NCBI RefSeq assembly: GCF_003663885.1
Contig: NZ_RCCE01000002.1
Coordinates: 1-64,000, forward strand
Reading direction: 5' to 3'
Length of the DNA: 64,000 nucleotides
Source: Litoreibacter meonggei
GTDB taxonomy: Bacteria > Pseudomonadota > Alphaproteobacteria > Rhodobacterales > Rhodobacteraceae
Positions 1-64,000 of this stretch are shown here, one piece after another; positions within the stretch are counted from its first letter, which is position 1, and the number at the start of each line of letters is the position of its first letter. The notes under the pieces were generated by a model, which was not told the origin of the DNA, did not search any database, and was given only the letters and a program-made list of their open reading frames with translations. Made by a program: the position numbers and the translations under genes.

Positions 1-126
1 TTGCCAGCGGCGCTGATCGCCATCGTGCTGAACCTGATCCTGCCGGAAGAGCTGTCCGGCGAGGCCACCGAAGAGGTGTCCGGCGGCATGGCAGGCCATG
101 GCGAAGGCTCATTGCCGAAGAGCTAG
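1..126 (+). CDS. C-terminal end of a nucleobase permease (NCS2-like), truncated by window edge
   Basis: An open frame enters from the left edge and stops at the TAG ending at 126, giving the last 41 residues of a protein. The segment begins with a hydrophobic stretch (ALIAIVLNLILPEE) and ends in a short Gly/Glu-rich hydrophilic tail. This is how uracil/xanthine permeases of the NCS2 family commonly finish, with the last membrane helix followed by LNL(I/L)LP. Only the tail is visible, so the family call is an inference from that pattern and other polytopic transporters are possible. A strong hairpin terminator follows directly. Confidence 0.5.
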   Translation: MPAALIAIVLNLILPEELSGEATEEVSGGMAGHGEGSLPKS

Positions 127-146
127 GCTTACCAAATGAACTTATG

Positions 147-179
147 AAAAGGCCCCATTGGAAACAGCGGGGCCTTTTT
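147..179 (+). terminator. Rho-independent terminator after the permease gene
   Basis: AAAAGGCCCC at 147-156 pairs with GGGGCCTTTT at 169-178 around a 12-base loop, and the 3' arm runs into five T residues. It lies 20 bases after the permease stop and about 65 bases before the next start. Confidence 0.85.
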
Positions 180-244
180 GCTGCCTGCCCTCTTGGAGCA
201 GCGCACGCTTCGCGCTAAGGCTGTGCGCAACAAAGCGAGGCAAT

Positions 245-1606
245 ATGATGAGCACCCTGACCTGTTTCAAAAGCTACGATGTGCGTGGCCGCTTGGGCGA
301 CGAGCTGAACGAAGACATCTGCTACGGCATCGGGCGGGGCTTTGCGCGCGCCATTGAGCCGAAAACTGTGGTGATCGGATATGACATCCGCCCGACCTCT
401 CAAGCGCTTGCTGGGCAATTGGCTGAGGGGCTTCGCGACGAAGGTGTTGACGTAATCGACATTGGTTTGTGCGGCACCGAGGAGGTTTATTTTGCCACGT
501 CTCACTATGAAGCCGGTGGCGGGTTGATGGTCACCGCATCGCATAACCCCATCGACTATAACGGCATCAAGATGGTGCGCGCGGGCTCGCGCCCGATCTC
601 CTCGGCAGATGGTTTGGGCGAGATACAAGCCTTGGTGGAAGCGGGCGACTTTGGCCCCACCAAAACCCGCGGCTCGTTGGAGCAACAAAATCCGCGGGAC
701 GCCTATGCCGACCGCGTGGTGGGGTTTGCGGACGTCTCGACATGGCGGCCGATGAAAGTCGTGGTCAATGCGGGCAACGGCGTGGCTGGCCCCGCCTTTG
801 ACGTCATCGCAGGCAAGCTGGGCGCACCTGTTGACTTTGTGCGCCAACATCTCACACCGGACAGCACATTCCCCAATGGCATTCCGAACCCCCTGCTCGA
901 AGAAAACCGCGCGCAGACCGCCGAACTGGTGTTGTCGAAGGGCGCGGATTTGGGCGTGGCTTGGGACGGCGATTTCGACCGCTGCTTCTTCTTTGATGAA
1001 ACTGGGGCCTTTATCGACGGCGAGTATGTCGTGGGGCTGCTGGCGGGTGCGTTCCTTGGCAAACATGCGGGCGCGAAGATCATCCACGACCCGCGCGTCA
1101 TCTGGGCGCTGCTTGATCTGATGGAAGCTGGTGGCGGCGAAGCCGTGGTGTCGCAGTCGGGGCATAGCCACATCAAAGCGACAATGCGCGAGGTGGATGC
1201 GGTCTATGGCGGCGAGATGTCGGCGCACCACTACTTCCGCGACTTCATGTATTGCGACAGCGGGATGATTCCGTGGATATTGCTGATCGAGCATATGAGC
1301 GCGTCCGGCAAGAAACTGTCCGAACTTGTCGCCGACATGCAGGCGCGGTTCCCGTCCTCGGGGGAGATCAACTTCAAGCTGGCCGACAAACAGCCCGCGA
1401 TTGACGCGTTCGAGGCGACATATCTGCCGGATGCCAAGGGCGTGGACCGTCTGGACGGGCTGTCACTGGATTACGGGGATTGGCGGGTGAACCTGCGCCA
1501 GTCCAATACCGAACCGGTGTTGCGCCTGAATGTCGAGGCGCGCGGCGACCGTGCGCTGCTGGCGGCGAAAGTGGCCGAGATCAGCAAGCTGATCACCGAG
1601 GCTTGA
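245..1606 (+). CDS. Phosphomannomutase/phosphoglucomutase
   Basis: Alpha-D-phosphohexomutase superfamily enzyme interconverting hexose 1- and 6-phosphates (mannose and/or glucose) for surface polysaccharide and nucleotide-sugar synthesis in the cytosol. The four family signatures are present in order: the phosphoserine loop TASHNP (Ser99), the Mg2+ loop DGDFDRC, the sugar-binding loop GGEMSAHHYF, and the phosphate-binding loop RQSNTEPVLRL near the C-terminus. Length (453 aa) is typical. I start at ATG 245 (ATG 248 is equally possible) because a GCGAGG ribosome site lies just upstream. An in-frame start at 158 would fall inside the terminator stem and add an unrelated peptide. The sugar-binding loop resembles PMM/PGM (AlgC/ManB) rather than GlmM, but mannose versus glucose preference cannot be read from sequence alone. 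Confidence 0.92.
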   Translation: MMSTLTCFKSYDVRGRLGDELNEDICYGIGRGFARAIEPKTVVIGYDIRPTSQALAGQLAEGLRDEGVDVIDIGLCGTEEVYFATSHYEAGGGLMVTASHNPIDYNGIKMVRAGSRPISSADGLGEIQALVEAGDFGPTKTRGSLEQQNPRDAYADRVVGFADVSTWRPMKVVVNAGNGVAGPAFDVIAGKLGAPVDFVRQHLTPDSTFPNGIPNPLLEENRAQTAELVLSKGADLGVAWDGDFDRCFFFDETGAFIDGEYVVGLLAGAFLGKHAGAKIIHDPRVIWALLDLMEAGGGEAVVSQSGHSHIKATMREVDAVYGGEMSAHHYFRDFMYCDSGMIPWILLIEHMSASGKKLSELVADMQARFPSSGEINFKLADKQPAIDAFEATYLPDAKGVDRLDGLSLDYGDWRVNLRQSNTEPVLRLNVEARGDRALLAAKVAEISKLITEA

Positions 1607-1623
1607 ACCACCCTGCAGATACA

Positions 1624-1658
1624 AAACGGGCGGTGTGCACCTATGCCACCGCCCGTTT
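1624..1658. terminator. Bidirectional terminator between convergent genes
   Basis: AAACGGGCGGT near 1624-1634 pairs with ACCGCCCGTTT ending at 1658, followed by C-T residues on the plus strand and preceded by A residues that become U on the minus strand. It separates the phosphohexomutase gene from the convergent L,D-transpeptidase gene. Confidence 0.8.
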
Positions 1659-1662
1659 CTAG

Positions 1663-2256
1663 TCAGATCACGCGGACTTGCGTGCCGACAGGGCACAGCT
1701 CGAAAAGCTGTGCGATCTGTTCATTATATAGGCCGATGCAACCGGAAGACGAGCGACGCCCGATCTTGCGTGTGTCATGGGTGCCGTGGATCAGATAGGC
1801 AGGCCAGCTCAGATACATCGCGTGGGTGCCAAGCGGGTTGCCGGGACCGGGTGGCATGTAAGACAGGTCCGGATTTTCAGCGATCATGTTGGCTGTTGGT
1901 GTCCAGTCAGGCCCGACCCGCTTGCGCACGATCTTGGTATAACCGCGCTTGGTCAGGTCCTCGCGACGCGGCACCGAGGTCGCGAAAACGCGGTAATCGG
2001 AACCGTCGGAATTCCAGTAATGCAGCGCGCGCGACGTGGTGTCGGCCACGACTGTGGCGACGCCCAAAGTGTCAAAGTGATCTTGCCATTGCTGGTATTG
2101 GAAGCTCGACGCGTTGCGGCGCACGCCTTGTGGCGTTTGCGGCGCATCTACTTCATCCAGCGGAGCTTCAATGCTTTGCGCGCGCAACAGCGCTGGCGCG
2201 ACCAGCGCGGCACTCGCAGTCGCGAGGAACAGGCGGCGGTTTGGTGTGGTGCTCAT
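1663..2256 (-). CDS. L,D-transpeptidase (YkuD family), exported
   Basis: Cell-wall enzyme expected to form 3-3 peptidoglycan crosslinks or attach proteins to peptidoglycan in the periplasm. The N-terminus has twin arginines (RR at residues 7-8) followed by a hydrophobic segment and an ALLRAQS cleavage region, so a Tat-type signal is likely. The C-terminal half has the YkuD catalytic pattern: HGTHD, then SSSGCIGL with the nucleophilic cysteine, then NEQIAQL. The start at 2256 is chosen because a GGAGGG ribosome site lies directly upstream and the signal peptide begins there; a longer frame would add 40 residues with no homologous look. The gene stands alone, convergent with the phosphohexomutase gene and downstream of gap. 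Confidence 0.88.
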   Translation of the reverse strand: MSTTPNRRLFLATASAALVAPALLRAQSIEAPLDEVDAPQTPQGVRRNASSFQYQQWQDHFDTLGVATVVADTTSRALHYWNSDGSDYRVFATSVPRREDLTKRGYTKIVRKRVGPDWTPTANMIAENPDLSYMPPGPGNPLGTHAMYLSWPAYLIHGTHDTRKIGRRSSSGCIGLYNEQIAQLFELCPVGTQVRVI

Positions 2257-2321
2257 AGGTTTACCCTCCGGCTCTCGTTGATTTACGAGAAGGGCTAACA
2301 CTTCATCAGAGCGGCCTAAAC

Positions 2322-3308
2322 TCACATCTTCGTCATGCGGCTGGCTAAATCGATCATGCGGTTGGAAAAGCCCCACTCGTTGTCATACCAGCCGAACACC
2401 CGCGCCATGCCTCCGGACTGGGTGACATGCGTTTCCGGCAGTGCCATCACGATACTTTCAGGCCGTGCGCGCAGGTCGGAGGACACCAGCGGCTCGTCCG
2501 TGGTCCCGATGATTGTTCCCTTTGCGGCGATCAGGACATCATTTATTTTCTGTTCCGTGAAAGGCATTTGCGCCTGAAGGCTCATGTCGATTGCCGACAC
2601 CGAGGCCGTCGGCACCCGCACCGAGGTCGCGAATATCCGCCCCGCCAGATCGGGCAAAACCAGATCGGTGAGCTTTCCTGCGGAGGTCGTGGTCGGCACC
2701 ATCGACAGCGCGGCGGCGCGCGAGCGCACCAGATCGCCACGCGGGGCGTCGACCGTAGGCTGCGACCCCGTGTAGCAGTGGATCGTCGTCATATGGGCGG
2801 TGACCAGCCCGAAGGCGTCGTCGATCACCCGCGCCAACGGGGCCAGCGCATTGGTGGTACAGGACGCGCAGGAGATGATGGGTTGATCTGCCAAAGCGTC
2901 GTCGTTGGCCCCCAAAACCACCGTTTGATCTGCGGTCGGGCACGGGCCGGAGATCAGCACCCGCCCCGCGCCTGCGCGCAGACCGCGCTCGGCAAATTCG
3001 CGGGTAGAAGACTTGCCGGTGCATTCGAGCACCAAATCGACCCCGCTCAGGTCGATTTCGGACAGGTCAGGATTACCGGTCAAAGGGTAGCGCACCCCGT
3101 TGATCGTCAGGGAATGCTCGTCATAACTGACGTCACCCGGATACGGGCCGAAGACGCTGTCATGCTTCAGCAGATAGGCACACAGCTCCGGCCGCGCGAT
3201 GTCGTTGAGGGCCGCAATCTCGAACCCATCGCCCGCAGGCGTCGTGGTTAGCAAACGCAAGATGGAGCGCCCGATACGCCCTAGTCCGTTGATGGCAATC
3301 CGCGCCAT
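2322..3308 (-). CDS. gap: Glyceraldehyde-3-phosphate dehydrogenase, type I (divergent)
   Basis: NAD(P)-dependent oxidation of glyceraldehyde 3-phosphate to 1,3-bisphosphoglycerate, cytosolic. The Rossmann start AINGLGRIGRS is at residues 4-14, the catalytic cysteine is Cys150 in SCASCTTN, the partner is His177 in TTIHCYT, and the C-terminal WYDNEWGFSNRM motif is intact. Length 328 aa fits. Around the active site it departs from the usual GAPDH: SCASCTTNALAP replaces SNASCTTNCLAP, and the segment before the nucleotide pocket reads VLISGPCPTADQ. It may therefore be a second paralogue, or an enzyme with a related substrate such as erythrose 4-phosphate. No glycolytic neighbour genes are present. 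Confidence 0.88.
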   Translation of the reverse strand: MARIAINGLGRIGRSILRLLTTTPAGDGFEIAALNDIARPELCAYLLKHDSVFGPYPGDVSYDEHSLTINGVRYPLTGNPDLSEIDLSGVDLVLECTGKSSTREFAERGLRAGAGRVLISGPCPTADQTVVLGANDDALADQPIISCASCTTNALAPLARVIDDAFGLVTAHMTTIHCYTGSQPTVDAPRGDLVRSRAAALSMVPTTTSAGKLTDLVLPDLAGRIFATSVRVPTASVSAIDMSLQAQMPFTEQKINDVLIAAKGTIIGTTDEPLVSSDLRARPESIVMALPETHVTQSGGMARVFGWYDNEWGFSNRMIDLASRMTKM

Positions 3309-3406
3309 GAGCCTGCCCCTTCCGTATCGTGATCCATTGTGGGTTGCCCGACACTAGGCCGTTACAATTTCCAAATGAAACCCCAAAAGCGGCAAAAGAT
3401 GACTGG

Positions 3407-4132
3407 TCAGCCCGCGTCGCGGCTTTGAGCGACAAGTTCCTGCATTTGCTCCAGCTCAATTGCACCCGGAACAAGTTGATCGCCGAAAATGAAGGCAGGC
3501 GTACCGTTCAGATCCAGAGCGCGCGTCAGCTGCATACTGGTCTGGATGTGGGCCACAACTTCCGGCGCGTCCATGTCACGCTTGAGTTGCGCGACATCCA
3601 TGCCAAGTTCGCCCGCAATGCGTTCAACGCTGGCCTCATTGGCGCGGCCTTCGTTTTCCATCAACGCGTTGTGGAATTCCATGTATTTACCCTGCGCGCG
3701 CGATGCCAAGGCTGCACGCGCGGCGTAAACGCTTTCTTCGCCAAGGATCGGCCATTCCCTCATGACCACTCGGATGTTGCTGTCACTTTCTATCAGCGCA
3801 TGAACATCGTCGAACACCCGACGGCAATATCCGCAATTGTAGTCAAAAAACTCAACCACAGTTACGTCGCCATCAGGATTTCCCAGCACAGGCGCGTTGG
3901 GGTCTTGTTCCAACGCGGCACGGTTGCTCGTTAGCACGGCCTGGGCTTGATCTGCATCGGCTTGCTCTTTTCGAGCCTGCAAGGTCTGGAGCGCCTCCAT
4001 CACAATCTTGGGGTTGTCACGGATGGTCTGTATCACCAGTTCCTGTATCTGCTCACGGCTCAAATCCTCGGCTGAAACGGAGGTCGCGGCGAGGCACACT
4101 GCAAGGGCGGTCGAGGTGGCAAAACGGATCAT
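3407..4132 (-). CDS. DsbA-family thiol:disulfide oxidoreductase, periplasmic
   Basis: Secreted thioredoxin-fold protein. The N-terminal signal peptide (residues 1-21, ending VSA) is followed by a helical region rich in Glu and Gln. The oxidoreductase domain has the redox pair CGYC at 100-103 after VVEFFDYN, and the cis-proline loop NGTPAF near the C-terminus. The layout matches the Com1/DsbA-like group (BdbD, DsbG relatives). The start at 4132 is supported by AAGGAG upstream and the signal peptide. It is divergent from a DsbD/ScsB-like membrane reductase 143 bases away, its plausible electron partner, and close to the cytochrome c maturation genes. Oxidase versus reductase/isomerase role cannot be decided from sequence. 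Confidence 0.9.
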   Translation of the reverse strand: MIRFATSTALAVCLAATSVSAEDLSREQIQELVIQTIRDNPKIVMEALQTLQARKEQADADQAQAVLTSNRAALEQDPNAPVLGNPDGDVTVVEFFDYNCGYCRRVFDDVHALIESDSNIRVVMREWPILGEESVYAARAALASRAQGKYMEFHNALMENEGRANEASVERIAGELGMDVAQLKRDMDAPEVVAHIQTSMQLTRALDLNGTPAFIFGDQLVPGAIELEQMQELVAQSRDAG

Positions 4133-4275
4133 TGGGCAAGCTCCTTGGCAGCCGGAAAAGGTGACAAGACCGTGAGGTCCCGTGAGCCGATTGTCAAACA
4201 CATGCCAATCACGAGGCAGTGAAACGCGGGCGAAACTTCTTGCCTTTGCCGCGCCATCAGGGGACCAACATATCC

Positions 4276-6318
4276 ATGAGAATATTCGCCTCCCTAATCG
4301 TGATCTGGCTGTCGGCAGCCCTGTCCCCCGCCTTAGCTGCGACGTCGATCGCCTACCAAAGCGAGCGGATGACCGCGCGGCTGATTACCGCCGAAAACGC
4401 CGTCACGCCAAGTGCGGGCACGGTGTCCGCAGCGTTGCAGATTGAGCTTGCGGAGGGATGGAAAACCTACTGGGAAGCACCGGGTGCTGTGGGCTACCCG
4501 CCCGATCTGGATTGGAGCGGCTCGGCCAATGTGGCAGGTAGTGAGCTGCTCTACCCCGCGCCCACACGGTTCGAGGCGTTTGACATCGAGAATTACGGGT
4601 ACGCCAAAGAGGTGACCTTCCCAATACAGTTGATGCTGGAAGAGGTTGGCAGCACGGTCGTGATGAACGTGTCGGTAAATGTTCTGGTGTGCGCCGAGCT
4701 TTGTATTCCCGAGATGTTCGATTTGTCAGTGACACTTTTGCGCGGCGAGGGTGGAATCGACGCCACATCTGCCGCAACGATTGCGGCGGCGGCGGCGAAA
4801 GTCCCCACGCCTTTGGAAGACGCGAGCATGCGCAACGCGCGGTTCTGGTTGTCAGCTGACAATTCCGAATTGCAAGTCGCAGTCGACAGCAGCAACGCGT
4901 TTGGGAACCAGCTTCAGATTTTTGCCAATATGGGATCAGATGCATCCTTTGGTGCGCCCGAATTCACACTGTCCGGTGATCGCAAAACACTCGTCGCTAC
5001 CCTCCCCGTCCTATCCATGCCACCCAAGTTCGAGCCGTTCGAGGTCACACTGACAGATGGTGACCGCGCCGCCAGCTTCATAGCAGACACCCCAAGCGCC
5101 TCGTCACTTATCAAAGGGGGGGCGGCCAGCGTGTGGTCTATCGCTTTGATAGCTCTTTTAGGTGGGCTGATCCTTAATATCATGCCTTGCGTACTACCTG
5201 TGTTGACGATCAAATTCGCCTCCGCCCTGAAATCCAGCGACCAAACTGCCGCGCGCATCCGTGCGGGCTTCATCGTTTCTGCGCTTGGGATTTTGGCGTT
5301 TATGTGGGCGCTTGCCGCGGTCTTGCTGACCATTCGTGCGGGTGGCGGGCAAATCGGCTGGGGTGTGCAGTTCCAGAACCCCGTGTTCCTTGGGCTTATG
5401 ATTACCCTGATCACAGCATTTGCCGCCAACATGGCAGGCATGTTCGAGATCACGTTACCCCAACGCCTGAACACCTCCATGGCGCGTATGGAGCACGGGT
5501 CCGGATTGTTGGGAGATTTCGCCACCGGTGCTTTCGCCGCCGTTCTGGCGACCCCCTGCTCTGCTCCGTTTCTTGGCACCGCCGTGACCTTTGCGCTCGC
5601 TGGTAGCGGGTTTGAGGCAATGGTGATTTTTACAGCACTCGGGCTTGGACTGGCATCACCCTATCTTGCCGTCGCACTGCGCCCGTCGCTTGTGCAGGCC
5701 TTGCCAAAGCCCGGGCCATGGATGGTGCGGGTCAAGTGGGTCATGGCGGCGTTGCTGGCGCTGACAGCGCTCTGGCTTGCTTCGGTGCTGGCACAGGTCG
5801 CCGGATGGCGGGTGGTGCTAGTGCTGGTGGCTTTGTTGGGCGCGGCGTTGGCGGCGATGATGCTACCGCGCGAAAGACGACTGGGCAGCTTGGCCCCCGC
5901 AGCGTTGCTATTTGCGGCTGTAATGGTTCCGGTCGTGCTACGCCCTGCCCCGCAAGCACTTGAGCAAAGCGCTGATTGGGCCACATTTGACGAGGCGGCA
6001 ATCGCAACAAGCGTCAGCAATGGCGAGGTCGTCTTCGTCGACATCACGGCCTCATGGTGCCTGACCTGCAAGGCAAACAAGGCCCGCGTTCTGGACCGCG
6101 ATCCCGTGGCGGGCATGTTGGTAAATGATGGTGTTACAGCGATGCGGGGGGACTGGACACAGCCCAACCCCGTCATTCTCGACTACCTGAAAGCAAATGG
6201 CCGCTTCGGTATCCCGTTCAACAAAGTCTATGGACCAGGCGCGCCGCAAGGTATCGCCCTGCCGGAGTTCTTGACCAAAGACGCGGTATTAGATGCCTTG
6301 GAGGCCGCCCGACTTTAG
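4276..6318 (+). CDS. DsbD/ScsB-like transmembrane thiol-disulfide reductase
   Basis: Carries reducing equivalents from cytoplasmic thioredoxin across the inner membrane to periplasmic thiol proteins. The order is: signal peptide (to about residue 22), an N-terminal periplasmic beta-rich DsbD-alpha-like domain (about 25-280), a block of eight or so hydrophobic helices with conserved Cys-Pro motifs (MPCVLPVL and ATPCSAPF), and a C-terminal thioredoxin-like domain with SWCLTCK. All three modules of DsbD are present. The large N-terminal domain and overall length (680 aa) resemble ScsB/ADsbD more than E. coli DsbD. I start at 4276 where the signal peptide begins; 4219 is an alternative. Its stop overlaps the convergent ccmI stop by four bases. 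Likely partners are the adjacent DsbA-like protein and CcmG. Confidence 0.9.
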   Translation: MRIFASLIVIWLSAALSPALAATSIAYQSERMTARLITAENAVTPSAGTVSAALQIELAEGWKTYWEAPGAVGYPPDLDWSGSANVAGSELLYPAPTRFEAFDIENYGYAKEVTFPIQLMLEEVGSTVVMNVSVNVLVCAELCIPEMFDLSVTLLRGEGGIDATSAATIAAAAAKVPTPLEDASMRNARFWLSADNSELQVAVDSSNAFGNQLQIFANMGSDASFGAPEFTLSGDRKTLVATLPVLSMPPKFEPFEVTLTDGDRAASFIADTPSASSLIKGGAASVWSIALIALLGGLILNIMPCVLPVLTIKFASALKSSDQTAARIRAGFIVSALGILAFMWALAAVLLTIRAGGGQIGWGVQFQNPVFLGLMITLITAFAANMAGMFEITLPQRLNTSMARMEHGSGLLGDFATGAFAAVLATPCSAPFLGTAVTFALAGSGFEAMVIFTALGLGLASPYLAVALRPSLVQALPKPGPWMVRVKWVMAALLALTALWLASVLAQVAGWRVVLVLVALLGAALAAMMLPRERRLGSLAPAALLFAAVMVPVVLRPAPQALEQSADWATFDEAAIATSVSNGEVVFVDITASWCLTCKANKARVLDRDPVAGMLVNDGVTAMRGDWTQPNPVILDYLKANGRFGIPFNKVYGPGAPQGIALPEFLTKDAVLDALEAARL

Positions 6319-7466
6319 TTGCCGAGCGCGGCCAGACCTTGCTCTACAGTGACCCGGCGCGGATCATCTTTCGGCAATTTATCGGTGAGAGCCTTGGCGC
6401 TTTCATAGGCGGCACGGGCGTTGTCATCTTCACCCAACACACCATAAGCGCGGGCCAGTTGTAGCCATCCTTGCAGGTTATCAGGCTCGTCCTTCATCCG
6501 CTCTGCAAGGTTACCAACCATGGTGCGCACGAACTCCTGACGATCTTCGGCAGACATCTCCGATGCAGCATCGACGTCAGCCGCCGACGGGCCGCGCGGT
6601 GCGTCAGGGAAGTCCGGCAGCGTAGCAGGTTCCAGCCCCAGCAAGTCGCCCAGACGATTGATTTCGCGCAGGTAGAACGGCATCCACGCCGCCGAAGTGG
6701 TTTCCAGCGCCAAACGGTCCAGAAGCGATTGGCGCGCCTGCTCGGTCTGTCCGGCCTGCCCCATAGCGACCGCGTTATAATAGGTGCCCGCAGGGTTCAG
6801 CGGATCCAGGGCGATTGAGCGTGCGATTGCCTCCTCGGCAGTTTTGGTGACCGTTCCGTTCTCCGCAGAGATCAAGACTTCGGCGTATTGCGACCACGTG
6901 GCCGACGTCGCCCCGTCACGTTCCACAATGCGCGAATAGGCGTAGGCCGCATCACCGTAACGCCCCATATTGGCATAAGTTGATGCCAGTAATTCCCAAC
7001 CACGGGTCTCGCCGCCATCGGGTTCGCTTTCCAGCTTGGTGCGCAACTGCGTTGTCAGCTTGTCGAGGTTTTGCGCCTCGGTCTGCTCGGCAGCCCGCTC
7101 CGCAAACGGTATGGACGGGATCGTTGGCGCGCCAAGCTGCGTGTAAAGCGCCGCCCCTGCCAGTGGCGTAAGCAAGGCGCAGGAGATCAGCAATTTGCGC
7201 CCTGACAGGCCGCCGGAATCGACCGGACCGCGCCCTTTGTCGGCAGCGATCATCCGGCGTTTGATTTCCGTGCGGGCCGCCTCGGCTTCAGGCCCTGAGA
7301 TGATCCCGCGCTCCGCATCGCGATCCACTTCACCCAACTGGTCGCGGAAAATAGCAATCGCCCCGTCGGCACGATCCATAGCTCCCTCGTTGCGGCGCAA
7401 AAGCGGCCATAGCAATGCAAGCGTCGTCAGCAGCGCAAGTGCGGCTGCGGAAACCCAAAAGATCAT
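6315..7466 (-). CDS. ccmI: Cytochrome c biogenesis protein CcmI
   Basis: Inner-membrane apocytochrome c chaperone of the System I (Ccm) machinery, which binds the C-terminus of apocytochromes and delivers them to the CcmF/H haem lyase. The N-terminus has two hydrophobic helices separated by the typical cytoplasmic stretch (AIAIFRDQL...EIDRD-like, then EIKRRM). The C-terminal half has tetratricopeptide-like repeats (WELLASTYANMGRYGDAA, LQLARAYGVLGEDDNA) for peptide binding. The start at 7466 overlaps the ccmH stop by four bases (ATGA), showing translational coupling. Last gene of the ccmF-G-H-I operon here; 384 residues is usual for alphaproteobacterial CcmI. Confidence 0.93.
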   Translation of the reverse strand: MIFWVSAAALALLTTLALLWPLLRRNEGAMDRADGAIAIFRDQLGEVDRDAERGIISGPEAEAARTEIKRRMIAADKGRGPVDSGGLSGRKLLISCALLTPLAGAALYTQLGAPTIPSIPFAERAAEQTEAQNLDKLTTQLRTKLESEPDGGETRGWELLASTYANMGRYGDAAYAYSRIVERDGATSATWSQYAEVLISAENGTVTKTAEEAIARSIALDPLNPAGTYYNAVAMGQAGQTEQARQSLLDRLALETTSAAWMPFYLREINRLGDLLGLEPATLPDFPDAPRGPSAADVDAASEMSAEDRQEFVRTMVGNLAERMKDEPDNLQGWLQLARAYGVLGEDDNARAAYESAKALTDKLPKDDPRRVTVEQGLAALGN

Positions 7467-7930
7467 AGGGATTTGTCCTCTTCCATGAGCTTGGCCAATT
7501 CGGTTTCCTCGTCGGCGCTCAGGTGGGTGTCTTTGGTTGCGGGCCTGCGTGGACGACGCGACAGCGAGATCGCAACGGCGAGGCCCCCGATGAACAGGAT
7601 GGCGAACGGACCCAGCCACAGCGCATAGGTCGACGGCTTGAAGGGCGGCTTGAACAGGACAAAATCGCCGTACCGCAATACGAGGAAATCATAGATTTCC
7701 TGATCTGTATCGCCTGCCACAAGCCGCTCGCGGATCAACACCCGAAGGTCACGGGCCACGCCTGCATTGGAGCTGTCGATAGGTTCGTTCTGACACACCA
7801 CACAACGCACATTGGCCGAGATCGCACGGGCGCGTTCTTCCAATGCAGGGTCGGACAACACCTCGTCCGGTTCCACGGCGAAGGCAGGGTTGGCCAGCAA
7901 GGCAAGCGCAAGAAGGGCGGCGCGGATCAT
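7463..7930 (-). CDS. ccmH: Cytochrome c biogenesis protein CcmH
   Basis: Membrane-anchored thiol oxidoreductase of System I that reduces the CXXCH haem-binding site of apocytochrome c. It has a signal sequence (residues 1-18), the diagnostic motif RCVVCQNEPI (Cys43 and Cys46) followed by SNAGVARDLR, a periplasmic three-helix domain and one C-terminal membrane helix (YALWLGPFAILFIGGLAV), then a charged tail. At 155 residues it corresponds to the short CcmH/CcmL/NrfF form, with the TPR part encoded separately by ccmI. It overlaps ccmG and ccmI by four bases each. Confidence 0.95.
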   Translation of the reverse strand: MIRAALLALALLANPAFAVEPDEVLSDPALEERARAISANVRCVVCQNEPIDSSNAGVARDLRVLIRERLVAGDTDQEIYDFLVLRYGDFVLFKPPFKPSTYALWLGPFAILFIGGLAVAISLSRRPRRPATKDTHLSADEETELAKLMEEDKSL

Positions 7931-8469
7931 TTGCGCACCTCGTCCAAGGCTTCCATGAACCGTCTGAGACCATCGCCCACGACAGGCCCTGCGAACCGGT
8001 GCCGGATGATGCCGCCTGCGTCGATAATGAACGTCTCCGGCACGCCGGAGATGCCCAGATCAATGCCCGCCCGCCCCGCGTAGTCGGAGCCGAGAGCGGC
8101 GTAGGGATTGCCCAGTTCATCCAACCATTTGGCGGCGGCTTCGGGTTTGTCTTTGTAATTGATGCCGATGAGGGTCAGCCCCTCCTCCTGTCCCAAGCGG
8201 GTCAGATTGGGATGTTCGGCACGGCACGGCGCGCACCACGAGGCGAAGACGTTGAGCAGTTTGATGCCCTCCATCTTCGAGATAACGTCAGTGGTCAGGC
8301 CGGGACGGTCGACGCCCTCAATCGGGCCGAGGTCCAGTTGGGGCACGGGCTGCGAGATCAACACGGAAGGCAGTGCCGACGGGTCGCGACCACCGGACAG
8401 TCCCCAGATGGCAAAGCCGCCGATGATCAGGGCCACCAATAAAGGCAGCGCAAAGAGCAATCGTTTCAT
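7927..8469 (-). CDS. ccmG: Thiol:disulfide interchange protein CcmG (DsbE)
   Basis: Periplasmic, membrane-tethered thioredoxin-like protein that reduces CcmH and/or apocytochrome c. It has an N-terminal membrane anchor (residues 4-24), then a thioredoxin fold with NVFASWCAPCRAEHP (Cys79 and Cys82) and the GVPETF cis-Pro loop. The 180 residues and acidic active-site surroundings fit CcmG/DsbE. It lies three bases after ccmF and overlaps ccmH by four bases. The reductant is likely the DsbD/ScsB-like protein encoded at 4276-6318. Confidence 0.95.
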   Translation of the reverse strand: MKRLLFALPLLVALIIGGFAIWGLSGGRDPSALPSVLISQPVPQLDLGPIEGVDRPGLTTDVISKMEGIKLLNVFASWCAPCRAEHPNLTRLGQEEGLTLIGINYKDKPEAAAKWLDELGNPYAALGSDYAGRAGIDLGISGVPETFIIDAGGIIRHRFAGPVVGDGLRRFMEALDEVRK

Positions 8470-8472
8470 CAG

Positions 8473-10458
8473 CTACTCCGCCGGTGTTGCGCCAACAGGC
8501 GCGGCTTTGGATTTGCGTGGCGCGCCGACACGAAGTCTGCGATCCGACAAGGACAATCCGCCGCCGAGAACGAGGAACGCGGTCCCGATCCACAGGAAAT
8601 TCACCAAAGGCTCGTACAACACCCGCAACGTCCACTGGCCCTTGGCGCCTTCCGCCGCAGGTTCCGCGATGGAGGTGTAGAGGTCACCCGCCAAGGTTTG
8701 CCGGATGGAGCTTTCGGTCGTCGTGGAGCCCGCCGCCGGATAGACCCGACGCTCTGGGTACAACTTGGTAACGAAATCGCCGCCGCGGGTCACGTTCAAG
8801 GTTGCGACCTGCGCGACGTAGTTCGGGCCTTGCTGCTGCTTCATGCCCTCGAATGTCAGCTCGAAGCCTGCAATCTCGACCTGCGTGCCGGGGCTGGCGA
8901 AGGTGACGATGTCCTCTTTCCATGCGGAGGATCCCGTCGCGCCCATCGCCAAGATTGCCACGCCCAGATGCGCTAAAGTCATGCCATGCGATGCACGGGG
9001 CTGGCGGCGGATGCGGGCCACGGCGCCGGGCTGGAACAGCTTCACGCGCTTGATCCATTCCTGTGCCGTTGCGACCAGCAGCCAGACCGAAACGCCCATG
9101 GCGATGATCGCCAGAACGGGACCACCCGTGGTGATGTACCAGACGACCAAAGCGACGATAACCGCGATAGCGAAAGCCAGTTTCAAACGGGACAGGACGC
9201 CCCTGATATCCGCCCGTTTCCATGACAGGAACGGGCCGATGCCCATCACCAGCAGAAGTGGCAGCATGATCGGGATGAAACCGGCGTTGAAGAACGGCGG
9301 GCCGACGGAGATTTTGTCACCAGTGACGGCCTCAAGGAATAACGGGTAGAGCGTGCCGAACAGCACGGTCGCAGTGGCTGTTGCAAGCAACAGGTTGTTA
9401 ATGAGCAACCCTGCTTCGCGGGAAATTGGGGCGAACAATCCGCCGCCTTCCATAGAAGGGGCGCGCCACGCGAAGAGCGCCAATGAGCCGCCGATAGAGA
9501 CGAACAGAAGGCCAAGGATATAGATGCCGCGCTCCGGATCGACCGCGAACGCGTGCACCGATGTCAGCAGACCGGAGCGCACGATGAAGGTGCCGAGTAA
9601 AGACAACGAGAAGGTCAGGATCGCCAGCAGGATGGTCCAGCTTTTGAAGGTGTCCCGTTTCTCGGTCACGATGGCGGAATGCAGCAATGCAGTACCCAAC
9701 AGCCACGGCATGAAGGAGACGTTCTCGACAGGGTCCCAGAACCACCAACCGCCCCAGCCGAGCTCGTAATACGCCCACCAAGAGCCAAGCCCGATGCCTG
9801 CGGACAGTGCGGTCCATGCCGCCAAAGTCCACGGACGCACCCAACGCGCCCATGCAGGGTCCACGCGCCCTTCGATCAGGGCGGCGACGGCGAAGGAGAA
9901 CACGATGGAGAAGCCGACATAGCCGACATAAAGCAGCGGCGGGTGGATCGCGAGGCCGATGTCTTGCAGCAGCGGATTCAGGTCATTGCCGTCCAAGGGG
10001 GGCGGAAAGACCCGTTCGAACGGGTTCGAAGTGAACAGCATAAAGCTGATGAAGCCGACGGAAATCCATGCTTGTACGGAGAGCGTGCGTGCCTTCAACG
10101 CCTCGGGGATATTGCGCCCGAAAAAAGCCACCGCCGCGCCAAACCCTGCGAGGATGAAGACCCAGAGCAGCAACGAGCCCTCGTGGTTTCCCCAAGTGCC
10201 CGCGACCTTGTAGATCATCGGCTTGAGCGAATGGGAGTTGTTGACGACGTTTACGACAGTGAAATCCGACACGATGTAGCTGCGCATCAATGCTGCAAAG
10301 GCAATAGAGATCAAAGCGAATTGCGCCAGCGCACTCGCCTGCGAAGACCGCATCCACAACGCGTTGCCGCGCGCAGCACCGAGCATTGGCAATACGCTTT
10401 GCACCAACGCGGCGATAAGTGCCAGAGATAGGGCGAATTGTCCGAGTTCGGGGATCAT
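8473..10458 (-). CDS. ccmF: Haem lyase subunit CcmF
   Basis: Large polytopic inner-membrane protein that, with CcmH and CcmI, joins haem from holo-CcmE to apocytochrome c. The tryptophan-rich WWD domain is clear (GSWWAYYELGWGGWWFWDP followed by VENVSFMPW). Conserved histidine-containing loops are present (IHPPLLYVGYVG, LLHSAIVTEKRD) among many membrane helices, plus a periplasmic segment near the C-terminus. 661 residues is normal. First gene of the ccmFGHI operon; ccmE, which often precedes ccmF, is not in this position and must lie elsewhere, as must ccmABCD. Confidence 0.96.
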   Translation of the reverse strand: MIPELGQFALSLALIAALVQSVLPMLGAARGNALWMRSSQASALAQFALISIAFAALMRSYIVSDFTVVNVVNNSHSLKPMIYKVAGTWGNHEGSLLLWVFILAGFGAAVAFFGRNIPEALKARTLSVQAWISVGFISFMLFTSNPFERVFPPPLDGNDLNPLLQDIGLAIHPPLLYVGYVGFSIVFSFAVAALIEGRVDPAWARWVRPWTLAAWTALSAGIGLGSWWAYYELGWGGWWFWDPVENVSFMPWLLGTALLHSAIVTEKRDTFKSWTILLAILTFSLSLLGTFIVRSGLLTSVHAFAVDPERGIYILGLLFVSIGGSLALFAWRAPSMEGGGLFAPISREAGLLINNLLLATATATVLFGTLYPLFLEAVTGDKISVGPPFFNAGFIPIMLPLLLVMGIGPFLSWKRADIRGVLSRLKLAFAIAVIVALVVWYITTGGPVLAIIAMGVSVWLLVATAQEWIKRVKLFQPGAVARIRRQPRASHGMTLAHLGVAILAMGATGSSAWKEDIVTFASPGTQVEIAGFELTFEGMKQQQGPNYVAQVATLNVTRGGDFVTKLYPERRVYPAAGSTTTESSIRQTLAGDLYTSIAEPAAEGAKGQWTLRVLYEPLVNFLWIGTAFLVLGGGLSLSDRRLRVGAPRKSKAAPVGATPAE

Positions 10459-10573
10459 GAGCCAACCTGCTTTAAAGATTTAACCTAGATGGGGCCAAGC
10501 GCGGGGCAAGGTCAAGCAATCGAGCCGCGACCCGTTGCCCCGCCCGATCACGTTTCGGCTATCAGGTGGTTCA

Positions 10574-11419
10574 CTACCGCGAGGCACGCAACAACGCGAC
10601 ACCCAACAAGGTAATCATTGTCGACACCACTTTGCCGAGGCTCAGACGCTCGCCCATCAGGAGTACCCCGATCAAAAGCGCGAAGATGATAGATATCTCA
10701 CGTAGTGCTGTCACAAGTGCGATGGGCGCTTGGGTGAAGGCCCACATCACAATACTAAACGCGACAAACGAGGCCGCACCACCAACAAAGAATATCCTCT
10801 TCCCCTTGATCGGGAGGTCACGCAGGACCTGTGGCGTTGTCGCCGCCATGAACACCACAAAGAGTATGGCATTGGCGATGCCCAACCACGCGTAGAACCC
10901 AAGCGCGGTTCCTGCAACGCGCGCGCCCAACCCGTCCACAAGGGAATAGCTGGCGATAAAGCACCCTGTGGTCAGCGCCATGGCCGTTGCGCGACCGTTG
11001 CGCAAGCCATCTGCCCCCCGCACCAAAGAGATGCTCAGTATCCCTGCGGCGATGGTGACCACCGCCACGATCTCCATGCCAGATAGGTCTACCCCGAGGA
11101 ACATCAGCGACACGATCGCTACCAGCAATGGAGCTACCCCACGGGCTATAGGATAGACTTGTGTCAGATCCCCTATTTTGTAGGACTCAAGCAAAAAACA
11201 CTGGTAGCCGAAATGCAGGGCTATGCCCGCCAGAAGATAAGGATATGAGGCAGGGTCCGGCGCGGGTACGAAAGCCAGCATCGGCACGGCGATCGGCAAG
11301 TGCCCGATCACGACGCCCGCCATGTTCAATCGTTTGTCCTCGCCACCCTTCACCAAAGCATTCCAGACCGCGTGCAAGAAGGCTGCCGTCAGGACTGCGA
11401 AGAAAACGAAGGGTGTCAT
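10574..11419 (-). CDS. EamA/DMT-family membrane transporter
   Basis: Ten hydrophobic helices in two repeated halves, as in drug/metabolite transporters of the EamA family. The first half starts with FLHAVWNALVKGGEDK, a common EamA opening, and the second half ends with GVLLMGERLSLGKVVSTMITLLGV, the family's closing helix pair. Length 281 aa is typical. The substrate cannot be inferred. It sits alone between the ccm operon and a divergent polyphosphate kinase gene; the FNR-type box between them could influence either. Confidence 0.85.
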   Translation of the reverse strand: MTPFVFFAVLTAAFLHAVWNALVKGGEDKRLNMAGVVIGHLPIAVPMLAFVPAPDPASYPYLLAGIALHFGYQCFLLESYKIGDLTQVYPIARGVAPLLVAIVSLMFLGVDLSGMEIVAVVTIAAGILSISLVRGADGLRNGRATAMALTTGCFIASYSLVDGLGARVAGTALGFYAWLGIANAILFVVFMAATTPQVLRDLPIKGKRIFFVGGAASFVAFSIVMWAFTQAPIALVTALREISIIFALLIGVLLMGERLSLGKVVSTMITLLGVALLRASR

Positions 11420-11511
11420 TCGGGCACGCTAGGCTGCAACCCCGCCGTGGGCAAGGCACATCGCTGCGCTGACAGCTTCAAGTTCAAGCGGTTGATCGGA
11501 AGTGTTTCCTC

Positions 11512-11525
11512 TTGATCCAAATCAA
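11512..11525. promoter_or_regulatory. FNR/FnrL-type binding box
   Basis: TTGATCCAAATCAA matches the FNR/Anr/FnrL consensus TTGATNNNNATCAA at all ten fixed positions. It is 77 bases upstream of the PPK2 start codon and 92 bases upstream of the divergent EamA gene start. The sequence match is direct; control by a low-oxygen regulator is an inference from the known consensus. Confidence 0.7.
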
Positions 11526-11602
11526 GGCCGCTCTGGCAAGGTTTTGTTAAGGTTCGCGCGCTCACCAAGCAGTTCTTTTCACGCAACAAATTGAAGGTGC
11601 AT

Positions 11603-12493
11603 ATGACCGTTTCAAAGGCAAAAAATCCTCCCGCACAGGCGAAATCCAGCACGGACACCATTACCGGGTTCGAGCAAGGGGAATACCCTTATGCCAATAA
11701 GATGAACCGCACGACCTACGAGGCTGAAAAGGCTGCACTTCAAGTGGAATTGCTGAAGGTGCAGCATTGGGTTCAGGAAACGGGTCAGAAATTTGTTTTG
11801 CTGTTTGAAGGGCGCGACGCTGCGGGTAAAGGGGGCACGATCAAGCGCTTCACCGAGCATCTGAACCCGCGCGCCGCACGCGTGGTAGCGTTGAACAAGC
11901 CGACCGACGAAGAACGCGGACAATGGTTCTTCCAGCGCTATGTCAAACACCTGCCAACTGCCGGAGAAATCGTTCTCTATGATCGGTCGTGGTACAACCG
12001 CGCTGGCGTCGAACGCGTCATGAACTTCTGTGCGCCCACGGAATATCTGGAATTCATGCGCCAAACGCCGGAGTTCGAACGCATGCTGGCCCGAAGTGGC
12101 ATCAAACTGTTTAAATACTGGTTCTCTGTCACACAGGAAGAGCAAAAACGCCGCTTTGCGTCACGTGAGACTGACCCGCTGAAACGCTGGAAGTTGTCCC
12201 CCATCGACCGTGCAAGCTTGGACAAATGGGACGACTATACCGAGGCCAAAGAGGCCATGTTCTTCTACACGGACACGGCAGATGCGCCTTGGACTGTGAT
12301 CCGTTCCAACGACAAGAAACGCGCACGGCTCGCCTGCATCAAGCATTTCTTGTGGCAGTTGGACTACCCCGACAAGGACGAAAGCGTCGCCACCCCGCCG
12401 GACCCGAAAATCTATCATCAGGCCGAGGCGGTCGTGCATGACTCTGATCACATCTTGTCGTCGTCGCTCCACCCTGCAAATCGCAAGGGATAA
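11603..12493 (+). CDS. ppk2: Polyphosphate kinase 2 (PPK2 family)
   Basis: Transfers phosphate between inorganic polyphosphate and nucleoside di/monophosphates in the cytosol, usually to make NTPs from polyphosphate. It has the P-loop GRDAAGKGG at 70-78, the Walker B region IVLYDRSWYNRAGVE at 123-137, and the lid-region positives EEQKRRFASRETDPLKRWKLSP (quoted as two runs: EEQKRRFASRE and DPLKRWKLSP). The single-domain size (296 aa) places it with class I-like PPK2 enzymes. ATG 11603 is preferred because AAGG lies five bases upstream; a TTG at 11591 is in frame. The upstream FNR-type box suggests induction under low oxygen. Confidence 0.92.
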   Translation: MTVSKAKNPPAQAKSSTDTITGFEQGEYPYANKMNRTTYEAEKAALQVELLKVQHWVQETGQKFVLLFEGRDAAGKGGTIKRFTEHLNPRAARVVALNKPTDEERGQWFFQRYVKHLPTAGEIVLYDRSWYNRAGVERVMNFCAPTEYLEFMRQTPEFERMLARSGIKLFKYWFSVTQEEQKRRFASRETDPLKRWKLSPIDRASLDKWDDYTEAKEAMFFYTDTADAPWTVIRSNDKKRARLACIKHFLWQLDYPDKDESVATPPDPKIYHQAEAVVHDSDHILSSSLHPANRKG

Positions 12494-12602
12494 GCAGCAG
12501 GCTTGACCTGTCTCCCTGTCTGCGCGCAGTCTGAAAACAGCTATATTACTTTTGGACTGCGCGGGTCTTTGGTCCACGCGATTTTAGACAGGGGGATACC
12601 CC

Positions 12603-13655
12603 ATGGGGATCATTCCACCCCGATTGCGTCCGCGCGGCCATTTGGTCATTGCGCCCAAACATCTTGGCATCCTCGCGCTGCCTGCCTTCGTATTGCTGGC
12701 CTCGGAGTACCTGTTGGGCAATTTCGGCAACAGCGCCTTGGTGCTGCCCGACACGGTATCAGTCGACCCTGCCCCTCTTCTTGAGTTGACCGCACGCTAC
12801 CGTTTTCTCTCGGCATGGTTTTTCTACTTCGCCGTCTGCGTAATTTTCATCGCGGTTTTCTTCGCCGAATTGTGGTCGCAACACAGCCCCAAGTCAGCGG
12901 TCCGCATATTGCTCGGGCTGGTGGCGGTCGTTGCGTTCACCATGGTGTTCAACACGCTGGAGCCGGAATGGATGGGCAGTTTCGAAGCCTACGAACTTTT
13001 GGGGAAGTCGCTGTTCGTCGATGCACTGTCGCCCGGTCAGCTCCGCGCGTGCGAAACCTCCCTCGCCTGTGATGACGAAGGGGCGTTTCATGGGATGGAA
13101 TTTCTGCTCGACAAAGCAAACCACATCACCTCCCTCGCAGCGGCGGCAGTTATCGCAGGAATGGTTCTAGCACTTGCCCGTCCCCATCGCCCCTACCTTC
13201 TCAGCAACAAGGGCCTCGCGGCGGAGGCCGAAATTCTGCGCCGCGCCCAAGATGCGTCGACCCGCTATCTCTACTGCTCTGGCATCCTGCTGAGCGTCGG
13301 CATGGTTTTGGTGTTGTCATGGATGAAGTGGCCGGGGCAAATGATTGCTGATCCCGAACTGCGTGCGCGCCACGCAGAGCTGGTCAACGCGATCTCGTTA
13401 TATCGTGGGGTCAGCTATTCGGTATTGATCTTGAGTTATTATATGCCTGTTAGCTTGATCTTGATGGTCCGCATCGAACGGTTCCACAGCGCGGTCGCAG
13501 CTCATGGAAACCCGTCTATCGGCGCAGAGGTGATGGGCTTCGACATCAACAAGATTGCGTCCTTGGAGGCATTCAAGAAGATCGTTGCAATCGTATCGCC
13601 CATCTTGGCGAGTGCACTAGGTGCCGCAGTTACATTCGAAGGCATTGGAGGCTAA
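12603..13655 (+). CDS. Membrane protein of unknown function
   Basis: I do not recognise this 350-residue protein. About six hydrophobic helices are visible: LGILALPAFVLLASEYLL, FLSAWFFYFAVCVIFIAVFFAEL, ILLGLVAVVAFTMVF, ITSLAAAAVIAGMVLALA, YLYCSGILLSVGMVLVLSW and YSVLILSYYMPVSLILMV. A soluble loop after the third helix contains two cysteines (ACETSLACDDEG). The C-terminal part after the last long helix is hydrophilic, then ends in a small hydrophobic Ala/Gly segment. The start has ATG after GGGGGATACCCC. The gene is alone, convergent with the pyrimidine locus. No catalytic motif could be assigned. Confidence 0.75.
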   Translation: MGIIPPRLRPRGHLVIAPKHLGILALPAFVLLASEYLLGNFGNSALVLPDTVSVDPAPLLELTARYRFLSAWFFYFAVCVIFIAVFFAELWSQHSPKSAVRILLGLVAVVAFTMVFNTLEPEWMGSFEAYELLGKSLFVDALSPGQLRACETSLACDDEGAFHGMEFLLDKANHITSLAAAAVIAGMVLALARPHRPYLLSNKGLAAEAEILRRAQDASTRYLYCSGILLSVGMVLVLSWMKWPGQMIADPELRARHAELVNAISLYRGVSYSVLILSYYMPVSLILMVRIERFHSAVAAHGNPSIGAEVMGFDINKIASLEAFKKIVAIVSPILASALGAAVTFEGIGG

Positions 13656-13667
13656 TCGCCTCGCGAA

Positions 13668-13695
13668 GGGGATGGACGCCGAAACGCCCATCCCC
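13668..13695. terminator. Hairpin between convergent genes
   Basis: GGGGATGG (13668-13675) pairs perfectly with CCATCCCC (13688-13695) around a 12-base loop. It lies between the stop of the unknown membrane protein gene and the stop of the binding-protein gene on the other strand. No strong T-run follows, so termination may be inefficient or Rho-assisted. Confidence 0.6.
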
Positions 13696-13703
13696 GTGGT
13701 CTA

Positions 13704-14699
13704 TTACTTCAACGCCGCGTCGGTGATCTCGGATGTCCAAGCGCCAACCGGCTCTTTGGAAATTACCGGATCAGAGCCACCTGCCAGCAGAGTTGCCACA
13801 GTGCGTTGGTAATCCGCCTCGTCCAGCGCACCGTTAGAACCGGCCGTCAGTTTGGCGATCTCACCCATCATACGCTTCTGGTGCGCTTCTGTCTGCGCAC
13901 CTGACTCGTCGTTCTCAAGCACTATTTCAGCCGCCTCGTCAGGGTTAGCTTCAGCATATTTCCAGCCCTTCATCGAGGCCCGCACAAAACGCACCATCTT
14001 GTCTTTGAAGGCCGGGTCTTTGAGGTTGTCTTCCAGCGCGTAAATGCCGTCTTCCAGGGTCGCGACGCCTTGATCTTCATATTTGAAGGTCACCAGCTCG
14101 TCCTCGGACACGCCTGCATCCAGCACTTGACCGTATTCATTGTAGGTCATGGTAGAGATACAGTCGGCTTGGCGTTGCAGCAGCGGATCGACGTTGAAGC
14201 CTTGTTTCAGAACGGTGACGCCATCAGGGCCACCATCTGTGGAAATGCCCTCTTGGCTCATCCATGACAGGAACGGATACTCGTTGCCGAAGAACCAAAC
14301 GCCAATCGTTTTACCTTTGAAGTCCTGTGGGGTTTTGATGCCAGTGTCTTTCCAGCATGTCAGCATTAGGCCGGATGTCTTGAACGGCTGCGCAATGTTG
14401 ACAACCGGCAGGCCCTTTTCGCGGGCGGCCAGTGCGGACGGCATCCAGTTCAGCATGACGTCAGCGCCACCGCCAGCCAGCACTTGTGGTGGTGCGATGT
14501 CAGGGCCACCGGACAGCACGGTGACGTCCAGACCTTCTTCTTCGTAAAAGCCTTTGTCTTTTGCCACATAGTAGCCCGCAAACTGGGCCTGCGTGACCCA
14601 TTGCAGTTGCAACTTTACCGAGTTCGCATGCCCATCCGCGTGAGCGGCAGGCGTTGCCAACGCGAGCGCCAATGCGGCGGTTGTAAGCAGTTTCTTCAT
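13704..14699 (-). CDS. NMT1/THI5-type ABC transporter substrate-binding protein (pyrimidine locus)
   Basis: Periplasmic solute-binding protein. Signal peptide 1-21 (ATPAAHA). The mature part follows the NMT1/THI5/SsuA pattern: QLQWVTQAQFAGYYVAKDKG, then FYEEEGLDVTV and VLAGGGADVML. Ligands known for this family are pyrimidine-like compounds (thiamine pyrimidine precursors, riboflavin) and sulfonates. The ligand here is probably a pyrimidine, dihydropyrimidine, hydantoin or related ureide, inferred from its position as last gene of the operon containing dihydropyrimidinase. ATG 14699 is preceded by GGAGG. Confidence 0.85.
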   Translation of the reverse strand: MKKLLTTAALALALATPAAHADGHANSVKLQLQWVTQAQFAGYYVAKDKGFYEEEGLDVTVLSGGPDIAPPQVLAGGGADVMLNWMPSALAAREKGLPVVNIAQPFKTSGLMLTCWKDTGIKTPQDFKGKTIGVWFFGNEYPFLSWMSQEGISTDGGPDGVTVLKQGFNVDPLLQRQADCISTMTYNEYGQVLDAGVSEDELVTFKYEDQGVATLEDGIYALEDNLKDPAFKDKMVRFVRASMKGWKYAEANPDEAAEIVLENDESGAQTEAHQKRMMGEIAKLTAGSNGALDEADYQRTVATLLAGGSDPVISKEPVGAWTSEITDAALK

Positions 14700-14733
14700 G
14701 AGTTTTCCTCCAGGTTGATACTCTTGTTATACA

Positions 14734-15579
14734 TTATTTTCGTTGTGACGGATGCCAGAAGGTCACCGTTTTCTCGGTCATGGCAACCACCCCGTAAAAA
14801 GCGGACCCCGCAAGGGCGGCGACCACAATCTCGGCCCAAACCATATCAAGTGCAAGCTGACCCACCGAGGTGGAAATACGAAAGCCCATACCCATTGTGG
14901 GTGAACCGAAGAACTCGGCCACAATCGCGCCAATTAGCGCGAGCGTCGTCGATATCTTAAGCCCGTTGAAAATGAACGGCATCGCCGCGGGCAGGCGCAA
15001 TTTAGTCAGGCTGGGCCAATACCCTGCCCCGTAAGTGCGCATCAGGTCGCGTTGCATCGATGTCGTTTCTTGCAACCCCGCAACTGTATTCACCAGCATT
15101 GGGAAGAACACCATCACCACGACGACAGCCGCCTTGGACTGCCAGTCAAATCCGAACCACATCACAAGGATCGGCGCGGTTCCAACGATGGGCAATGCAG
15201 CCACGAAATTCCCCACCGGCAAAAGCCCGCGTTTCAGGAAGTCATAACGGTCCACAAGAATGGCCGTCGCGAAAGCCGCGCCACACCCTATGACGTAGCC
15301 GCTGAGCGCACCCTTGATGAAGGTCTGCTGGAAATCGAGCCAGAGCGTTGGAATTTCATTAAAGAAGGTTGCGACGACATGGCTGGGTGCGGGCAAGATC
15401 ACCAGCGGCACGTTGAGTCCGTGCACCAGTAGTTCCCAAACCACGAGGATGGTGAGGCCGAAAATAGCTGGCACAAGCAGCTGGATGGGTCTGCTATTGG
15501 CACGCGGGCCGTTAGCAAGCCGCGTGTTCAGGGCCCACATCGCAACCCAAATAACGAATGCAAGGATGACTAGGGTCAT
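14734..15579 (-). CDS. ABC transporter permease (NitT/TauT/ThiX type)
   Basis: Inner-membrane subunit with about six helices and the permease EAA-type loop around QRDLMRTYGAGYWPSLTKLRLP. After the first helix it starts LANGPRANSRPIQLLVPAIF, and it contains FNGLKISTTLALIGAIVAEFFGS, the usual end of this family. It overlaps the next upstream permease gene by four bases and is 34 bases from the binding-protein gene. It would form a heterodimer with the product of 15576-16502. Confidence 0.88.
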   Translation of the reverse strand: MTLVILAFVIWVAMWALNTRLANGPRANSRPIQLLVPAIFGLTILVVWELLVHGLNVPLVILPAPSHVVATFFNEIPTLWLDFQQTFIKGALSGYVIGCGAAFATAILVDRYDFLKRGLLPVGNFVAALPIVGTAPILVMWFGFDWQSKAAVVVVMVFFPMLVNTVAGLQETTSMQRDLMRTYGAGYWPSLTKLRLPAAMPFIFNGLKISTTLALIGAIVAEFFGSPTMGMGFRISTSVGQLALDMVWAEIVVAALAGSAFYGVVAMTEKTVTFWHPSQRK

Positions 15580-16502
15580 GTCAGCCCCATCCGCTTAAGT
15601 GCGCGTCTTTGGGCCAGCCCGATGAGTAGAACCAATGACGCGGCAAGCACGGCGGCGAAAACAAGGGCCGACCAGATTTGCACCATTTGTCCATAGTAGC
15701 TACCGGTGAGCATCCGCCCGCCAAGACCCCGCGCTCCACCAGCAGGCAACTCCGCCACGATGGCCCCCACGAGGGCCGCTGCGACGCCGATCTTTAGCGA
15801 GGCGAACAGGTAGGGCATGGACGCTGGTAGGCGCAGTTTCCAAAAACCTTGGTTGTCGGATGCATTGTAGGTCTTGAGCAGGTCCATCTGCATGGCGTCC
15901 GGTGCACGTAACCCTTTGACCATGCCCACAACTACAGGGAAGAAACTGAGATAGGCCGAGATGATGGCTTTCGGCACCAGACCTTGAATACCAATTGAAT
16001 TCAGAACCACAATTATCATCGGCGCGATGGCGAGGATCGGGATGGTTTGCGACGCAATGGCCCACGGCATGACGCTCATATCCATTGCACGGCTGTGAAC
16101 AATTCCGACCGCCAAAATTATGCCCGCGCCAGTGCCTATCGCAAAGCCAAGCAGTGTGGCGCTAAGAGTGATCCAACCGTGATAGACCAATGAGCGTTTC
16201 GAGGTCACCTTCTTCATCACCGTCGTCTTCCATAGGTCCTGAGCGACTTGATGCGGCGCAGGTAGTCTTGGTCTCTCTTGGGCGTAGGTCGCGGGAATCG
16301 CGAAACTGTTGTTTAGGACCAAACCGAAAGATGACGCATCCCGTCGCTCAATCGGATTGTCGGGAACCACAACGGCCCCTGCCCGCTCCAGTCCAGTGAG
16401 GGTTTCCTTCACATTCATGAAGGGGACCGCTGCGTACCAAAATGCGAAAATAGCCGCGACAACCGTCAAAACAGGGAATATCTTACGCATGGTGCGCACC
16501 AT
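15576..16502 (-). CDS. ABC transporter permease (NitT/TauT/ThiX type), second subunit
   Basis: Second membrane subunit of the importer. An N-terminal helix (FPVLTVVAAIFAFWYAAVPF) is followed by a periplasmic stretch of about 80 residues, then a standard five-helix permease core with the cytoplasmic loop MQMDLLKTYNASDNQGFWKLRLP and the family ending ASLKIGVAAALVGAIVAE. Two starts are possible: ATG 16502 with AAGGG almost touching it, or ATG 16490 with AAGGGA about 11 bases upstream. A palindromic repeat lies immediately upstream, between this gene and the ATPase gene. Confidence 0.85.
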   Translation of the reverse strand: MVRTMRKIFPVLTVVAAIFAFWYAAVPFMNVKETLTGLERAGAVVVPDNPIERRDASSFGLVLNNSFAIPATYAQERPRLPAPHQVAQDLWKTTVMKKVTSKRSLVYHGWITLSATLLGFAIGTGAGIILAVGIVHSRAMDMSVMPWAIASQTIPILAIAPMIIVVLNSIGIQGLVPKAIISAYLSFFPVVVGMVKGLRAPDAMQMDLLKTYNASDNQGFWKLRLPASMPYLFASLKIGVAAALVGAIVAELPAGGARGLGGRMLTGSYYGQMVQIWSALVFAAVLAASLVLLIGLAQRRALKRMGLT

Positions 16503-16513
16503 CCCTTATCATT

Positions 16514-16597
16514 GCTTCAAAAATACCTCCCGCGGAGCGTTCCAACCCCGCAACCGGCGCAGGGGTAGAGAGCTTGGGTTTTCGGTATTTTTGAAGC
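16514..16597. repeat. Intergenic inverted repeat with 14-bp perfect arms
   Basis: GCTTCAAAAATACC at 16514-16527 is repeated in inverse at 16584-16597 (GGTATTTTTGAAGC) across a GC-rich 56-base centre. The arm resembles a CAAAAATACC motif I associate with intergenic elements of Rhodobacteraceae; that memory is not checked here. The whole region 16503-16747 has no convincing gene. The element lies inside an operon, between ATPase and permease genes, so it may act as an mRNA processing or attenuation structure. Confidence 0.65.
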
Positions 16598-16747
16598 AGT
16601 GATTCTAAGGATTTGTTCACCAATTCCACATTAATTTGTTTTTGCGGAACAGGCTGAGGAGCCGATGGCCGTAAGCGGTGATGAGACGCTATGGCGTCGC
16701 GTTTCCTGCGCCTCGGCCCGGTGGGTCGGGGCGTATTTACCCTGACC

Positions 16748-17539
16748 TCAGTCATCTTCATGCCCCGCCCGTAGCCCCTCGCGCACGCGGTGGGCGATCT
16801 CGATGAACTCCGGCGTATCGCGAATATCGAGGGGGCGTTCTTTTGGCAGCGGGCTGTCGATCACATCGGTAATCCGCCCTGGGCGCGGGCTCATCACGAC
16901 GATCTTGGTCGAGAGATACACCGCCTCGGGGATCGAGTGGGTCACAAACGCAATGGTTTTGTTGGTGCGGGTCCACAACGCCAGAAGTTGCTCGTTCAAG
17001 TGGTCACGCACGATCTCGTCCAAGGCACCGAATGGCTCGTCCATCAGCAAGATATCGGCATCAAATGCCAGGGCCCGCGCGATGGAAGCACGTTGCTGCA
17101 TCCCGCCGGAAAGCTGCCATGGAAATTTTGCCCCAAAATCCGACAGTTCCACCAGATCGAGAACACGCGCCACGCGGTCGTTCTGGTCGGCTTTGGAATA
17201 GCCCATAATTTCGAGTGGAAGCTTGATGTTGCCGGCGATGGTTCGCCAAGGATACAGCCCTGCGGCTTGGAACACATAGCCGTATGCACGGGCGCGCCGT
17301 GCCTCGTCTGCGGTCATTCCATTTACGGTAAGTGTGCCACCTGTCGGTGTCTCAAGCCCCGCGATGCAACGTAAGAACGTGGTCTTTCCGCAGCCGGATG
17401 GTCCGATAAAGCTGACAAAGTCACCCTGAGCGATGTCGAGAGAGACATCTTTCAAGGCATGAACCGGCGCATCAGCGGTCTGAAAGGTCAAATCCAGTGC
17501 TTTGGCGGAAATAACCGAAGAATTTGCATTGGGGACCAT
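16748..17539 (-). CDS. ABC transporter ATP-binding protein (SsuB/TauB/ThiZ type)
   Basis: Cytoplasmic ATPase of the importer. Walker A GPSGCGKTTFLRC, Q-loop YVFQAAGLYPW, signature LSGGMQQRASIARALA, Walker B ILLMDEPFGALD and the H-loop FVTHSIPEAVYLS are all intact. The short length (263 aa) without a C-terminal regulatory domain fits the nitrate/sulfonate/pyrimidine importer subfamily. It is separated from the first permease gene by 245 bases holding a repeat, and is 23 bases downstream of a small membrane protein gene. Confidence 0.92.
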   Translation of the reverse strand: MVPNANSSVISAKALDLTFQTADAPVHALKDVSLDIAQGDFVSFIGPSGCGKTTFLRCIAGLETPTGGTLTVNGMTADEARRARAYGYVFQAAGLYPWRTIAGNIKLPLEIMGYSKADQNDRVARVLDLVELSDFGAKFPWQLSGGMQQRASIARALAFDADILLMDEPFGALDEIVRDHLNEQLLALWTRTNKTIAFVTHSIPEAVYLSTKIVVMSPRPGRITDVIDSPLPKERPLDIRDTPEFIEIAHRVREGLRAGHEDD

Positions 17540-17562
17540 TCAGAACGGCCCCGCTGCGCATG

Positions 17563-17763
17563 TTAGGCCGTTGGCATCTCTGCCGACATCTCGTCTTCCG
17601 CTGCGGCCTCTGCTGCTGCGCTGTACTTTGACCACACGCCACCGATCGCGAAAGCTGCGAAGATGAACATCGCGTCGGCGATGGCCACGTCGTTGATCCA
17701 CGTTCCCAAGGCAAGCAGGCCAAGCGCCAGTACCAGGAGAAACTTTGTAAAGAGAACTTGCAT
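17563..17763 (-). CDS. Small two-helix membrane protein, unknown function
   Basis: A 66-residue product with two hydrophobic segments (FTKFLLVLALGLLALGTWI and IADAMFIFAAFAIGGVW), a short turn between them and an acidic Ala-rich tail ending ESMPTA-like residues. GAGGGG lies about eight bases before ATG 17763. It sits between dihydropyrimidinase and the ABC ATPase gene, on the same strand, so it is probably a member of the pyrimidine operon. Function is unknown; a helper of the importer is a guess from position only. Confidence 0.65.
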   Translation of the reverse strand: MQVLFTKFLLVLALGLLALGTWINDVAIADAMFIFAAFAIGGVWSKYSAAAEAAAEDEMSAEMPTA

Positions 17764-17874
17764 GTAAAAACCCCTCTGCGTGTCCCATGTCTGGGGAGAG
17801 GTTTCTCAGTGCATTCCGGCAATTCTGTGACACGATCCGGGCATTTCCTTCATTATTGTCCAATTTTGGCGACT

Positions 17875-19338
17875 TTAGACACCAGATGGAATGTTGAGCG
17901 GATTACGCTCGATTTTGCGGGGCGTATTGAGCGATTTCCATTTGCTAACTGCCTGAGACGCGCTGGCAAAGGCCGGACGGCGTACAAACTTGCCGCGGCC
18001 CGGCTGCGGTTGTGAGTTTTGACCATAGGCCCACACGACTTCACCTCGAGACAACGTGTAGCGCGGCTGCGCGGTCACGGTCATGCCCTCAAACACATTA
18101 TAGTCAATGATCGATTTTTGCGTACTGACCGCGATTTCGCGGCTGATGGTTGGATCCCAGACAACGACATCGGCGTCCCCGCCAACGTTTATTCCCCCCT
18201 TCATCGGGTAGATGTTGAGAATTTTAGCAATGTTGGACGACGTCGCCGCAACGAACTCTTCTGGTGTCAAACGACCGGTTTCAACCCCCTTGGTCCAGAG
18301 CATCGCCATACGTTCTTCCAACCCGCCCGTGCCGTTCGGAATGGTGGTGAAGTTGTCGAGCCCCATTTGCTTTTGCTTGTCGGTGAAAGCCGCATGATCG
18401 GTGGCGACGACTTGCAAAGATCCCGACGACAGCCCCGCCCACAGCGACGCCTGATGGTCCTTCGAACGGAACGGCGGCGACATCACACGGCGGGCCGCAT
18501 ATTGCCAATCTTTGTCAAAATATTCGGTTTCGTCGAGGGTCAGGTGCTGGATCAACGGCTCTCCGTAGACACGCATCCCTTTCTGGCGCGCCCGTCGGAT
18601 GGCCTCATGAGCCTGCTCGCAAGAAACGTGGACGATATAGAGTGGCGTGCCGGCGGCGTCGGCTATCATGATCGCACGGTTGGCGGCCTCGCCCTCGACC
18701 TCGGGCGGACGGGAATAGGCGTGGCCTTCGGGACCGGTGATTCCTTCGGCAAGATATTTCTGCTGCAGTTCCTGCACGATGTCGCCGTTTTCGGCGTGCA
18801 CCAAGGGCAATGCACCCAGCTCTGCACAGCGTTTGAACGAGGCGAACATCTCGTCATCTTCCACCATCAACGCGCCTTTGTAGGCCATGAAATGTTTGAA
18901 CGTATTGATGCCGCGTTCTTTAACAACGGCCTCCATCTCATTGAAAATACTCTCATTCCATCCCGTGATGGCCATGTGGTAAGAAATGTCGGTACAGATC
19001 TGGTCGCGTGACTTGCGATCCCAATCATCAATCGCATTCAGCAGCGAGCCATCTTCGCCGGGCAGGCAAAAATCAACCAGCATGGTTGTGCCACCCGCCG
19101 CGGCGGCGAAGGTGCCGGATTCGAACGTCTCGGCCGCGGTGGTGCCCATGAACGGCATTTCCAGATGCGTGTGCGGATCGATCCCGCCGGGAATGACATA
19201 GGCGCCTTCTGCGTCGATGGTCTCATCGCCTTTCAGGTTTTCGCCTATTTCGGCAATCTTTTCTCCTTCGATCAACACATCTGCTTTCCAGCTGCGATCC
19301 GCCGTGACGATCGTACCGCCTTTGATAACTTTACTCAT
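17875..19338 (-). CDS. hydA: Dihydropyrimidinase
   Basis: Opens dihydrouracil and dihydrothymine to N-carbamoyl-beta-amino acids (second step of reductive pyrimidine breakdown); cytosolic, binuclear zinc. The amidohydrolase metal motif HTHLE is at 56-60. The lysine that becomes carboxylated is Lys148 in TFKHFMAYKG, with Tyr153 beside it. Further ligand histidines lie in LPLVHAENGD and LYIVHVSCEQ, and the catalytic-type aspartate in VVATDHAAFT. The 487 residues match D-hydantoinase/dihydropyrimidinase, and the neighbours (PreA/PreT, ureidopropionase, RutR) favour the pyrimidine role over a hydantoin role. Confidence 0.95.
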   Translation of the reverse strand: MSKVIKGGTIVTADRSWKADVLIEGEKIAEIGENLKGDETIDAEGAYVIPGGIDPHTHLEMPFMGTTAAETFESGTFAAAAGGTTMLVDFCLPGEDGSLLNAIDDWDRKSRDQICTDISYHMAITGWNESIFNEMEAVVKERGINTFKHFMAYKGALMVEDDEMFASFKRCAELGALPLVHAENGDIVQELQQKYLAEGITGPEGHAYSRPPEVEGEAANRAIMIADAAGTPLYIVHVSCEQAHEAIRRARQKGMRVYGEPLIQHLTLDETEYFDKDWQYAARRVMSPPFRSKDHQASLWAGLSSGSLQVVATDHAAFTDKQKQMGLDNFTTIPNGTGGLEERMAMLWTKGVETGRLTPEEFVAATSSNIAKILNIYPMKGGINVGGDADVVVWDPTISREIAVSTQKSIIDYNVFEGMTVTAQPRYTLSRGEVVWAYGQNSQPQPGRGKFVRRPAFASASQAVSKWKSLNTPRKIERNPLNIPSGV

Positions 19339-19383
19339 GTGCGTCTCCCTTCGTGCTATTCAACGCAGTGCCAAGAGGCCCTG

Positions 19384-20076
19384 CTATTTCCTTCTGATCG
19401 CGAAACGCGTGCGCTGCGCGCCGGAGCCGCGAGTGACGACCATGTCAAGCAGCACCGCGTTCTTGTCGATGGAGTACACGGCGCGGCGTGTCTCGTTAAC
19501 CAGACCGACGTTCTTTGCCTTTGGGTCCAGCTCAGTTTTGGATCGCCAGACGCCGTCAGTCTCCGTGGTTTCGGTCACCAGTTCCGCAACACGCCCAAGT
19601 TGATCTATCGCCCGATACCGACAGGTGCCAAGGACGGCGAAACAGTCATGGGGCGCGTAGCGCGTCACGTCGGACGTGATGTTGGAGCGGGACGAGCGAA
19701 ACCGGTTATCCGCCGTCAGGCCAACCGGGATGAACAACTGGTTTCCGCGTGCGCTCACGGTCGTCTTTCCCAACGCCTCGGCTATCAAAGAGGCGATCTC
19801 TTCCAGATTTTCCGCCTCCGGCAATGTCAGAACCATTTGCCCGTTATAGGTGTAACGGTTGCCGCTGCGTTTGCGTGACGTGATGGACATCGTCGCGGGA
19901 ACTGGGGCCGCGTCATTTGTCAAGATGAAATTGTAGGTCGCCCCAGATGGCGGGCGAATAGCGTCCAGATTGGCCTCCGACCCAAGGCCGGAGCGAATGG
20001 AGACCGGCCCCTGCTGTGCGGAACAGCCTGCAAGAGCGAGACCTGCCAGCAAGAAAAGGGCCTTGAAGTGTTTCAC
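19384..20076 (-). CDS. Predicted lipoprotein of unknown function in the pyrimidine operon
   Basis: An N-terminal hydrophobic segment ends in the lipobox LALAGC, predicting lipid attachment and export. The mature domain (about 205 residues) is mixed alpha/beta with no motif I recognise; it contains an ISRKRSG-like basic turn and a pair CFAVLGTC. The start chosen is GTG 20076, whose GTGA overlaps the TGA stop of the amidohydrolase gene, with GGAGAT upstream. The longer frame to 20139 would add an unlikely Arg-rich leader. Translational coupling to hydC and the position before hydA tie its expression to pyrimidine catabolism. Its function is unknown. Confidence 0.75.
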   Translation of the reverse strand: MKHFKALFLLAGLALAGCSAQQGPVSIRSGLGSEANLDAIRPPSGATYNFILTNDAAPVPATMSITSRKRSGNRYTYNGQMVLTLPEAENLEEIASLIAEALGKTTVSARGNQLFIPVGLTADNRFRSSRSNITSDVTRYAPHDCFAVLGTCRYRAIDQLGRVAELVTETTETDGVWRSKTELDPKAKNVGLVNETRRAVYSIDKNAVLLDMVVTRGSGAQRTRFAIRRK

Positions 20077-21323
20077 CCAACGATCTCCGCCGTCTCGACG
20101 ACTGCATGGAACAAGACATTTGTCCCCGCTTCGGCCCATTCCGGGCTAATCTCTTCGGCCTCGTTATGGCTCAACCCGTCGACGCAGGGGCACATGACCA
20201 TGGCCGTTGGCGCAACACGGTTGATCCAGCACGCATCATGTCCAGCACCGGATATCAGGTTGATGTGTGAATACCCTAGCCGTTCCGCCGCGTTGCGCAC
20301 CGCAGTCACGCAACCCTCATCAAACGTCACCGGATCAAAGCCGCCGACCTTCTCCAGCTCAAGCCCCAAACCCATTTCATCGCAAATCCGCTTTGCGCCA
20401 TCGGCCAGTTGCTTTTCCATGTCCTCGATCACTGCAAGGTCGGGTGAGCGCAGATCGACCGTGAACACAACCTTACCCGGGATCACGTTGCGCGAGTTCG
20501 GGTAGACATCTATATGCCCCGCCGCGCCTACGGCATGAGGCGCGTGGGACCACGCAATCCCGTCCACCAGTTCCAGCACTCTGGCCATGCCCAACCCTGC
20601 GTTCTTGCGCATCGGCATCGGGGTGGAGCCGGTGTGGTTGTCCTTGCCGGTAATCGTCACCTGCGTCCAACTGAGGCCCTGTCCGTGTGTGACAACGCCG
20701 ATCTCTTTTTCTTCTGCTTCAAGAATTGGGCCTTGTTCGATGTGCAACTCAAAAAACGCGTGCATCTTGCGTGCGCCAACTTCCTCGTCGCCACGCCAGC
20801 CAATACGTTTTAGCTCGTCACCAAATTTTTTGCCCTCCGCATCTTCTCGGTCGTAAGCCCAATCTTGCGTATGAATCCCAGCAAAAACACCGGAGGACAG
20901 CATCGCTGGCGCATATCGCGTGCCCTCCTCGTTGGTGAAGTTGGTCACGATGATTGGGTGTTTGGTTTTGATGTTCAGGTCGTTCAGCGTGCGCAGGATT
21001 TCCAGCCCGCCCAAAACGCCAAGCACCCCGTCATACTTGCCGCCGGTCGGTTGCGTGTCGAGATGTGACCCCACATAGACCGGAAGCGCGTCGGGGTCTG
21101 TCCCCTCGCGCCGCGCGAACATGTTGCCCATCTGATCGAGGCCCATTGTGCAGCCAGCGGCCTCGCACCAGCTTTGGAACAAGGCGCGGCCTTCGCCATC
21201 CTCATCTGTCAGGGTTTGGCGGTTATTGCCCCCAGCGACGCCCGGACCAATCTTGGCCATCTCCATCAGGCTGTCCCACAGCCGCGCGCCATCAATCTTT
21301 AAATTCTCGCCAGGTGCTGCCAT
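20073..21323 (-). CDS. hydC: Zn-dependent amidohydrolase, probable beta-ureidopropionase
   Basis: M20-family hydrolase of the allantoate amidohydrolase / N-carbamoyl amino acid hydrolase group. Metal-binding and catalytic stretches are visible: VYVGSHLDTQPTGGKYDGVL, TNFTNEEGTRYAPAM, FELHIEQGPILE and SGAGHDACW. In this locus the likely substrates are N-carbamoyl-beta-alanine and N-carbamoyl-beta-aminoisobutyrate, the last step of reductive pyrimidine degradation that releases CO2 and ammonia. 416 residues is standard. First gene of the leftward operon, with a GGGGGAT ribosome site and a RutR-like operator about 15 bases upstream of its start codon. Confidence 0.92.
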   Translation of the reverse strand: MAAPGENLKIDGARLWDSLMEMAKIGPGVAGGNNRQTLTDEDGEGRALFQSWCEAAGCTMGLDQMGNMFARREGTDPDALPVYVGSHLDTQPTGGKYDGVLGVLGGLEILRTLNDLNIKTKHPIIVTNFTNEEGTRYAPAMLSSGVFAGIHTQDWAYDREDAEGKKFGDELKRIGWRGDEEVGARKMHAFFELHIEQGPILEAEEKEIGVVTHGQGLSWTQVTITGKDNHTGSTPMPMRKNAGLGMARVLELVDGIAWSHAPHAVGAAGHIDVYPNSRNVIPGKVVFTVDLRSPDLAVIEDMEKQLADGAKRICDEMGLGLELEKVGGFDPVTFDEGCVTAVRNAAERLGYSHINLISGAGHDACWINRVAPTAMVMCPCVDGLSHNEAEEISPEWAEAGTNVLFHAVVETAEIVG

Positions 21324-21337
21324 CTTATCCCCCAGTA

Positions 21338-21355
21338 TTTGACCAGTCGGTCAAA
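21338..21355. promoter_or_regulatory. RutR-like operator between hydC and rutR
   Basis: The core TTGACCAGTCGGTCAA matches the RutR consensus TTGACCANNTGGTCAA at 13 of 14 fixed positions; outer T and A extend the symmetry to 18 bases. It lies in the divergent promoter region of the amidohydrolase operon and the RutR-type regulator gene, close to the hydC ribosome site. Position suggests repression of the leftward operon and possible autoregulation. Confidence 0.75.
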
Positions 21356-21448
21356 GTAAGGCTACCAGTGGTCGGGGGGCTGTCAAGGATTCCCCTCGGA
21401 AAAACCGCCGCACATCACGGTAAATGCTAACGAAAGAGGCATTTCTTT

Positions 21449-22069
21449 ATGCCAAACGAACAAGAAACGGAGCGTCCGCGCACCCGCATCCAACAACGCA
21501 ACCGCGACCTTATTCTGGAGGCCGCGCTTGAGGTGTTCTCGACCCACGGATTTCGCGGCGCAACGCTGGACCAAATTGCCATCGAGGCAGGGCTATCAAA
21601 GCCCAACCTGCTTTACTATTTCGCCTCGAAAGAGGCCATTCATAACGAGCTGCTGTCGGGCCTGATGGACACATGGCTGGATCCAATGCGCGCCATGGAT
21701 TCCAACGGAGAGCCAATTGACGAGATCCTCGCCTATGTCGATCGCAAGCTGGAAATGAGCCGGATGTATCCTCGCGAAAGTCGCTTGTTCGCCAATGAAA
21801 TCGTCCAAGGGGCCCCGCGCATTCTGGACGCGTTGAAGGGGGAATTGAAGCAACTGGTCGACGAAAAAGTGGCTGTGATCCGCGATTGGACCAGCCAAGG
21901 CAAGATCGCGTCAGTGCATCCTTATCACCTGATTTTCTCGATCTGGTCACTGACGCAGCACTATGCCGATTTCGATGTCCAAGTGCGTGCGGTGCTTGGC
22001 GAAGAGGAGCCGTTTGACGCGGCCCCCGTCTATCTTCGGGAAGTTTTTCTCAAGATATTAACCCCTTAG
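21449..22069 (+). CDS. rutR: TetR-family regulator, RutR type
   Basis: N-terminal TetR helix-turn-helix (ILEAALEVFSTHGFRGATLD, then AGLSKPNLLYYFASKEAIHN). The C-terminal ligand domain aligns well with E. coli RutR as I remember it, for example the runs KLEMSRMYPRESRLF, LDALKGELKQLVDEK, VHPYHLIFSIWSLTQHYA and DFDVQVRAV. RutR senses uracil and thymine and controls pyrimidine catabolism. Here it sits between the two halves of a reductive pyrimidine locus, divergent from the hydC operon and convergent with preA with only three bases between stops. A RutR-like box lies upstream. Confidence 0.9.
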   Translation: MPNEQETERPRTRIQQRNRDLILEAALEVFSTHGFRGATLDQIAIEAGLSKPNLLYYFASKEAIHNELLSGLMDTWLDPMRAMDSNGEPIDEILAYVDRKLEMSRMYPRESRLFANEIVQGAPRILDALKGELKQLVDEKVAVIRDWTSQGKIASVHPYHLIFSIWSLTQHYADFDVQVRAVLGEEEPFDAAPVYLREVFLKILTP

Positions 22070-22072
22070 ATC

Positions 22073-23377
22073 CTATTCGGCAGCACACGTACCGGGGTTG
22101 TTCGGATGGGTGGTCCAGTTGGCGTATTCTTTTTCGACCACCTTTCCGGTACGCGGGTCGACCTCGCCGGCCTTCATCGGCAGCATCGAGATGCAGTCCT
22201 CGACCGGGCAGACGTCAACGCACAAGTTACACGCCACGCACTCCGCGTCGATGACTTCGAACACGCGATCCGCCGACATGGAAATCGCTTGGTGTGATGT
22301 GTCTTCGCAAGCGGCATAGCACCGACCACATTTGATGCAGGCGTCTTGGTCGATCTTCGCCTTGGCCACGTAATTGAGGTTCAAATATTGCCAGTCCGTG
22401 ACGTTCGGCACGGCCATCCCGACGAAGTCCTGAGTTGACGTGTAGCCCTTCTCGTCCATCCAGTCGGACAGGCCGGAGATCATTTCCTCCACCACTTTGA
22501 ACCCGTAGGTCATCGCTGCGGTGCAAACCTGCACGTTACCACAGCCAAGCGCCATGAACTCCGCTGCATCGCGCCATGTGGTGACGCCACCAATTCCCGA
22601 AATAGGCAAGCCCTTGGTCTCTGCATTGCGCGCAATTTCCGACACCATGGACATGGCAATCGGCTTGACCGCCGGACCGCAGTAGCCACCGTGCGAGCCC
22701 TTGCCGTCGATTGTCGGTTCCGGACTCATGATGTCGAGATTTACCGACGTAATGGAGTTGATCGTGTTGATCAGCGACACCGCATCCGCACCGCCCCGCA
22801 TGGCAGCCTCTGCCGGTTTGCGCACGTCGGTGATGTTCGGCGTCAGCTTCACGATCACCGGCTTGGAGTAATATTGCTTGCACCAACGGGTAACCATTTC
22901 GATGTATTCAGGCACCTGCCCAACAGCCGCCCCCATGCCACGCTCCGACATACCATGCGGGCAGCCGAAATTCAGCTCGATCCCGTCCGCGCCGGTCTCC
23001 TCGACCAGCGGCAGGATGTCTTTCCACGCCTGTTCGTCACAGGGCACCATCAGCGAGACGATGATCGCCCGGTCCGGATAGTCGGCTTTGACGCGAGCTA
23101 TTTCCTCAAGGTTGGTTTGCAATGGGCGGTCTGTGATCAGTTCGATGTTGTTGAGGCCCAGAAGTCGACGGTCTGCCCCATAGATCGCGCCATAACGCGG
23201 ACCATTTACGTTGACCACGGGTGGCCCTTCCGAGCCGAGCGTCTTCCAGACGACGCCGCCCCACCCTGCTTCAAAAGCGCGGCGGACGTTGTATTCCTTA
23301 TCCGTCGGCGGCGCGGAGGCCAGCCAGAACGGGTTGGGGGTTTTGATGCCCAAGAAGTCTGTCGTCAAATCGGCCAT
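22073..23377 (-). CDS. preA: NAD-dependent dihydropyrimidine dehydrogenase, subunit PreA
   Basis: Catalytic subunit that reduces uracil and thymine to the 5,6-dihydro forms (first step of the reductive pathway). The FMN-binding dihydroorotate-dehydrogenase-like barrel occupies about 1-330 (start FLGIKTPNPFWLASAPPTD, active-site segment LNFGCPHGMSERGMGAAVGQ). Two [4Fe-4S] motifs follow: CIKCGRCYAAC and CVACNLCVDVCP. 434 residues, typical PreA/PydA C-terminal part. It follows preT by one base, forming a two-gene operon with it. Confidence 0.95.
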   Translation of the reverse strand: MADLTTDFLGIKTPNPFWLASAPPTDKEYNVRRAFEAGWGGVVWKTLGSEGPPVVNVNGPRYGAIYGADRRLLGLNNIELITDRPLQTNLEEIARVKADYPDRAIIVSLMVPCDEQAWKDILPLVEETGADGIELNFGCPHGMSERGMGAAVGQVPEYIEMVTRWCKQYYSKPVIVKLTPNITDVRKPAEAAMRGGADAVSLINTINSITSVNLDIMSPEPTIDGKGSHGGYCGPAVKPIAMSMVSEIARNAETKGLPISGIGGVTTWRDAAEFMALGCGNVQVCTAAMTYGFKVVEEMISGLSDWMDEKGYTSTQDFVGMAVPNVTDWQYLNLNYVAKAKIDQDACIKCGRCYAACEDTSHQAISMSADRVFEVIDAECVACNLCVDVCPVEDCISMLPMKAGEVDPRTGKVVEKEYANWTTHPNNPGTCAAE

Positions 23378-23378
23378 G

Positions 23379-24722
23379 CTATTTGCCTCCCATCAATGTG
23401 GAATGAATGTCTTCCGCCGCATCACGGCCCTCGGCCACGGCTGTCACGGTCAAATCGTCGCCACCGGAGGCGCAATCGCCCCCAGCCCAGACGCCTTTTA
23501 CTGACGTGGCCCCCGCCGCTGACACCGCGATCTTGCGCCCGTCGAGGTCCAGCATCTCCGGCGCGCCCTCAAGCGTTTGCCCGATGGCTTTGAACACCTG
23601 ATCTGCCTTGAGGCGAAACGTCTCGCCGGTGCCTTTCAGTTTATCGTCGTTAGAAGTCGTATACTCAAACTCTGCCTCGGCCACGGCACCGTTGCCATGC
23701 ACCGCAACGGGTTGCGCGTTTGCAATGATGCGAACACCTTTCGACGTTGCCAGATCCTGCTCGAAACGCGAGGCGCCCATTTGGTCCTGCCCGCGTCGGT
23801 AGACGATCGTCACGTTCTCCGCACCTAACAGCTTGGATTGCACGGCGGCATCAACCGCCGTCATCCCGCCACCGATCACCACGACATCGCGCCCAACCGG
23901 CAAGGCTGTCAGGTTCGACGCTTGGCGTAAGTCAGCGATGAAAGAGACGGCGTCGGATACGCCCTCTCTTTCTTCGCCGGCGGCGCGCAGGGAGTTCACG
24001 CCGCTTAACCCGATGCCGAGGAACACGGCATCGTATTCGTTCTGAAGCTCGTCCAGGCTGAGGTCCTGACCCAGCCTCTGCCCCATCTCGACGGTAATGC
24101 CGCCAATTTTCAGAAGCCAGTCGACTTCCTGCGCCGCGAAATCATCGGTCGATTTATAGGCGGCGATACCAAACTCGTTCAGCCCGCCCGCCTTTGGGCG
24201 CGCATCGAACAGCACGACGTCATGGCCGTGCATGGCCAGCCGGTGCGCGCAAGACAGGCCTGCGGGCCCTGCCCCGACGACAGCCACGCTTTTGCCGGTC
24301 GATGCCGCGCGGGAGAACGGGTGTTTCCCCGCGTCCATCAATGTGTCTGTGGCGAAGCGTTGAAGGCGGCCGATCTCGACCGGCTTACCCTCGGCGGCCT
24401 CGCGAACGCAGGCCTCCTCGCAAAGTGTCTCGGTCGGGCAAACGCGGGCGCACATGCCGCCAAGGATGTTTTGCGTCAAGATCGTTTTGGCCGCAGCTTC
24501 CGGCGTGCCGGTTTGGATTTGGCGAATGAACAATGGGATGTCGATATCGGTCGGACAGGCAGTTATGCAGGGCGCGTCATGGCAGAAGTAACACCGATCG
24601 GCGGCGACTGCCGCCTCATGCGGCGCGTAGGCCGGATGCAGATCGTCAAAGTTCTCTGACAGAGTCTCGGCGCTTAATCTGCCGGATGTGATACCGGGTG
24701 TCATGGGCGTGGCGTCGGGCAT
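23379..24722 (-). CDS. preT: NAD-dependent dihydropyrimidine dehydrogenase, subunit PreT
   Basis: Electron-transfer subunit passing electrons from NAD(P)H through FAD and Fe-S clusters to PreA. The N-terminal glutamate-synthase-like Fe-S domain has cysteines in CYFCHDAPC, TACPTD, CARVCPTETLC and EEAC. The FAD/NAD domains have VVGAGPAGLSCAHRL and VVIGGGMTAVDAAVQS. I chose ATG 24722 because GGAGAG lies just upstream; a GTG at 24764 is in frame but lacks a ribosome site. A symmetric element resembling a RutR site lies about 50 bases upstream of this start. Confidence 0.93.
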   Translation of the reverse strand: MPDATPMTPGITSGRLSAETLSENFDDLHPAYAPHEAAVAADRCYFCHDAPCITACPTDIDIPLFIRQIQTGTPEAAAKTILTQNILGGMCARVCPTETLCEEACVREAAEGKPVEIGRLQRFATDTLMDAGKHPFSRAASTGKSVAVVGAGPAGLSCAHRLAMHGHDVVLFDARPKAGGLNEFGIAAYKSTDDFAAQEVDWLLKIGGITVEMGQRLGQDLSLDELQNEYDAVFLGIGLSGVNSLRAAGEEREGVSDAVSFIADLRQASNLTALPVGRDVVVIGGGMTAVDAAVQSKLLGAENVTIVYRRGQDQMGASRFEQDLATSKGVRIIANAQPVAVHGNGAVAEAEFEYTTSNDDKLKGTGETFRLKADQVFKAIGQTLEGAPEMLDLDGRKIAVSAAGATSVKGVWAGGDCASGGDDLTVTAVAEGRDAAEDIHSTLMGGK

Positions 24723-24770
24723 GGTCTCTCCGGGCTGCGTCAACATATCTGCAAAGTGTGCCACAGTTCA

Positions 24771-24794
24771 AAATTTTATCAACTGGTAAAATTT
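24771..24794. promoter_or_regulatory. Symmetric element upstream of preT, degenerate RutR-like operator
   Basis: Perfect 8-base arms AAATTTTA and TAAAATTT flank TCAACTGG. The inner 16 bases TTTATCAACTGGTAAA (24775-24790) match the RutR consensus at 11 of 14 fixed positions. It occupies the short gap between the MBL hydrolase stop and the preT start, where a preTA promoter should be. Confidence 0.55.
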
Positions 24795-24810
24795 AGGAGG
24801 TCAAGACCCG

Positions 24811-25608
24811 CTATAACGTGAACTTGCCATCAGGGCCGCGATCCAGCCGCCAGCAGTAGTCCGGCCCCTCCCGTGGGAACAACGTCGTCACAAGTGGGTC
24901 GTGGCCCGGTATGATAAGAGAGCGGTCAGACGCGAGCTTGTGCAACCGCACAAAGCCGTCCAGCATATTCTCAAGATCAACAACGATTGGGAATGGTTTG
25001 TTTTCAAACATGTTTTCGTAATAGTGAGACGCGTCAGACGCAAGACAAAGCCACCCTGCCTCCGTCCGAACCCGCACCGCCTGCAACCCGCGCGAATGGC
25101 CCCCTAAACAATGCACCGTCACGCCCTCGGCCACTTCGCCATCGCCGTCGTAAAAGACACAGCGCCCTTGGTAGACGCGTTTTACGGCCTCGCAGACATG
25201 ATCCGCCGTAAATGGCATTTTCAGCGTATCATGGCACATGCAAGGACCCGTCGCATAAGCCATCTCGGCCTCTTGCAGATGAATCGTAGCGTTCGGGAAC
25301 AGGTGCAATCCGCCAGCGTGATCATAGTGAAGATGCGTCACGATGAGCTGCGTAATGTCTTCGGCTTTCAGCCCAACTCCTGCCAATGCGTCTCGCGGGT
25401 CACGTAAAATCGGACGATCGCGCGACGTGGCCTCGTCGGTATCATAACCCGTATCGACAAGGATCACCTCTTTCCCCCGCCGCAGCACCCAAATAAAGTA
25501 GTCCATCGCATGCGGCGCGTCGTGGTTGTCGTCGAATATGAAGCTATCCGCCCGCGTTCGGCTGTTTCGCTGTGCGTATTTTAGGGCATGAACCTGCCAC
25601 GCGCTCAT
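24811..25608 (-). CDS. Metallo-beta-lactamase-fold hydrolase (AHL-lactonase-like family)
   Basis: Cytosolic MBL-fold protein with the zinc motif THLHYDHAGG and further metal ligands in LGGHSRG, CLASDASHYY and IIPGHDP. The layout matches the N-acyl-homoserine lactonase / AttM-BlcC family, about 265 aa. The family hydrolyses lactones (AHLs, gamma-butyrolactone), but the substrate here is unknown. It overlaps the upstream ABM gene by four bases, so the two are co-expressed, and the pair is divergent from a dehydrogenase operon. The context suggests a lactone or sugar-acid intermediate rather than quorum quenching. Confidence 0.85.
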   Translation of the reverse strand: MSAWQVHALKYAQRNSRTRADSFIFDDNHDAPHAMDYFIWVLRRGKEVILVDTGYDTDEATSRDRPILRDPRDALAGVGLKAEDITQLIVTHLHYDHAGGLHLFPNATIHLQEAEMAYATGPCMCHDTLKMPFTADHVCEAVKRVYQGRCVFYDGDGEVAEGVTVHCLGGHSRGLQAVRVRTEAGWLCLASDASHYYENMFENKPFPIVVDLENMLDGFVRLHKLASDRSLIIPGHDPLVTTLFPREGPDYCWRLDRGPDGKFTL

Positions 25609-25895
25609 TGGTGTACCTCGTTGAAGAAGCGCACGTCTTTGCCCGTCACCATTCCGTCGATGGCAGATTGGAAAGCCGCATAATGCGCGCTGGCGGTATG
25701 CGCCTTGAAGGCTGCTTCGTCATCATACACTTCGTACAAGAATACCTCTGTAGGGCGGGCGGTATCCATGCAAACATCGAACTGCCGACAACCCGGCTCG
25801 TCTTTCAGTGAGGTGTTCGCATTTTCCAGCATGGCTACCTTGAAGGCGTCCAATTGGGCGGGATCAATTTCAAACGTAACGGCGAGAGCGAACAT
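25605..25895 (-). CDS. ABM-domain protein (putative quinol monooxygenase / YgiN-LsrG-like)
   Basis: A 96-residue dimeric alpha/beta-barrel type domain (Antibiotic biosynthesis monooxygenase family). It starts MFALAVTFEID, continues with NTSLKDEPGCRQFDVCMD and has FLYEVYDDEAAFKAHTAS, the usual FxLYEVYxDxxAxxxH pattern of this family. Members act as small cofactor-free monooxygenases or isomerases; the precise reaction cannot be inferred. ATG 25895 is preferred over a longer frame to 25958 because the domain begins there. Confidence 0.82.
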   Translation of the reverse strand: MFALAVTFEIDPAQLDAFKVAMLENANTSLKDEPGCRQFDVCMDTARPTEVFLYEVYDDEAAFKAHTASAHYAAFQSAIDGMVTGKDVRFFNEVHQ

Positions 25896-25916
25896 TAGGC
25901 AGTCCTTTTGGTTATT

Positions 25917-25938
25917 GCATACATTAACGCATACGTTA
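25917..25938. promoter_or_regulatory. Repeat/palindrome in divergent promoter, candidate GntR operator
   Basis: GCATACATTA (25917-25926) is repeated as GCATACGTTA (25929-25938), 12 bases apart. The second copy forms the palindrome TAACG-CATA-CGTTA (25925-25938). It lies between the divergent ABM and isopropylmalate-dehydrogenase-like genes, whose rightward operon ends with a GntR-type regulator that is the obvious candidate binder. Confidence 0.45.
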
Positions 25939-25982
25939 TTAAGGGGCGAGACGTCCATTCATAAAACTGGAAATCCACAACA

Positions 25983-27071
25983 ATGACAAAAACTTTCAAG
26001 ATTGCCGTTTTCAACGGTGACGGCATCGGCCCTGAAATCATGCGTCCGACCGTTGAATTGCTGGAAGGTATGGCCGCGCAGTCGCAATCTTACAGTTTTG
26101 TTTTCAACACCGTCCCCGCTGGCGCGGCTCACTACGCGGCACATGGCGAAAGTCTTCCTGCGCCTTCTCTGGCCACTGCGCGCACTGCTGACGCAATCTT
26201 GTTGTCGGCCATGGGCCTGCCCTCTGTACGCTACCCGGATGGCACAGAAATTTCTCCACAGATCGAAATTCGCAAGGAACTGAACCTGTATGCAGGTGTG
26301 CGCCCAGTGCGCATTGTGCCGGGCCAACCAACGCCACTGGCGTTGAAAGACGGGCAAGCGGTCGATTTTGTTTTGATCCGCGAAAGCACCGAAGGGTTGT
26401 TCCATTCCCAAGGGACGCGAGACGTACGCAATGATGCCGAAGCCTATGAAACGCTAAAGATCACCCGTGAAACGTCAGAAAAGCTGTTTCGTTTCGCTTT
26501 CTCGCTGGCAGAGGCGCGCAAAGCGGCGGGCCGTGGCAGCGGACGCGTCACCTGCGTCGACAAGGCCAATGTGTTTGCGGCCTTCGCTTTCTTCCGCAAG
26601 ATTTTCGACGAGGAGGCCGCGCGGCACCCCGATATGACGTCCGATTACGCTTATGTTGATGCAACAGCCTTGTGGATGGTCGAAAAACCATGGGTGTTCG
26701 ACGTGATGGTCACCGAGAACATGTTTGGCGACATCCTGTCCGATCTTGGCGCGGGGTTGATGGGCGGACTTGGCCTCGCCCCATCGGCGGATATTGGCGA
26801 TGATCATGCGGTGTTCCAGCCCTGTCATGGCTCCGCACCTGATATCGCGGGACAAGGTATCGCCAACCCGTTTGCGATGATTTTGTCAGCGGCCATGATG
26901 CTTGATTGGCTGGGTGTGACCCACGAAAACGAAGAGATGGCCGCAGATGGTGTGCGGTTGCGCGAAGCGGTGGAAGCCGCGATTGCAGACCGCGCAGGCG
27001 TGACACGTGATCTTGGTGGAGTGGCCAGCACTGCGGAGGCCGCTGCGGCGATTGCGGCGCGTCTGGCATGA
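25983..27071 (+). CDS. Isocitrate/isopropylmalate dehydrogenase-family protein
   Basis: NAD(P)-dependent beta-decarboxylating 2-hydroxyacid dehydrogenase family, 362 aa. It shows [10 protein letters not shown] at the start, substrate-binding arginines in [26 protein letters not shown], catalytic Lys in [10 protein letters not shown], the metal aspartates in [19 protein letters not shown], and the NAD region [17 protein letters not shown]. The STEG loop resembles tartrate dehydrogenase and isocitrate dehydrogenase more than LeuB. With a Gfo/Idh/MocA gene and a GntR regulator in the same operon it is probably catabolic (a tartrate- or malate-like acid), not leucine synthesis. The substrate is an inference. 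Confidence 0.85.
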
Positions 27072-28072
27072 AAGCCGCCTGCCTTGGCGCGGGCTACTTC
27101 GCGCAGTTCCACTATGACGCCTGGCGGCGAATGACAGATGTCGATCTTGTGGGGGCGTGCGATCATAATTTGGAGAAAGCCGCCTCTACAGGTGCCGTGG
27201 CATTTACCGATTTGGGTGACATGCTCGACACGGTGTGCCCTGACATTCTGGACATTATCACTCCGCCACCTACCCATGCGGCGGCCATCTACGCAGGTAT
27301 CAAGGCGGGCGTTAAGGCTATCATCTGTCAGAAACCGTTTTGCACGTCACTAGACGAAGCGCGACAGGCGACAGAGCTGGCAGCTTCGGCTGGTATTCCC
27401 CTGATAATCCATGAAAATTTTCGCTTTCAGCCGTGGTATCGAGCTGCCAAGTTGCTCATCGACGAGGGCGAGATCGGAACACCAATGCAGCTGACGTTCA
27501 GGCTGCGGACAGGGGATGGCCAAGGGCCGGATGCCTATCTGGACCGACAACCCTATTTTCAGACAATGCCGCGACTACTGGTCCATGAAACCGCAGTACA
27601 TTGGGTAGATGCTTTCCGCTTTTTATTCGGGCAACCCACAGCCGTCTATGCTGATCTAAGGCGCATGAATCCCATCATTTCTGGCGAAGATGCAGGTCAC
27701 ATCCTGTTTGAATTCCCTGAAGGAAGGCGGGCCTTGTTCGACGGTAATCGTCTTCTAGACCACGCCGCCGAAAACCACCGCCTGACCTTTGGCGAAGGGT
27801 TGTTCGAGGGGACTGAAGGCGCTTTGGCGCTCTCGGGTGACGGAGCATTACACTTGCGCCGGTTCGGGCAGACCGAAAACGTCGCCATCCTCCCTGCCCG
27901 CGACTGGTCGGGTTTCGGCGGTGACTGTGTGTTTGCGTTACAAAAACATGTGGTGACCGGGCTCAAAGACGGTCAGCCGTTTGAGAACGAAGCGGCGGAC
28001 TATCTCTTTGTGCGAGAAGTCGAGGAGGCGATCTATCGGTCCTCCGAGATCGGCGCACGGGTGGAGCTGTAG
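27068..28072 (+). CDS. Gfo/Idh/MocA-family oxidoreductase
   Basis: NAD(P)-dependent sugar or cyclitol oxidoreductase family. The Rossmann domain begins AACLGAGYFAQFH. The family's catalytic region ICQKPFCTSLDEA (EKP motif written QKP here) is followed by the dimerisation domain starting ENFRFQPWYRAAK. Further on, LVHETAVHWVDAFRFLFG carries the conserved histidines. It overlaps the previous gene by ATGA, indicating coupling. The Glu-to-Gln change at the usual EKP lysine motif is worth noting; the lysine itself is present. Substrate unknown. Confidence 0.85.
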   Translation: MKAACLGAGYFAQFHYDAWRRMTDVDLVGACDHNLEKAASTGAVAFTDLGDMLDTVCPDILDIITPPPTHAAAIYAGIKAGVKAIICQKPFCTSLDEARQATELAASAGIPLIIHENFRFQPWYRAAKLLIDEGEIGTPMQLTFRLRTGDGQGPDAYLDRQPYFQTMPRLLVHETAVHWVDAFRFLFGQPTAVYADLRRMNPIISGEDAGHILFEFPEGRRALFDGNRLLDHAAENHRLTFGEGLFEGTEGALALSGDGALHLRRFGQTENVAILPARDWSGFGGDCVFALQKHVVTGLKDGQPFENEAADYLFVREVEEAIYRSSEIGARVEL

Positions 28073-28074
28073 CC

Positions 28075-28734
28075 ATGGCCGCATCCCAAACAAATCAGGC
28101 GTTAATACGGCTGCGCGAGATGGTGTTCACGGGCGAACTATCACCCGACTCCAACCATTACGAAGCCGATTTGGCGGACCAACTGGGCATGTCGCGAACC
28201 CCCGTGCGCGAAGCTGCGTTGACGATGCAGGCGCAAGGTTTGGTGGAGGTGCAACCACGGCGCGGAGTTCGCATATTGCCCATCTCCGCCGAAGACATGG
28301 CCGAAATTTATGATGTGTTGTGTGAGCTGGAAAGCCTTGCCGCAGCGCGCGCAGCTGAGAAAAGTTATACTGCGGACGACCTCCGCATCGCGCAGGTCTG
28401 TATCGACAACATGGACACCGCACTCTCGAACCAAGACCGCGACGCTTGGGCCAGTGCGGATGACCGGTTCCACACCGAGCTGGTGCGCTTGGGCGGCAAT
28501 GCGCGGGTGGCTGAAATTGTTGCGCGTTACACCGACCAAGTGCGGCGCGCGCGGATGATGACACTGCCGCTGCGCCCACTACCGGTTCAGTCGAACGAGG
28601 ACCACCGTGCGGTGCTATTTGCGATTGAGAACCGTGACGCCCAAAGCGCACGGTCGTTGCATCGCGCGCACCGCCAACAGGCGAGTACGTTGCTTACGGG
28701 CCTTATCCGCGAGTTCGGGCTCCGCAGGCTGTAG
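28075..28734 (+). CDS. GntR-family regulator (FCD domain)
   Basis: Winged helix at the N-terminus (ALIRLREMVFTGELSPDS, then LADQLGMSRTPVREAALTMQAQGLVEVQPRRGVRIL) in which the first run precedes the recognition helix. It is followed by an all-helical FCD ligand domain (IYDVLCELESLAAARAAE, DDRFHTELVRLGGN, EDHRAVLFAIENRD) with metal-binding histidines. Third gene of the operon beginning at 25983, starting three bases after its neighbour. It probably controls both divergent operons through the repeats at 25917-25938. Confidence 0.9.
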   Translation: MAASQTNQALIRLREMVFTGELSPDSNHYEADLADQLGMSRTPVREAALTMQAQGLVEVQPRRGVRILPISAEDMAEIYDVLCELESLAAARAAEKSYTADDLRIAQVCIDNMDTALSNQDRDAWASADDRFHTELVRLGGNARVAEIVARYTDQVRRARMMTLPLRPLPVQSNEDHRAVLFAIENRDAQSARSLHRAHRQQASTLLTGLIREFGLRRL

Positions 28735-28752
28735 GCGGACGGCGAGCGCCCC

Positions 28753-30015
28753 CTACTCGCTGTTCAGATTATTCGGATCAAACACATTCCCGAACGCACC
28801 ATTTCCGTCCTTTGGCGCAGCTTTGGGTGCTGCGTCGTCCTCATCAGACAAATTGGTCGGCGCAAACACGTTCCCAAAAGCTCCGCTATTTTTAGGCGCA
28901 GCTGTGGTGGGCGCAGCCGGAGCGTCAGACTGGGTCGCAGCCTTGGCTTCATCTTTGAGGCGGCGCGCTTCCTTGAGCTGCTCAATGCGCTGCTGAATTG
29001 CAATCTGCTTGGCCTCGCGCACTTCGATTTTGCACGTCTCTGGGCTGTATTTTTGCGCGGTGCCCACCATCACAATCACCACAAAGGCAAGAAGCACGAG
29101 CAGAATCGCGGCCGGATTTCCCGTCATGAAGCTTGGCAAGATACCAGATTTTCGCTCGCTTGCTTTGCCTTTCTTGACCGCCAGCTTGTGCTCTTTGTTG
29201 CGGTTTGCGGCTTCAAAGGCCAGTGCTGCGAAGATCGTCAGAACGATGATTATGAACGCCAAGGACGAGATCGACGGGTTGATCCCCAACCGCACCTTTT
29301 GCGCCAGCACCGTGGTCAGTGTTTTGTAGTCGATGATGGTGAATGTGGTTGTGTTGTAGTTCTCGAACGACGCAAGGAATGCCAGCACGGACGCCGATGC
29401 GATAGCCGGACGCATAAACGGCAGCAGGATCTTGCGGAAAGCTTGTGTGTGTGTTGCGCCCAGGTCCAATGCGGCCTCGGTGAGGTCGGTGTCGAAGCGC
29501 TGCAAACGGGCCACGAAGACCAGCATCGCATAGGACGCGATGAAGGACGATTGCCCAAGGATGGTTAGGAAAATCCCGTTGTGAAATAGCCCGTACAGGA
29601 AGGAGCCATCAGTGGCCCCAAAGAACGCCCCTGCCCGATCCCAGAACACCAAAGTCGAGATGCCCAAGACCACGCCGGGAATGAGGATCGGGGCGATGAT
29701 CATCGTGTAATAGGTCGAACGCAGCTTGGGCCAGACCTGCGTCAGAACGATGGACGCCGCTAGCCCCATGGAGACCGACAAGATCACCGTGCCGATGCCG
29801 ATGACGATGCTGTAGTAAATGCCGTCGCGGATGTGCTTGTCGTTGAACAGGACGTCGAACCATTCGTACGAGAAGCAGGCCCACGGCGACACCGTGGGGA
29901 AACTGGAAGAGTTGAACGCCGTAAGGCTCATCACCACCAGCGGGCCCAGAAGGTAGCTAAAGAAGATCAGTAGATAGGCACCAAGGGCGACGCGGATAAG
30001 GTTGGCGGAACTCAT
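28753..30015 (-). CDS. potC: Spermidine/putrescine-type ABC permease PotC with an extra C-terminal domain
   Basis: Residues 1-270 are a normal PotC-like permease with six helices and the EAA loop EAALDLGATHTQAFRKILLP at 180-199. The usual protein ends near here. This one continues for about 145 residues: a basic linker (271-292), an added membrane helix (PAAILLVLLAFVVIVMVGT, 301-319), a charged helical stretch likely to coil (about 330-358), then an Ala/Pro-rich tail with two copies of GAFGNVF (378-384 and 406-412), each followed by a P-N-L acidic end. The stop at 28753 is near the end of the convergent GntR gene. Overlaps potB by four bases. The tail's role is unknown. Confidence 0.88.
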   Translation of the reverse strand: MSSANLIRVALGAYLLIFFSYLLGPLVVMSLTAFNSSSFPTVSPWACFSYEWFDVLFNDKHIRDGIYYSIVIGIGTVILSVSMGLAASIVLTQVWPKLRSTYYTMIIAPILIPGVVLGISTLVFWDRAGAFFGATDGSFLYGLFHNGIFLTILGQSSFIASYAMLVFVARLQRFDTDLTEAALDLGATHTQAFRKILLPFMRPAIASASVLAFLASFENYNTTTFTIIDYKTLTTVLAQKVRLGINPSISSLAFIIIVLTIFAALAFEAANRNKEHKLAVKKGKASERKSGILPSFMTGNPAAILLVLLAFVVIVMVGTAQKYSPETCKIEVREAKQIAIQQRIEQLKEARRLKDEAKAATQSDAPAAPTTAAPKNSGAFGNVFAPTNLSDEDDAAPKAAPKDGNGAFGNVFDPNNLNSE

Positions 30016-30941
30016 TTGCCGATGTCCCCCATGTTGACCTTAAATATCTTCATCACCGTCAGAACGATAATGATCGTGGAGGCCAACAACACGATCGCGT
30101 AAGCCGCACCCTGCTGCCAATTCAGCGAGTCGTTGAACCACTGATAAACCAGCTGCGTGAACCACAAGCTACTTGGTCCGCCCAGAATTTGTGGTGCCGC
30201 CAGCGCGCCCGCCGACAGCATAAACACCATCGTCGCACCGGATACGATGCCGGGCTTGGCGTGGGGGATGACGATGCGACGGTGGATGTGGACCCAGCTG
30301 GCCCCCATGTCGCGCGCCGCCTCGATCTGGTTGCGATCAAGGCTTTCAATCACGTTATACATCGGGAATAGCATCAACAGGATGTAGGCATATCCAAGCC
30401 CCGCATAGAGGGCGATGTCCTGTCGGATGAAGTCAATCGGCTCGCTCGTCAGATGCAAGAACATGAGAGCTTCGTTGAGCAAGCCGCTGTCACCAAAGAT
30501 AATTCTAAGCGCAAAAGCGCGCAGGATTTCGTTGATCCAATACGGGATAATCAGCAGCACAACCAGCAACCGCACAAAGCCTGACCCCTTGGATTGCCCC
30601 AAGAAATAGGCCAGCGGGTAGCATAAGAAGATGTTGAAGATCGTGACCAGCATCGCCGCGATGATCGTGCGCACAAACACCTTGAGGTCGACGGTGTTGT
30701 AGGTTTGATGCGTGCTATCCGAGCCGTAGATCAGATGTTCATAATTGCTCAGCGTGTAGACATCTTTCGGGCCGCCCACTTCAGCCGGTGGCAGGTTAAA
30801 CCGGAAGGAATAGTCCAGCATCGACAGTTGCGGCAGGATGATCAGGAAGATCAGCCAAAAGGACACCAACCCGATCAGCAAGGTGCCCATGACGACGCCA
30901 TTGTTTTTGAAGAAATCCGAGAAGATCATTTTCTTTTTCAT
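30012..30941 (-). CDS. potB: Spermidine/putrescine-type ABC permease PotB
   Basis: First permease subunit of a polyamine-type importer, 309 aa, with an N-terminal cytoplasmic stretch, six helices and the EAA loop EAARDMGASWVHIHRRIVIP. Motifs such as PYWINEILRAFALRIIFGDSG and GYAYILLMLFPMYNVIESL are standard for PotB. It overlaps potC by four bases and begins six bases after potA. Substrates of such systems include putrescine, spermidine and other small cationic or amino compounds; the exact one is not readable. Confidence 0.92.
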   Translation of the reverse strand: MKKKMIFSDFFKNNGVVMGTLLIGLVSFWLIFLIILPQLSMLDYSFRFNLPPAEVGGPKDVYTLSNYEHLIYGSDSTHQTYNTVDLKVFVRTIIAAMLVTIFNIFLCYPLAYFLGQSKGSGFVRLLVVLLIIPYWINEILRAFALRIIFGDSGLLNEALMFLHLTSEPIDFIRQDIALYAGLGYAYILLMLFPMYNVIESLDRNQIEAARDMGASWVHIHRRIVIPHAKPGIVSGATMVFMLSAGALAAPQILGGPSSLWFTQLVYQWFNDSLNWQQGAAYAIVLLASTIIIVLTVMKIFKVNMGDIGK

Positions 30942-30947
30942 CGGCTT

Positions 30948-32060
30948 CTATTCCGACGCCAGTTCGCCCGCGGGCATGGTAACGGCGTTTGACGCGTCAT
31001 AACGCAGCGACAGGTTTTCGCCCCGTGCAGAGATATGATCCTGCCCCAGATTTGGCACCGACATCTTGATCATCTTGCCGCCATCGCCCTCCAGGAAGAC
31101 GCTGAAAGAATTCCCCTCGAACTCTTCATTTATGACGTTGGCTGTGATCGTCGTTTTGCTGTCAGCGTCGGTTGGGGCTAATTCCAATGCCTCGGGGCGG
31201 ATGAACATCATGGCGTCGTCGCCGACTTTAAGATTACCGACCTGCGCCGGAGTGATGCGCGACAGCAAGTCGCCGGATCGGTTCGTAGTGACCACCGCTT
31301 CATTGCCGCTGATCGACTTAACTTTACCACGGAACACATTGTTTTCGCCTACAAATGACGCCACAAACGGTGTCGACGGATCGTCGTAGATATTGTGACC
31401 CGTGTCGATCTGATCAATCACGCCCGCCTTCATGACGGCAACGTTGTCGGACATGGTCAGAGCCTCGCCCTGATCATGGGTAATGTAGATGAAGGTGATG
31501 CCAACACGTTTTTGAATTTCACGCAGCTCGGTGCGCATGTGCTGGCGCAGCTTCAAATCGAGCGCGGACAACGGTTCGTCCAACAGCAACACATCGGGGT
31601 TCGCACACAGCGCGCGGGCAATGGCCACCCGTTGTTTTTGGCCTCCAGACAGCTCGCTGGGCAGCTTGTCGCCCTGTCCGCCGAGGGCAATCATATCGAG
31701 CAATTCATCAGCGCGCTTGCGGCGCTCAGCAGCACTGGCGCCTGCGACCTCCATCGAGAAGGAAATATTTTCCCAAACCTTCATCAACGGGAAAAGCGCA
31801 AGGTTCTGGAAGATCAAAGCCGTGGGGCGCTTGTTTGGACCGATGCCTGCCATGTCATTGCCGCCGATCAAAACGCGGCCTTCACTTGGCTCTAGGAACC
31901 CCGACACAGCACGCAGAATAGTCGTTTTCCCGCAGCCCGATGGTCCAAGGAAAGAGAAAAAATCGCCGCCATTGATGCTGACATTTGCATCTCTTACCGC
32001 GGTAAAGTCGCCGAATCTGATCGTGATATTCTCAAGATCAACCGCTACACCAGAACTCAT
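30948..32060 (-). CDS. potA: Polyamine-type ABC transporter ATP-binding protein PotA
   Basis: Cytoplasmic ATPase with Walker A GPSGCGKTTILRA, Q-loop LIFQNLALFPLM, signature LSGGQKQRVAIARAL, Walker B VLLLDEPLSALD and H-loop YITHDQGEALTMS. The C-terminal TOBE/OB regulatory domain follows (MFIRPEALELAPTD and FEGNSFSVFLEGD). 370 residues is usual. It lies between the binding-protein gene and potB in an operon that starts with the binding protein. Confidence 0.94.
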   Translation of the reverse strand: MSSGVAVDLENITIRFGDFTAVRDANVSINGGDFFSFLGPSGCGKTTILRAVSGFLEPSEGRVLIGGNDMAGIGPNKRPTALIFQNLALFPLMKVWENISFSMEVAGASAAERRKRADELLDMIALGGQGDKLPSELSGGQKQRVAIARALCANPDVLLLDEPLSALDLKLRQHMRTELREIQKRVGITFIYITHDQGEALTMSDNVAVMKAGVIDQIDTGHNIYDDPSTPFVASFVGENNVFRGKVKSISGNEAVVTTNRSGDLLSRITPAQVGNLKVGDDAMMFIRPEALELAPTDADSKTTITANVINEEFEGNSFSVFLEGDGGKMIKMSVPNLGQDHISARGENLSLRYDASNAVTMPAGELASE

Positions 32061-32113
32061 GTAGTCATTCCCCGTTTTAATTTTGCTTTGAGCCCTGTAC
32101 CGAACTCTTGATC

Positions 32114-32159
32114 GGGGAATTCCCCAGATAGTCCGGCCACATCAGAGATGCAGCCGGAC
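32114..32159 (-). promoter_or_regulatory. Intercistronic hairpins between potD and potA
   Basis: Two symmetric elements occupy the gap: GTCCGGC (32131-32137) pairing with GCCGGAC (32153-32159), with an inner CATC/GATG stem around AGA, and the perfect 12-base palindrome GGGGAATTCCCC at 32114-32125. No T-run follows, so they probably protect potD mRNA or lower downstream expression rather than fully terminate. Confidence 0.5.
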
Positions 32160-32174
32160 CAAATCACCTAACGC

Positions 32175-33317
32175 TTATGCGCTTTGGAACTTATTCACAA
32201 ACTCGGTGCGCACGTCGGCGTACCAAGGTGCCTCTGCAGGCCACGCGTTGAGGTTACCCAACGCTTCACCCGGATAGGCTTCCGCAAAGTTCTTAGAATA
32301 AGCGTCGCCAGCCAACTTATCCGCCCCGAGGATCGGGGAGTTGTAGCCGTGCTTGTCGATCGCAGGACCCGCGTTTTTCGGATCAAAGGCAAACTTGATC
32401 AATTCATAAGCTTGATCGAGATTCTTCGCACCTTTAGGCATTGCCAAACCGTCAACCCAAGCCATCGCGCCTTCTTTAGGGGCTTGATAGGTCACAGGCT
32501 CGCCTGCAGTTTTCAGCGCCAGCGGTGGGCCGTCCCAAGTCTGACCGACCACGACACCGTCGTTCAGCAGACCGTTTTTCTGCGTATCCGCGTCGTTCCA
32601 GATCAGTTTGAGGTTCTTTTTACGCTCAATGCACCAATCCGCGATCATGCCCCAAGTCTTGCGCATGTTTTCCTCGGACTCGTAAGCCGCCCAAACAGAG
32701 CCCGGATCCATAGCGCCGGACGCTTCCATGTAGAGACCTGCACACAGCATGCCGGAATGCGCACGGATCATGGTTTTGCCCGCGTTCTCTTCCGACCAGA
32801 TTTCGCCATAGCTTGGAACGCCGGACGCATCAGCAGGCGACCACTTGTCGACGCGCCAAGACATGCCTTCTGTACCCCAGATGTGCGGAATCCAAGTGTT
32901 GCCCGCGCCGCCGAAGTCCCACGCATCAGGGCCGATTTTGGCCATAGCAGGGTTTGCGGCATCAATTGGGATGCGGCTCATATCGAAGGGTTGCAACAGT
33001 TCCAACGGGCCCCATTGCAGCGAGCGGTTGTTGGTTGGGCCGATCAAGTCGGCGCCTGAGCCTTGCGAGGCCTTCATCTTGTTGATCAGCTCCTCGTTGG
33101 AACCAATGCCGATATAATTCACTTTGATACCGGTCTCGGCCGTGAACTTCGCCAGCATGTCCTCGGGCCAGTAGTCGGACCAATCCATCAATGTCATCTC
33201 ACCGGACGTCGCTAGCGCCTTAGACACCAAAGCAGGCGTCGCCAAAGCGGCCAGACCCGCAACAGCACCCGACTTAAGGACCGCGCGGCGGCTTAAAGTG
33301 TTTTGAGTATCTTTCAT
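32175..33317 (-). CDS. potD: Polyamine-type ABC transporter substrate-binding protein PotD, Tat-exported
   Basis: Periplasmic solute-binding protein of family 1 (PotD/PotF). The signal carries twin arginines (RR at residues 10-11, LSRRAVLKSG) and a hydrophobic stretch ending SKALA, so export is probably by Tat. The mature domain has the PotD hallmarks MTLMDWSDYWPEDMLAKFT, VNYIGIGSNEEL and LAMPKGAKNLDQAYELIKF. 380 residues. First gene of the potDABC operon; GGAGGGAATAA precedes its start. The aromatic ligand-box residues that would tell putrescine from other ligands cannot be placed with confidence here. Confidence 0.92.
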   Translation of the reverse strand: MKDTQNTLSRRAVLKSGAVAGLAALATPALVSKALATSGEMTLMDWSDYWPEDMLAKFTAETGIKVNYIGIGSNEELINKMKASQGSGADLIGPTNNRSLQWGPLELLQPFDMSRIPIDAANPAMAKIGPDAWDFGGAGNTWIPHIWGTEGMSWRVDKWSPADASGVPSYGEIWSEENAGKTMIRAHSGMLCAGLYMEASGAMDPGSVWAAYESEENMRKTWGMIADWCIERKKNLKLIWNDADTQKNGLLNDGVVVGQTWDGPPLALKTAGEPVTYQAPKEGAMAWVDGLAMPKGAKNLDQAYELIKFAFDPKNAGPAIDKHGYNSPILGADKLAGDAYSKNFAEAYPGEALGNLNAWPAEAPWYADVRTEFVNKFQSA

Positions 33318-33516
33318 AAGGTTATTCCCTCCTGGAATAGTATCAGCACAACACTATGTCGCGCCTTTTGCAAAATATCTGCCCTCTTATATTCGGGGCT
33401 TTTGATGTCACTTTTGTAACTCGTCGTGTGGTCTGCCAATGCGTCTCGAGTTTCGATTGAAGCGCTTCACTACGGCAACCCAGACCGAGTGATGTTCATA
33501 CGCATTGGATCAACAG
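33318..33516. promoter_or_regulatory. Promoter region of the pot operon with a 12-bp palindrome
   Basis: This 199-base gap has no gene. It must hold the potD promoter and the 3' end of the flavoprotein operon, as both run leftward. The only clear element is the perfect palindrome TGAAGCGCTTCA at 33458-33469, a possible operator; LacI-type sites often have such a central CG, but no LacI gene is near. No terminator with a T-run was seen. Confidence 0.4.
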
Positions 33517-34761
33517 TCAATCGGTCGGCTCCGAGATTTTGAATTCTATGTCTCCTTCTTCGCAGGCTGCCGCAAGTTCACGCGTTTGCACAAGTACGCG
33601 TCTTTCAGGACCGGTGCGCAATCTACGGCCCCAAACTTTTTTACCATTACATTCGGCAATCAATTCGCCGTCGACATTTTGGCCTACACGGAGCTGTACA
33701 TCATTCATGCCACCGACTTTGCTCGATAAAACAATGTTTTGAGGCATGACGTATCGCAAGCGACTGTCGCTAACCGAGACCCTTGCAGAAGGATCAGGTT
33801 CTGGCAACTGTCCCGCTAGATCTTGAGCTACCCAATGTCCTGCGCGCCGCCCCTCTGCCCAGCTCCAGCCTGCTGTCTCGACCGGGCGCAACAAATTCCC
33901 TGTCGCGAAATAGGCGCGATCAGATGTCCGCCCCCATTGGTCCACTCGTGGTCCGCCCGTTGCTGGATCAACCACCAGATGCCCGCATCGCGCCAGCGCA
34001 GCCTCCGGCGTAAACTGTCCGCTTAGAATAACACCGTCACAGTCCAAACGCCTTTGAGTACCATCCGGACCTTTGAGCATCACCGCTTCAACGTCTGCGT
34101 CGCCGATAATTTCCACCAGCTGTGTATCGGTCATCAACGCGACGCCCATAAGCGTTGGAAACACGGCACTTGGCCAACGCGCGGTGACGCCCTTATTGGC
34201 TTCGATCATCGCGACGGGACGAATTCCCGCGTGGCGGCATGTTAGAATGGCGGAAAAGGCCACTAACTCGCTGCCGATGATGACCGGACGCTTAAAAGGT
34301 CGGCGTTTTTTCAGATAGACCATAGATTGCAAGGCCCCGGTGTTCATCACGCCCGAGACACGGGCACCTGATACAAGCCTTGCGGAGCGCGGAGTTTCGC
34401 GAACTCCGGTGGCGAGGATCACCCGCTTCGCGGTTAGCTCTGACATACCCTCCGGCGTTGCCAGCAACAAACGACCGCCTTCGTGCGCTTCAACAACCGT
34501 TGTAAGAGTTCTGATTTCAACTCCTGCGCGCTTGGCAGCTGCGACCAATCTAGCTGCATATGTCGAGCCTTTCATGATCCGCCTGAATTCACGGAGTCCG
34601 AAAGGCGGATGCCCACAGTGGCGAGGAATGCCGCCCGCCTCTGCTTCGCGTTCCAATACAACGACCCTCTCGACGCCCGCAGATTTCAGCGCGGTTGCGG
34701 CAGCAAGTCCAGCGGGGCCACCGCCGATGATGGCAACATCCATATGCCGCCCATCACTCAT
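33517..34761 (-). CDS. FAD-dependent oxidoreductase, GlpB/HcnB-like partner subunit
   Basis: Pyridine-nucleotide-disulfide-reductase-like flavoprotein: GGGPAGLAAATALK at 13 onward, a second ATGVRETPRSAR motif, and a C-terminal FAD motif YFATGNLLRPVETAGWSWAEG-like (shown as AYFATGNLLRPVE). The opening IPRHCGHPPFG resembles subunits of glycerol-3-phosphate or opine dehydrogenase complexes (GlpB/HcnB group). It carries a C-terminal extension of about 80 residues (from LRYVMPQNIVLS on) that I cannot assign. Start ATG 34761 overlaps the upstream flavoprotein stop by eight bases and has GGAGC upstream. It probably forms a complex with that protein. Confidence 0.8.
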   Translation of the reverse strand: MSDGRHMDVAIIGGGPAGLAAATALKSAGVERVVVLEREAEAGGIPRHCGHPPFGLREFRRIMKGSTYAARLVAAAKRAGVEIRTLTTVVEAHEGGRLLLATPEGMSELTAKRVILATGVRETPRSARLVSGARVSGVMNTGALQSMVYLKKRRPFKRPVIIGSELVAFSAILTCRHAGIRPVAMIEANKGVTARWPSAVFPTLMGVALMTDTQLVEIIGDADVEAVMLKGPDGTQRRLDCDGVILSGQFTPEAALARCGHLVVDPATGGPRVDQWGRTSDRAYFATGNLLRPVETAGWSWAEGRRAGHWVAQDLAGQLPEPDPSARVSVSDSRLRYVMPQNIVLSSKVGGMNDVQLRVGQNVDGELIAECNGKKVWGRRLRTGPERRVLVQTRELAAACEEGDIEFKISEPTD

Positions 34762-36145
34762 CGGTAATGCTCCGCGCCATTGGCCTGTCAAAGCAGCCGT
34801 CAGTTAGCTCTGCCAAACGAGCGGCGCAGTAGAATCCCTGACATCGGCCCATCGTCGCACGCGTTTGTCGTTTTAGTCCCGCCAAAGAGCGGGCAGGTAA
34901 CGGGCCGCTCAAAGCGACCGCTATTTCGCGCCTTGTGACGAGTTCGCAATGGCACACGACCTCGCCGCATTGTTCACGTTTCCAGTCGCGCGGGCCCGTT
35001 TCCGACAACATGTTGGCCTGTGGACGTACCGGATCAGACAGCCTTTCATGCGAAGCGCCCATGGCGGCATATAACCCATAGACATGCTGCGCGATGCCCA
35101 ACGCGCCGCTTAGGCCGGTTGACCGGATGCCACCAACCGTGACCCAGTTTTGCTCTGGCTTAGAGCTGATGCGGTAGTCTTTTTGCTCTGATGCCGGACG
35201 CAGTCCCGCATAGGTTGCAGTCACAGGCATGTCCTTCAACGCAGGTATTTTCGCGACCCCATCCGCGATCAGGGCTTTCAGAGTTGCTTCGTCAGTGGAG
35301 GCATCGGTGCGGCTGTGTTGCTCCTCTGCGGTAGGGCCTACTGCCAAGTTTCCGAACACAGTACGAAACACGACGATCCCTTTGGTCGTCTCACTCGGGA
35401 CCGGCAGAATAATCGCAGAGACCAACTTACTTGCAGCCTTGTCGAACACCACGAATTGACCTTTGCGTGGCTTGATCTGAAAATCGACCTCACCCAACAA
35501 GGTTTGATCGACAGCATCACCATATAAGCCCGCACAATTGATCACCGTGCGACCACGTATTTGCCCCATGGACGTGTCGATACACCACCTCTCACCATCA
35601 AATTCACCCCCGGTGACACCGCAGGAGGTGAATACCTTCGCCCCGTTTTCAATAGCCTGACGCAAGTAGACATATGGTGCGGACCATGGATCAATGAGAC
35701 TTTCACCCGGCACGAAAGCGGCACCAAGAGCGTTTGCGCTCAGGTTCGGTTCGCTTTTCCGCAACGTCGCTGCGTCGACAAGTTGAACATCCGTAATACC
35801 GTTTTGGTGGGCCTTGCGCTGAATACTTTCCAGACCGCGAAGCTCTTCGGGCGTCCACGCAACAACATACGCGCTAGCATGATCCTGCACTAAACCTAGC
35901 CCATCACGGATGCTTTGATATTCAGCATACCCAGCCCGCACGCATTGGAGTTCTAGGGATCCGTTGGGGGCGTCAAAGCCCGTGTGAAGGATTGCGCTAT
36001 TGGCCTTACTCGCACCGTCGAGAATATCAGTGGCCTTTTCCAACACCGCAACGCGCGCGCCTTCCAGAGTAAAACGGCGCGCGATGGCGCAGCCCACAAC
36101 TCCAGCGCCAATCACCACGACATCATACTGCGCATGGTCTAACAT
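34754..36145 (-). CDS. GlpA/LhgO-like FAD oxidoreductase with C-terminal BFD [2Fe-2S] domain
   Basis: DAO-family flavoprotein. The FAD motif VVVIGAGVVGCAIARR is at 9-24, followed by ASKANSAILHTGFDAPNGSL, typical of anaerobic glycerol-3-phosphate dehydrogenase (GlpA) and L-2-hydroxyglutarate oxidase relatives. The C-terminus has a bacterioferritin-associated-ferredoxin-type cluster domain with cysteines in CGEVVCHCELVTRREI and GRCQGFYCAARL. I start at ATG 36145, just before the FAD motif; an earlier in-frame start at 36286 would overlap the divergent DeoR gene. Substrate: glycerol 3-phosphate or another 2-hydroxy/amino acid, undecided. Divergent DeoR regulator and a repeat array lie upstream. 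Confidence 0.82.
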   Translation of the reverse strand: MLDHAQYDVVVIGAGVVGCAIARRFTLEGARVAVLEKATDILDGASKANSAILHTGFDAPNGSLELQCVRAGYAEYQSIRDGLGLVQDHASAYVVAWTPEELRGLESIQRKAHQNGITDVQLVDAATLRKSEPNLSANALGAAFVPGESLIDPWSAPYVYLRQAIENGAKVFTSCGVTGGEFDGERWCIDTSMGQIRGRTVINCAGLYGDAVDQTLLGEVDFQIKPRKGQFVVFDKAASKLVSAIILPVPSETTKGIVVFRTVFGNLAVGPTAEEQHSRTDASTDEATLKALIADGVAKIPALKDMPVTATYAGLRPASEQKDYRISSKPEQNWVTVGGIRSTGLSGALGIAQHVYGLYAAMGASHERLSDPVRPQANMLSETGPRDWKREQCGEVVCHCELVTRREIAVALSGPLPARSLAGLKRQTRATMGRCQGFYCAARLAELTDGCFDRPMARSITDE

Positions 36146-36181
36146 TTGCTCAGAAAGCGCTTTTGATTGCTGATATTCTAT

Positions 36182-36239
36182 TGACAATCCGTGACCGATT
36201 ATTGACCGTTTGATGACCATTTTTGTAGATTTGATGACC
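36182..36239. promoter_or_regulatory. Helically phased TGACC repeats, candidate DeoR operator
   Basis: TGACA at 36182 and TGACC at 36192, 36203, 36214 and 36235 lie on one face of the helix (steps of 10, 11, 11 and 21 bases) in the 120-base gap between the divergent flavoprotein and DeoR genes. A possible plus-strand promoter (TTGACC at 36202, TAGATT at 36226) is embedded. DeoR/GlpR proteins bind repeated half-sites, so the adjacent regulator is the likely ligand. Confidence 0.55.
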
Positions 36240-36265
36240 GTGTTAGTCAATGCAGTCGGGAAAGA

Positions 36266-37030
36266 ATGAAGAAGCACAAGCGACAAACCAAGCTGATCGA
36301 ACTGGTCCGAAAGCGGGAAGAGGTCTCGGTCGAAGAGCTGGCTCTGCTTCTTGAGGCGTCGCGTGAAACCGTGCGGCGCGACCTGTCACAGCTGTCTGAC
36401 GATGGTAAAATCCAAAAAGTTCACGGTGGCGCCACCCTGCCCCGCGTTTTGGGCGAAGGGCATTTTCAGCAGCGCATGTCTGAGAATGTCGACGCAAAGA
36501 TGAAAATCGCCAAAGCCGCTGTTGGCCTGTTCAAACCCGGTGAGACGCTGCTGTTGGACACAGGCTCAACCACCCTGTTTCTCGCCGAAGAGCTTGCGAA
36601 GTCGACCGGACTTACAATTGTAACAAACTCGACCGAGATCGCGCGCACCATCAGCAAGGGAAACAGTGGCAACCGGATTTTCCTGCTAGGTGGAGAGTTC
36701 CACGCAGATAACAGCCAGACCCTTGGCGCAATGGTAACCACGCAGATCCGTACGTTCAGGGCCCATCACGCTGTCTTGACGGTAGGCGCAATGGATGCGC
36801 GAACTGGTGCGATGGATTATAACTTTGACGAAGCACAAGTGGCGCGCGTGATGATCGAGCAGTCAAACGAAGTGACCGTTCTTGCTGACGCCTCCAAGTT
36901 CGACACGCTAGCATCGTTTGAGGTTTGCCCTTTGCCCACGATTGATCGGCTGGTCTGCGACGCGCTGCCACCCACGGACATTCACGACGCCTTTGTCACG
37001 GCAGGCAGCAAAATCATGGTGACGGAATGA
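36266..37030 (+). CDS. DeoR/GlpR-family transcriptional regulator (first of three)
   Basis: N-terminal DeoR helix-turn-helix (KLIELVRKREEVSVEELALL, then ASRETVRRDLSQLSDDG and KIQKVHGGATLP) and the C-terminal DeoRC sensor domain (LLLDTGSTTLFLAEEL, IVTNSTEIART, GAMDYNFDEAQVAR). 254 residues. The sensor binds phosphorylated metabolites in known members. It is the first gene of a rightward operon continuing through the formylglutamate-amidohydrolase-like gene (4-base overlap), and is divergent from the GlpA-like gene with phased TGACC repeats between. Confidence 0.92.
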   Translation: MKKHKRQTKLIELVRKREEVSVEELALLLEASRETVRRDLSQLSDDGKIQKVHGGATLPRVLGEGHFQQRMSENVDAKMKIAKAAVGLFKPGETLLLDTGSTTLFLAEELAKSTGLTIVTNSTEIARTISKGNSGNRIFLLGGEFHADNSQTLGAMVTTQIRTFRAHHAVLTVGAMDARTGAMDYNFDEAQVARVMIEQSNEVTVLADASKFDTLASFEVCPLPTIDRLVCDALPPTDIHDAFVTAGSKIMVTE

Positions 37031-37833
37031 CTGATCTATCGCTGTTGGTTGAAGCTGACGGACCCGCCTTTGGAATTCACAACGAAGATGGGACAAGCCC
37101 GATTGTTGTAGTTTGTGAGCATGCGTCAAATTGCGTGCCGACGCTGCTGAAAAACCTTGGTCTCACTGTCAGCCAACTTGATACCCACGTGGCGTGGGAC
37201 CCCGGCGCGGCCATCCTAGCCAGAAAACTGAGCGATGCCTTTGACGCCCCTCTCATAGAGGCTCGGTTCTCGCGTCTTGTCTATGACTGCAACCGCCCAC
37301 CTGACGCGCCGAGTGCGATGCCCGCTGATACAGAAGTTTGCGCAATCCCCGGGAACGCAAAGATCACCAAGGCGGAGCGTCAAACGCGCACCCGCGAGAT
37401 TTACGAGCCGTTCCATGTGGCTGTCACTGAAACACTAAACCGACACCGAAGCGCTGGCCGCACGCCTGTTTTGATAACCGTGCACAGCTTTACTCCGGTG
37501 TTTCACGGAAAGGCACGCGACGTTGAAATAGGTCTATTGCACGGGCAAGATGATCGTTTAGCGCGCGCCATGATGGAAGCGATCGAACATGCGCCTTACG
37601 ACACCCGCGCAAACGAGCCGTATGGACCCGAGGATGGCGTACTTCACAGTATTGAAAAGCATCTGACTAACGACCCCATGCCTTATGTGATGATCGAAAT
37701 TCGAAACGACCTACTGGCGACGGATGACGGACTGTCAGACATCTTCGCCCTCCTCTCCCGAAGTATTTCCCAGGCTGTGACCAGTCTGGACCTCCACCCT
37801 CCCTTAGCCAAACCGGATGTATCTGATGCCTGA
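37027..37833 (+). CDS. N-formylglutamate amidohydrolase-family protein
   Basis: Zinc-type amidohydrolase family that includes HutG-like N-formylglutamate deformylase. Seen: VVVCEHASNCVP near the start, DTHVAWDPGA, RFSRLVYDCNRPPDAPSA, ITVHSFTPVFHGK and VMIEIRNDLL, all standard for the family. 268 aa. No other histidine-degradation gene is nearby. It is instead followed, with overlap, by a glutamine-synthetase-like ligase gene, so it may cleave a gamma-glutamyl or N-acylglutamate intermediate made by that ligase. That role is inference from context. Confidence 0.85.
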   Translation: MTDLSLLVEADGPAFGIHNEDGTSPIVVVCEHASNCVPTLLKNLGLTVSQLDTHVAWDPGAAILARKLSDAFDAPLIEARFSRLVYDCNRPPDAPSAMPADTEVCAIPGNAKITKAERQTRTREIYEPFHVAVTETLNRHRSAGRTPVLITVHSFTPVFHGKARDVEIGLLHGQDDRLARAMMEAIEHAPYDTRANEPYGPEDGVLHSIEKHLTNDPMPYVMIEIRNDLLATDDGLSDIFALLSRSISQAVTSLDLHPPLAKPDVSDA

Positions 37834-39190
37834 AAAACTGACCTTCGACGCGCTCAAAAAACAAGTCCATGCGGGAGAGATTGACACGATCCTTGTCTGT
37901 CTGGTCGATATGCAAGGGCGCTTGATGGGCAAACGCTTTTTGGCCCAGCACTTTGTCGACAGCGCCTATGAGGAAACCCATTGCTGCAACTACCTGTTGG
38001 CGACCGATCTGGAGATGGCGACGCCGGACGGCTATGCCTCCACCAGCTGGCAATCGGGCTATGGCGACTATGTGATGAAGCCGGACTTGGAGACCCTACG
38101 CCCGGTGCCGTGGCTTGAAGGGACGGCGATGGTCCTGTGCGATGTTCTGGATCACCATACGCATGAGGCTGTCCCGCACTCACCACGCGCTGTTCTGAAG
38201 AAGCAGCTCGCGCGGTTGGACGCGCTTGGGTTTAGTGCAGCGATGGCGACCGAGTTGGAGTTTTTCCTGTTCGAGAAAAGCTATGATGAAATCCGCAAAG
38301 GCGGCTTTCGCGACCTGACCCCGATCAGCGGCTACAACGAGGACTACCATATCTTCCAGACCACCAAGGAAGAGCATGTGATGCGGCCCATTCGCAATCA
38401 CCTCTATGCCGCGGGTATCCCGATCGAGAACACAAAGGGCGAGGCCGAAGCGGGGCAAGAAGAGCTGAACATTAAATACGACGCACCGTTGAACTGCGCC
38501 GATCATCACACGATTGCAAAGCACGCCATCAAGGAAATCGCTTGGCAAAACGGTCATGCGGCGTCGTTTTTGCCCAAATGGCACCAAGACCGCGTCGGCT
38601 CGTCCAGCCATATTCACCAGTCGCTCTGGAAGGACGGAAAGTCTGCGTTCTATGACCCTGACGCCAAGCACGGGATGTCCGATCTGATGCGTCACTACAT
38701 GGCTGGGTTGATCAAGTATGCGCCGGACGTGACCTATTTTCTCGCGCCATATGTAAACAGCTACAAGCGGTTCCAGAAAGGCACCTTCGCGCCGACCGGC
38801 ACAGTGTGGTCCATCGACAACCGCACCGCAGGCTTCAGGCTATGTGGCGAAAACACCAAAGCCGTGCGCGTAGAGTGCCGTGTGGGCGGGTCCGACCTAA
38901 ATCCATACTTGGCCATGGCTACGCAATTGGCCGCAGGGATAGCGGGCATCGAGGAAAAGCTGGACCTGCAACCTGCGTTGACCGGTGATGCTTATGAGGA
39001 CACAGGTGCCAAGCAAATACCCGCCAACTTGCGCGACGCGATGGTGACGCTGAAAGGCTCCGACATGCTGCGTGCGGCTCTTGGGGATGTGGTTGTGGAT
39101 CACTACCAACGCTGCGCCGAAGTGGAGCAGGAAGATTTTGAGCGCGTTGTCACCGATTACGAAATCGCGCGCGGATTTGAGAAAGCCTGA
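37826..39190 (+). CDS. Glutamine synthetase-like gamma-glutamyl-amine ligase (PuuA/GmaS/IpuC type)
   Basis: ATP-dependent ligase of the GS family that likely joins glutamate to an amine. GS motifs are present: TELEFFLF, GEAEAGQEELNIKY, HIHQSLWKDGK after GSSS, SYKRFQKGTFAPTGTVWSI and the arginine loop VECRVGGSDLNPYLAMATQ. The sequence differs from GlnA and is like gamma-glutamylputrescine, methylamine and isopropylamine/ethanolamine ligases. ATG 37826 (overlapping the previous stop by eight bases) is chosen; ATG 37817 is in frame. Followed by aldehyde and alcohol dehydrogenase genes, which points to an amino-alcohol substrate such as ethanolamine. Confidence 0.87.
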   Translation: MPEKLTFDALKKQVHAGEIDTILVCLVDMQGRLMGKRFLAQHFVDSAYEETHCCNYLLATDLEMATPDGYASTSWQSGYGDYVMKPDLETLRPVPWLEGTAMVLCDVLDHHTHEAVPHSPRAVLKKQLARLDALGFSAAMATELEFFLFEKSYDEIRKGGFRDLTPISGYNEDYHIFQTTKEEHVMRPIRNHLYAAGIPIENTKGEAEAGQEELNIKYDAPLNCADHHTIAKHAIKEIAWQNGHAASFLPKWHQDRVGSSSHIHQSLWKDGKSAFYDPDAKHGMSDLMRHYMAGLIKYAPDVTYFLAPYVNSYKRFQKGTFAPTGTVWSIDNRTAGFRLCGENTKAVRVECRVGGSDLNPYLAMATQLAAGIAGIEEKLDLQPALTGDAYEDTGAKQIPANLRDAMVTLKGSDMLRAALGDVVVDHYQRCAEVEQEDFERVVTDYEIARGFEKA

Positions 39191-39201
39191 GGGGACCACC
39201 T

Positions 39202-40581
39202 GTGACCAAAACTTTAAAATGCATCTCTCCGATTGACGGATCGGTTTTCGCTGAACGCCCTATCTTGAGCGTTGCCAAAGCTGAGGCTGTCGCCCACACC
39301 GCACGCAACGCCCAACCCGCTTGGGCCGCACGCCCCTTGCAAGACCGCATTGATCTGGTGATGGCAGGCGTCGCTGCCGTGGGCGCGATGAACGACGAAA
39401 TCGTGCCAGAGCTGGCCCATCAAATGGGCCGCCCGATCCGTTACGGCGGCGAGTTCGGCGGCTTTAACGAGCGCGCCAGCCACATGGCCGAGATCGCGCA
39501 GGGTGCTTTGGCAAACATCGAGGTCTCCAACGACGGTGACTTCCACCGCTACATCCGCCGTGTGCCACACGGCGTCGTTTTGGTCGTGGCCCCGTGGAAC
39601 TACCCCTACATGACCGCCATCAACACCGTGGCCCCTGCCCTGATTGCGGGGAACACGGTGGTGCTGAAGCACTCGACCCAGACCTTGTTGGTGGGCGAGC
39701 GTATGGCGGCTGCCTTCCATCAAGCGGGCGTCCCGAACGAGGTGTTCCAAAGCATCTTCGTTGATCACGACACAACGTCCCATCTAATTAGCACGCGCTG
39801 CTTTGATTTCGTCAACTTCACCGGCTCTGTCGGTGGCGGTCAGGCCATGGAGCGTGCGGCGGCGGGCACCTTCACCGGCGTCGGGCTGGAACTTGGCGGC
39901 AAGGATCCGGGCTATGTGATGGAGGACGCCGATCTGGATGCAGCGGTGGATACATTGATCGACGGGGCGATGTTCAACTCCGGCCAGTGTTGCTGCGGGA
40001 TCGAGCGAATTTATGTGGTGGAGACCCTCTACGACCAGTTCGTGGAGAAGGCCGTCGCTATCGTGAACGGTTACAAACTTGGAAACCCGCTGGACCCGGA
40101 TACCACCATCGGACCAATGGCACATACACGCTTCGCAAACGAGGTGCGCGGACAGATCGCGGAAGCAATCTCTGGCGGTGCAAAGGCGCATATCGAGACC
40201 TTCGCAGAGGATGACGGCGGCGCATATCTCACCCCGCAAATCCTGACCGATGTGACCCATGACATGCGTGTGATGCGGGAGGAAAGCTTTGGGCCGGTTG
40301 TGGGCATCATGAAGGTCAAAGACGACGCGGAAGCGATTGCGCTGATGAATGACAGCGAGTTCGGCCTGACCGCATCACTTTGGACAAAAGACATTGATCG
40401 CGCCCAAAGGGTCGGCGACCAGATAGAGACGGGCACGGTGTTCATGAACCGCGCCGACTACCTTGATCCGGCCTTGTGCTGGACGGGGTGCAAGAATACT
40501 GGACGCGGCGGCGGCTTGTCGGTCATTGGCTACCACAACCTGACACGTCCAAAATCCTACCATCTGAAGAAGGCACACTAA
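39202..40581 (+). CDS. NAD(P)-dependent aldehyde dehydrogenase
   Basis: ALDH superfamily, 459 aa. Seen: the nucleotide-binding VVAPWNYPYMTAINTVAPAL, FTGSVGGGQ, the catalytic Glu in LELGGKDPGY, and the catalytic Cys in NSGQCCCGIERIYV (the middle of three cysteines in the usual alignment). The late motif MREESFGPVVGIM is present. Start GTG 39202 with GAGGGG seven bases upstream. It lies between the gamma-glutamyl ligase and the iron alcohol dehydrogenase, one base from the latter. It likely oxidises the aldehyde made by that dehydrogenase, perhaps while still gamma-glutamylated, or betaine aldehyde. Confidence 0.9.
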   Translation: MTKTLKCISPIDGSVFAERPILSVAKAEAVAHTARNAQPAWAARPLQDRIDLVMAGVAAVGAMNDEIVPELAHQMGRPIRYGGEFGGFNERASHMAEIAQGALANIEVSNDGDFHRYIRRVPHGVVLVVAPWNYPYMTAINTVAPALIAGNTVVLKHSTQTLLVGERMAAAFHQAGVPNEVFQSIFVDHDTTSHLISTRCFDFVNFTGSVGGGQAMERAAAGTFTGVGLELGGKDPGYVMEDADLDAAVDTLIDGAMFNSGQCCCGIERIYVVETLYDQFVEKAVAIVNGYKLGNPLDPDTTIGPMAHTRFANEVRGQIAEAISGGAKAHIETFAEDDGGAYLTPQILTDVTHDMRVMREESFGPVVGIMKVKDDAEAIALMNDSEFGLTASLWTKDIDRAQRVGDQIETGTVFMNRADYLDPALCWTGCKNTGRGGGLSVIGYHNLTRPKSYHLKKAH

Positions 40582-40582
40582 G

Positions 40583-41728
40583 ATGAACCTGACTGGCAAC
40601 TGGTCCTACCCGACCGCTATCCGTTTTGGCGCAGGGCGCATTTCGGAAATCGCTGACGCGTGCAAATCCGCTGGCATGTCCAAGCCTTTGTTGGTGACGG
40701 ATAAGGGGCTGGCGTCGATGGAGATCACCACGCGAACGCTCGACCATCTGGAGGCGGCAGGCTTGGGGCGCGGGCTGTTTTCCGAAGTCGACCCGAACCC
40801 CACGGACAAGAACGCCGAAGCTGGCGTCGCAGTCTACCGCGAGGGCGGGTATGATGGCGTCGTAGCGTTTGGCGGCGGTTCTGGCCTTGATCTGGCGAAG
40901 GTCATCGCGTTTTGGGCAGGCCAGTCCCGCCCGCTGTGGGACTTCGAGGATGTCGGCGACTGGTGGACCCGCGCTGACCCCGACAAGATCGCGCCCATCG
41001 TGGCTGTGCCTACCACGGCTGGCACCGGCTCCGAAGTGGGCCGCGCGAGTGTGATTACCAACTCGGACACCCATGAGAAGAAGATCATTTTCCACCCCAA
41101 AATGCTGCCCGCCGTGGTGATCTGCGACCCGGAACTGACCGTCGGCATGCCCAAGTTTATCACCGCAGGCACCGGCTTGGACGCCTTCGCCCATTGCGTC
41201 GAAGCTTATAGCAGCCCGCATTACCACCCGATGAGCCAAGGGATTGCGCTGGAAGGTATGCGGCTGGTCAAAGAGTACCTGCCCCGCGCCTATGCCACCC
41301 CGACCGACCTTGAGGCCCGCGCCCATATGATGTCCGCTGCCGCCATGGGGGCCACGGGCTTCCAAAAAGGTTTGGGCGCCATTCACGCGCTGAGCCACCC
41401 GATTGGCGCGGTCCATCACACCCATCACGGCACCACCAACGCGGTGTGCATGCCAGCGGTCCTGCAATTCAACAAAGACGTGATCGCCGCGCGGTTTGAT
41501 ATGGCCGCTGCCTATCTTGGAATCGCTGGCGGGTTTGGCGGTTTCTGCGCCTATGTGGATGAGCTGAATGCCTCCATGTCGATCCCGAAAACACTGACGG
41601 AGCTGGGCGTCAAAAACCCTGACTTAGACCTGTTGACCGACGCCGCATTACGCGACCCGAGCACGGGCGGCAATCCGGTCGAGATGACAGCTGCGAATAC
41701 CAAAGCGTTGTTTGAGGCCATTCTCTAG
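40583..41728 (+). CDS. Iron-containing alcohol dehydrogenase
   Basis: Group III (Fe) alcohol dehydrogenase, 381 aa. The nucleotide site GGGSGLDLAKVIAFW, the PTTAGTGSEVG loop, the metal ligands in GLDAFAHCVEAYSS and HALSHPIGAVHHTHHGTTNA are all in place. Last gene of the operon that begins with the DeoR gene at 36266; it starts one base after the aldehyde dehydrogenase stop. It probably oxidises an alcohol group of the pathway intermediate to the aldehyde. A perfect 10-bp hairpin follows. Confidence 0.92.
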   Translation: MNLTGNWSYPTAIRFGAGRISEIADACKSAGMSKPLLVTDKGLASMEITTRTLDHLEAAGLGRGLFSEVDPNPTDKNAEAGVAVYREGGYDGVVAFGGGSGLDLAKVIAFWAGQSRPLWDFEDVGDWWTRADPDKIAPIVAVPTTAGTGSEVGRASVITNSDTHEKKIIFHPKMLPAVVICDPELTVGMPKFITAGTGLDAFAHCVEAYSSPHYHPMSQGIALEGMRLVKEYLPRAYATPTDLEARAHMMSAAAMGATGFQKGLGAIHALSHPIGAVHHTHHGTTNAVCMPAVLQFNKDVIAARFDMAAAYLGIAGGFGGFCAYVDELNASMSIPKTLTELGVKNPDLDLLTDAALRDPSTGGNPVEMTAANTKALFEAIL

Positions 41729-41745
41729 CCGCCACGTTAAATGGC

Positions 41746-41772
41746 GTTGGCGGCGAGACATGCGCCGCCAAC
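41746..41772. terminator. Hairpin between convergent operons
   Basis: GTTGGCGGCG (41746-41755) pairs perfectly with CGCCGCCAAC (41763-41772) around a seven-base loop. It lies between the alcohol dehydrogenase stop and the stop of the convergent demethylating dehydrogenase gene. The following bases are only weakly T-rich. Confidence 0.7.
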
Positions 41773-41778
41773 TTCGCC

Positions 41779-44220
41779 TTAGGCCTTCACACGCTCCATT
41801 TTTGGATCATACAGCGGTGCCATATGGACCGTGCAGGGCACTCGCTCGGTCGCGACCTCCAACTCGTAGTCGCCATCCATCACATAGTTCGCGTCGATGA
41901 CTTCATCCGAGCGAACATAGCCGTAGCCGATTGATTTGTTAAGCGTGTAGCCAAACCCGCCGCTGCTCAGCCACCCGACCCGCTTGCCGTTCCGGTAGAT
42001 GGTTTCTCGCCCGGACAGCACAATATCAGGGGCCGCAGTGAAGCCTGCGAGTATCTTCTTCACCCCGTTGTCGCGCTGCGCCTCGGCTGCTTTGCGCCCT
42101 TTGAAGTCAATGTTCTTTTTCAATTTCATCGCCCACGCCAATCCTGCCTCGGCGGGCGTGTGGTCGGGGCCGATATCAGCCCCCCATGCGCGGTAGCCTT
42201 TTTCCAGACGCATACTCTCAATTGTGCGGTATCCCGCGTCTCGCAACCCGAACTCCGCACCTGCTTCTGCCAATGCGGTGTAAACGGTAGTGGCATATTC
42301 CACCGGTAGGTGAAGCTCCCAGCCCAACTCCCCCACATAGGTGACCCGCAATGCGTTCACTGGGCATCCGGCGATGCCGATGGTTTTCGCCGTGCCGAAC
42401 TTGAACTCTTCATTGGAGATGTCCGCGTTGGTGACCTTTTCAAGAATGTCGCGCGCTTTTGGCCCCATCAGCGACAAGACCGCATATGCGGACGTCACAT
42501 CGACCAGTTGCACGTTCATGCCGTCAGGGATGTTGCGCGATATCCACTCGAAATCATGGGTCGCGAAGCCGGTGCCGGTGACGATGTAATACTCGTCGCG
42601 TGCCATTCGCACTGTGGTCAGGTCGCACTCGATACCACCACGGTCATTGAGCATTTGCGTGTAGACCAATGAGCCTACCGGCTTTTGCACGTCATTGGCC
42701 GCAATCCAGCTGAGCGCTGCTTCTGCGTCCGGCCCTTTGAGGACGAACTTGGCGAATGACGTTTGGTCGAACAAAACCGCAGCTTCGCGCCCAGCTTTGT
42801 GCTCTTCGCCAACAATGTCGAACCAGTTCTGCCGCCCGAAGCTATAGACGTCCTTCGGCTCCATCCCGGCTGGTGCGAACCAGTTTGGTCGCTCCCATCC
42901 CAGCTTCTCGCCAAAGCAGGCCCCTTTGCCTTTCAGCGTCTCGTACAACGGTGACTTCCGGCATGGCCTGCCAGAGCTGTGCTCCTCGAACGGCCATGCC
43001 ATCGTGTAGTGTTTGCCATATGCCTCTACAGTACGGGTGCGGACCCAGTCAGTGTCGAAATGCGGGCGACCAAAGCGGCGGATATCCACGGGCCACAAAT
43101 CGAACGGTGGCTCGCCCTTGGCAACCCATTCCGCTAGCGCCATCCCTGCCCCGCCACCAGCGGCGATGCCATAGGCGTTGAAGCCTGCACCGACGTAGAA
43201 ATTCTTCAACTCAGGCGCTTCGCCCAGAATGAAGTTCCCGTCCGGCGTGAAGCTTTCCGGCCCGTTCACCAGTTGCTTGATGCCAGCGGTCTGCAAGGCT
43301 GGCACTCGGCCCAATGCCAGCTCCACAATCTGCTCGAAATGGTCGAAATTGGAGTCCAGCAACGTGTAGTGGAACCCCTTCGGGATACCTTTGAGCGCCC
43401 ACGGAATCGGGTTCGGCTCGTAGCCGCCCATGACCAATCCACCTACCTCTTCTTTGTAGTAGGTCAACCGGTCCGGGTCGCGCAGTGTGGGCAGGTCTGA
43501 CGTCACGCCGTCGATCTGTTCCGTGACCATATACTGGTGCTCCATCGGAACCAGCGGCACATTCACCCCAACGGTCGCCGCGAAATCGCGGGTCCATTGG
43601 CCGCCGCACAGAATGACCTTTTCGCATTCGATGAAGCCCGTTTCCGTCATCACGCCTTTGATCACACCGTCTTCAAGCTCGATCTTGGTGACTTTCGTAT
43701 CTTCGAAAATGCGCGCTCCAGCCATGCGGGCGCCTTTGGCCAGTGATAGCGTTATGTCGGACGGGTTGGCTTGACCATCGGTCGGCATGTAAGCCGCGCC
43801 GACCACATCATCGACGTTCATCAAAGGCCATAAATCTAGGGCTTCTGTTGGTGTGAGCAACTGCATCTCCAGACCGAACGAGTGTGCGGTCGTAGCCTGC
43901 CGCTTGACCTCGGTCCAGCGTTCCTCGTTACACGCAAGACGCAGGCCGCCATTCATTTTCCAACCGGTTGCTTGGCCGGTCTCCTTCTCCAACGTGTTGT
44001 AGAGATCAACTGAATAGCCCAGCAATTGCGTGATATTGGCGTTGGACCGCAGTTGTCCAACAAGACCCGCCGCATGAAAGGTCGTGCCGGAGGTCAGTTT
44101 CTGCCGCTCCAGCAAGACGACATCAGTCCAGCCAAGTTTTGCCAGATGATACGCCGTGGAGCAGCCCACGATACCGCCCCCGATAACGACGGCCTTTGCA
44201 CTGGTTGGGAAGGTGCTCAT
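41779..44220 (-). CDS. FAD/GcvT demethylating dehydrogenase (dimethylglycine/sarcosine dehydrogenase-like), copy 1
   Basis: Two-domain enzyme, 813 aa. The N-terminal DAO flavoprotein domain has VVIGGGIVGCSTAYHL (12-26) and the conserved His49 in TTFHAAGLVGQLRS, the position that carries covalent FAD in dimethylglycine dehydrogenase. The C-terminal half is a GcvT/aminomethyltransferase-like folate domain (TQMLNDRGGIECDLT, YVGELGWELHLP, YRTIESMRLEKGYRAWG). Such proteins oxidatively remove N-methyl groups and hand the carbon to tetrahydrofolate. Last gene of the proXVW-kinase operon. ATG 44220 is preceded by GAGGAAC. Substrate may be dimethylglycine, sarcosine or another methylated amine. Confidence 0.9.
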   Translation of the reverse strand: MSTFPTSAKAVVIGGGIVGCSTAYHLAKLGWTDVVLLERQKLTSGTTFHAAGLVGQLRSNANITQLLGYSVDLYNTLEKETGQATGWKMNGGLRLACNEERWTEVKRQATTAHSFGLEMQLLTPTEALDLWPLMNVDDVVGAAYMPTDGQANPSDITLSLAKGARMAGARIFEDTKVTKIELEDGVIKGVMTETGFIECEKVILCGGQWTRDFAATVGVNVPLVPMEHQYMVTEQIDGVTSDLPTLRDPDRLTYYKEEVGGLVMGGYEPNPIPWALKGIPKGFHYTLLDSNFDHFEQIVELALGRVPALQTAGIKQLVNGPESFTPDGNFILGEAPELKNFYVGAGFNAYGIAAGGGAGMALAEWVAKGEPPFDLWPVDIRRFGRPHFDTDWVRTRTVEAYGKHYTMAWPFEEHSSGRPCRKSPLYETLKGKGACFGEKLGWERPNWFAPAGMEPKDVYSFGRQNWFDIVGEEHKAGREAAVLFDQTSFAKFVLKGPDAEAALSWIAANDVQKPVGSLVYTQMLNDRGGIECDLTTVRMARDEYYIVTGTGFATHDFEWISRNIPDGMNVQLVDVTSAYAVLSLMGPKARDILEKVTNADISNEEFKFGTAKTIGIAGCPVNALRVTYVGELGWELHLPVEYATTVYTALAEAGAEFGLRDAGYRTIESMRLEKGYRAWGADIGPDHTPAEAGLAWAMKLKKNIDFKGRKAAEAQRDNGVKKILAGFTAAPDIVLSGRETIYRNGKRVGWLSSGGFGYTLNKSIGYGYVRSDEVIDANYVMDGDYELEVATERVPCTVHMAPLYDPKMERVKA

Positions 44221-44228
44221 GGTGTTCC

Positions 44229-45116
44229 TCACATTGCTTTGAAGTCAGAGAGCGCGGCATTAAATCGCGACATGTTTTTTCGGGTGTAGTCGGCGTAGTC
44301 GAAGTCGATTTCGGAGTGGATTTCCGACACCATGCTCCACATGGTTTCGCGCAGCAGGGAGGCGCATTTCATCGCCTGATAGCGATTGCGCAGCTGGTCG
44401 GTCACAGGGGCTTCGAAGTAAGTTTCCAACAGCCAGCTCTCTTGCCGTTCGTGCAGTTCATTGTTGGACGCGAGCCCTGCGAGATCGAACAGCGGGGAGT
44501 TGAAGCCGCCATATTCCCAATCGAGTAACCACAACCGTTTTCCATCATCTATGAAATTGGCCGCGAGCAGGTCATTGTGCCCCAGAACCATCTGCACCGG
44601 CCCGACAGATCGCTCCAGTTTGTCCGCGGTTTCCAGCAGGTCCGGCAATATTTTGGTGTAGCTTGACCGGCCATGTTTCAACGTCGCCGCATAGTCACGC
44701 AGGACATGGAAAACCCAGAATGTCAAAATGGGGCCACGCAGGAACCGGACCGCATCGGTGTGACAGGTTTTGAGCAGTGGTACGATCCGCTCTAGCATCG
44801 CGTCTTGGCGTATTGCTTTCTCGTCCAATGTGCGTCCTTCAACGAAATCCAGCACCAAGATGCCGGGCTCTGCATGCACAATAGCTGGCGCGATCCCCGC
44901 CGCATGTGCCGCTGCATGTACGGCTTGCTCGTTAAAGCGCATGATCTGGTGCAGGACGATGTCCTCACCTACACGCACCACGTAGCGCTTGCCCTGATCC
45001 CAGACCGAGACGTTGAAATTGGTGATACCGCCGCCCAGAAACTCGATCCCCTTCGCGGCTTTCCAGATGGGCAAGTTCGAGACCTTGTCCAAGGCTCTTT
45101 GCTCAGCTTCGGTCAT
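44229..45116 (-). CDS. Choline/aminoglycoside kinase-like phosphotransferase, copy 1
   Basis: APH/choline-kinase-fold protein, 295 aa. The N-lobe has GGGITNFNVSVWDQGKRYVVR. The Brenner catalytic motif is GHNDLLAANF, with the DFG-like metal motif in LWLLDWEYGGFNSPLFDLA. LicA/choline-kinase-like proteins phosphorylate alcohol groups of small amines. It overlaps proW by four bases and precedes the demethylating dehydrogenase by eight bases, so it is produced with a betaine-type importer. Substrate is inferred to be an imported amino-alcohol or quaternary amine. Confidence 0.85.
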   Translation of the reverse strand: MTEAEQRALDKVSNLPIWKAAKGIEFLGGGITNFNVSVWDQGKRYVVRVGEDIVLHQIMRFNEQAVHAAAHAAGIAPAIVHAEPGILVLDFVEGRTLDEKAIRQDAMLERIVPLLKTCHTDAVRFLRGPILTFWVFHVLRDYAATLKHGRSSYTKILPDLLETADKLERSVGPVQMVLGHNDLLAANFIDDGKRLWLLDWEYGGFNSPLFDLAGLASNNELHERQESWLLETYFEAPVTDQLRNRYQAMKCASLLRETMWSMVSEIHSEIDFDYADYTRKNMSRFNAALSDFKAM

Positions 45117-47122
45117 GATGCCATCCCCATTTTAGTGCGTGCTCTGGTGGCGAAAGCGGACAAGATGCGGTCGGCAATGATGGCGATGAAAGCCACCGAC
45201 AGCCCCGCAACAATACCTTGTCCGGTGTTGGCTTTGGTCAGAGCGATATAGACCTCCTGCCCTAGGTCACGCGTGCCGACCAAGGCAGTGATCACCAGCA
45301 TGGACAGCGCCAGCAAAATAGTCTGGTTCAGGCCCAGCAGCAGCTCTGGCAAGGCCATGGGCAGTTTGATCCGCCAAAGCAACTGCCTTGGGGTGCAGCC
45401 GGATACCAGCCCGGCCTCGACAAGTTGCGGATCGACACTGCGCACGCCATGCGCCGCATAGCGGACAGCGGGGGCCATCGCATATAGCACCACCGCCACC
45501 ATTGCCGAGAAATCACCGACGCGGAACAGCATGACCACGGGGATCAGGTACACAAAGCTCGGCAAGGTTTGCAGCGTGTCAATGAACGAGCCGATGATCC
45601 GATTTGCCCTGTCGTTTTGGGCGGCCAAAATGCCCATCGGGATACCGATGGCCGATGCCACCAGCACCGAGACACCGCACAGATAGACCGTGACCATGGC
45701 TTTGTTCCAAAGCCCGACCGCCGCGATGAACGCCGTCAGAACACCGCTGAGAAGCCCAAGTCCGATACCGCCGACCCGCCAGCCGATCAGCGTCATCACA
45801 ATGATGCCCCATGCCCACGGAATGCCCACGAAGAAGCGCTTCACCGGCAAGAGCAGATAGGTCAGGAACACCGTTTTGACGGCCTCGAATGTGTCGAAGA
45901 AATTCACGTTGATGTAGCCGATCACGTCCGACCAAAAGGTGCCGGTCGAGAGCGTCATGCTTTCGGGATAGTCTTGGATCGCGGGTAGAATGTAGGACAG
46001 AAGGAAGGTGCCGATAGCCACAACCAGAACAGTCACCGCCCAAGGATGACGCCCAGCTAAGTTCTGAGTTGTGTTGCTCGGCAGTTCATCCGCGACCCGC
46101 GTCGCAAAGGCCTGACTAAGCCTGTCCAGCGCTATCGCCATGACCACAATAGCAACGCCCGCCTCGATCCCGCCGCCGATGTCGAGCCGTCGCAGCGCGG
46201 TCAGGACGTCATAGCCAAGCCCGCCTGCCCCGATCATGGAGGCGATGATGACCATGTTCAGTGACAGCATGATCACCTGATTGACCCCCACCATCAGCGT
46301 CGGTGCAGCCGAGGGGATGATCACCTTCCACATCAGTTGGCGTTTGGTGCAGCCGACCATGACGCCCACGTCGTGGACCTCGCTCGGCACGCCGCGCAGG
46401 GCGACAATCGTGACGCGCACCATGGGTGGCATGGCGTAGATGATGGTTGCGACCAGTGCGGCAACGGGACCGAAGCCGAACAGGAACAAGATCGGCACAA
46501 GGTAGGAGAAGACCGGAACGGTCTGCATCAGGTCCAAAACGGGTCGGATGAACATCTCGAACGCGGGCACGCGGTAGGCCAGCACGCCCAGAAGCAGCCC
46601 CCCGATTGCGCCGATTGGCACGGCAATCAGCACCGAAGCCAGCGTCACCATGGCGCTGTCCCACTGGCCGAATACCGCGAGGTATCCAAAGCATCCCGCC
46701 ATCAACGCGGCGAGTTTCCAGTCGCGCGCATAATGGCCCATCGCGGCAAGCGTGACGATAACAGCGACCCAACTCAATGACGGGGCCACGTCCACTGCGT
46801 CACTGCCAAGCCCCACAGAAAAGCCGTCTATCAGCGCGTTGCGCGCGAACGTATAGGGGGCTTCGATCAACGAGGAGATGAATCGCGTCAAATCGCGAAA
46901 GCTGAACAGGCCAAAGCTTGCATCCTCGACCAGCCATTGCATGAAAGCGCTGATTTTGGCCTCCAACTGCAAACGGGCACCGGCGGGGTATTTAATAATC
47001 CAGCGCGCGCCGAGTGCCTTGTAGAGAGGAAAGGAATAAGCCGATAGCACCCAAGTCACCGCAAAAATAGGCACCCAAAAAAGCGCGGCTTTCTGAAGAA
47101 ATATGCGGCGCAGAAGGTTCAT
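45113..47122 (-). CDS. proW: Glycine betaine/proline-type ABC permease, tandem-fused ProW
   Basis: Inner-membrane subunit, 669 aa, with two complete permease domains in one chain. The first has VPVFSYLVPILFLFGFGP and GVPSEVHDVGVMVGCTKRQL. The second has TLPSFVYLIPVVMLFRVG and VDPQLVEAGLVSGCTPRQLL, each an EAA-type loop with Cys-Thr. Ordinary ProW has one such domain (about 350 aa). The duplication removes the need for a homodimer. Overlaps proV and the kinase gene by four bases each. Confidence 0.93.
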   Translation of the reverse strand: MNLLRRIFLQKAALFWVPIFAVTWVLSAYSFPLYKALGARWIIKYPAGARLQLEAKISAFMQWLVEDASFGLFSFRDLTRFISSLIEAPYTFARNALIDGFSVGLGSDAVDVAPSLSWVAVIVTLAAMGHYARDWKLAALMAGCFGYLAVFGQWDSAMVTLASVLIAVPIGAIGGLLLGVLAYRVPAFEMFIRPVLDLMQTVPVFSYLVPILFLFGFGPVAALVATIIYAMPPMVRVTIVALRGVPSEVHDVGVMVGCTKRQLMWKVIIPSAAPTLMVGVNQVIMLSLNMVIIASMIGAGGLGYDVLTALRRLDIGGGIEAGVAIVVMAIALDRLSQAFATRVADELPSNTTQNLAGRHPWAVTVLVVAIGTFLLSYILPAIQDYPESMTLSTGTFWSDVIGYINVNFFDTFEAVKTVFLTYLLLPVKRFFVGIPWAWGIIVMTLIGWRVGGIGLGLLSGVLTAFIAAVGLWNKAMVTVYLCGVSVLVASAIGIPMGILAAQNDRANRIIGSFIDTLQTLPSFVYLIPVVMLFRVGDFSAMVAVVLYAMAPAVRYAAHGVRSVDPQLVEAGLVSGCTPRQLLWRIKLPMALPELLLGLNQTILLALSMLVITALVGTRDLGQEVYIALTKANTGQGIVAGLSVAFIAIIADRILSAFATRARTKMGMAS

Positions 47123-48150
47123 TTTTTAAGCACCCGACCGACAAGCACGTCGATGACAGCTTGCCTGCCAATTGTGCCGACAGCATTGCCCTCGTCATCC
47201 AACACCTTGAACGGCAACTCGCTTGCCTCAAGCATGTCCGCAACCGCTTCGATGCGTTGACCGATGCCCACATCGCCCGCGGTTTTGATGTCATCACCTC
47301 CGCGTGTCATCACGGCCCCGACCGTGAGAACCTTTGATCGCGATACGTGACGCGTAAACTCCTCTACGTACTCCGTGGCGGGGTTCAGCACCAATTCTTC
47401 AGGCGTGGCAACCTGAACGACTTTGCCGTCTTTCATCACGGCAATCCGATCTGCCAGCCGAATGGCCTCATCAAAATCATGGGTGATGAACACGATGGTT
47501 TTGTGAAGCAGGTTTTGCAGCCGCAAGAACTCGTCCTGCATTTCGCGACGGATCAGCGGGTCAAGCGCCGAGAAGGGTTCATCCAAAAACCACAGATCCG
47601 GCTCCACCGCCAAGGAGCGCGCGATGCCCACGCGCTGCTGCTGACCGCCCGACAATTGGCGCGGGTAGTAGGACTCCCTGCCCTTCAAGCCAACAAGCTC
47701 AATAACCTCGCGGGCGCGCGCCTCTCGATCAGCTTGCGGGATGCCTTGAACCTCTAAAGGGAAGGCCGTGTTCTCTAATACTGTTAGGTGCGGAAGCAGT
47801 GCGAATTGCTGGAACACCATCCCCATCTTCTTGCGGCGAATTTCAATCAGTTCAGCGTCGCTTGTCGTTAGAAGGTCTTTGCCCTCGAACAAGATTTCCC
47901 CGCCCGTAGGCTCAACCAGTCGAGACAGGCACCGCACCAGCGTGGATTTTCCCGAGCCGGACAGCCCCATGATGACGAAGATTTCGCCCTGTCGGATTTG
48001 CAAATTCACCGCGCGAACGGCACCTATCAACCCATGGTCTTTGAGTGTCTCAGAGCTGGGGTTCCCGTCATGTTCGCGATGGATACGCGACGCCTGCGCG
48101 CCGTAGATTTTCCAGACGTTCTTGCAGTCCAGTATGATAGGTTTTTGCAT
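47119..48150 (-). CDS. proV: Glycine betaine/proline-type ABC ATP-binding protein ProV
   Basis: ATPase with Walker A GLSGSGKSTLVRC, Q-loop MVFQQFALLPHL, signature LSGGQQQRVGIARSLA, Walker B LWFLDEPFSALD and H-loop FITHDFDEAIRLA. The N-terminal 60 residues (ENVWKIYGAQ-like opening KNVWKIYG) and a C-terminal CBS-like region (VGAVMTRGGDDIKTA) follow the ProV plan. 343 residues. Second gene of the proXVW operon, with an intercistronic hairpin before it. Confidence 0.94.
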   Translation of the reverse strand: MQKPIILDCKNVWKIYGAQASRIHREHDGNPSSETLKDHGLIGAVRAVNLQIRQGEIFVIMGLSGSGKSTLVRCLSRLVEPTGGEILFEGKDLLTTSDAELIEIRRKKMGMVFQQFALLPHLTVLENTAFPLEVQGIPQADREARAREVIELVGLKGRESYYPRQLSGGQQQRVGIARSLAVEPDLWFLDEPFSALDPLIRREMQDEFLRLQNLLHKTIVFITHDFDEAIRLADRIAVMKDGKVVQVATPEELVLNPATEYVEEFTRHVSRSKVLTVGAVMTRGGDDIKTAGDVGIGQRIEAVADMLEASELPFKVLDDEGNAVGTIGRQAVIDVLVGRVLKK

Positions 48151-48214
48151 AACATCCTCGGATGCAATCTAATCGGACCGGAAAATCCGGAGACATCGTG
48201 CGGGATAGATGGAT

Positions 48215-48238
48215 TGGATGGGCGCATTGGCCCACCCA
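48215..48238 (-). promoter_or_regulatory. Intercistronic hairpin between proX and proV
   Basis: On the minus-strand transcript TGGGTGGGC pairs with GCCCATCCA around a six-base loop; a G-U wobble replaces what would be an A-C mismatch on the plus strand. This suits an RNA structure in the proXVW mRNA. No T-run follows on that strand, so it likely sets the ratio of binding protein to membrane subunits. Confidence 0.5.
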
Positions 48239-48249
48239 TTTTTTATGGT

Positions 48250-49194
48250 TTAGTTCGCGATCCAGGTTGACCAAGCCGCCTCGTTCGCCGCAAGCCAAGC
48301 ATCGGTCACTTCGTCTACCGACTTGCCATCCAGATCAACTGCCGCGACCATGTCGCCCATATCATCATTGTTGACCGTGAAGGCTTTGATAGCCTCGACA
48401 GCGCCGGGCCATGTTTCGGCTACGGTGGAGGATGCGACCTTCCATATCGGGCCCGTGGGCTTGCCACAGTCATAGGCCATTGAAGTGTTCATCCCAACTG
48501 AAGGATCGGCGTAGCATTCCGCCGAATACTCGGGGAATTTCACGAAGCTGCCTTCATATTTGGTCGGAGCCCAGTGCGGTGCATAAATCCAAAGCACGAT
48601 GGGCGCCTTGCGCTGATAGGCGCTTTCAAGTTCTGCAAACAACGCGGCATCTGTACCGGCATGAACCACTTCGAAATCCATGCCCAACGCTTCGACACGT
48701 TCGTCATCAAAGCCACCCCATGTTACTGGACCACCTAAATAGCGTCCCATCGGTGCGGTTTCGGGGGTGGCGAACTCAGCCGCGCAGTCGTTGAGAGCTT
48801 TCCAGTCGGGCAGACCGGGGCAAACCTCTTCCATATAGGCCGGATACCACCACTCCTCGATGGCGATCATGCCCGTCTCACCCAAGTTGACTACTTTGCC
48901 GGTTGCGGTTGCTTCGTCCATGGCTTCGCGACCTGTGGTTTCCCATATCTCCATGGCCACATGCAGATCGCCAGTCTTCAAGCCGGCAAACTGTGCGATG
49001 TAGTCGGCTTGCACATATTCGACATTGTAACCCGCCTTGGACAGAACCTTACCCATGAGGGTTGTTGTCACCAGCTGGCCCGTCCAGTCGTGCATCGTCA
49101 GTTTGATCGGCTCCTGCGACTCTGCGGCGGCCAGTGCCGCCCCCGCGATACTTAGTCCCGCAGCTGCCGCCACTCCAAAAGTGAAAATACGCAT
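48250..49194 (-). CDS. proX: Glycine betaine/proline-type ABC substrate-binding protein ProX
   Basis: Periplasmic OpuAC-domain protein, 314 aa. Signal peptide 1-23 (AGAALAAAES). The mature part begins with KLTMHDWTGQLVTTTLMGKV and contains MEIWETTGREA, IEEWWYPAYMEEVCPGLPDW and WIYAPHWAPTKYEG, whose tryptophans and tyrosines would form the aromatic cage for a quaternary amine. First gene of the operon proX-V-W-kinase-demethylase. Ligand: glycine betaine, choline or a related compound; co-transcription with kinase and demethylase genes suggests a catabolic rather than an osmotic purpose. Confidence 0.9.
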   Translation of the reverse strand: MRIFTFGVAAAAGLSIAGAALAAAESQEPIKLTMHDWTGQLVTTTLMGKVLSKAGYNVEYVQADYIAQFAGLKTGDLHVAMEIWETTGREAMDEATATGKVVNLGETGMIAIEEWWYPAYMEEVCPGLPDWKALNDCAAEFATPETAPMGRYLGGPVTWGGFDDERVEALGMDFEVVHAGTDAALFAELESAYQRKAPIVLWIYAPHWAPTKYEGSFVKFPEYSAECYADPSVGMNTSMAYDCGKPTGPIWKVASSTVAETWPGAVEAIKAFTVNNDDMGDMVAAVDLDGKSVDEVTDAWLAANEAAWSTWIAN

Positions 49195-49303
49195 AGTAGT
49201 CCCCTGTCTAGTTTGAGTTGCAGACCCAGAGCCCCCCTAGAACGCTGGATTCGGTTTGTTCTTAAGATCAAAGTTTCAACACTCCGCAGCACATATCAAT
49301 AGC

Positions 49304-49325
49304 AAAACCACATTAATGTGGTTTT
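49304..49325. promoter_or_regulatory. Perfect 22-bp palindrome between proX and a DeoR gene
   Basis: A fully symmetric 22-base element with core CCACATTAATGTGG and AAAA/TTTT ends. Further TGTGG copies follow at 49329 and 49349. It is in the divergent promoter region of the proX operon and the second DeoR gene and is a strong operator candidate for that regulator. Confidence 0.6.
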
Positions 49326-49380
49326 TGATGTGGCTCACTGGTGATTTTTGTGGCTTTCTATACAAAATCCACACGATTCC

Positions 49381-50202
49381 ATGAAAGCAAACAGAATGAA
49401 CGCGCCAGCGACTTCAGATCAAAAGCCCGCCGACCCGCCTCATGTTTCGCATCGCGGTATGGAAATTTTGGACCTGATTACAGTCTCAGGTGGCAATATG
49501 AAAATCCAGTCAATCGCCTCGGCGTTGGATGTGTCGGAGGAAACCGTTCGCCGCAATCTCAAACCGCTCTCGGCAAGTGGGTTGGTAAAGCGGGTTCATG
49601 GCGGGGTTTATCTCAAACAAAGCTCCACCGAATTGAGCTTCGCACAACGCATGGATGAAAACCCCCGCCCCAAACAACGCATCGCTGCGCATATTGCGGG
49701 GCTAATCAGCGACGGCAGCTCATTGTTTTTGGATATTGGATCGACGACTGCCTTCATTGCGAAAGCCCTGCGCACCCATAAAGAACTGCTGGTTGTCACC
49801 AACTCCGTCGCGGTTGCCCATACCCTGGCCGCTCATAACAACAATCGCGTCTTCATGCCCGGCGGTGAGTTGCGCGCCCATGATGGCGGGATTTTCGGAG
49901 CCCAAGTCATCGACTTCATCAAGCCGTTCCACATGGATTTCGCGGTACTTTCGACCGCCGCTATCAACGCAACCAACGGGTTTATGTTGTTCGATCTCGA
50001 AGAAGCCCATTATTCCCGCGCCATTATCGAGCGCGCCAGCACACGGATTATCGCCGCCGACAGCTCCAAGTTCGGGCGAACAGCTCCAATCTCGATTGGG
50101 CCTGCGTCCGATGTCGAGTTATTGGTCACTGACGCACCACCGCCCGCGGACATTGCGAAAGCAGCACGGGATTGGTCGACAGAAATTGTCGTAGCTGGAT
50201 AA
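49381..50202 (+). CDS. DeoR/GlpR-family transcriptional regulator (second of three)
   Basis: DeoR HTH (MEILDLITVSGGNMKIQSIA, then LDVSEETVRRNLKPLSASGL, VKRVHGGVYL) and DeoRC sensor (LFLDIGSTTAFIAKAL, VVTNSVAVAHTL, NGFMLFDLEEAHYSRA). About 273 aa from ATG 49381. ATG 49396 and a TTG at 49348 are also in frame and no start has a clear ribosome site. An N-terminal extension of about 20 residues precedes the HTH. Divergent from proX across a 22-bp palindrome, and followed after 25 bases by a phosphatase gene. Confidence 0.9.
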   Translation: MKANRMNAPATSDQKPADPPHVSHRGMEILDLITVSGGNMKIQSIASALDVSEETVRRNLKPLSASGLVKRVHGGVYLKQSSTELSFAQRMDENPRPKQRIAAHIAGLISDGSSLFLDIGSTTAFIAKALRTHKELLVVTNSVAVAHTLAAHNNNRVFMPGGELRAHDGGIFGAQVIDFIKPFHMDFAVLSTAAINATNGFMLFDLEEAHYSRAIIERASTRIIAADSSKFGRTAPISIGPASDVELLVTDAPPPADIAKAARDWSTEIVVAG

Positions 50203-50227
50203 AGCGCGAGCAGAAGGACACATACTA

Positions 50228-51007
50228 ATGCCTGACACATTGGCGACGCGCCTTGAAACGGCGCTCAAACTTACTGAAACAGCGAGCAGGATCGCCCTCG
50301 ACCATTTCGAGGGTGCGCTGCATATCGATACAAAAGATGATGCCAGCCCCGTCACCATTGCAGATCAGGAAACTGAACAGTCCATTCGCGCCCAGCTTGA
50401 AGAGGCATTTCCACTGGACGGCATCTATGGCGAGGAGTTCGACAACCTTCGCCTCGACAGCAACACCATCTGGGTCGTTGACCCGATTGATGGGACACGG
50501 TCGTTCATTGCAGGTGTTCCCTTGTTCGGCATGTTGTTGGCAATGGTGCAGGATAATCACCCCGTTCTAGGCATCTGCCGCCTTCCGGCTCTGGGGCAGG
50601 TTTACTCTGCAGCAAAAGGCGCTGGCGCGACACGAAATGGCACGCCCATAAAGGTTTCGCAGCAAACTAAGCTGAGTGAAGCCATGTTGTTTATCAACGA
50701 AGGCGAAGGGATCTATGAGGACGAGCCGCAGGTCTTCGAGCGCCTCACCAAAGCCGGGAAGCTGCGGCGACTTTCTTACGACTGCCAACCCCATGCTTTG
50801 GTTGCGTCTGGTCAAATTGACGCTGTGGTGGATTACAACCTGAAGCCCTACGACTATCTGGCTATGGTTCCAATCATCGAAGAGGCCGGCGGCGTCATCA
50901 CCGACTGGCAAGGCGCGACGTTGGATTTCAACTCGGATGGGCGGGTAGTCACGGCATCGACGCCCAAGCTTCATGCCGAACTTCTAGCATTGCTTAACGC
51001 GGATTAA
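50228..51007 (+). CDS. Inositol-monophosphatase-family phosphatase (HisN-like)
   Basis: Mg2+-dependent phosphatase, 259 aa. Metal ligands: Glu in GEEF (residues 68-71), Asp in VVDPIDGTRSF (Asp85, Asp88), and the late Asp in LKPYDYLAMVPIIEEAGG. The sequence type is that of HisN-like histidinol-phosphatases, a family that also includes phosphatases of other small substrates. No histidine synthesis gene is nearby. Its position between two operons with choline-kinase-like genes, behind a DeoR gene, suggests dephosphorylation of a metabolite of this locus. Its stop overlaps the convergent kinase stop by four bases. Confidence 0.85.
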   Translation: MPDTLATRLETALKLTETASRIALDHFEGALHIDTKDDASPVTIADQETEQSIRAQLEEAFPLDGIYGEEFDNLRLDSNTIWVVDPIDGTRSFIAGVPLFGMLLAMVQDNHPVLGICRLPALGQVYSAAKGAGATRNGTPIKVSQQTKLSEAMLFINEGEGIYEDEPQVFERLTKAGKLRRLSYDCQPHALVASGQIDAVVDYNLKPYDYLAMVPIIEEAGGVITDWQGATLDFNSDGRVVTASTPKLHAELLALLNAD

Positions 51008-51933
51008 CCCCGCACCGCGGCGACGTGCCGCTCGAACGCCGGATCGGTCATCAACGATTTGCATCTCTCGAACCGTCCGACCGAATACGCCCAGAAATCC
51101 TCTGCCGGATTTCCGTCGGCATGCTGGATCAGCCCCCAAAGCGTCCAGAGCAGATCACACATGGCCTTATAGATTACCATACGCCCCATCTGCGCATCGG
51201 TTGGCGGCGCTCTAAAATAGGCAGTCAACATTTCGATATCTTGTTCGGCGGTCAGCCCGGCCTCGACCGACAAATCGCCGAGGTCCCATAACGCGTCGTT
51301 CATGCCGGAGTACTCAAAATCAACGATCCACATTCTGGTGCCGTCATCTAGGAAGTTCTCACATAGCGGATCACAATGGCTTGGCACCAAGGTTCCGGGC
51401 TGCTCCGCAAGCAGTTGTTTGATCGGTTGCGCGTCAGATACGACCTTGTGGTAACCTTCCGGCAGGTCGGTGTCCTTTCCAGACAGGACCGACAGGTAGT
51501 CGTCGATCATCGCAAACAACTCAAAACGAAACTGGAAGTCTCGCGGCGCGTCGTGCAATTTCCGCAACGCTGTTCCCGCCCGTGCAGGCGAGCCGGCACG
51601 ACTTTGAAACAGATCAGGGATCATGGTTACAATGCCGTCAACACAGTCATTGACCATGACACCGCTTGCGCTGTCCGCCCACAGAACCACAGGCGCTACG
51701 CCTGCCTCTTCGGCAACCCGCGTGTTGTGAATTTCAACGGCGCGGTCGATATAATCTTCAGTCCCCTGCCCGGGGATACGGACCACAACACTTTGGCCGT
51801 CAGCTACGACGCGGTAGACCAGATTGGTCAATCCGCCCATGCGTTGAATTTCAACATTAGCGTCGTCTATATCGGCAAAGCCGTCTACCTTGCGCAGCAC
51901 CTCAAGGATTTGGGTCTTGTTCTCGTCGCTCAT
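51004..51933 (-). CDS. Choline/aminoglycoside kinase-like phosphotransferase, copy 2
   Basis: 309-residue choline-kinase-fold protein: N-lobe MGGLTNLVYRVVADGQSVVV, catalytic PSHCDPLCENFLDDG, metal motif MWIVDFEYSGMNDALWDLGD. Note Cys-Asp replaces the usual His-Asn/Gly-Asp start of the Brenner motif (HxD pattern HCD is kept). Same family as copy 1 but clearly diverged. It begins 13 bases after the second demethylating dehydrogenase gene on the same strand, so the kinase-demethylase pairing is conserved in both operons. Confidence 0.85.
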   Translation of the reverse strand: MSDENKTQILEVLRKVDGFADIDDANVEIQRMGGLTNLVYRVVADGQSVVVRIPGQGTEDYIDRAVEIHNTRVAEEAGVAPVVLWADSASGVMVNDCVDGIVTMIPDLFQSRAGSPARAGTALRKLHDAPRDFQFRFELFAMIDDYLSVLSGKDTDLPEGYHKVVSDAQPIKQLLAEQPGTLVPSHCDPLCENFLDDGTRMWIVDFEYSGMNDALWDLGDLSVEAGLTAEQDIEMLTAYFRAPPTDAQMGRMVIYKAMCDLLWTLWGLIQHADGNPAEDFWAYSVGRFERCKSLMTDPAFERHVAAVRG

Positions 51934-51946
51934 TTGGGTTCCCGCC

Positions 51947-54370
51947 TCAACTCTTCAGCCGCAGATTTTTCGGATCATAAAGCGGCCCGTCAACCCGCGT
52001 GATCTTGTGCCGCTCGCCAAACACCTCCAACTCGAAGTCATCTTCGCCGGCCAGATCCGCTGGAAGGTAACCGAAGATGATCGTTTTATCTACGGTGTGC
52101 CCGAAGCCGGCGCTTGTTGCGACAGAAACAGTTTTGCCCACCTTAACAATAGTTTCTCCGCCTGTGATCGGCAGTTGGTCGTCACAAGTGAAAGTACACA
52201 ATCGCCTGTCAGTGCCATTCGCCCTTTGCTGTTCCAACACGGCGCGACCTTTGAAATCCGCTTTGCTTTTCAGATGCACTCGAAAGCCGAGCCCCGCCTC
52301 AATTGGCGTATAGTCGGGCGTGATATCGGCACTCCAGTAAAGGTATCCCTTCTCCAGACGCAGGCTTTCAATCGCGCGGTAGCCGACGTCGCGAATGCCA
52401 TGCGCCTGACCGGAACTCCACAATAGATCATAAACATGGCGCCCGAACTCGGTGGGGATATGCAATTCCCACCCCAACTCTCCCACATAGCCGATACGCG
52501 TGGCGAGCACGGTTGCAGCACCGACGACAATCTCCTGTGCAGTCCCGAAAGGAAATACGTCATTGGATAGATCATCCTCCGACACGCTTTGAAGCACTTT
52601 ACGCGCCTTGGGTCCGCAGATATTCACTACAGCACGAGCTGACGTCACTTCGATCAGATGCACAGAGCCATCGGTTGGCAACGCACGTCTAATCCAGTCG
52701 CTGTCATGCATCCCGAATCCCGAACCGGTCACGATGTAGAACCGATCCATAGCGAGACGGGTGATAGTCACGTCAGCTTCGATTCCACCCTTACCATTGC
52801 AAAGCTGCGTATAGATGACAGCGCCTACGGGCTTGTCCATGTTGGACACGGCGATGCGTTGCAGCACGGGTAAAGCCTCCGCCCCGATCAGCTCGAACTT
52901 GGAAAAGCTAGATTGATCGATCAACGCCACCCCTTCACGTACGGCCTTGTGTTCTTCGGCGGCATACGTCTTCCACCCCGGATTGATGAAGGCCAACTGG
53001 TCCGCCTGATCAACGCCCTTCGGCGCAAACCACAATGGGCGTTCCCAGCCGTTCTTTGATCCGAAAATAGCGCCATGTTCCTTCACGCGGTCATGAAGTG
53101 GGCTCAACCGGAGATTGCGCGCCGTTTCCGCCTCCTGCCCTGGGTACCGCATTTTGTAATGATGCGCGTAGTGTTCGACGGCGCGCGGATACATGAATGC
53201 CTTGGTGGCGTGATGCGGGCTGAAACGGCGCACATCCAGCGGCCAAAGATCAAGACTGGGGCTGCCATCGAGTATCCACTCGGCAATCATCTCGCCCGCG
53301 CCACCACCCGCCGCGATCCCGTACAGGAACCCCGTCGACAGCATCAGGTTTTTCAGGTTTGGGGCCCAGCCCATGACAAAATCGCCATCTGCGGAATACG
53401 GGATTGGACCGTTGATGACTTGGCGAATGCCCACCTCATTAACCACCGGTGTCACCTGCCCCGCCATTTCGGCCAGCGGTGCAAAACGGTCTAGATTGTC
53501 AGGCAAAAGCTGGCGGACGAATTCGCCGGGAATGCCCTTGTCGCCAAATGGCAGGGTGTCGTCTTCGTAGCCGCCAATGACCAGCCGCCCGCCGGCATCG
53601 GGCTTGTAGTAAACCAACCGCTCAGGGTCGCGCAGTGTCGGCAAGCCTTTGACCAGCTCGGGATCGGGCAGCGGTTCGGTGACGATATACTGGTGCTCTA
53701 CCGCGCAGGCTGGGACGATCACGCCCAGCTTCGCCGCCAGCTCGCGGCTCCACATACCCGCGGCCAGAACGACCGTTTCCGCCTCATAGTCGCCTTCGGT
53801 GGTCATCACTTTTGTGATGCGGTTATTTACGATTTCGAAGTCGGTAACCTTCACGCCTTGCAGGATCTTCGCCCCATGCATCCGCGCGCCGCTCGCGATG
53901 GCTTGGCACAGGCTGGCGGGGTCGACATGCCCGTCGGACGGGATAAACGCCGCGCCTTTCAGCCCTGTCGCGTCAATGTAGGGAAACAGCGATTTCGCCT
54001 CATCCGGTGTGACCATCTCCATTTCCAGATCAAAGCTACGCGCCATTGTGGTCAACCGTTTGGCTTCCAGCATTCGTTCTTTGGTCGCCGCGAGCCGTAG
54101 ACTGCCAACCTTTTTCCAATCGAACGCCATGCCAGTCTCGGCTTCCAACTGGTCATACATCGCGACGGAGCGTTTCAGCATCCGCGTGGTATTGCGCGAT
54201 GACCGTAGCTGTCCGACCAAACCAGCGGCATGCCACGTCGCCCCTTCAGTCAGCGACGCCTTCTCAAGAAGAACCACATCTTTCTCGCCGGACTTTGCCA
54301 AATGATACGCAATCGAGCAGCCGATGATGCCGCCACCAATGATCAGATGCTTCGCTGAATGTACCGCCAT
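51947..54370 (-). CDS. FAD/GcvT demethylating dehydrogenase, copy 2
   Basis: 807 aa, the same two-domain plan as the protein at 41779-44220. FAD motif LIIGGGIIGCSIAYHL, His47 in ATWHAAGLVGQLRSSRN, and a GcvT folate domain (TQLCNGKGGIEADVTI, YVGELGWELHIP, YRAIESLRLEKGYLYW). Many regions align with copy 1 but overall they look like old paralogues with different substrates. First gene of the operon with kinase copy 2; divergent from the third DeoR gene. The start 54370 is the only plausible one; its ribosome site is weak. Confidence 0.88.
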   Translation of the reverse strand: MAVHSAKHLIIGGGIIGCSIAYHLAKSGEKDVVLLEKASLTEGATWHAAGLVGQLRSSRNTTRMLKRSVAMYDQLEAETGMAFDWKKVGSLRLAATKERMLEAKRLTTMARSFDLEMEMVTPDEAKSLFPYIDATGLKGAAFIPSDGHVDPASLCQAIASGARMHGAKILQGVKVTDFEIVNNRITKVMTTEGDYEAETVVLAAGMWSRELAAKLGVIVPACAVEHQYIVTEPLPDPELVKGLPTLRDPERLVYYKPDAGGRLVIGGYEDDTLPFGDKGIPGEFVRQLLPDNLDRFAPLAEMAGQVTPVVNEVGIRQVINGPIPYSADGDFVMGWAPNLKNLMLSTGFLYGIAAGGGAGEMIAEWILDGSPSLDLWPLDVRRFSPHHATKAFMYPRAVEHYAHHYKMRYPGQEAETARNLRLSPLHDRVKEHGAIFGSKNGWERPLWFAPKGVDQADQLAFINPGWKTYAAEEHKAVREGVALIDQSSFSKFELIGAEALPVLQRIAVSNMDKPVGAVIYTQLCNGKGGIEADVTITRLAMDRFYIVTGSGFGMHDSDWIRRALPTDGSVHLIEVTSARAVVNICGPKARKVLQSVSEDDLSNDVFPFGTAQEIVVGAATVLATRIGYVGELGWELHIPTEFGRHVYDLLWSSGQAHGIRDVGYRAIESLRLEKGYLYWSADITPDYTPIEAGLGFRVHLKSKADFKGRAVLEQQRANGTDRRLCTFTCDDQLPITGGETIVKVGKTVSVATSAGFGHTVDKTIIFGYLPADLAGEDDFELEVFGERHKITRVDGPLYDPKNLRLKS

Positions 54371-54382
54371 GACACGCCTGTT

Positions 54383-54432
54383 TTGCTAAATTCCCCTCCT
54401 ATAAGGCTTCCATTCAAAACAACATTTAGCAA
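54383..54432. promoter_or_regulatory. Inverted repeat in divergent promoter, candidate DeoR operator
   Basis: TTGCTAAAT (54383-54391) and ATTTAGCAA (54424-54432) are perfect 9-base inverse copies 32 bases apart, in the AT-rich gap between the copy 2 dehydrogenase and the third DeoR gene. Two CAACAT direct repeats overlap the right arm. Confidence 0.45.
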
Positions 54433-54518
54433 CATATTTTTTGCTTTTTGTTGAATTTCAGCCTTGAGGCACAATTTTGCATCCCATATTTTAGCTGGAA
54501 TCCTAAAACGGGCGCCCA

Positions 54519-55283
54519 ATGTCAAAGCACGAGCAAGAAATCCTGTCCCTCGTAAACCTGCGAGGAACGATCACCGTGGTTGAGCTGGCTCAGACATTGG
54601 ATGTCTCCGACCAGACGATCCGGCGGATTGTGAAGCCGATGGAAGAGCGTGGCGTGGTTCGAAAAGTCCATGGCGCACTCATCAGTACGCAAGAAGTTAT
54701 GGATCCGCCCTTCCTTGCGCGGATGAACAAGAACCGCGCAGCAAAGGTCGCGATTGCCAATTGCGTTGCCGATCTGGTGCAGGACGGATCGTCACTGGCC
54801 ATAGATACGGGCTCCACATCAGGGTATGTCGCTCAGGCTTTGCGGCGGCGGAAAAACCTGACGATCGTGACCAACTCGGCCTATATCGCCAGCACCTTGT
54901 CGATGGTCGAGGGAAACCGCGTGTTCATGGCTGGCACCCAGTTAAGAAACCATGACGGAGCAGCGTTCGACCGCGCGGCCTTTGACGTCATCGCAAGTCT
55001 CACGGTCCAGCATGCAATTCTCTCGGCCTCCTCGGTCCACCCGACACGCGGGTTTCTGGCCTTCGATCAATGTGAAATCGACATCGCACGCGCGATGATA
55101 GATATCTCTGCACGTACTGTTATGGCCGTTGATGCGACGAAGTTCTCGGCAAGCGGCTCCCTGCCCTCACTGCGCATGCCGGAGCTGCGGGCGAATGATG
55201 TGGTTGTTGTCGACCAATCGCCGGGAGCGGCGTTCTCGGATTTGATCGACCCCAAGCAGCTGGTTGTTGCGGCAGGCCAATAG
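54519..55283 (+). CDS. DeoR/GlpR-family transcriptional regulator (third of three)
   Basis: DeoR HTH (ILSLVNLRGTITVVELAQTL, then LDVSDQTIRRIVKPMEERGV, VRKVHGALI) and DeoRC sensor domain (SLAIDTGSTSGYVAQAL, IVTNSAYIASTL, RGFLAFDQCEIDIARA). 254 aa. Divergent from the copy 2 dehydrogenase operon and convergent, with one base between stops, with the Ugp importer genes. It could control either; the shared inverted repeat favours the dehydrogenase operon. Confidence 0.9.
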   Translation: MSKHEQEILSLVNLRGTITVVELAQTLDVSDQTIRRIVKPMEERGVVRKVHGALISTQEVMDPPFLARMNKNRAAKVAIANCVADLVQDGSSLAIDTGSTSGYVAQALRRRKNLTIVTNSAYIASTLSMVEGNRVFMAGTQLRNHDGAAFDRAAFDVIASLTVQHAILSASSVHPTRGFLAFDQCEIDIARAMIDISARTVMAVDATKFSASGSLPSLRMPELRANDVVVVDQSPGAAFSDLIDPKQLVVAAGQ

Positions 55284-55284
55284 G

Positions 55285-56298
55285 CTACACGCGGCGTCCT
55301 TTGTCATTGAACGCCATCTCGTCGTCAGCGCCCCAGTCCACGCCGACCGGATCGCCCGCGACGGGCAAGTCCATCGCACCATCCTGCCTAACCGTGAAGG
55401 TCTCGGTCCCCGAATTCATGCGCAGGTGAACGAGCGTCTCGGCCCCGAGCGCTTCGGTGAACACCACGTTTCCGCTCAGCTTGCCCTGCCCCGAGGGCAG
55501 CAGGGTTATATGTTCTGGCCGTATGCCAATTTTGGACGCCCCCTTTGGTGCGTCCGGCACCAAAGCCGCATCAATGAAGTTCGTGGCGGGTGAGCCGATG
55601 AAACCGGCCACAAACTCGGTCTGCGGGTTGGAGTAAACCTCTAACGGCGCACCGATCTGGTCGGCCACGCCGCCATTCATCACCACCATGCGGTCGGCCA
55701 GTGTCATTGCCTCGACCTGATCGTGGGTCACATACAGCGCGGTGATGCCAAGACGCGATTGCAATTCCTTGATCTCTAGCCGCATTTGCACTCGCAGCTT
55801 GGCATCCAGATTGGACAACGGCTCGTCGAACAAAAACACCTTGGGCTTGCGCACGATGGCCCGCCCCATGGCAACACGTTGACGCTGCCCGCCCGACAGC
55901 TCGCGTGGCTTGCGTTTGAGGTAGGGTTCCAGTTGCAACATCCGCGCGGCCTCTGCCACCCGCTCAGTGATCTCCGCCTTGGGCGTCTTGGCGATCTTCA
56001 GCCCGTAGGCCATGTTTTCCTCGACTGACATATGCGGGTAGAGCGCGTAGTTCTGGAACACCATAGCTATGTCGCGGTCCATCGGCTCAACCCCGTTGAC
56101 CTGCGCTCCGTCGATCGTGATCTCGCCGGAGGTCACCGTTTCAAGCCCCGCGACCATGCGTAGAAGCGTGGACTTGCCACAGCCGGAAGGGCCGACGATG
56201 ACGATAAACTCGCCGTCCGCGATGTCGATATCCACGCCATGGATAACGTCGGTCTTGCCGAAGGATTTCTTGATATTGTCGAGCTTGATCGTTGCCAT
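55285..56298 (-). CDS. ugpC: sn-Glycerol-3-phosphate-type ABC ATP-binding protein UgpC
   Basis: ATPase of an import complex: Walker [15 protein letters not shown]-loop [12 protein letters not shown], signature [15 protein letters not shown], Walker [13 protein letters not shown]-loop [13 protein letters not shown]. The C-terminal TOBE domain ([14 protein letters not shown]) follows. 337 aa, rather short for UgpC/MalK but complete. Last gene of ugpBAEC, directly abutting ugpE. Confidence 0.92.
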
Positions 56299-57159
56299 TT
56301 ATTTCTCGCTATCCACAAGTCCGCGTATGAAAAGTCGTTGCATCGAGACCACCACAATCACCGGCGGCAGCATCGCCAGAATGGATGTCGCCATGATCAC
56401 CGGCCAGTCCGCATAGTCGTCGCCACTGGGGAACATCTGCTTGATGCCCATGACGATCGTGTTCATCGACGGGTCGGTGGTGATCAGCAGCGGCCACAGG
56501 TATTGGTTCCAACCATAGATAAACAGGATCACGAACAGCGCCGCGATATTGGTCCGGCTCATCGGCAGCAGGATATCCCAGAAGAACCGCATGGGCCGCG
56601 CCCCGTCGACGCGGGCGGCCTCGGCCAGCTCGTCCGGGACGGTCATAAAGAACTGGCGGAACAGGAAGGTCGCCGTGGCCGACGCGATCAGCGGGAAGAT
56701 CAACCCGCTATAGCTGTTGAGCATGCCGAAGCCTGCGACAACCTCATAGGTCGGCACGATCCGCACCTCTACGGGTAGCATCAGCGTCAGGAAGATCAGC
56801 CAGAAGAACAACCGCCGTCCAGGAAATTTAAAATAGACGATGGCGAAGGCTGAGAGCAACGAGATCAGGATTTTGCCGAGCGCGATGCCCATCGCCATGA
56901 CGAAGGAGTTCATTAGCATCGAGGCCACCGGCGCATTGATGCCCGAGGTCAGCGCCTTGGAATAGTTGGTCAGGAATTGATCGCCGGGCCAAAGCGGCAT
57001 GGGCGGGCTGATGATATCGGATTGGGTCACGGTGGACGCGACAAAGGCCAGCCAGATCGGGAAGAAGATAACCAGCACGCCGATGATCAGCCCCACATGG
57101 GTGAAGTAGTGGCCTACGCCACGTTTCTCGACCATGCCATCTTGTGTAACCCGCGCCAT
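56299..57159 (-). CDS. ugpE: sn-Glycerol-3-phosphate-type ABC permease UgpE
   Basis: MalG-type permease, 286 aa, with an N-terminal cytoplasmic stretch, six helices and the EAA loop [40 protein letters not shown] and [20 protein letters not shown] are standard for UgpE. It abuts ugpC, and its start overlaps the ugpA stop by one base. Confidence 0.92.
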
Positions 57160-58040
57160 CAGTAATGCACCCTGCGTTCGATGAACTTGAACTGCACGAT
57201 GGTCAGCGCCCCCACGATCACTAGCAAGATCACCGATTGCGCGGCGGAGGAGCCAAGGTCCTGACTTACGAATCCGTCAGAGAACACCTTGTAGACAAGG
57301 ATCGTCGTTGCCTGTTGCGGTCCGCCGGCGGTGATGGTGTGGATCACCCCGAAGGTCTCGAAGAACGCGTAGACGATGTTGACCACCAGCAAGAAGAACG
57401 TGGTTGGGCTGAGCAGCGGAAAAACGATGGTGCGGAACCGCGTCCAGAAGCGCGCGCCGTCGATGGCGGCGGCCTCGATCACCGATTTGGGAATGGCTTG
57501 CAGGCCCGCAAGGAAGAACAGGAAGTTATAGCTCACCCGCCCCCAGCTTGAGGCGACGACGACAAGGCCCATGGCCTCCGCCTCATTCAGGACGTGGTTC
57601 CAGTCATAGCCCAGCAGGCCCAGATACCATGACACCACGCCCACGCGGGTGTTGAACATGAACAGCCACAGCACGCCCGCGACCGCTGGCGCCACGGCAT
57701 AGGGCCAGATCAGCAACGTACGGTAGACGCCGGAGCCTTTGATCAGCCGGTCCGCCAGCACCGCCAGATACAGCGCGAAGCCCATGGAGGTTACCGTGAC
57801 CAGAATAGAGAACACCGCGGTCGTCACAAAAGACGCGCGATAGTAGGAATCGCCCAAGAGGTATTCGAAATTTCCCAAGCCCACCCACTTCATGGACAGA
57901 CCGAACGGGTCGGGGATGAACAGCGACTGATAGATCGCCTGCCCCGCCGGATAGAAGAAAAACACTGCCGTGATGATGATCTGCGGCATAAGCAGGCACA
58001 TCGGCAGCAGCCAGCCCTTAAAGGTGACGCGCTTTTCCAT
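57159..58040 (-). CDS. ugpA: sn-Glycerol-3-phosphate-type ABC permease UgpA
   Basis: MalF-type permease, 293 aa. Typical UgpA pattern: [46 protein letters not shown], and the EAA loop [23 protein letters not shown]. It ends [13 protein letters not shown], as UgpA proteins do. Second gene after ugpB, from which it is separated by a hairpin-containing gap of 73 bases. Confidence 0.93.
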
Positions 58041-58072
58041 TCAAATTTCTCGCCCCCTTGACCGGTCGTACG

Positions 58073-58105
58073 TGCAAGGCGTCAGAGGGATTCCGACGCC
58101 TTGCA
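58073..58105 (-). promoter_or_regulatory. Intercistronic hairpin between ugpB and ugpA
   Basis: TGCAAGGCGTC (58073-58083) pairs perfectly with GACGCCTTGCA (58095-58105), an 11-bp stem with an 11-base loop, and no T-run after it. Placed directly after the binding-protein gene, it may keep ugpB mRNA more abundant than that of the membrane subunits. Confidence 0.6.
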
Positions 58106-58113
58106 AGTTTGCT

Positions 58114-59424
58114 TTAGCGGTTGGCTTGCTCGAAGCGGCGCAGCAACGCGTCACCACGTTCCTTGGCGCTATCAAGGGCGGTTTGGGCGTCCTTGTCACC
58201 GGCCCAGACGGCTTCCAGCTCTTCGTCGATGATCCCCCGGATCTGGTCGAAGGAACCAAGACGCAGGCCCTTCGAATTGCCCGTCGGCGCCTTGCCGGTC
58301 ATCTGCTGGCCCGCGATTTCGGTGCCGGGGTTTTCGTCGTAGAACCCTTCCGCTTTGGTTTGCTCGGCAGCCGCGTTGGTGATCGGCAGATAGCCGGTGT
58401 TCTGGTGCCATTTCGCCTGCACGTCAGAGCTGGACAGGAAGGACAGGAATTGAGAGACACCCTTGTATTCCTCGGCATCATGGCCAGCCATAACCCAAAG
58501 CGAAGACCCGCCGATGATCGTGTTTTGCGGCGCGTTGCCAGCACCTTCCCAATACGGAAGCGTGCGGATTTCAAAGTCAAACTTCGCCTCAGCCTTCACA
58601 CCCGCGTAGCCGGCGGAGCTTTCGGTGAACAGCGCACATTCGCCCGAACGGAAGTTCGCGCCACCTTCATTGCGGCGCCCCGTGTAGATGAACTTGCCAT
58701 CTTTGGCCCATTGTCCCATCGCCTCGACATGCGCGACCTGAACCGGGCCGTTCAACATTAGCTCGGTGTCGAGACCGGCAAAGCCGTTATCCTTGGATGC
58801 GAAAGGCACATCGTGCCACGCTGACATGTTCTCAAGATGCACCCAGCTTTGCCAAGCGGTCACCAATGGACAATCCTGCCCACCAGCTTTCAGCTCATCC
58901 AACGCTTCGCCGACATTCTGCCATGTGGACAGGTCCATGTCGGGGTCCATTCCAGCGGCTTTGAACGCATCACGATTCACGTAAAGCACCGGTGTCGAGG
59001 AGTTGTAGGGCAGCGACAGCATATCGCCATCTGTCGTTGTATAGTAACCTTTGACGGCGCCCATATACCCATCGGGGTCAAATGGCGCGCCACCTTCAGC
59101 CATCACTTCATAGACCGGCTTGATCGCCCCTTTTGCGGCCATCATAGTGGCAGTACCCACCTCGAACACCATCAGGATGTGAGGCTGCTCGCCCGCACGG
59201 AACGCAGCGATCCCCGCGTTCAATGTCTCCGAATAGTTGCCCTTGTGGCTGCCGACGACGACGAAGTCCGACTGGCTCGCGTTGAACTCTTCTATTTGCA
59301 CCGCCAACAGCTCGCCCAGACGTCCGGTGAACGCATGCCACCACTGGATTTCCGTTGCGGCGTACGCATTCGACGACAACGCAATGGTTGACGCGAACGC
59401 GCCTAGTAGTGTTTTGATTTTCAT
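58114..59424 (-). CDS. ugpB: sn-Glycerol-3-phosphate-type ABC substrate-binding protein UgpB
   Basis: Periplasmic binding protein of family 1, 436 aa. Signal peptide 1-22 (SSNAYAA). The mature protein starts TEIQWWHAFTGRLGELL, contains LSLPYNSSTPVLYVNRDAF and AGVKAEAKFDFEIRTLPYW, and has the conserved IIGGSSLWVMAGH near residue 290, all close to UgpB. Ligands of UgpB are glycerol 3-phosphate and glycerophosphodiesters such as glycerophosphocholine or glycerophosphoethanolamine. First gene of ugpBAEC; GGAGGACATC precedes the start. No phosphodiesterase gene is in the window. Confidence 0.92.
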   Translation of the reverse strand: MKIKTLLGAFASTIALSSNAYAATEIQWWHAFTGRLGELLAVQIEEFNASQSDFVVVGSHKGNYSETLNAGIAAFRAGEQPHILMVFEVGTATMMAAKGAIKPVYEVMAEGGAPFDPDGYMGAVKGYYTTTDGDMLSLPYNSSTPVLYVNRDAFKAAGMDPDMDLSTWQNVGEALDELKAGGQDCPLVTAWQSWVHLENMSAWHDVPFASKDNGFAGLDTELMLNGPVQVAHVEAMGQWAKDGKFIYTGRRNEGGANFRSGECALFTESSAGYAGVKAEAKFDFEIRTLPYWEGAGNAPQNTIIGGSSLWVMAGHDAEEYKGVSQFLSFLSSSDVQAKWHQNTGYLPITNAAAEQTKAEGFYDENPGTEIAGQQMTGKAPTGNSKGLRLGSFDQIRGIIDEELEAVWAGDKDAQTALDSAKERGDALLRRFEQANR

Positions 59425-59628
59425 GATGTCCTCCCAGACTGAAAAGATTTTTCTATCCTATGCCACGAGCTTAGCGGCACGATTGCAAGCGTGGCAAGCC
59501 TGTTCGACCGAACCGGTCTCGCGTCTCCATCCACACGTCCTCCGCTGGCAATAGGATGCGAAGGTAACATGACAATGACACTATTCAACACACAGCGGAT
59601 CGCCCTGCGGAAACCGTCATCCGTCAAA
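59425..59628. promoter_or_regulatory. Gene-free gap upstream of ugpB
   Basis: 204 bases between the ugpB start and the stop of the orphan permease, both leftward. It must hold the ugpB promoter. I looked for remains of an ABC ATPase (Walker or signature motifs) that would complete the adjacent permease and saw none, and no clear operator or terminator. Confidence 0.35.
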
Positions 59629-60402
59629 TCAGCCGTGGCTTGGTCGTCGCCAACGGGTCGCGCGCCGTTCCATGACACCGATCACGCCGTATTCCAGCAC
59701 CAACATCAGGGCCACGAAGCTCAGCGCATAAGCGAGCACATAACCTGTTTCAAACAGCTGAAAATAGAGATGTATCTGAAAGCCCACCCCGTCGCTTCGC
59801 CCTAGAAATTCGACCACAAGCACGATTTTCCAGATGATCGCCAGTCCGTTGCGCGTGCTGGAAGCCAGATATGGCCAAAGTTGCGGCAGGATTACATGAC
59901 GCAGGCGCGTGAATGCCGACATGCGATAGGCCTGCGACATCTCCTTCAGCTTCGGGTCAAGCGCATGCACCCCTTCGCGGATCGTGACTGCAACCATCGC
60001 CGTCTTGTTCAAGGCGACGGCGGTGATGGCGGCCACTTCATTCAGGCCGATCCATAGATAGCACAGCACAATCACCACCAAGGCAGGCACATTCAACAGC
60101 ACCACCAGCCACGCGCCGAACCAGCGGTTAAGTGTTACATTCATCCCCATCGCGATGCCGATCACCACGCCGAACACCATCGCCAGAGCAAAGGCCAGCA
60201 CGACCCGCCGTAACGTTGCGATAACATGGCGGGGCAATTCCCCTGATGCGGTTTCGCTCAGGAAGATGCCCCACACCTCGTTCGGACCGGGCAAAACTGT
60301 TGAATCCCCACCCCACCACGCAGCCGCGGCCCATAGCGCCACAAGCCCGATGAGCGAGACCACAACAACAGGCGCTTGGTTCTGGGTGGCTCCGTTCTGC
60401 AT
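59629..60402 (-). CDS. ABC transporter permease (SsuC/TauC type), orphan
   Basis: 257-residue permease with six helices: VVVSLIGLVALWAAAAWW at the start, LPGPNEVWGIFLSE, and the EAA-type loop KLKEMSQAYRMSAFTRLRHV. It ends like TauC/SsuC proteins (SSTRNGLAIIWKIVLVVEFL). No ATPase or binding-protein gene adjoins it on either side, which is unusual for this family. It is divergent from the NosR-like gene with a 104-base gap. Partners may be encoded elsewhere, or the gene may be a remnant. Substrate unknown. Confidence 0.85.
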   Translation of the reverse strand: MQNGATQNQAPVVVVSLIGLVALWAAAAWWGGDSTVLPGPNEVWGIFLSETASGELPRHVIATLRRVVLAFALAMVFGVVIGIAMGMNVTLNRWFGAWLVVLLNVPALVVIVLCYLWIGLNEVAAITAVALNKTAMVAVTIREGVHALDPKLKEMSQAYRMSAFTRLRHVILPQLWPYLASSTRNGLAIIWKIVLVVEFLGRSDGVGFQIHLYFQLFETGYVLAYALSFVALMLVLEYGVIGVMERRATRWRRPSHG

Positions 60403-60506
60403 AGCAGAAGAGTGTCACGGAACACCCAGCACCCCCAAGCGATAATCCACCCGATCATACCTAAGTCGAATAGGGTCAGCGTGCCGCCCCGCATAGTCTG
60501 CGAGGC

Positions 60507-62603
60507 ATGTTGGGAGGCAAATCACTCACTGCCCTGTTTTGGGGCGTGGCCCTTTGGGTCGCTAGTGCCCTGTCTGCTATTGCAGAGCCCCTGCCCCGAG
60601 AGACGTTAGAGCCCTACATCGTCCCGCCAATGTCTTTGGGCGAGCAACTTAACGACCAAGGTGTCTGGCAATTGCTGAACTCCGGCGGGGCGGAAGCCGG
60701 GTACGTTTTCGAGACTGAACCCATGGCGCCCCTTCCCGGGTTTTCCGGCGCGCCGATCAACATGTTGGTCGTGCTGGATCTGGACGGGCGGTTTCTGGAC
60801 GTGAAGCTGATCTCGCACAATGAGCCGATCTTTGTTTCCGGCTTGGGTCAGGCCCCGTTTCACAAATTCTTCGAGCAATATCGCGGGCACTCCATATCGG
60901 ATAGTCTGGTCGTCGGCTCACCCTATGGCGGCGGCGGTGACGGGTCGGCGCTGGTCTACCTAGATGGCGTGACCAAGGCGACCGCGTCGGTCCGCATCGC
61001 GCATGAAAGCCTTCTGGCAGCCGCCCTAAAAGTGGCCCGCGAGAAGATGAACGGGGTTTCAACCGGCCCGCCAGCCTACCCCAACCTCGATTACTCCGAG
61101 ACCCTGAACTGGGCCGCTTTGGTCGAGCAAGGCATCGCCACACATAAGGTCGTCACCAACGCCGAACTGAACGCAGAGTTCGAAGGCACACTTTGGGAGG
61201 ACGACGATCCGGAGGCGCAAGACAACCCGGACAAGAACTTTCTGGACCTGTGGGTGATCGACGTAGGTCCGCCCTCGATTGCGCAAGCAGTATTGTCGAA
61301 AGACAGCTACGAAGAGTTGCGCGAGTTCATGTCGATCTCCACCACGGACGAGCCGGTGCTGCTGATCGAGACCGCCCGTCATGGGCTGGTGACGGATGAC
61401 TTCGTCCGCAACACGTCGCCAGACCTCATCAGCGTTGAACAAGGCGGCTTCCCCGTCGCATTCCGTGATGCCGACATCTACGTCGAGTTGAACAGCGATC
61501 TTCCCGACGGCATTCAAGACGGGGCCGCGCTGATCCTGCGTACGGACCGGCGCCTTGGGTTTGATCCGGCGGCGGATTGGACGCTGCAACTCAAAGCGCT
61601 GCGCGAGCACGGCTCGTTTCAGCCGGAAATCGGCTCCATCGCACTCACGACAACACATGCCACGCCAGAGCGGTTCTTCTCTCGCCCAGAAGTTATCAAA
61701 CCCTCCCCGCCGTGGCTGGATGCTCTGCGTAACCGCGCAAACGATCTGATTGCCCTCGGCGTATTCCTGGTCGCGTTGGTTGCCCTCCTTGGCCTGCGCA
61801 TGAATCGCCTCGCGGGTCACAGGTATTTCACCCCGATCCGTCTGGGCCTTCTGGCCTTTATGACGATCTTCATCGGTTGGTGGGGACAGGGGCAACTGTC
61901 GATCGCCACCCCCATGGCCGTTCTACGCACGCTGAAAGATGGGGGCAGCTTTTCGTTCCTACTCTATGACCCGTTCTCATTGGCCATTTGGGCTGTCACC
62001 ATCCTTGGCTTTGCCCTCTGGGGCCGTGGGCTTTTCTGTGGCTGGTTGTGCCCGTTCGGCGCGATGCAAGAATTTGCGCATCACTTGGGCCGTCTTCTCC
62101 GCCTGCCGCAGATCGAGCCGTCGGTGAGATGGGATCACCGTTTGAAATGGTTAAAGTACCTCGTGCTGGCGGGTCTGGTAGCAATCATCTTCACCGCACC
62201 TGCCCGCCTCGACAAAGCTATCGAGGTCGAGCCTTTCAAAACCGCGATCACCACTTTCTTCATCCGCGAATGGTATTACGTGGCCTATGCCGTTGGCCTG
62301 CTGGTTTTGTCTATGGTGCTGTTCAAAGGTTTCTGCCGCTACCTTTGCCCGCTTGGGGCCGTCATGGCGATTGGCGGGTTGGTCCGAGGCCGCGAATGGA
62401 TCGCGCGCCGCGCTGAGTGCGGCTCGCCCTGCCAGCTGTGCCGCGTCAAATGCAACTACGGGGCGATCAAGAAAACTGGCGAGATCGAGTATTCAGAGTG
62501 TTTCCAGTGCCTGGACTGCGTCACGATCCACGATGACGAGACGCAATGCGTCCCGCTGATCCTCGCCGCCAAGGGACGTAAAGTTGAGGTGGCTGCCCAA
62601 TGA
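60507..62603 (+). CDS. NosR/NirI-family membrane flavo-iron-sulfur protein
   Basis: 698-residue inner-membrane electron-transfer protein. After a signal-like helix comes a periplasmic FMN-binding domain in which VTKATASVRI carries the threonine expected to bind FMN covalently (canonical S/T-G-A-T). A long periplasmic region follows, then several membrane helices with polyferredoxin-like CGWLCPFGAMQEFA and CRYLCPLGAV motifs. A cytoplasmic C-terminal pair of Fe-S motifs (CGSPCQLCRVKC and CFQCLDCVTIHDDETQC) completes the plan. In denitrifiers NosR serves N2O reductase, but no nosZ is in the window, so the partner here is open. It overlaps the ApbE gene by four bases. Confidence 0.88.
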   Translation: MLGGKSLTALFWGVALWVASALSAIAEPLPRETLEPYIVPPMSLGEQLNDQGVWQLLNSGGAEAGYVFETEPMAPLPGFSGAPINMLVVLDLDGRFLDVKLISHNEPIFVSGLGQAPFHKFFEQYRGHSISDSLVVGSPYGGGGDGSALVYLDGVTKATASVRIAHESLLAAALKVAREKMNGVSTGPPAYPNLDYSETLNWAALVEQGIATHKVVTNAELNAEFEGTLWEDDDPEAQDNPDKNFLDLWVIDVGPPSIAQAVLSKDSYEELREFMSISTTDEPVLLIETARHGLVTDDFVRNTSPDLISVEQGGFPVAFRDADIYVELNSDLPDGIQDGAALILRTDRRLGFDPAADWTLQLKALREHGSFQPEIGSIALTTTHATPERFFSRPEVIKPSPPWLDALRNRANDLIALGVFLVALVALLGLRMNRLAGHRYFTPIRLGLLAFMTIFIGWWGQGQLSIATPMAVLRTLKDGGSFSFLLYDPFSLAIWAVTILGFALWGRGLFCGWLCPFGAMQEFAHHLGRLLRLPQIEPSVRWDHRLKWLKYLVLAGLVAIIFTAPARLDKAIEVEPFKTAITTFFIREWYYVAYAVGLLVLSMVLFKGFCRYLCPLGAVMAIGGLVRGREWIARRAECGSPCQLCRVKCNYGAIKKTGEIEYSECFQCLDCVTIHDDETQCVPLILAAKGRKVEVAAQ

Positions 62604-63469
62604 CTTTGAACCGCCGCCGTTTTCTGACAATCTCAGCCGCCTTCGCGGCCTTCCCTGCGCAGGCCAACAGTTGGCAGGGCCGCGCATTCGGGGCCGATGT
62701 CAGCATCACGATCAACGGCCCGCGCGATTTGGCAAAACCAGCCCTCGCCGAAGCCCGACGAACCATTCGCGAAATTGAGCAATTGTTCAGTCTGTATGAT
62801 CCTGCATCCAGCCTGTCCCGCTTGAACAACTCTGGCGCACTCGTCGATCCCGACCGTCGCTTCCTTGCGCTCATAAGAGCCTCCGATGACGCCTATCGGA
62901 TCACCGGCGGTCTGTTCGATCCAACCGTGCAGCCATTGTGGCGCGCGCTTGCAGAAGGGCGCGATCTGACCGCCGCGCAGGCCGTAATCGGATGGGAGAG
63001 AGTCAACTTCGACACTGATCGGGTCACCCTTGGTGCTGGCCAATCATTGACGTTCAACGGAATCGCGCAAGGCTTTGCCACCGACCTCGTCACCGATGCG
63101 CTAACGCGCAGCGGCTTGACGAATACACTGGTTAACATCGGTGAGTATCGCGGCGTTGGCGGGCCATGGAGCATCGGGTTAAGCGATCCCGATCACGGCT
63201 ATTTCGGGACACGCGCGCTCACTACGGGTGCTGTGGCGACCTCAAGCCCCTCAGCGCTTAGTCTGGGTGCGCATGCTCATATTTTACACCCCACCGCGCG
63301 CCCTCGATGGTCAACGGTGTCGGTCGAAGCCGAGACCGCCACGATGGCCGATGCTCTGTCTACTGCGCTGGTTTTGGTACCGCGTGACAAGGTTGAAAGC
63401 ATCGCCCGCGCCGCGGGGCTTCGCCGGGTGACACTGGTGACGTTCGACGGCGATCTGACCACGATCTAG
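62600..63469 (+). CDS. FAD:protein FMN transferase (ApbE family)
   Basis: 289-residue exported enzyme that attaches FMN to a threonine of target proteins. The N-terminus LNRRRFLTISAAFAAFPAQA is a Tat-like signal. ApbE features: IEQLFSLYDPASSLSRLN, LFDPTVQPLWRA, and the conserved FNGIAQGFATDLVTDAL. The later metal region shows TGAVATSSPSAL. The NIGG(D/E) motif appears as NIGEYRGVG. The four-base overlap with the NosR-like gene marks that protein as its flavinylation target. A terminator follows. Confidence 0.92.
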   Translation: MTLNRRRFLTISAAFAAFPAQANSWQGRAFGADVSITINGPRDLAKPALAEARRTIREIEQLFSLYDPASSLSRLNNSGALVDPDRRFLALIRASDDAYRITGGLFDPTVQPLWRALAEGRDLTAAQAVIGWERVNFDTDRVTLGAGQSLTFNGIAQGFATDLVTDALTRSGLTNTLVNIGEYRGVGGPWSIGLSDPDHGYFGTRALTTGAVATSSPSALSLGAHAHILHPTARPRWSTVSVEAETATMADALSTALVLVPRDKVESIARAAGLRRVTLVTFDGDLTTI

Positions 63470-63478
63470 CCCGACATG

Positions 63479-63512
63479 AAAAAGGCCCCGCCGAGGTGGC
63501 AGGGCCTTGATA
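63479..63512. terminator. Bidirectional terminator between apbE-like and molybdenum-hydroxylase genes
   Basis: AAGGCCCCGCC pairs with GGCAGGGCCTT (one mismatch, core at 63482-63508) around a short loop. On the minus strand the stem is followed by a run of five T residues, so it best ends the leftward CoxM-type gene. Confidence 0.75.
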
Positions 63513-63531
63513 TCACTTAGTGTAAATCGGA

Positions 63532-64000
63532 CTATGAAGCAGCCGCGACTGCCCGTTTGGTCATCACAGCAACCAGATGCGCGCGGTATTCGGCAGAGCC
63601 GTGCAAATCCGCGATCAAGTCGTCAGCGCTGACGCTCAGCCCCTCCAAAGCACCCGCCGAGAAGTCTTTCGACAGTGCATCTTCGGCAGCAGTCCAGCGA
63701 TGGACACCCTCGTTGGAAGCCCCTGTGACTGCCACCCGAACACCGTCCGCAGTCTTGGCTACGAACACCCCGACCAACGCAAAACGCGAGGCGGGTTGCA
63801 CGAACTTCTGGTAGTTGGCTTTCTCAGGGATCGGGAACTTGACGGCGGTGATGATCTCGCCCTCGTCCAATGCCGTCTCGAACAGGCCGACGAAGTAGTC
63901 ATCCGCCGCGATCTCGCGCGTGTTGGTCACGATGGTCGCACCAGAGGCCAACGCCGCCGCCGGATAACACGCGGACGGGTCATTATTGGCAAGCGAGCCG
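63532..64000 (-). CDS. FAD-binding subunit (CoxM-type) of a molybdenum hydroxylase, partial
   Basis: C-terminal part of a xanthine dehydrogenase / CO dehydrogenase medium subunit, entering from the right edge. The reading frame is open through 64000 and begins in the window with GSLANNDPSACYPAAAL, the conserved FAD-binding motif (GGSLANNDP). Then come TREIAADDYFVGLFETAL and the CO_deh_flav_C-type domain (YQKFVQPASRFALVGVF). No internal start is real: the apparent one at 63951 lies mid-domain. Partner Mo-binding and [2Fe-2S] subunits should lie to the right, outside the window. Substrate class cannot be decided. Confidence 0.88.
   Translation of the reverse strand, partial: GSLANNDPSACYPAAALASGATIVTNTREIAADDYFVGLFETALDEGEIITAVKFPIPEKANYQKFVQPASRFALVGVFVAKTADGVRVAVTGASNEGVHRWTAAEDALSKDFSAGALEGLSVSADDLIADLHGSAEYRAHLVAVMTKRAVAAAS

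Follow-up and report, generated by a model that had tools for sequence, protein, structure and literature searches.

Organization of the Locus

The sequence analyzed here (the window) is a 64,000-nt stretch of contig NZ_RCCE01000002.1 from Litoreibacter meonggei. It contains two pairs of genes, A and B, each consisting of a gene for a choline-kinase-like protein next to a gene for an FAD/GcvT demethylase (Table 1). A preliminary description of this DNA had reported the pairing, and it is borne out in both instances, with all of the genes then named being found in place. Kinase A and demethylase A are joined to proXVW, as had also been claimed, in one minus-strand run (41779–49194). There is a 4-bp overlap at each junction of proV, proW, kinase A and demethylase A, and the proX-proV spacing is 99 bp. 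This operon is divergent from the DeoR 1 gene. Demethylase B and kinase B are separated by 13 bp and are divergent from the DeoR 2 gene; coordinates and strands thus confirm that each pair faces a regulator gene of its own. An inositol-phosphatase-family gene is situated between the two pairs, 25 bp downstream of the DeoR 1 gene.

The term “two copies”, used earlier for the pairs, is wrong in detail. They are diverged paralogues: the kinases are ~30% identical to each other and the demethylases ~49% (a value read from the near-identical orthologue in genome G001).

The palindrome between proX and the DeoR 1 gene has no other match in the window at up to 3 mismatches (18-nt core searched). A search for an operator common to both DeoR-flanked gaps gave, as the best joint stretch, a 14-mer with 2 mismatches, which is too weak for use.

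Table 1. Genes and sequence features of the kinase-demethylase locus and of the adjoining ethanolamine operon.
Feature	Positions	Strand	Evidence
DeoR-family regulator of ethanolamine operon	36266..37030	+	NCBIfam DeoR/GlpR matches, below cut-off
FGase-family amidohydrolase, proposed gamma-glutamylglycine amidohydrolase	37027..37833	+	PF05013, 160.6 bits
Glutamine-synthetase-like (GS-like), proposed ethanolamine gamma-glutamylase	37817..39190	+	75% identity to chain 5dm3; synteny with TRAP-linked cluster in L134
Aldehyde dehydrogenase (ALDH)	39202..40581	+	NCBIfam aldehyde dehydrogenases, below cut-offs
Iron-containing alcohol dehydrogenase (Fe-ADH)	40583..41728	+	PF00465, 172 bits
Demethylase A, FAD/GcvT, proposed phospho-methylethanolamine demethylating dehydrogenase	41779..44232	-	PF01266, PF16350, PF01571, PF08669
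Kinase A, choline/ethanolamine kinase family, proposed methylethanolamine kinase	44229..45116	-	PF01633, 78.2 bits
proW, ProW-type double permease	45113..47122	-	PF00528, two stretches; TIGR03416 above cut-off
proV, ProV-type ABC ATPase	47119..48150	-	TIGR01186, 362.7 bits, above cut-off 326.6
proX, ProX-type substrate-binding protein (OpuAC), TmoX-like	48250..49194	-	PF04069, 153 bits
Perfect 22-bp palindrome between proX and DeoR 1, candidate operator	49304..49325	.	
DeoR-family regulator 1	49348..50202	+	PF00455, PF08220
HisN-like phosphatase, inositol-phosphatase family, proposed phosphoethanolamine phosphatase	50228..51007	+	PF00459, 172 bits
Kinase B, choline/ethanolamine kinase family, proposed dimethylethanolamine kinase	51004..51933	-	PF01633, 63.1 bits
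Demethylase B, FAD/GcvT, proposed dimethyl step	51947..54370	-	DAO, FAO_M, GCV_T, GCV_T_C
DeoR-family regulator 2	54519..55283	+	NCBIfam DeoR/GlpR matches, below cut-off

Distribution of the Module

Co-occurrence was determined in 296 related genomes of one family, sampled by genus, and gene neighborhoods in 80 named loci (85 loci in the gene-family clustering). Kinase A is present in 55 of the 296 genomes, i.e. about one in five of the genera sampled from the family. Kinase A accompanies demethylase A in each of the 52 genomes that have the latter, and where both are on the same contig in the family sample (48 cases) the distance between them is always 0–207 bp. Kinase A directly precedes demethylase A in 73 of the 80 named loci. 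Kinase B is found in 33 of the 296 genomes, and kinase A is present in all 33. This pairing is far beyond chance. It is also not unique to the Litoreibacter genome, the circumstance under which the preliminary description had said its proposal would fail. The module is found in rhizobia and Gammaproteobacteria as well. Six of the 80 named loci show kinase A with no adjacent demethylase A, and in three of these (L094, L126 and L099) the lone kinase gene is beside genes such as those for D-Ala carboxypeptidase or glucose-6-phosphate dehydrogenase; this counts against the pathway proposed below.

In two genera the gene order is Tmm-Tdm-kinase A-demethylase A, with Tmm-Tdm directly upstream of kinase A. 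Kinase B is present in 8 of 23 kinase A genomes with Tdm vs. 25 of 32 without it (p = 0.002, a post-hoc test among the 55 kinase A genomes that ignores relatedness), and 7 of the 55 have neither. This tendency toward mutual avoidance fits a role of Tdm and kinase B in alternative dimethyl steps.

The genes ugpC, ugpE, ugpA and ugpB adjoin the module in the window (55285–59424) and suggested that a betaine-lipid head group (glyceryl-trimethylhomoserine) might be degraded. The ugp genes are not conserved with the module, however: the 80 named loci show scattered matches to a UgpC-like ATPase (25%–52%) and none to UgpB. This function is extremely improbable.

The Kinases

Both kinases are above the Pfam cut-off for Choline_kinase (PF01633, 29 bits), and kinase B has a solved orthologue (3dxq, E-value = 1.4e-106). 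The best NCBIfam name for both is the guanitoxin kinase GntI, but this name was rejected, as scores of 147.8 and 137.9 bits are far under the NF041256 cut-off of 357.

The catalytic residues Asp176, Asn181 and Asp194 (LicA numbering) are kept in all aligned rows, 68 for kinase A and 18 for kinase B. The choline pocket of LicA is formed by Tyr197, Glu213, Trp251, Trp254 and Tyr268 (PMC4364537). In all 18 kinase B rows Tyr197, Glu213 and Tyr268 are retained along with one aligned Trp; a second Trp is present, yet is unpaired with LicA Trp254 in the joint alignment. The kinase B pocket appears to be choline-kinase-like, a supporting detail in favor of methylated ethanolamines as substrates. In kinase A, Asn replaces Glu213 in all 68 rows and Val, Ile or Thr replaces Trp254. 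At the position of Glu196, a residue important for catalysis in LicA, 60 of the 68 kinase A rows have Asp; this, like the unpaired LicA Trp254 in the kinase B alignment, counts against the pathway favored here.

The window kinases therefore share with LicA and other choline/ethanolamine kinases the Pfam family, the catalytic Asp/Asn residues and, in kinase B, the pocket Glu. They differ in the two substitutions of acidic residues in kinase A, and in that LicA decorates the cell wall whereas the window kinases are genetically tied to a demethylase.

The Demethylases

In both demethylases the DAO, FAO_M, GCV_T and GCV_T_C domains are all above the Pfam cut-offs. The best solved relative of demethylase A is rat dimethylglycine dehydrogenase (DMGDH; 4p9s, E-value = 1.5e-165). 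Alignment with the rat enzyme shows the His for covalent FAD (HAAG motif), and a His and a Tyr aligned with the catalytic dyad described in PMC5082570. These features and the four-domain structure are shared with human and rat DMGDH and with Arthrobacter DMGO. Unlike these enzymes, demethylases A and B always have a basic residue at position 255 (Arg in demethylase A), beside the dyad Tyr (83 of 83 rows, compared with 0 of 7 comparators), and their genetic partner is a kinase and not the betaine genes. A quick tree does not place demethylases A and B as sisters, which is a point against the proposed pathway.

The preliminary description had named, as an outcome that would contradict it, plain dimethylglycine and sarcosine dehydrogenases accompanied by unrelated kinases. 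Dimethylglycine dehydrogenases are indeed the best solved relatives of these proteins. Residue 255, where they differ from rat DMGDH, and the strict co-occurrence and adjacency with a kinase speak against dimethylglycine or sarcosine as the substrate, as does the linkage to ethanolamine genes shown below. In addition, the genome has nine genes of the dimethylglycine-dehydrogenase family, seven of them besides A and B. Such plain dehydrogenases are very unlikely here. The plain betaine route was also set aside as the main reading.

Transporter and Phosphatase

The best solved relative of ProX is TmoX (4xz6, E-value = 1.4e-75). The TmoX box consists of Trp55, Trp102, Trp177 and Trp222 plus Glu131 (PMC8918994). 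Three of the Trp residues and the Glu are kept in 44 of 44 ProX rows, but Trp222 is Tyr in all 44; Phe106 is Gly in 43 of 44 and Phe220 is Trp in 44 of 44. ProX is thus related to TmoX but lacks the full box, and by these residues it would not be TMAO-specific. The TmoX-like binding protein, and the Tmm and Tdm genes preceding kinase A in two genera, are points of likeness to TMA/TMAO demethylation (Tmm, Tdm, TmoXWV). TMAO, on the other hand, has no carbon-bound hydroxyl for phosphorylation, and the TMA/TMAO route ends in methylamine and GmaS and not in ethanolamine genes.

TmoX proteins are reported to bind choline as well, and kinase B resembles the choline kinase LicA. Imported choline might be converted by kinase B to phosphocholine, with an enzyme encoded elsewhere taking the first methyl group and the module the remainder. 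A flavin demethylase is not known to accept a quaternary amine, so that choline itself would require another enzyme; this is counted against the pathway proposed below. No Rieske oxygenase or methyltransferase was seen to be common to the loci, and no family outside the module occurs in more than 10 of the 85 clustered loci. Marine relatives are reported to use the Bet route for choline breakdown. Choline as the starting compound is quite improbable.

The phosphatase scores 259.4–259.8 bits to TIGR02067 (HisN), under the cut-off of 275.15; another gene of the same genome scores 277.8 bits. The phosphatase gene is inside the operon in L070, L072, L082 and L092. It is present in 19 of the 80 named loci, a low count that is taken against the proposed pathway.

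Linkage to an Ethanolamine Operon

Next to demethylase A, positions 36266–41728 hold an FGase-type hydrolase, a GS-like enzyme, ALDH and Fe-ADH in one operon. Its link to the module was absent from the preliminary description and is new here. The gene content matches the gamma-glutamyl pathway published for the conversion of ethanolamine to glycine. PMC10132767 gives the order RpiR-FGase-TRAP-GS-ALDH-FeADH for Phaeobacter, and describes the pathway as a near relative of genes demonstrated in Chromohalobacter salexigens and Agrobacterium. The L134 locus holds nearly the whole published cluster in this order, with two TRAP genes.

Compared with the Phaeobacter sp. MED193 pathway of that paper, the window operon has the same enzyme types and keeps the order of GS-like, ALDH and Fe-ADH genes. 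The MED193 pathway differs in starting at ethanolamine, and has no kinase, demethylase or phosphatase; its cluster has RpiR and TRAP genes, whereas the window operon has a DeoR gene and no TRAP gene. The linked TRAP transporter characterizes the published cluster rather than its chemistry.

Four different arrangements join ethanolamine genes physically to the module, among them a single operon in Leisingera and the L134 locus. The GS-like gene is present in 52 of 55 kinase A genomes vs. 132 of 241 others (p = 3e-9). Counting against the proposed pathway, the GS-like gene is common overall (184 of 296), three kinase A genomes are without it, and its linkage to the module is a minority arrangement (3 of the 80 named loci, counted over the flanks retrieved).

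Proposed Pathway

As the end product is likely ethanolamine, the substrates are likely N-methylated ethanolamines and not betaine or carnitine. The module may thus represent a catabolic route for N-methylated ethanolamines in which phosphate is added first and which feeds ethanolamine use; we regard this assignment as evenly poised between right and wrong. ProXVW would import the amino alcohol and the choline-kinase-family enzyme would phosphorylate its hydroxyl. The phosphate would serve as an anionic handle replacing the carboxylate bound by dimethylglycine dehydrogenase, and the FAD/GcvT enzyme would oxidize the N-methyl group and hand it to tetrahydrofolate. The dimethyl step (phospho-dimethylethanolamine to phospho-methylethanolamine) would fall to kinase B and demethylase B, and the monomethyl step, ending at phosphoethanolamine, to kinase A and demethylase A. 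The HisN-like phosphatase would then release ethanolamine, and the operon at 36266–41728 would convert it to glycine through gamma-glutamyl intermediates. From direct observations (gene content, conserved pairing, co-occurrence, linkage to ethanolamine-pathway genes and conserved pocket residues) we infer each of these reactions, the exact substrates, the order of kinase before demethylase and the division of labor between A and B.

Further points in favor of the scheme are the phosphatase gene inside four of the operons, Tmm-Tdm upstream of kinase A in two genera, the TmoX-like cage of ProX, the pocket Glu of kinase B and Asn of kinase A, and the basic residue 255 of the demethylases. The scheme gives no reason for a second kinase if the phosphate is retained over both demethylations; this is a point against it.

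The linkage to ethanolamine genes fits equally well if the demethylases act on free N-methylethanolamines, with the kinases phosphorylating the product ethanolamine or its precursors for lipids or as a side branch. Ethanolamine would still be fed, but phosphate would not be the handle for demethylation. Kinase A, however, is tied to demethylase A as strictly as a catabolic partner, and in the window the genes overlap by 4 bp. The phosphorylation would be reversed by a phosphatase belonging to the same operons, and the basic residue 255 is left unexplained. Demethylation of the free amines is unlikely.

The same phosphate-first logic could apply to another hydroxylated N-methylamine, such as an amino alcohol of algal origin or a methylated amino-propanol. 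In favor of this, the rhizobial and gammaproteobacterial loci have other neighbors. Against this, the linked downstream genes match the ethanolamine pathway and the ProX cage hardly varies among 44 rows. A different amine is distinctly unlikely.

In its full form the methylated-ethanolamine proposal is of a widespread, undescribed pathway. A demethylase of the DMGDH family would grip the phosphate of a phosphorylated amino alcohol in place of a carboxylate. Dimethyl- and methylethanolamine would be stripped to phosphoethanolamine by two kinase-demethylase pairs, and Tmm-Tdm could replace the dimethyl step. This is possible, falling slightly short of an even balance. The pairing survey supports the earlier suggestion that a methylated-amine catabolic system, so far undescribed, combines phosphorylation with folate-linked demethylation, and that a phosphatase could complete the kinase step; activity is a prediction. 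In open-licence PMC literature (titles and abstract openings), no such module was found under homarine, dimethyl- or methylethanolamine, or choline kinase with DMGDH or GcvT.

Biological Significance

Schemes of methylated-amine breakdown in marine bacteria usually deal with TMA, TMAO, choline, betaine and carnitine. The methylated ethanolamines are related to choline and to the head groups of phospholipids, and the same titles and abstract openings yielded no bacterial catabolic genes assigned to them. If the proposal is true, methylated ethanolamines would gain genes, enzymes and a transporter, in about one-fifth of the sampled genera as well as in rhizobia and Gammaproteobacteria, and phosphate-tagged amines would be an added substrate type for the dimethylglycine-dehydrogenase family.

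Gene layout

All the genes named in the preliminary description are present in the window, with two kinase-demethylase pairs and a divergent DeoR gene for each. The genes from proV to demethylase A overlap by 4 bp at each junction. Kinases A and B display about 30% identity, and demethylases A and B about 49% (value taken from the orthologue in comparison genome G001). Thus the pairs are old paralogues and not the two copies that had been proposed. The L. meonggei genome has nine DMGDH-like genes in total.

Features of the kinase-demethylase module and the ethanolamine operon in the window
Feature	Coordinates	Strand	Remark
Ethanolamine operon	36266–41728	+	DeoR regulator, FGase-family amidohydrolase, glutamine-synthetase-like (GS-like) enzyme, aldehyde dehydrogenase (ALDH), iron alcohol dehydrogenase (Fe-ADH)
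Demethylase A	41779–44232	-	last gene of kinase A operon
Kinase A	44229–45116	-	after double permease
Double permease	45113–47122	-	kinase A operon, after proV
proV	47119–48150	-	kinase A operon, after proX
proX	48250–49194	-	first gene of kinase A operon
DeoR genes	starts 49348 and 54519		divergent from kinase A operon and demethylase B-kinase B operon, respectively
Phosphatase	50228–51007		inositol-phosphatase family, after first DeoR gene
Kinase B	51004–51933		second pair, with demethylase B
Demethylase B	51947–54370		second pair, with kinase B

A perfect 22-bp palindrome, unique within the window, occupies positions 49304–49325, in the gap that separates the first DeoR gene from proX; a looser half-site resemblance occurs before demethylase B. 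The palindrome is a possible DeoR operator. Elsewhere, positions 60507–63469 encode a membrane protein resembling NosR (456.8 bits, under the cut-off of 1000), followed by an ApbE-family gene.

Conservation of the pairing

The kinase-demethylase pairing is real and widespread. Eight of 61 near genomes match either kinase (E ≤ 1e-15), and by score these matches fall into two orthologous families, kinase A (n = 7) and kinase B (n = 7), with both present in six genomes. In a family sample of 296 genomes, nearly one per genus, 55 carry kinase A (E ≤ 1e-35) and 52 carry demethylase A (E ≤ 1e-280); kinase B is rarer (33 genomes, E ≤ 1e-60) and the GS-like gene commoner (184 genomes, E ≤ 1e-150). Kinase A members score at least 333.9 bits; the next matches, at most 141 bits, are kinase B. 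Every demethylase A genome (52/52) and every kinase B genome (33/33) in this sample has kinase A. That the pairing extends beyond one genome was borne out by the neighbourhood survey of the sample: kinase A and demethylase A are adjacent in all 48 genomes where they share a contig, with a spacing of 0–207 bp, and are on separate contigs in the other 4 of 52. Three kinase A genomes (G139, G294 and G318) have no demethylase A at threshold; in G139 it adjoins kinase A, split over two frames, and in G294 it is interrupted by a contig end.

A scan of named genomes gave at least 559 confirmed kinase A relatives, and the best 80 were kept, a sample biased towards close relatives. In 73 of these best 80, demethylase A lies no more than 77 bp after kinase A, as measured between alignment edges; one locus ends at a contig edge, and six have no demethylase A next to kinase A (L064, L087, L094, L099, L101, L126). 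Among the matches listed, the nearest named genome is that of Litoreibacter halocynthiae, whose kinase A is 96% identical. Many loci of rhizobia comprise just a DeoR gene and the kinase A-demethylase A pair, with no ProXVW; in a few of these an ABC ATPase gene stands upstream in its place.

The kinase A relatives of L094, L099 and L126 (57% identical, without demethylase A) adjoin an aminotransferase family (cluster 35); the first is also beside D-Ala and muramoyltetrapeptide carboxypeptidases and the second beside glucose-6-phosphate dehydrogenase. Is this another use of the kinase? In L083 (13406–14356) and gammaproteobacterial relatives, the gene after demethylase A is acetyl-esterase-like, of the Abhydrolase_3 family (cluster in 9 loci); its product might release an amino alcohol from an ester. 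L047, L137 and L140 have a small SAM-methyltransferase-like gene between demethylase A and kinase B (Pfam call in L137 and L140, sequence similarity only in L047), and demethylase B is missing there.

Pocket residues of the kinases and ProX

The kinase alignment holds 68 kinase A and 18 kinase B rows, window included, with loci lacking a cleanly called gene left out. Against LicA pocket residues taken from PMC4364537, Asp176, Asn181 and Asp194 are invariant in all rows of both. In kinase A, Asp takes the place of Glu196 in 60 of 68 rows. Glu213 is kept in kinase B (18/18), whereas kinase A has Asn (68/68). Kinase B has a Trp pair of the W-x-x-W type (5/5 rows of a separate comparison) and kinase A one Trp. 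In the joint alignment LicA Trp254 pairs with an Ile of kinase B, and the register of the second kinase B Trp is therefore unsure.

ProX was compared in 44 rows with TmoX, whose proteins also bind choline (PMC8918994, also the source of the residues). Three of the box Trp, and the Glu, never vary. Phe106 is replaced by Gly (43) or Ala (1), Phe220 by Trp (44/44) and Trp222 by Tyr (44/44).

Demethylase position 255

With the divergent L068 excluded, the 67 demethylase A rows and the 15 demethylase B rows share 251 conserved columns. Eight of these are absent from all seven comparators, which were rat DMGDH plus six further paralogues from the genome (a seventh lacked a locus). Position 255, the sole charged one of the eight, is basic in 83/83 rows, including L068 and two B rows with Lys. 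Three residues further on is a Tyr matched in the alignment by one of rat DMGDH and read as the putative catalytic Tyr. DMGO and DMGDH use a His-Tyr dyad, and in DMGO acetate mimics the carboxylate of the substrate (PMC5082570). In a quick-method tree with long branches flagged, demethylase A falls with two further paralogues from the genome and not with B; residue 255 may therefore be either old or convergent.

Phosphatase and link to the ethanolamine operon

The window phosphatase scores 259.4 bits to HisN, below the cut-off, which a different gene in the genome exceeds (277.8 bits). Since histidinol phosphate is an amino-alcohol phosphate, cleavage of phosphoethanolamine by this HisN relative, as a predicted phosphatase, is plausible. 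Of the best 80 (of at least 559) named loci, 19 have the phosphatase in the flanking sequence fetched. In L045 (G037, another family) a HAD-family hydrolase lies 18 bp after kinase B in its place.

Chain 5dm3, a Chromohalobacter protein, has 75% identity to the GS-like protein of the window. The operon enzymes form a set of the kind described for Phaeobacter MED193, where GGAH, ETAGA, GAADDH and GETADH are a predicted ethanolamine route; cells grown on phosphorylethanolamine produce them from a single operon (Westermann et al. 2023, PMC10132767).

The operon and the module are placed together in four ways. They are convergent in the window and L053. In Leisingera (L082) one run reads ProXVW-kinase A-demethylase A-AraC regulator (GbdR-like, below cut-off)-phosphatase-FGase-GS-like-ALDH-start of Fe-ADH; L092 is arranged likewise, its sequence stopping inside GS-like. 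L133 shows kinase A-demethylase A-GS-like-Fe-ADH. In L134, RpiR, FGase, DctM, DctP, GS-like, ALDH and Fe-ADH adjoin the module (DeoR-demethylase B-kinase B-phosphatase-ProXVW-kinase A-demethylase A), which connects the GS-like family with the TRAP-linked cluster already described. Such linkage is the minority (GS-like within fetched flanks in 3 of the best 80 of at least 559 named loci). In the 296-genome sample, the GS-like gene is present in 52/55 kinase A genomes vs 132/241 others (p 3e-9, relatedness ignored).

Divergent from the operon's DeoR gene is a minus-strand cluster (28753–36286), possibly another amine system. It encodes a Pyr_redox flavoprotein, a DAO-family oxidase and an ABC transporter with permease, PotA-like ATPase and SBP_bac_8 binding protein. 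Relatives of three of its transport genes (64–77%) lie about 4–8 kb after demethylase A in Roseovarius litorisediminis (L077).

Tmm-Tdm and the proposed route

In L133, genes matching trimethylamine monooxygenase (Tmm; 817.5 bits, cut-off 675) and TMAO demethylase (Tdm; 1186.2 bits, cut-off 1100) directly precede kinase A. L141, of another genus, has relatives 88% and 74% identical in the same position. Tdm is found in 23 of 55 kinase A genomes, with a single match each, and is next to kinase A in these two; no Tdm was found next to kinase A in the best 80 (of at least 559) named loci. Such a Tmm-Tdm pair could remove one methyl from dimethylethanolamine via the N-oxide, and kinase A and demethylase A would act on the methylethanolamine that remains. 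The Tmm-Tdm placing thus points half A (the A pair) to the monomethyl step. Half B (the B pair) would carry out the dimethyl step, as kinase B is never seen in a genome that lacks kinase A.

No published pathway with such a pairing was found in the open-licence literature. The best-supported function of the module is breakdown of N-methylated ethanolamines via phosphorylated intermediates, which would join the ethanolamine route already known. What is new is the combination of enzymes, all from known families, and the substrates predicted for them.
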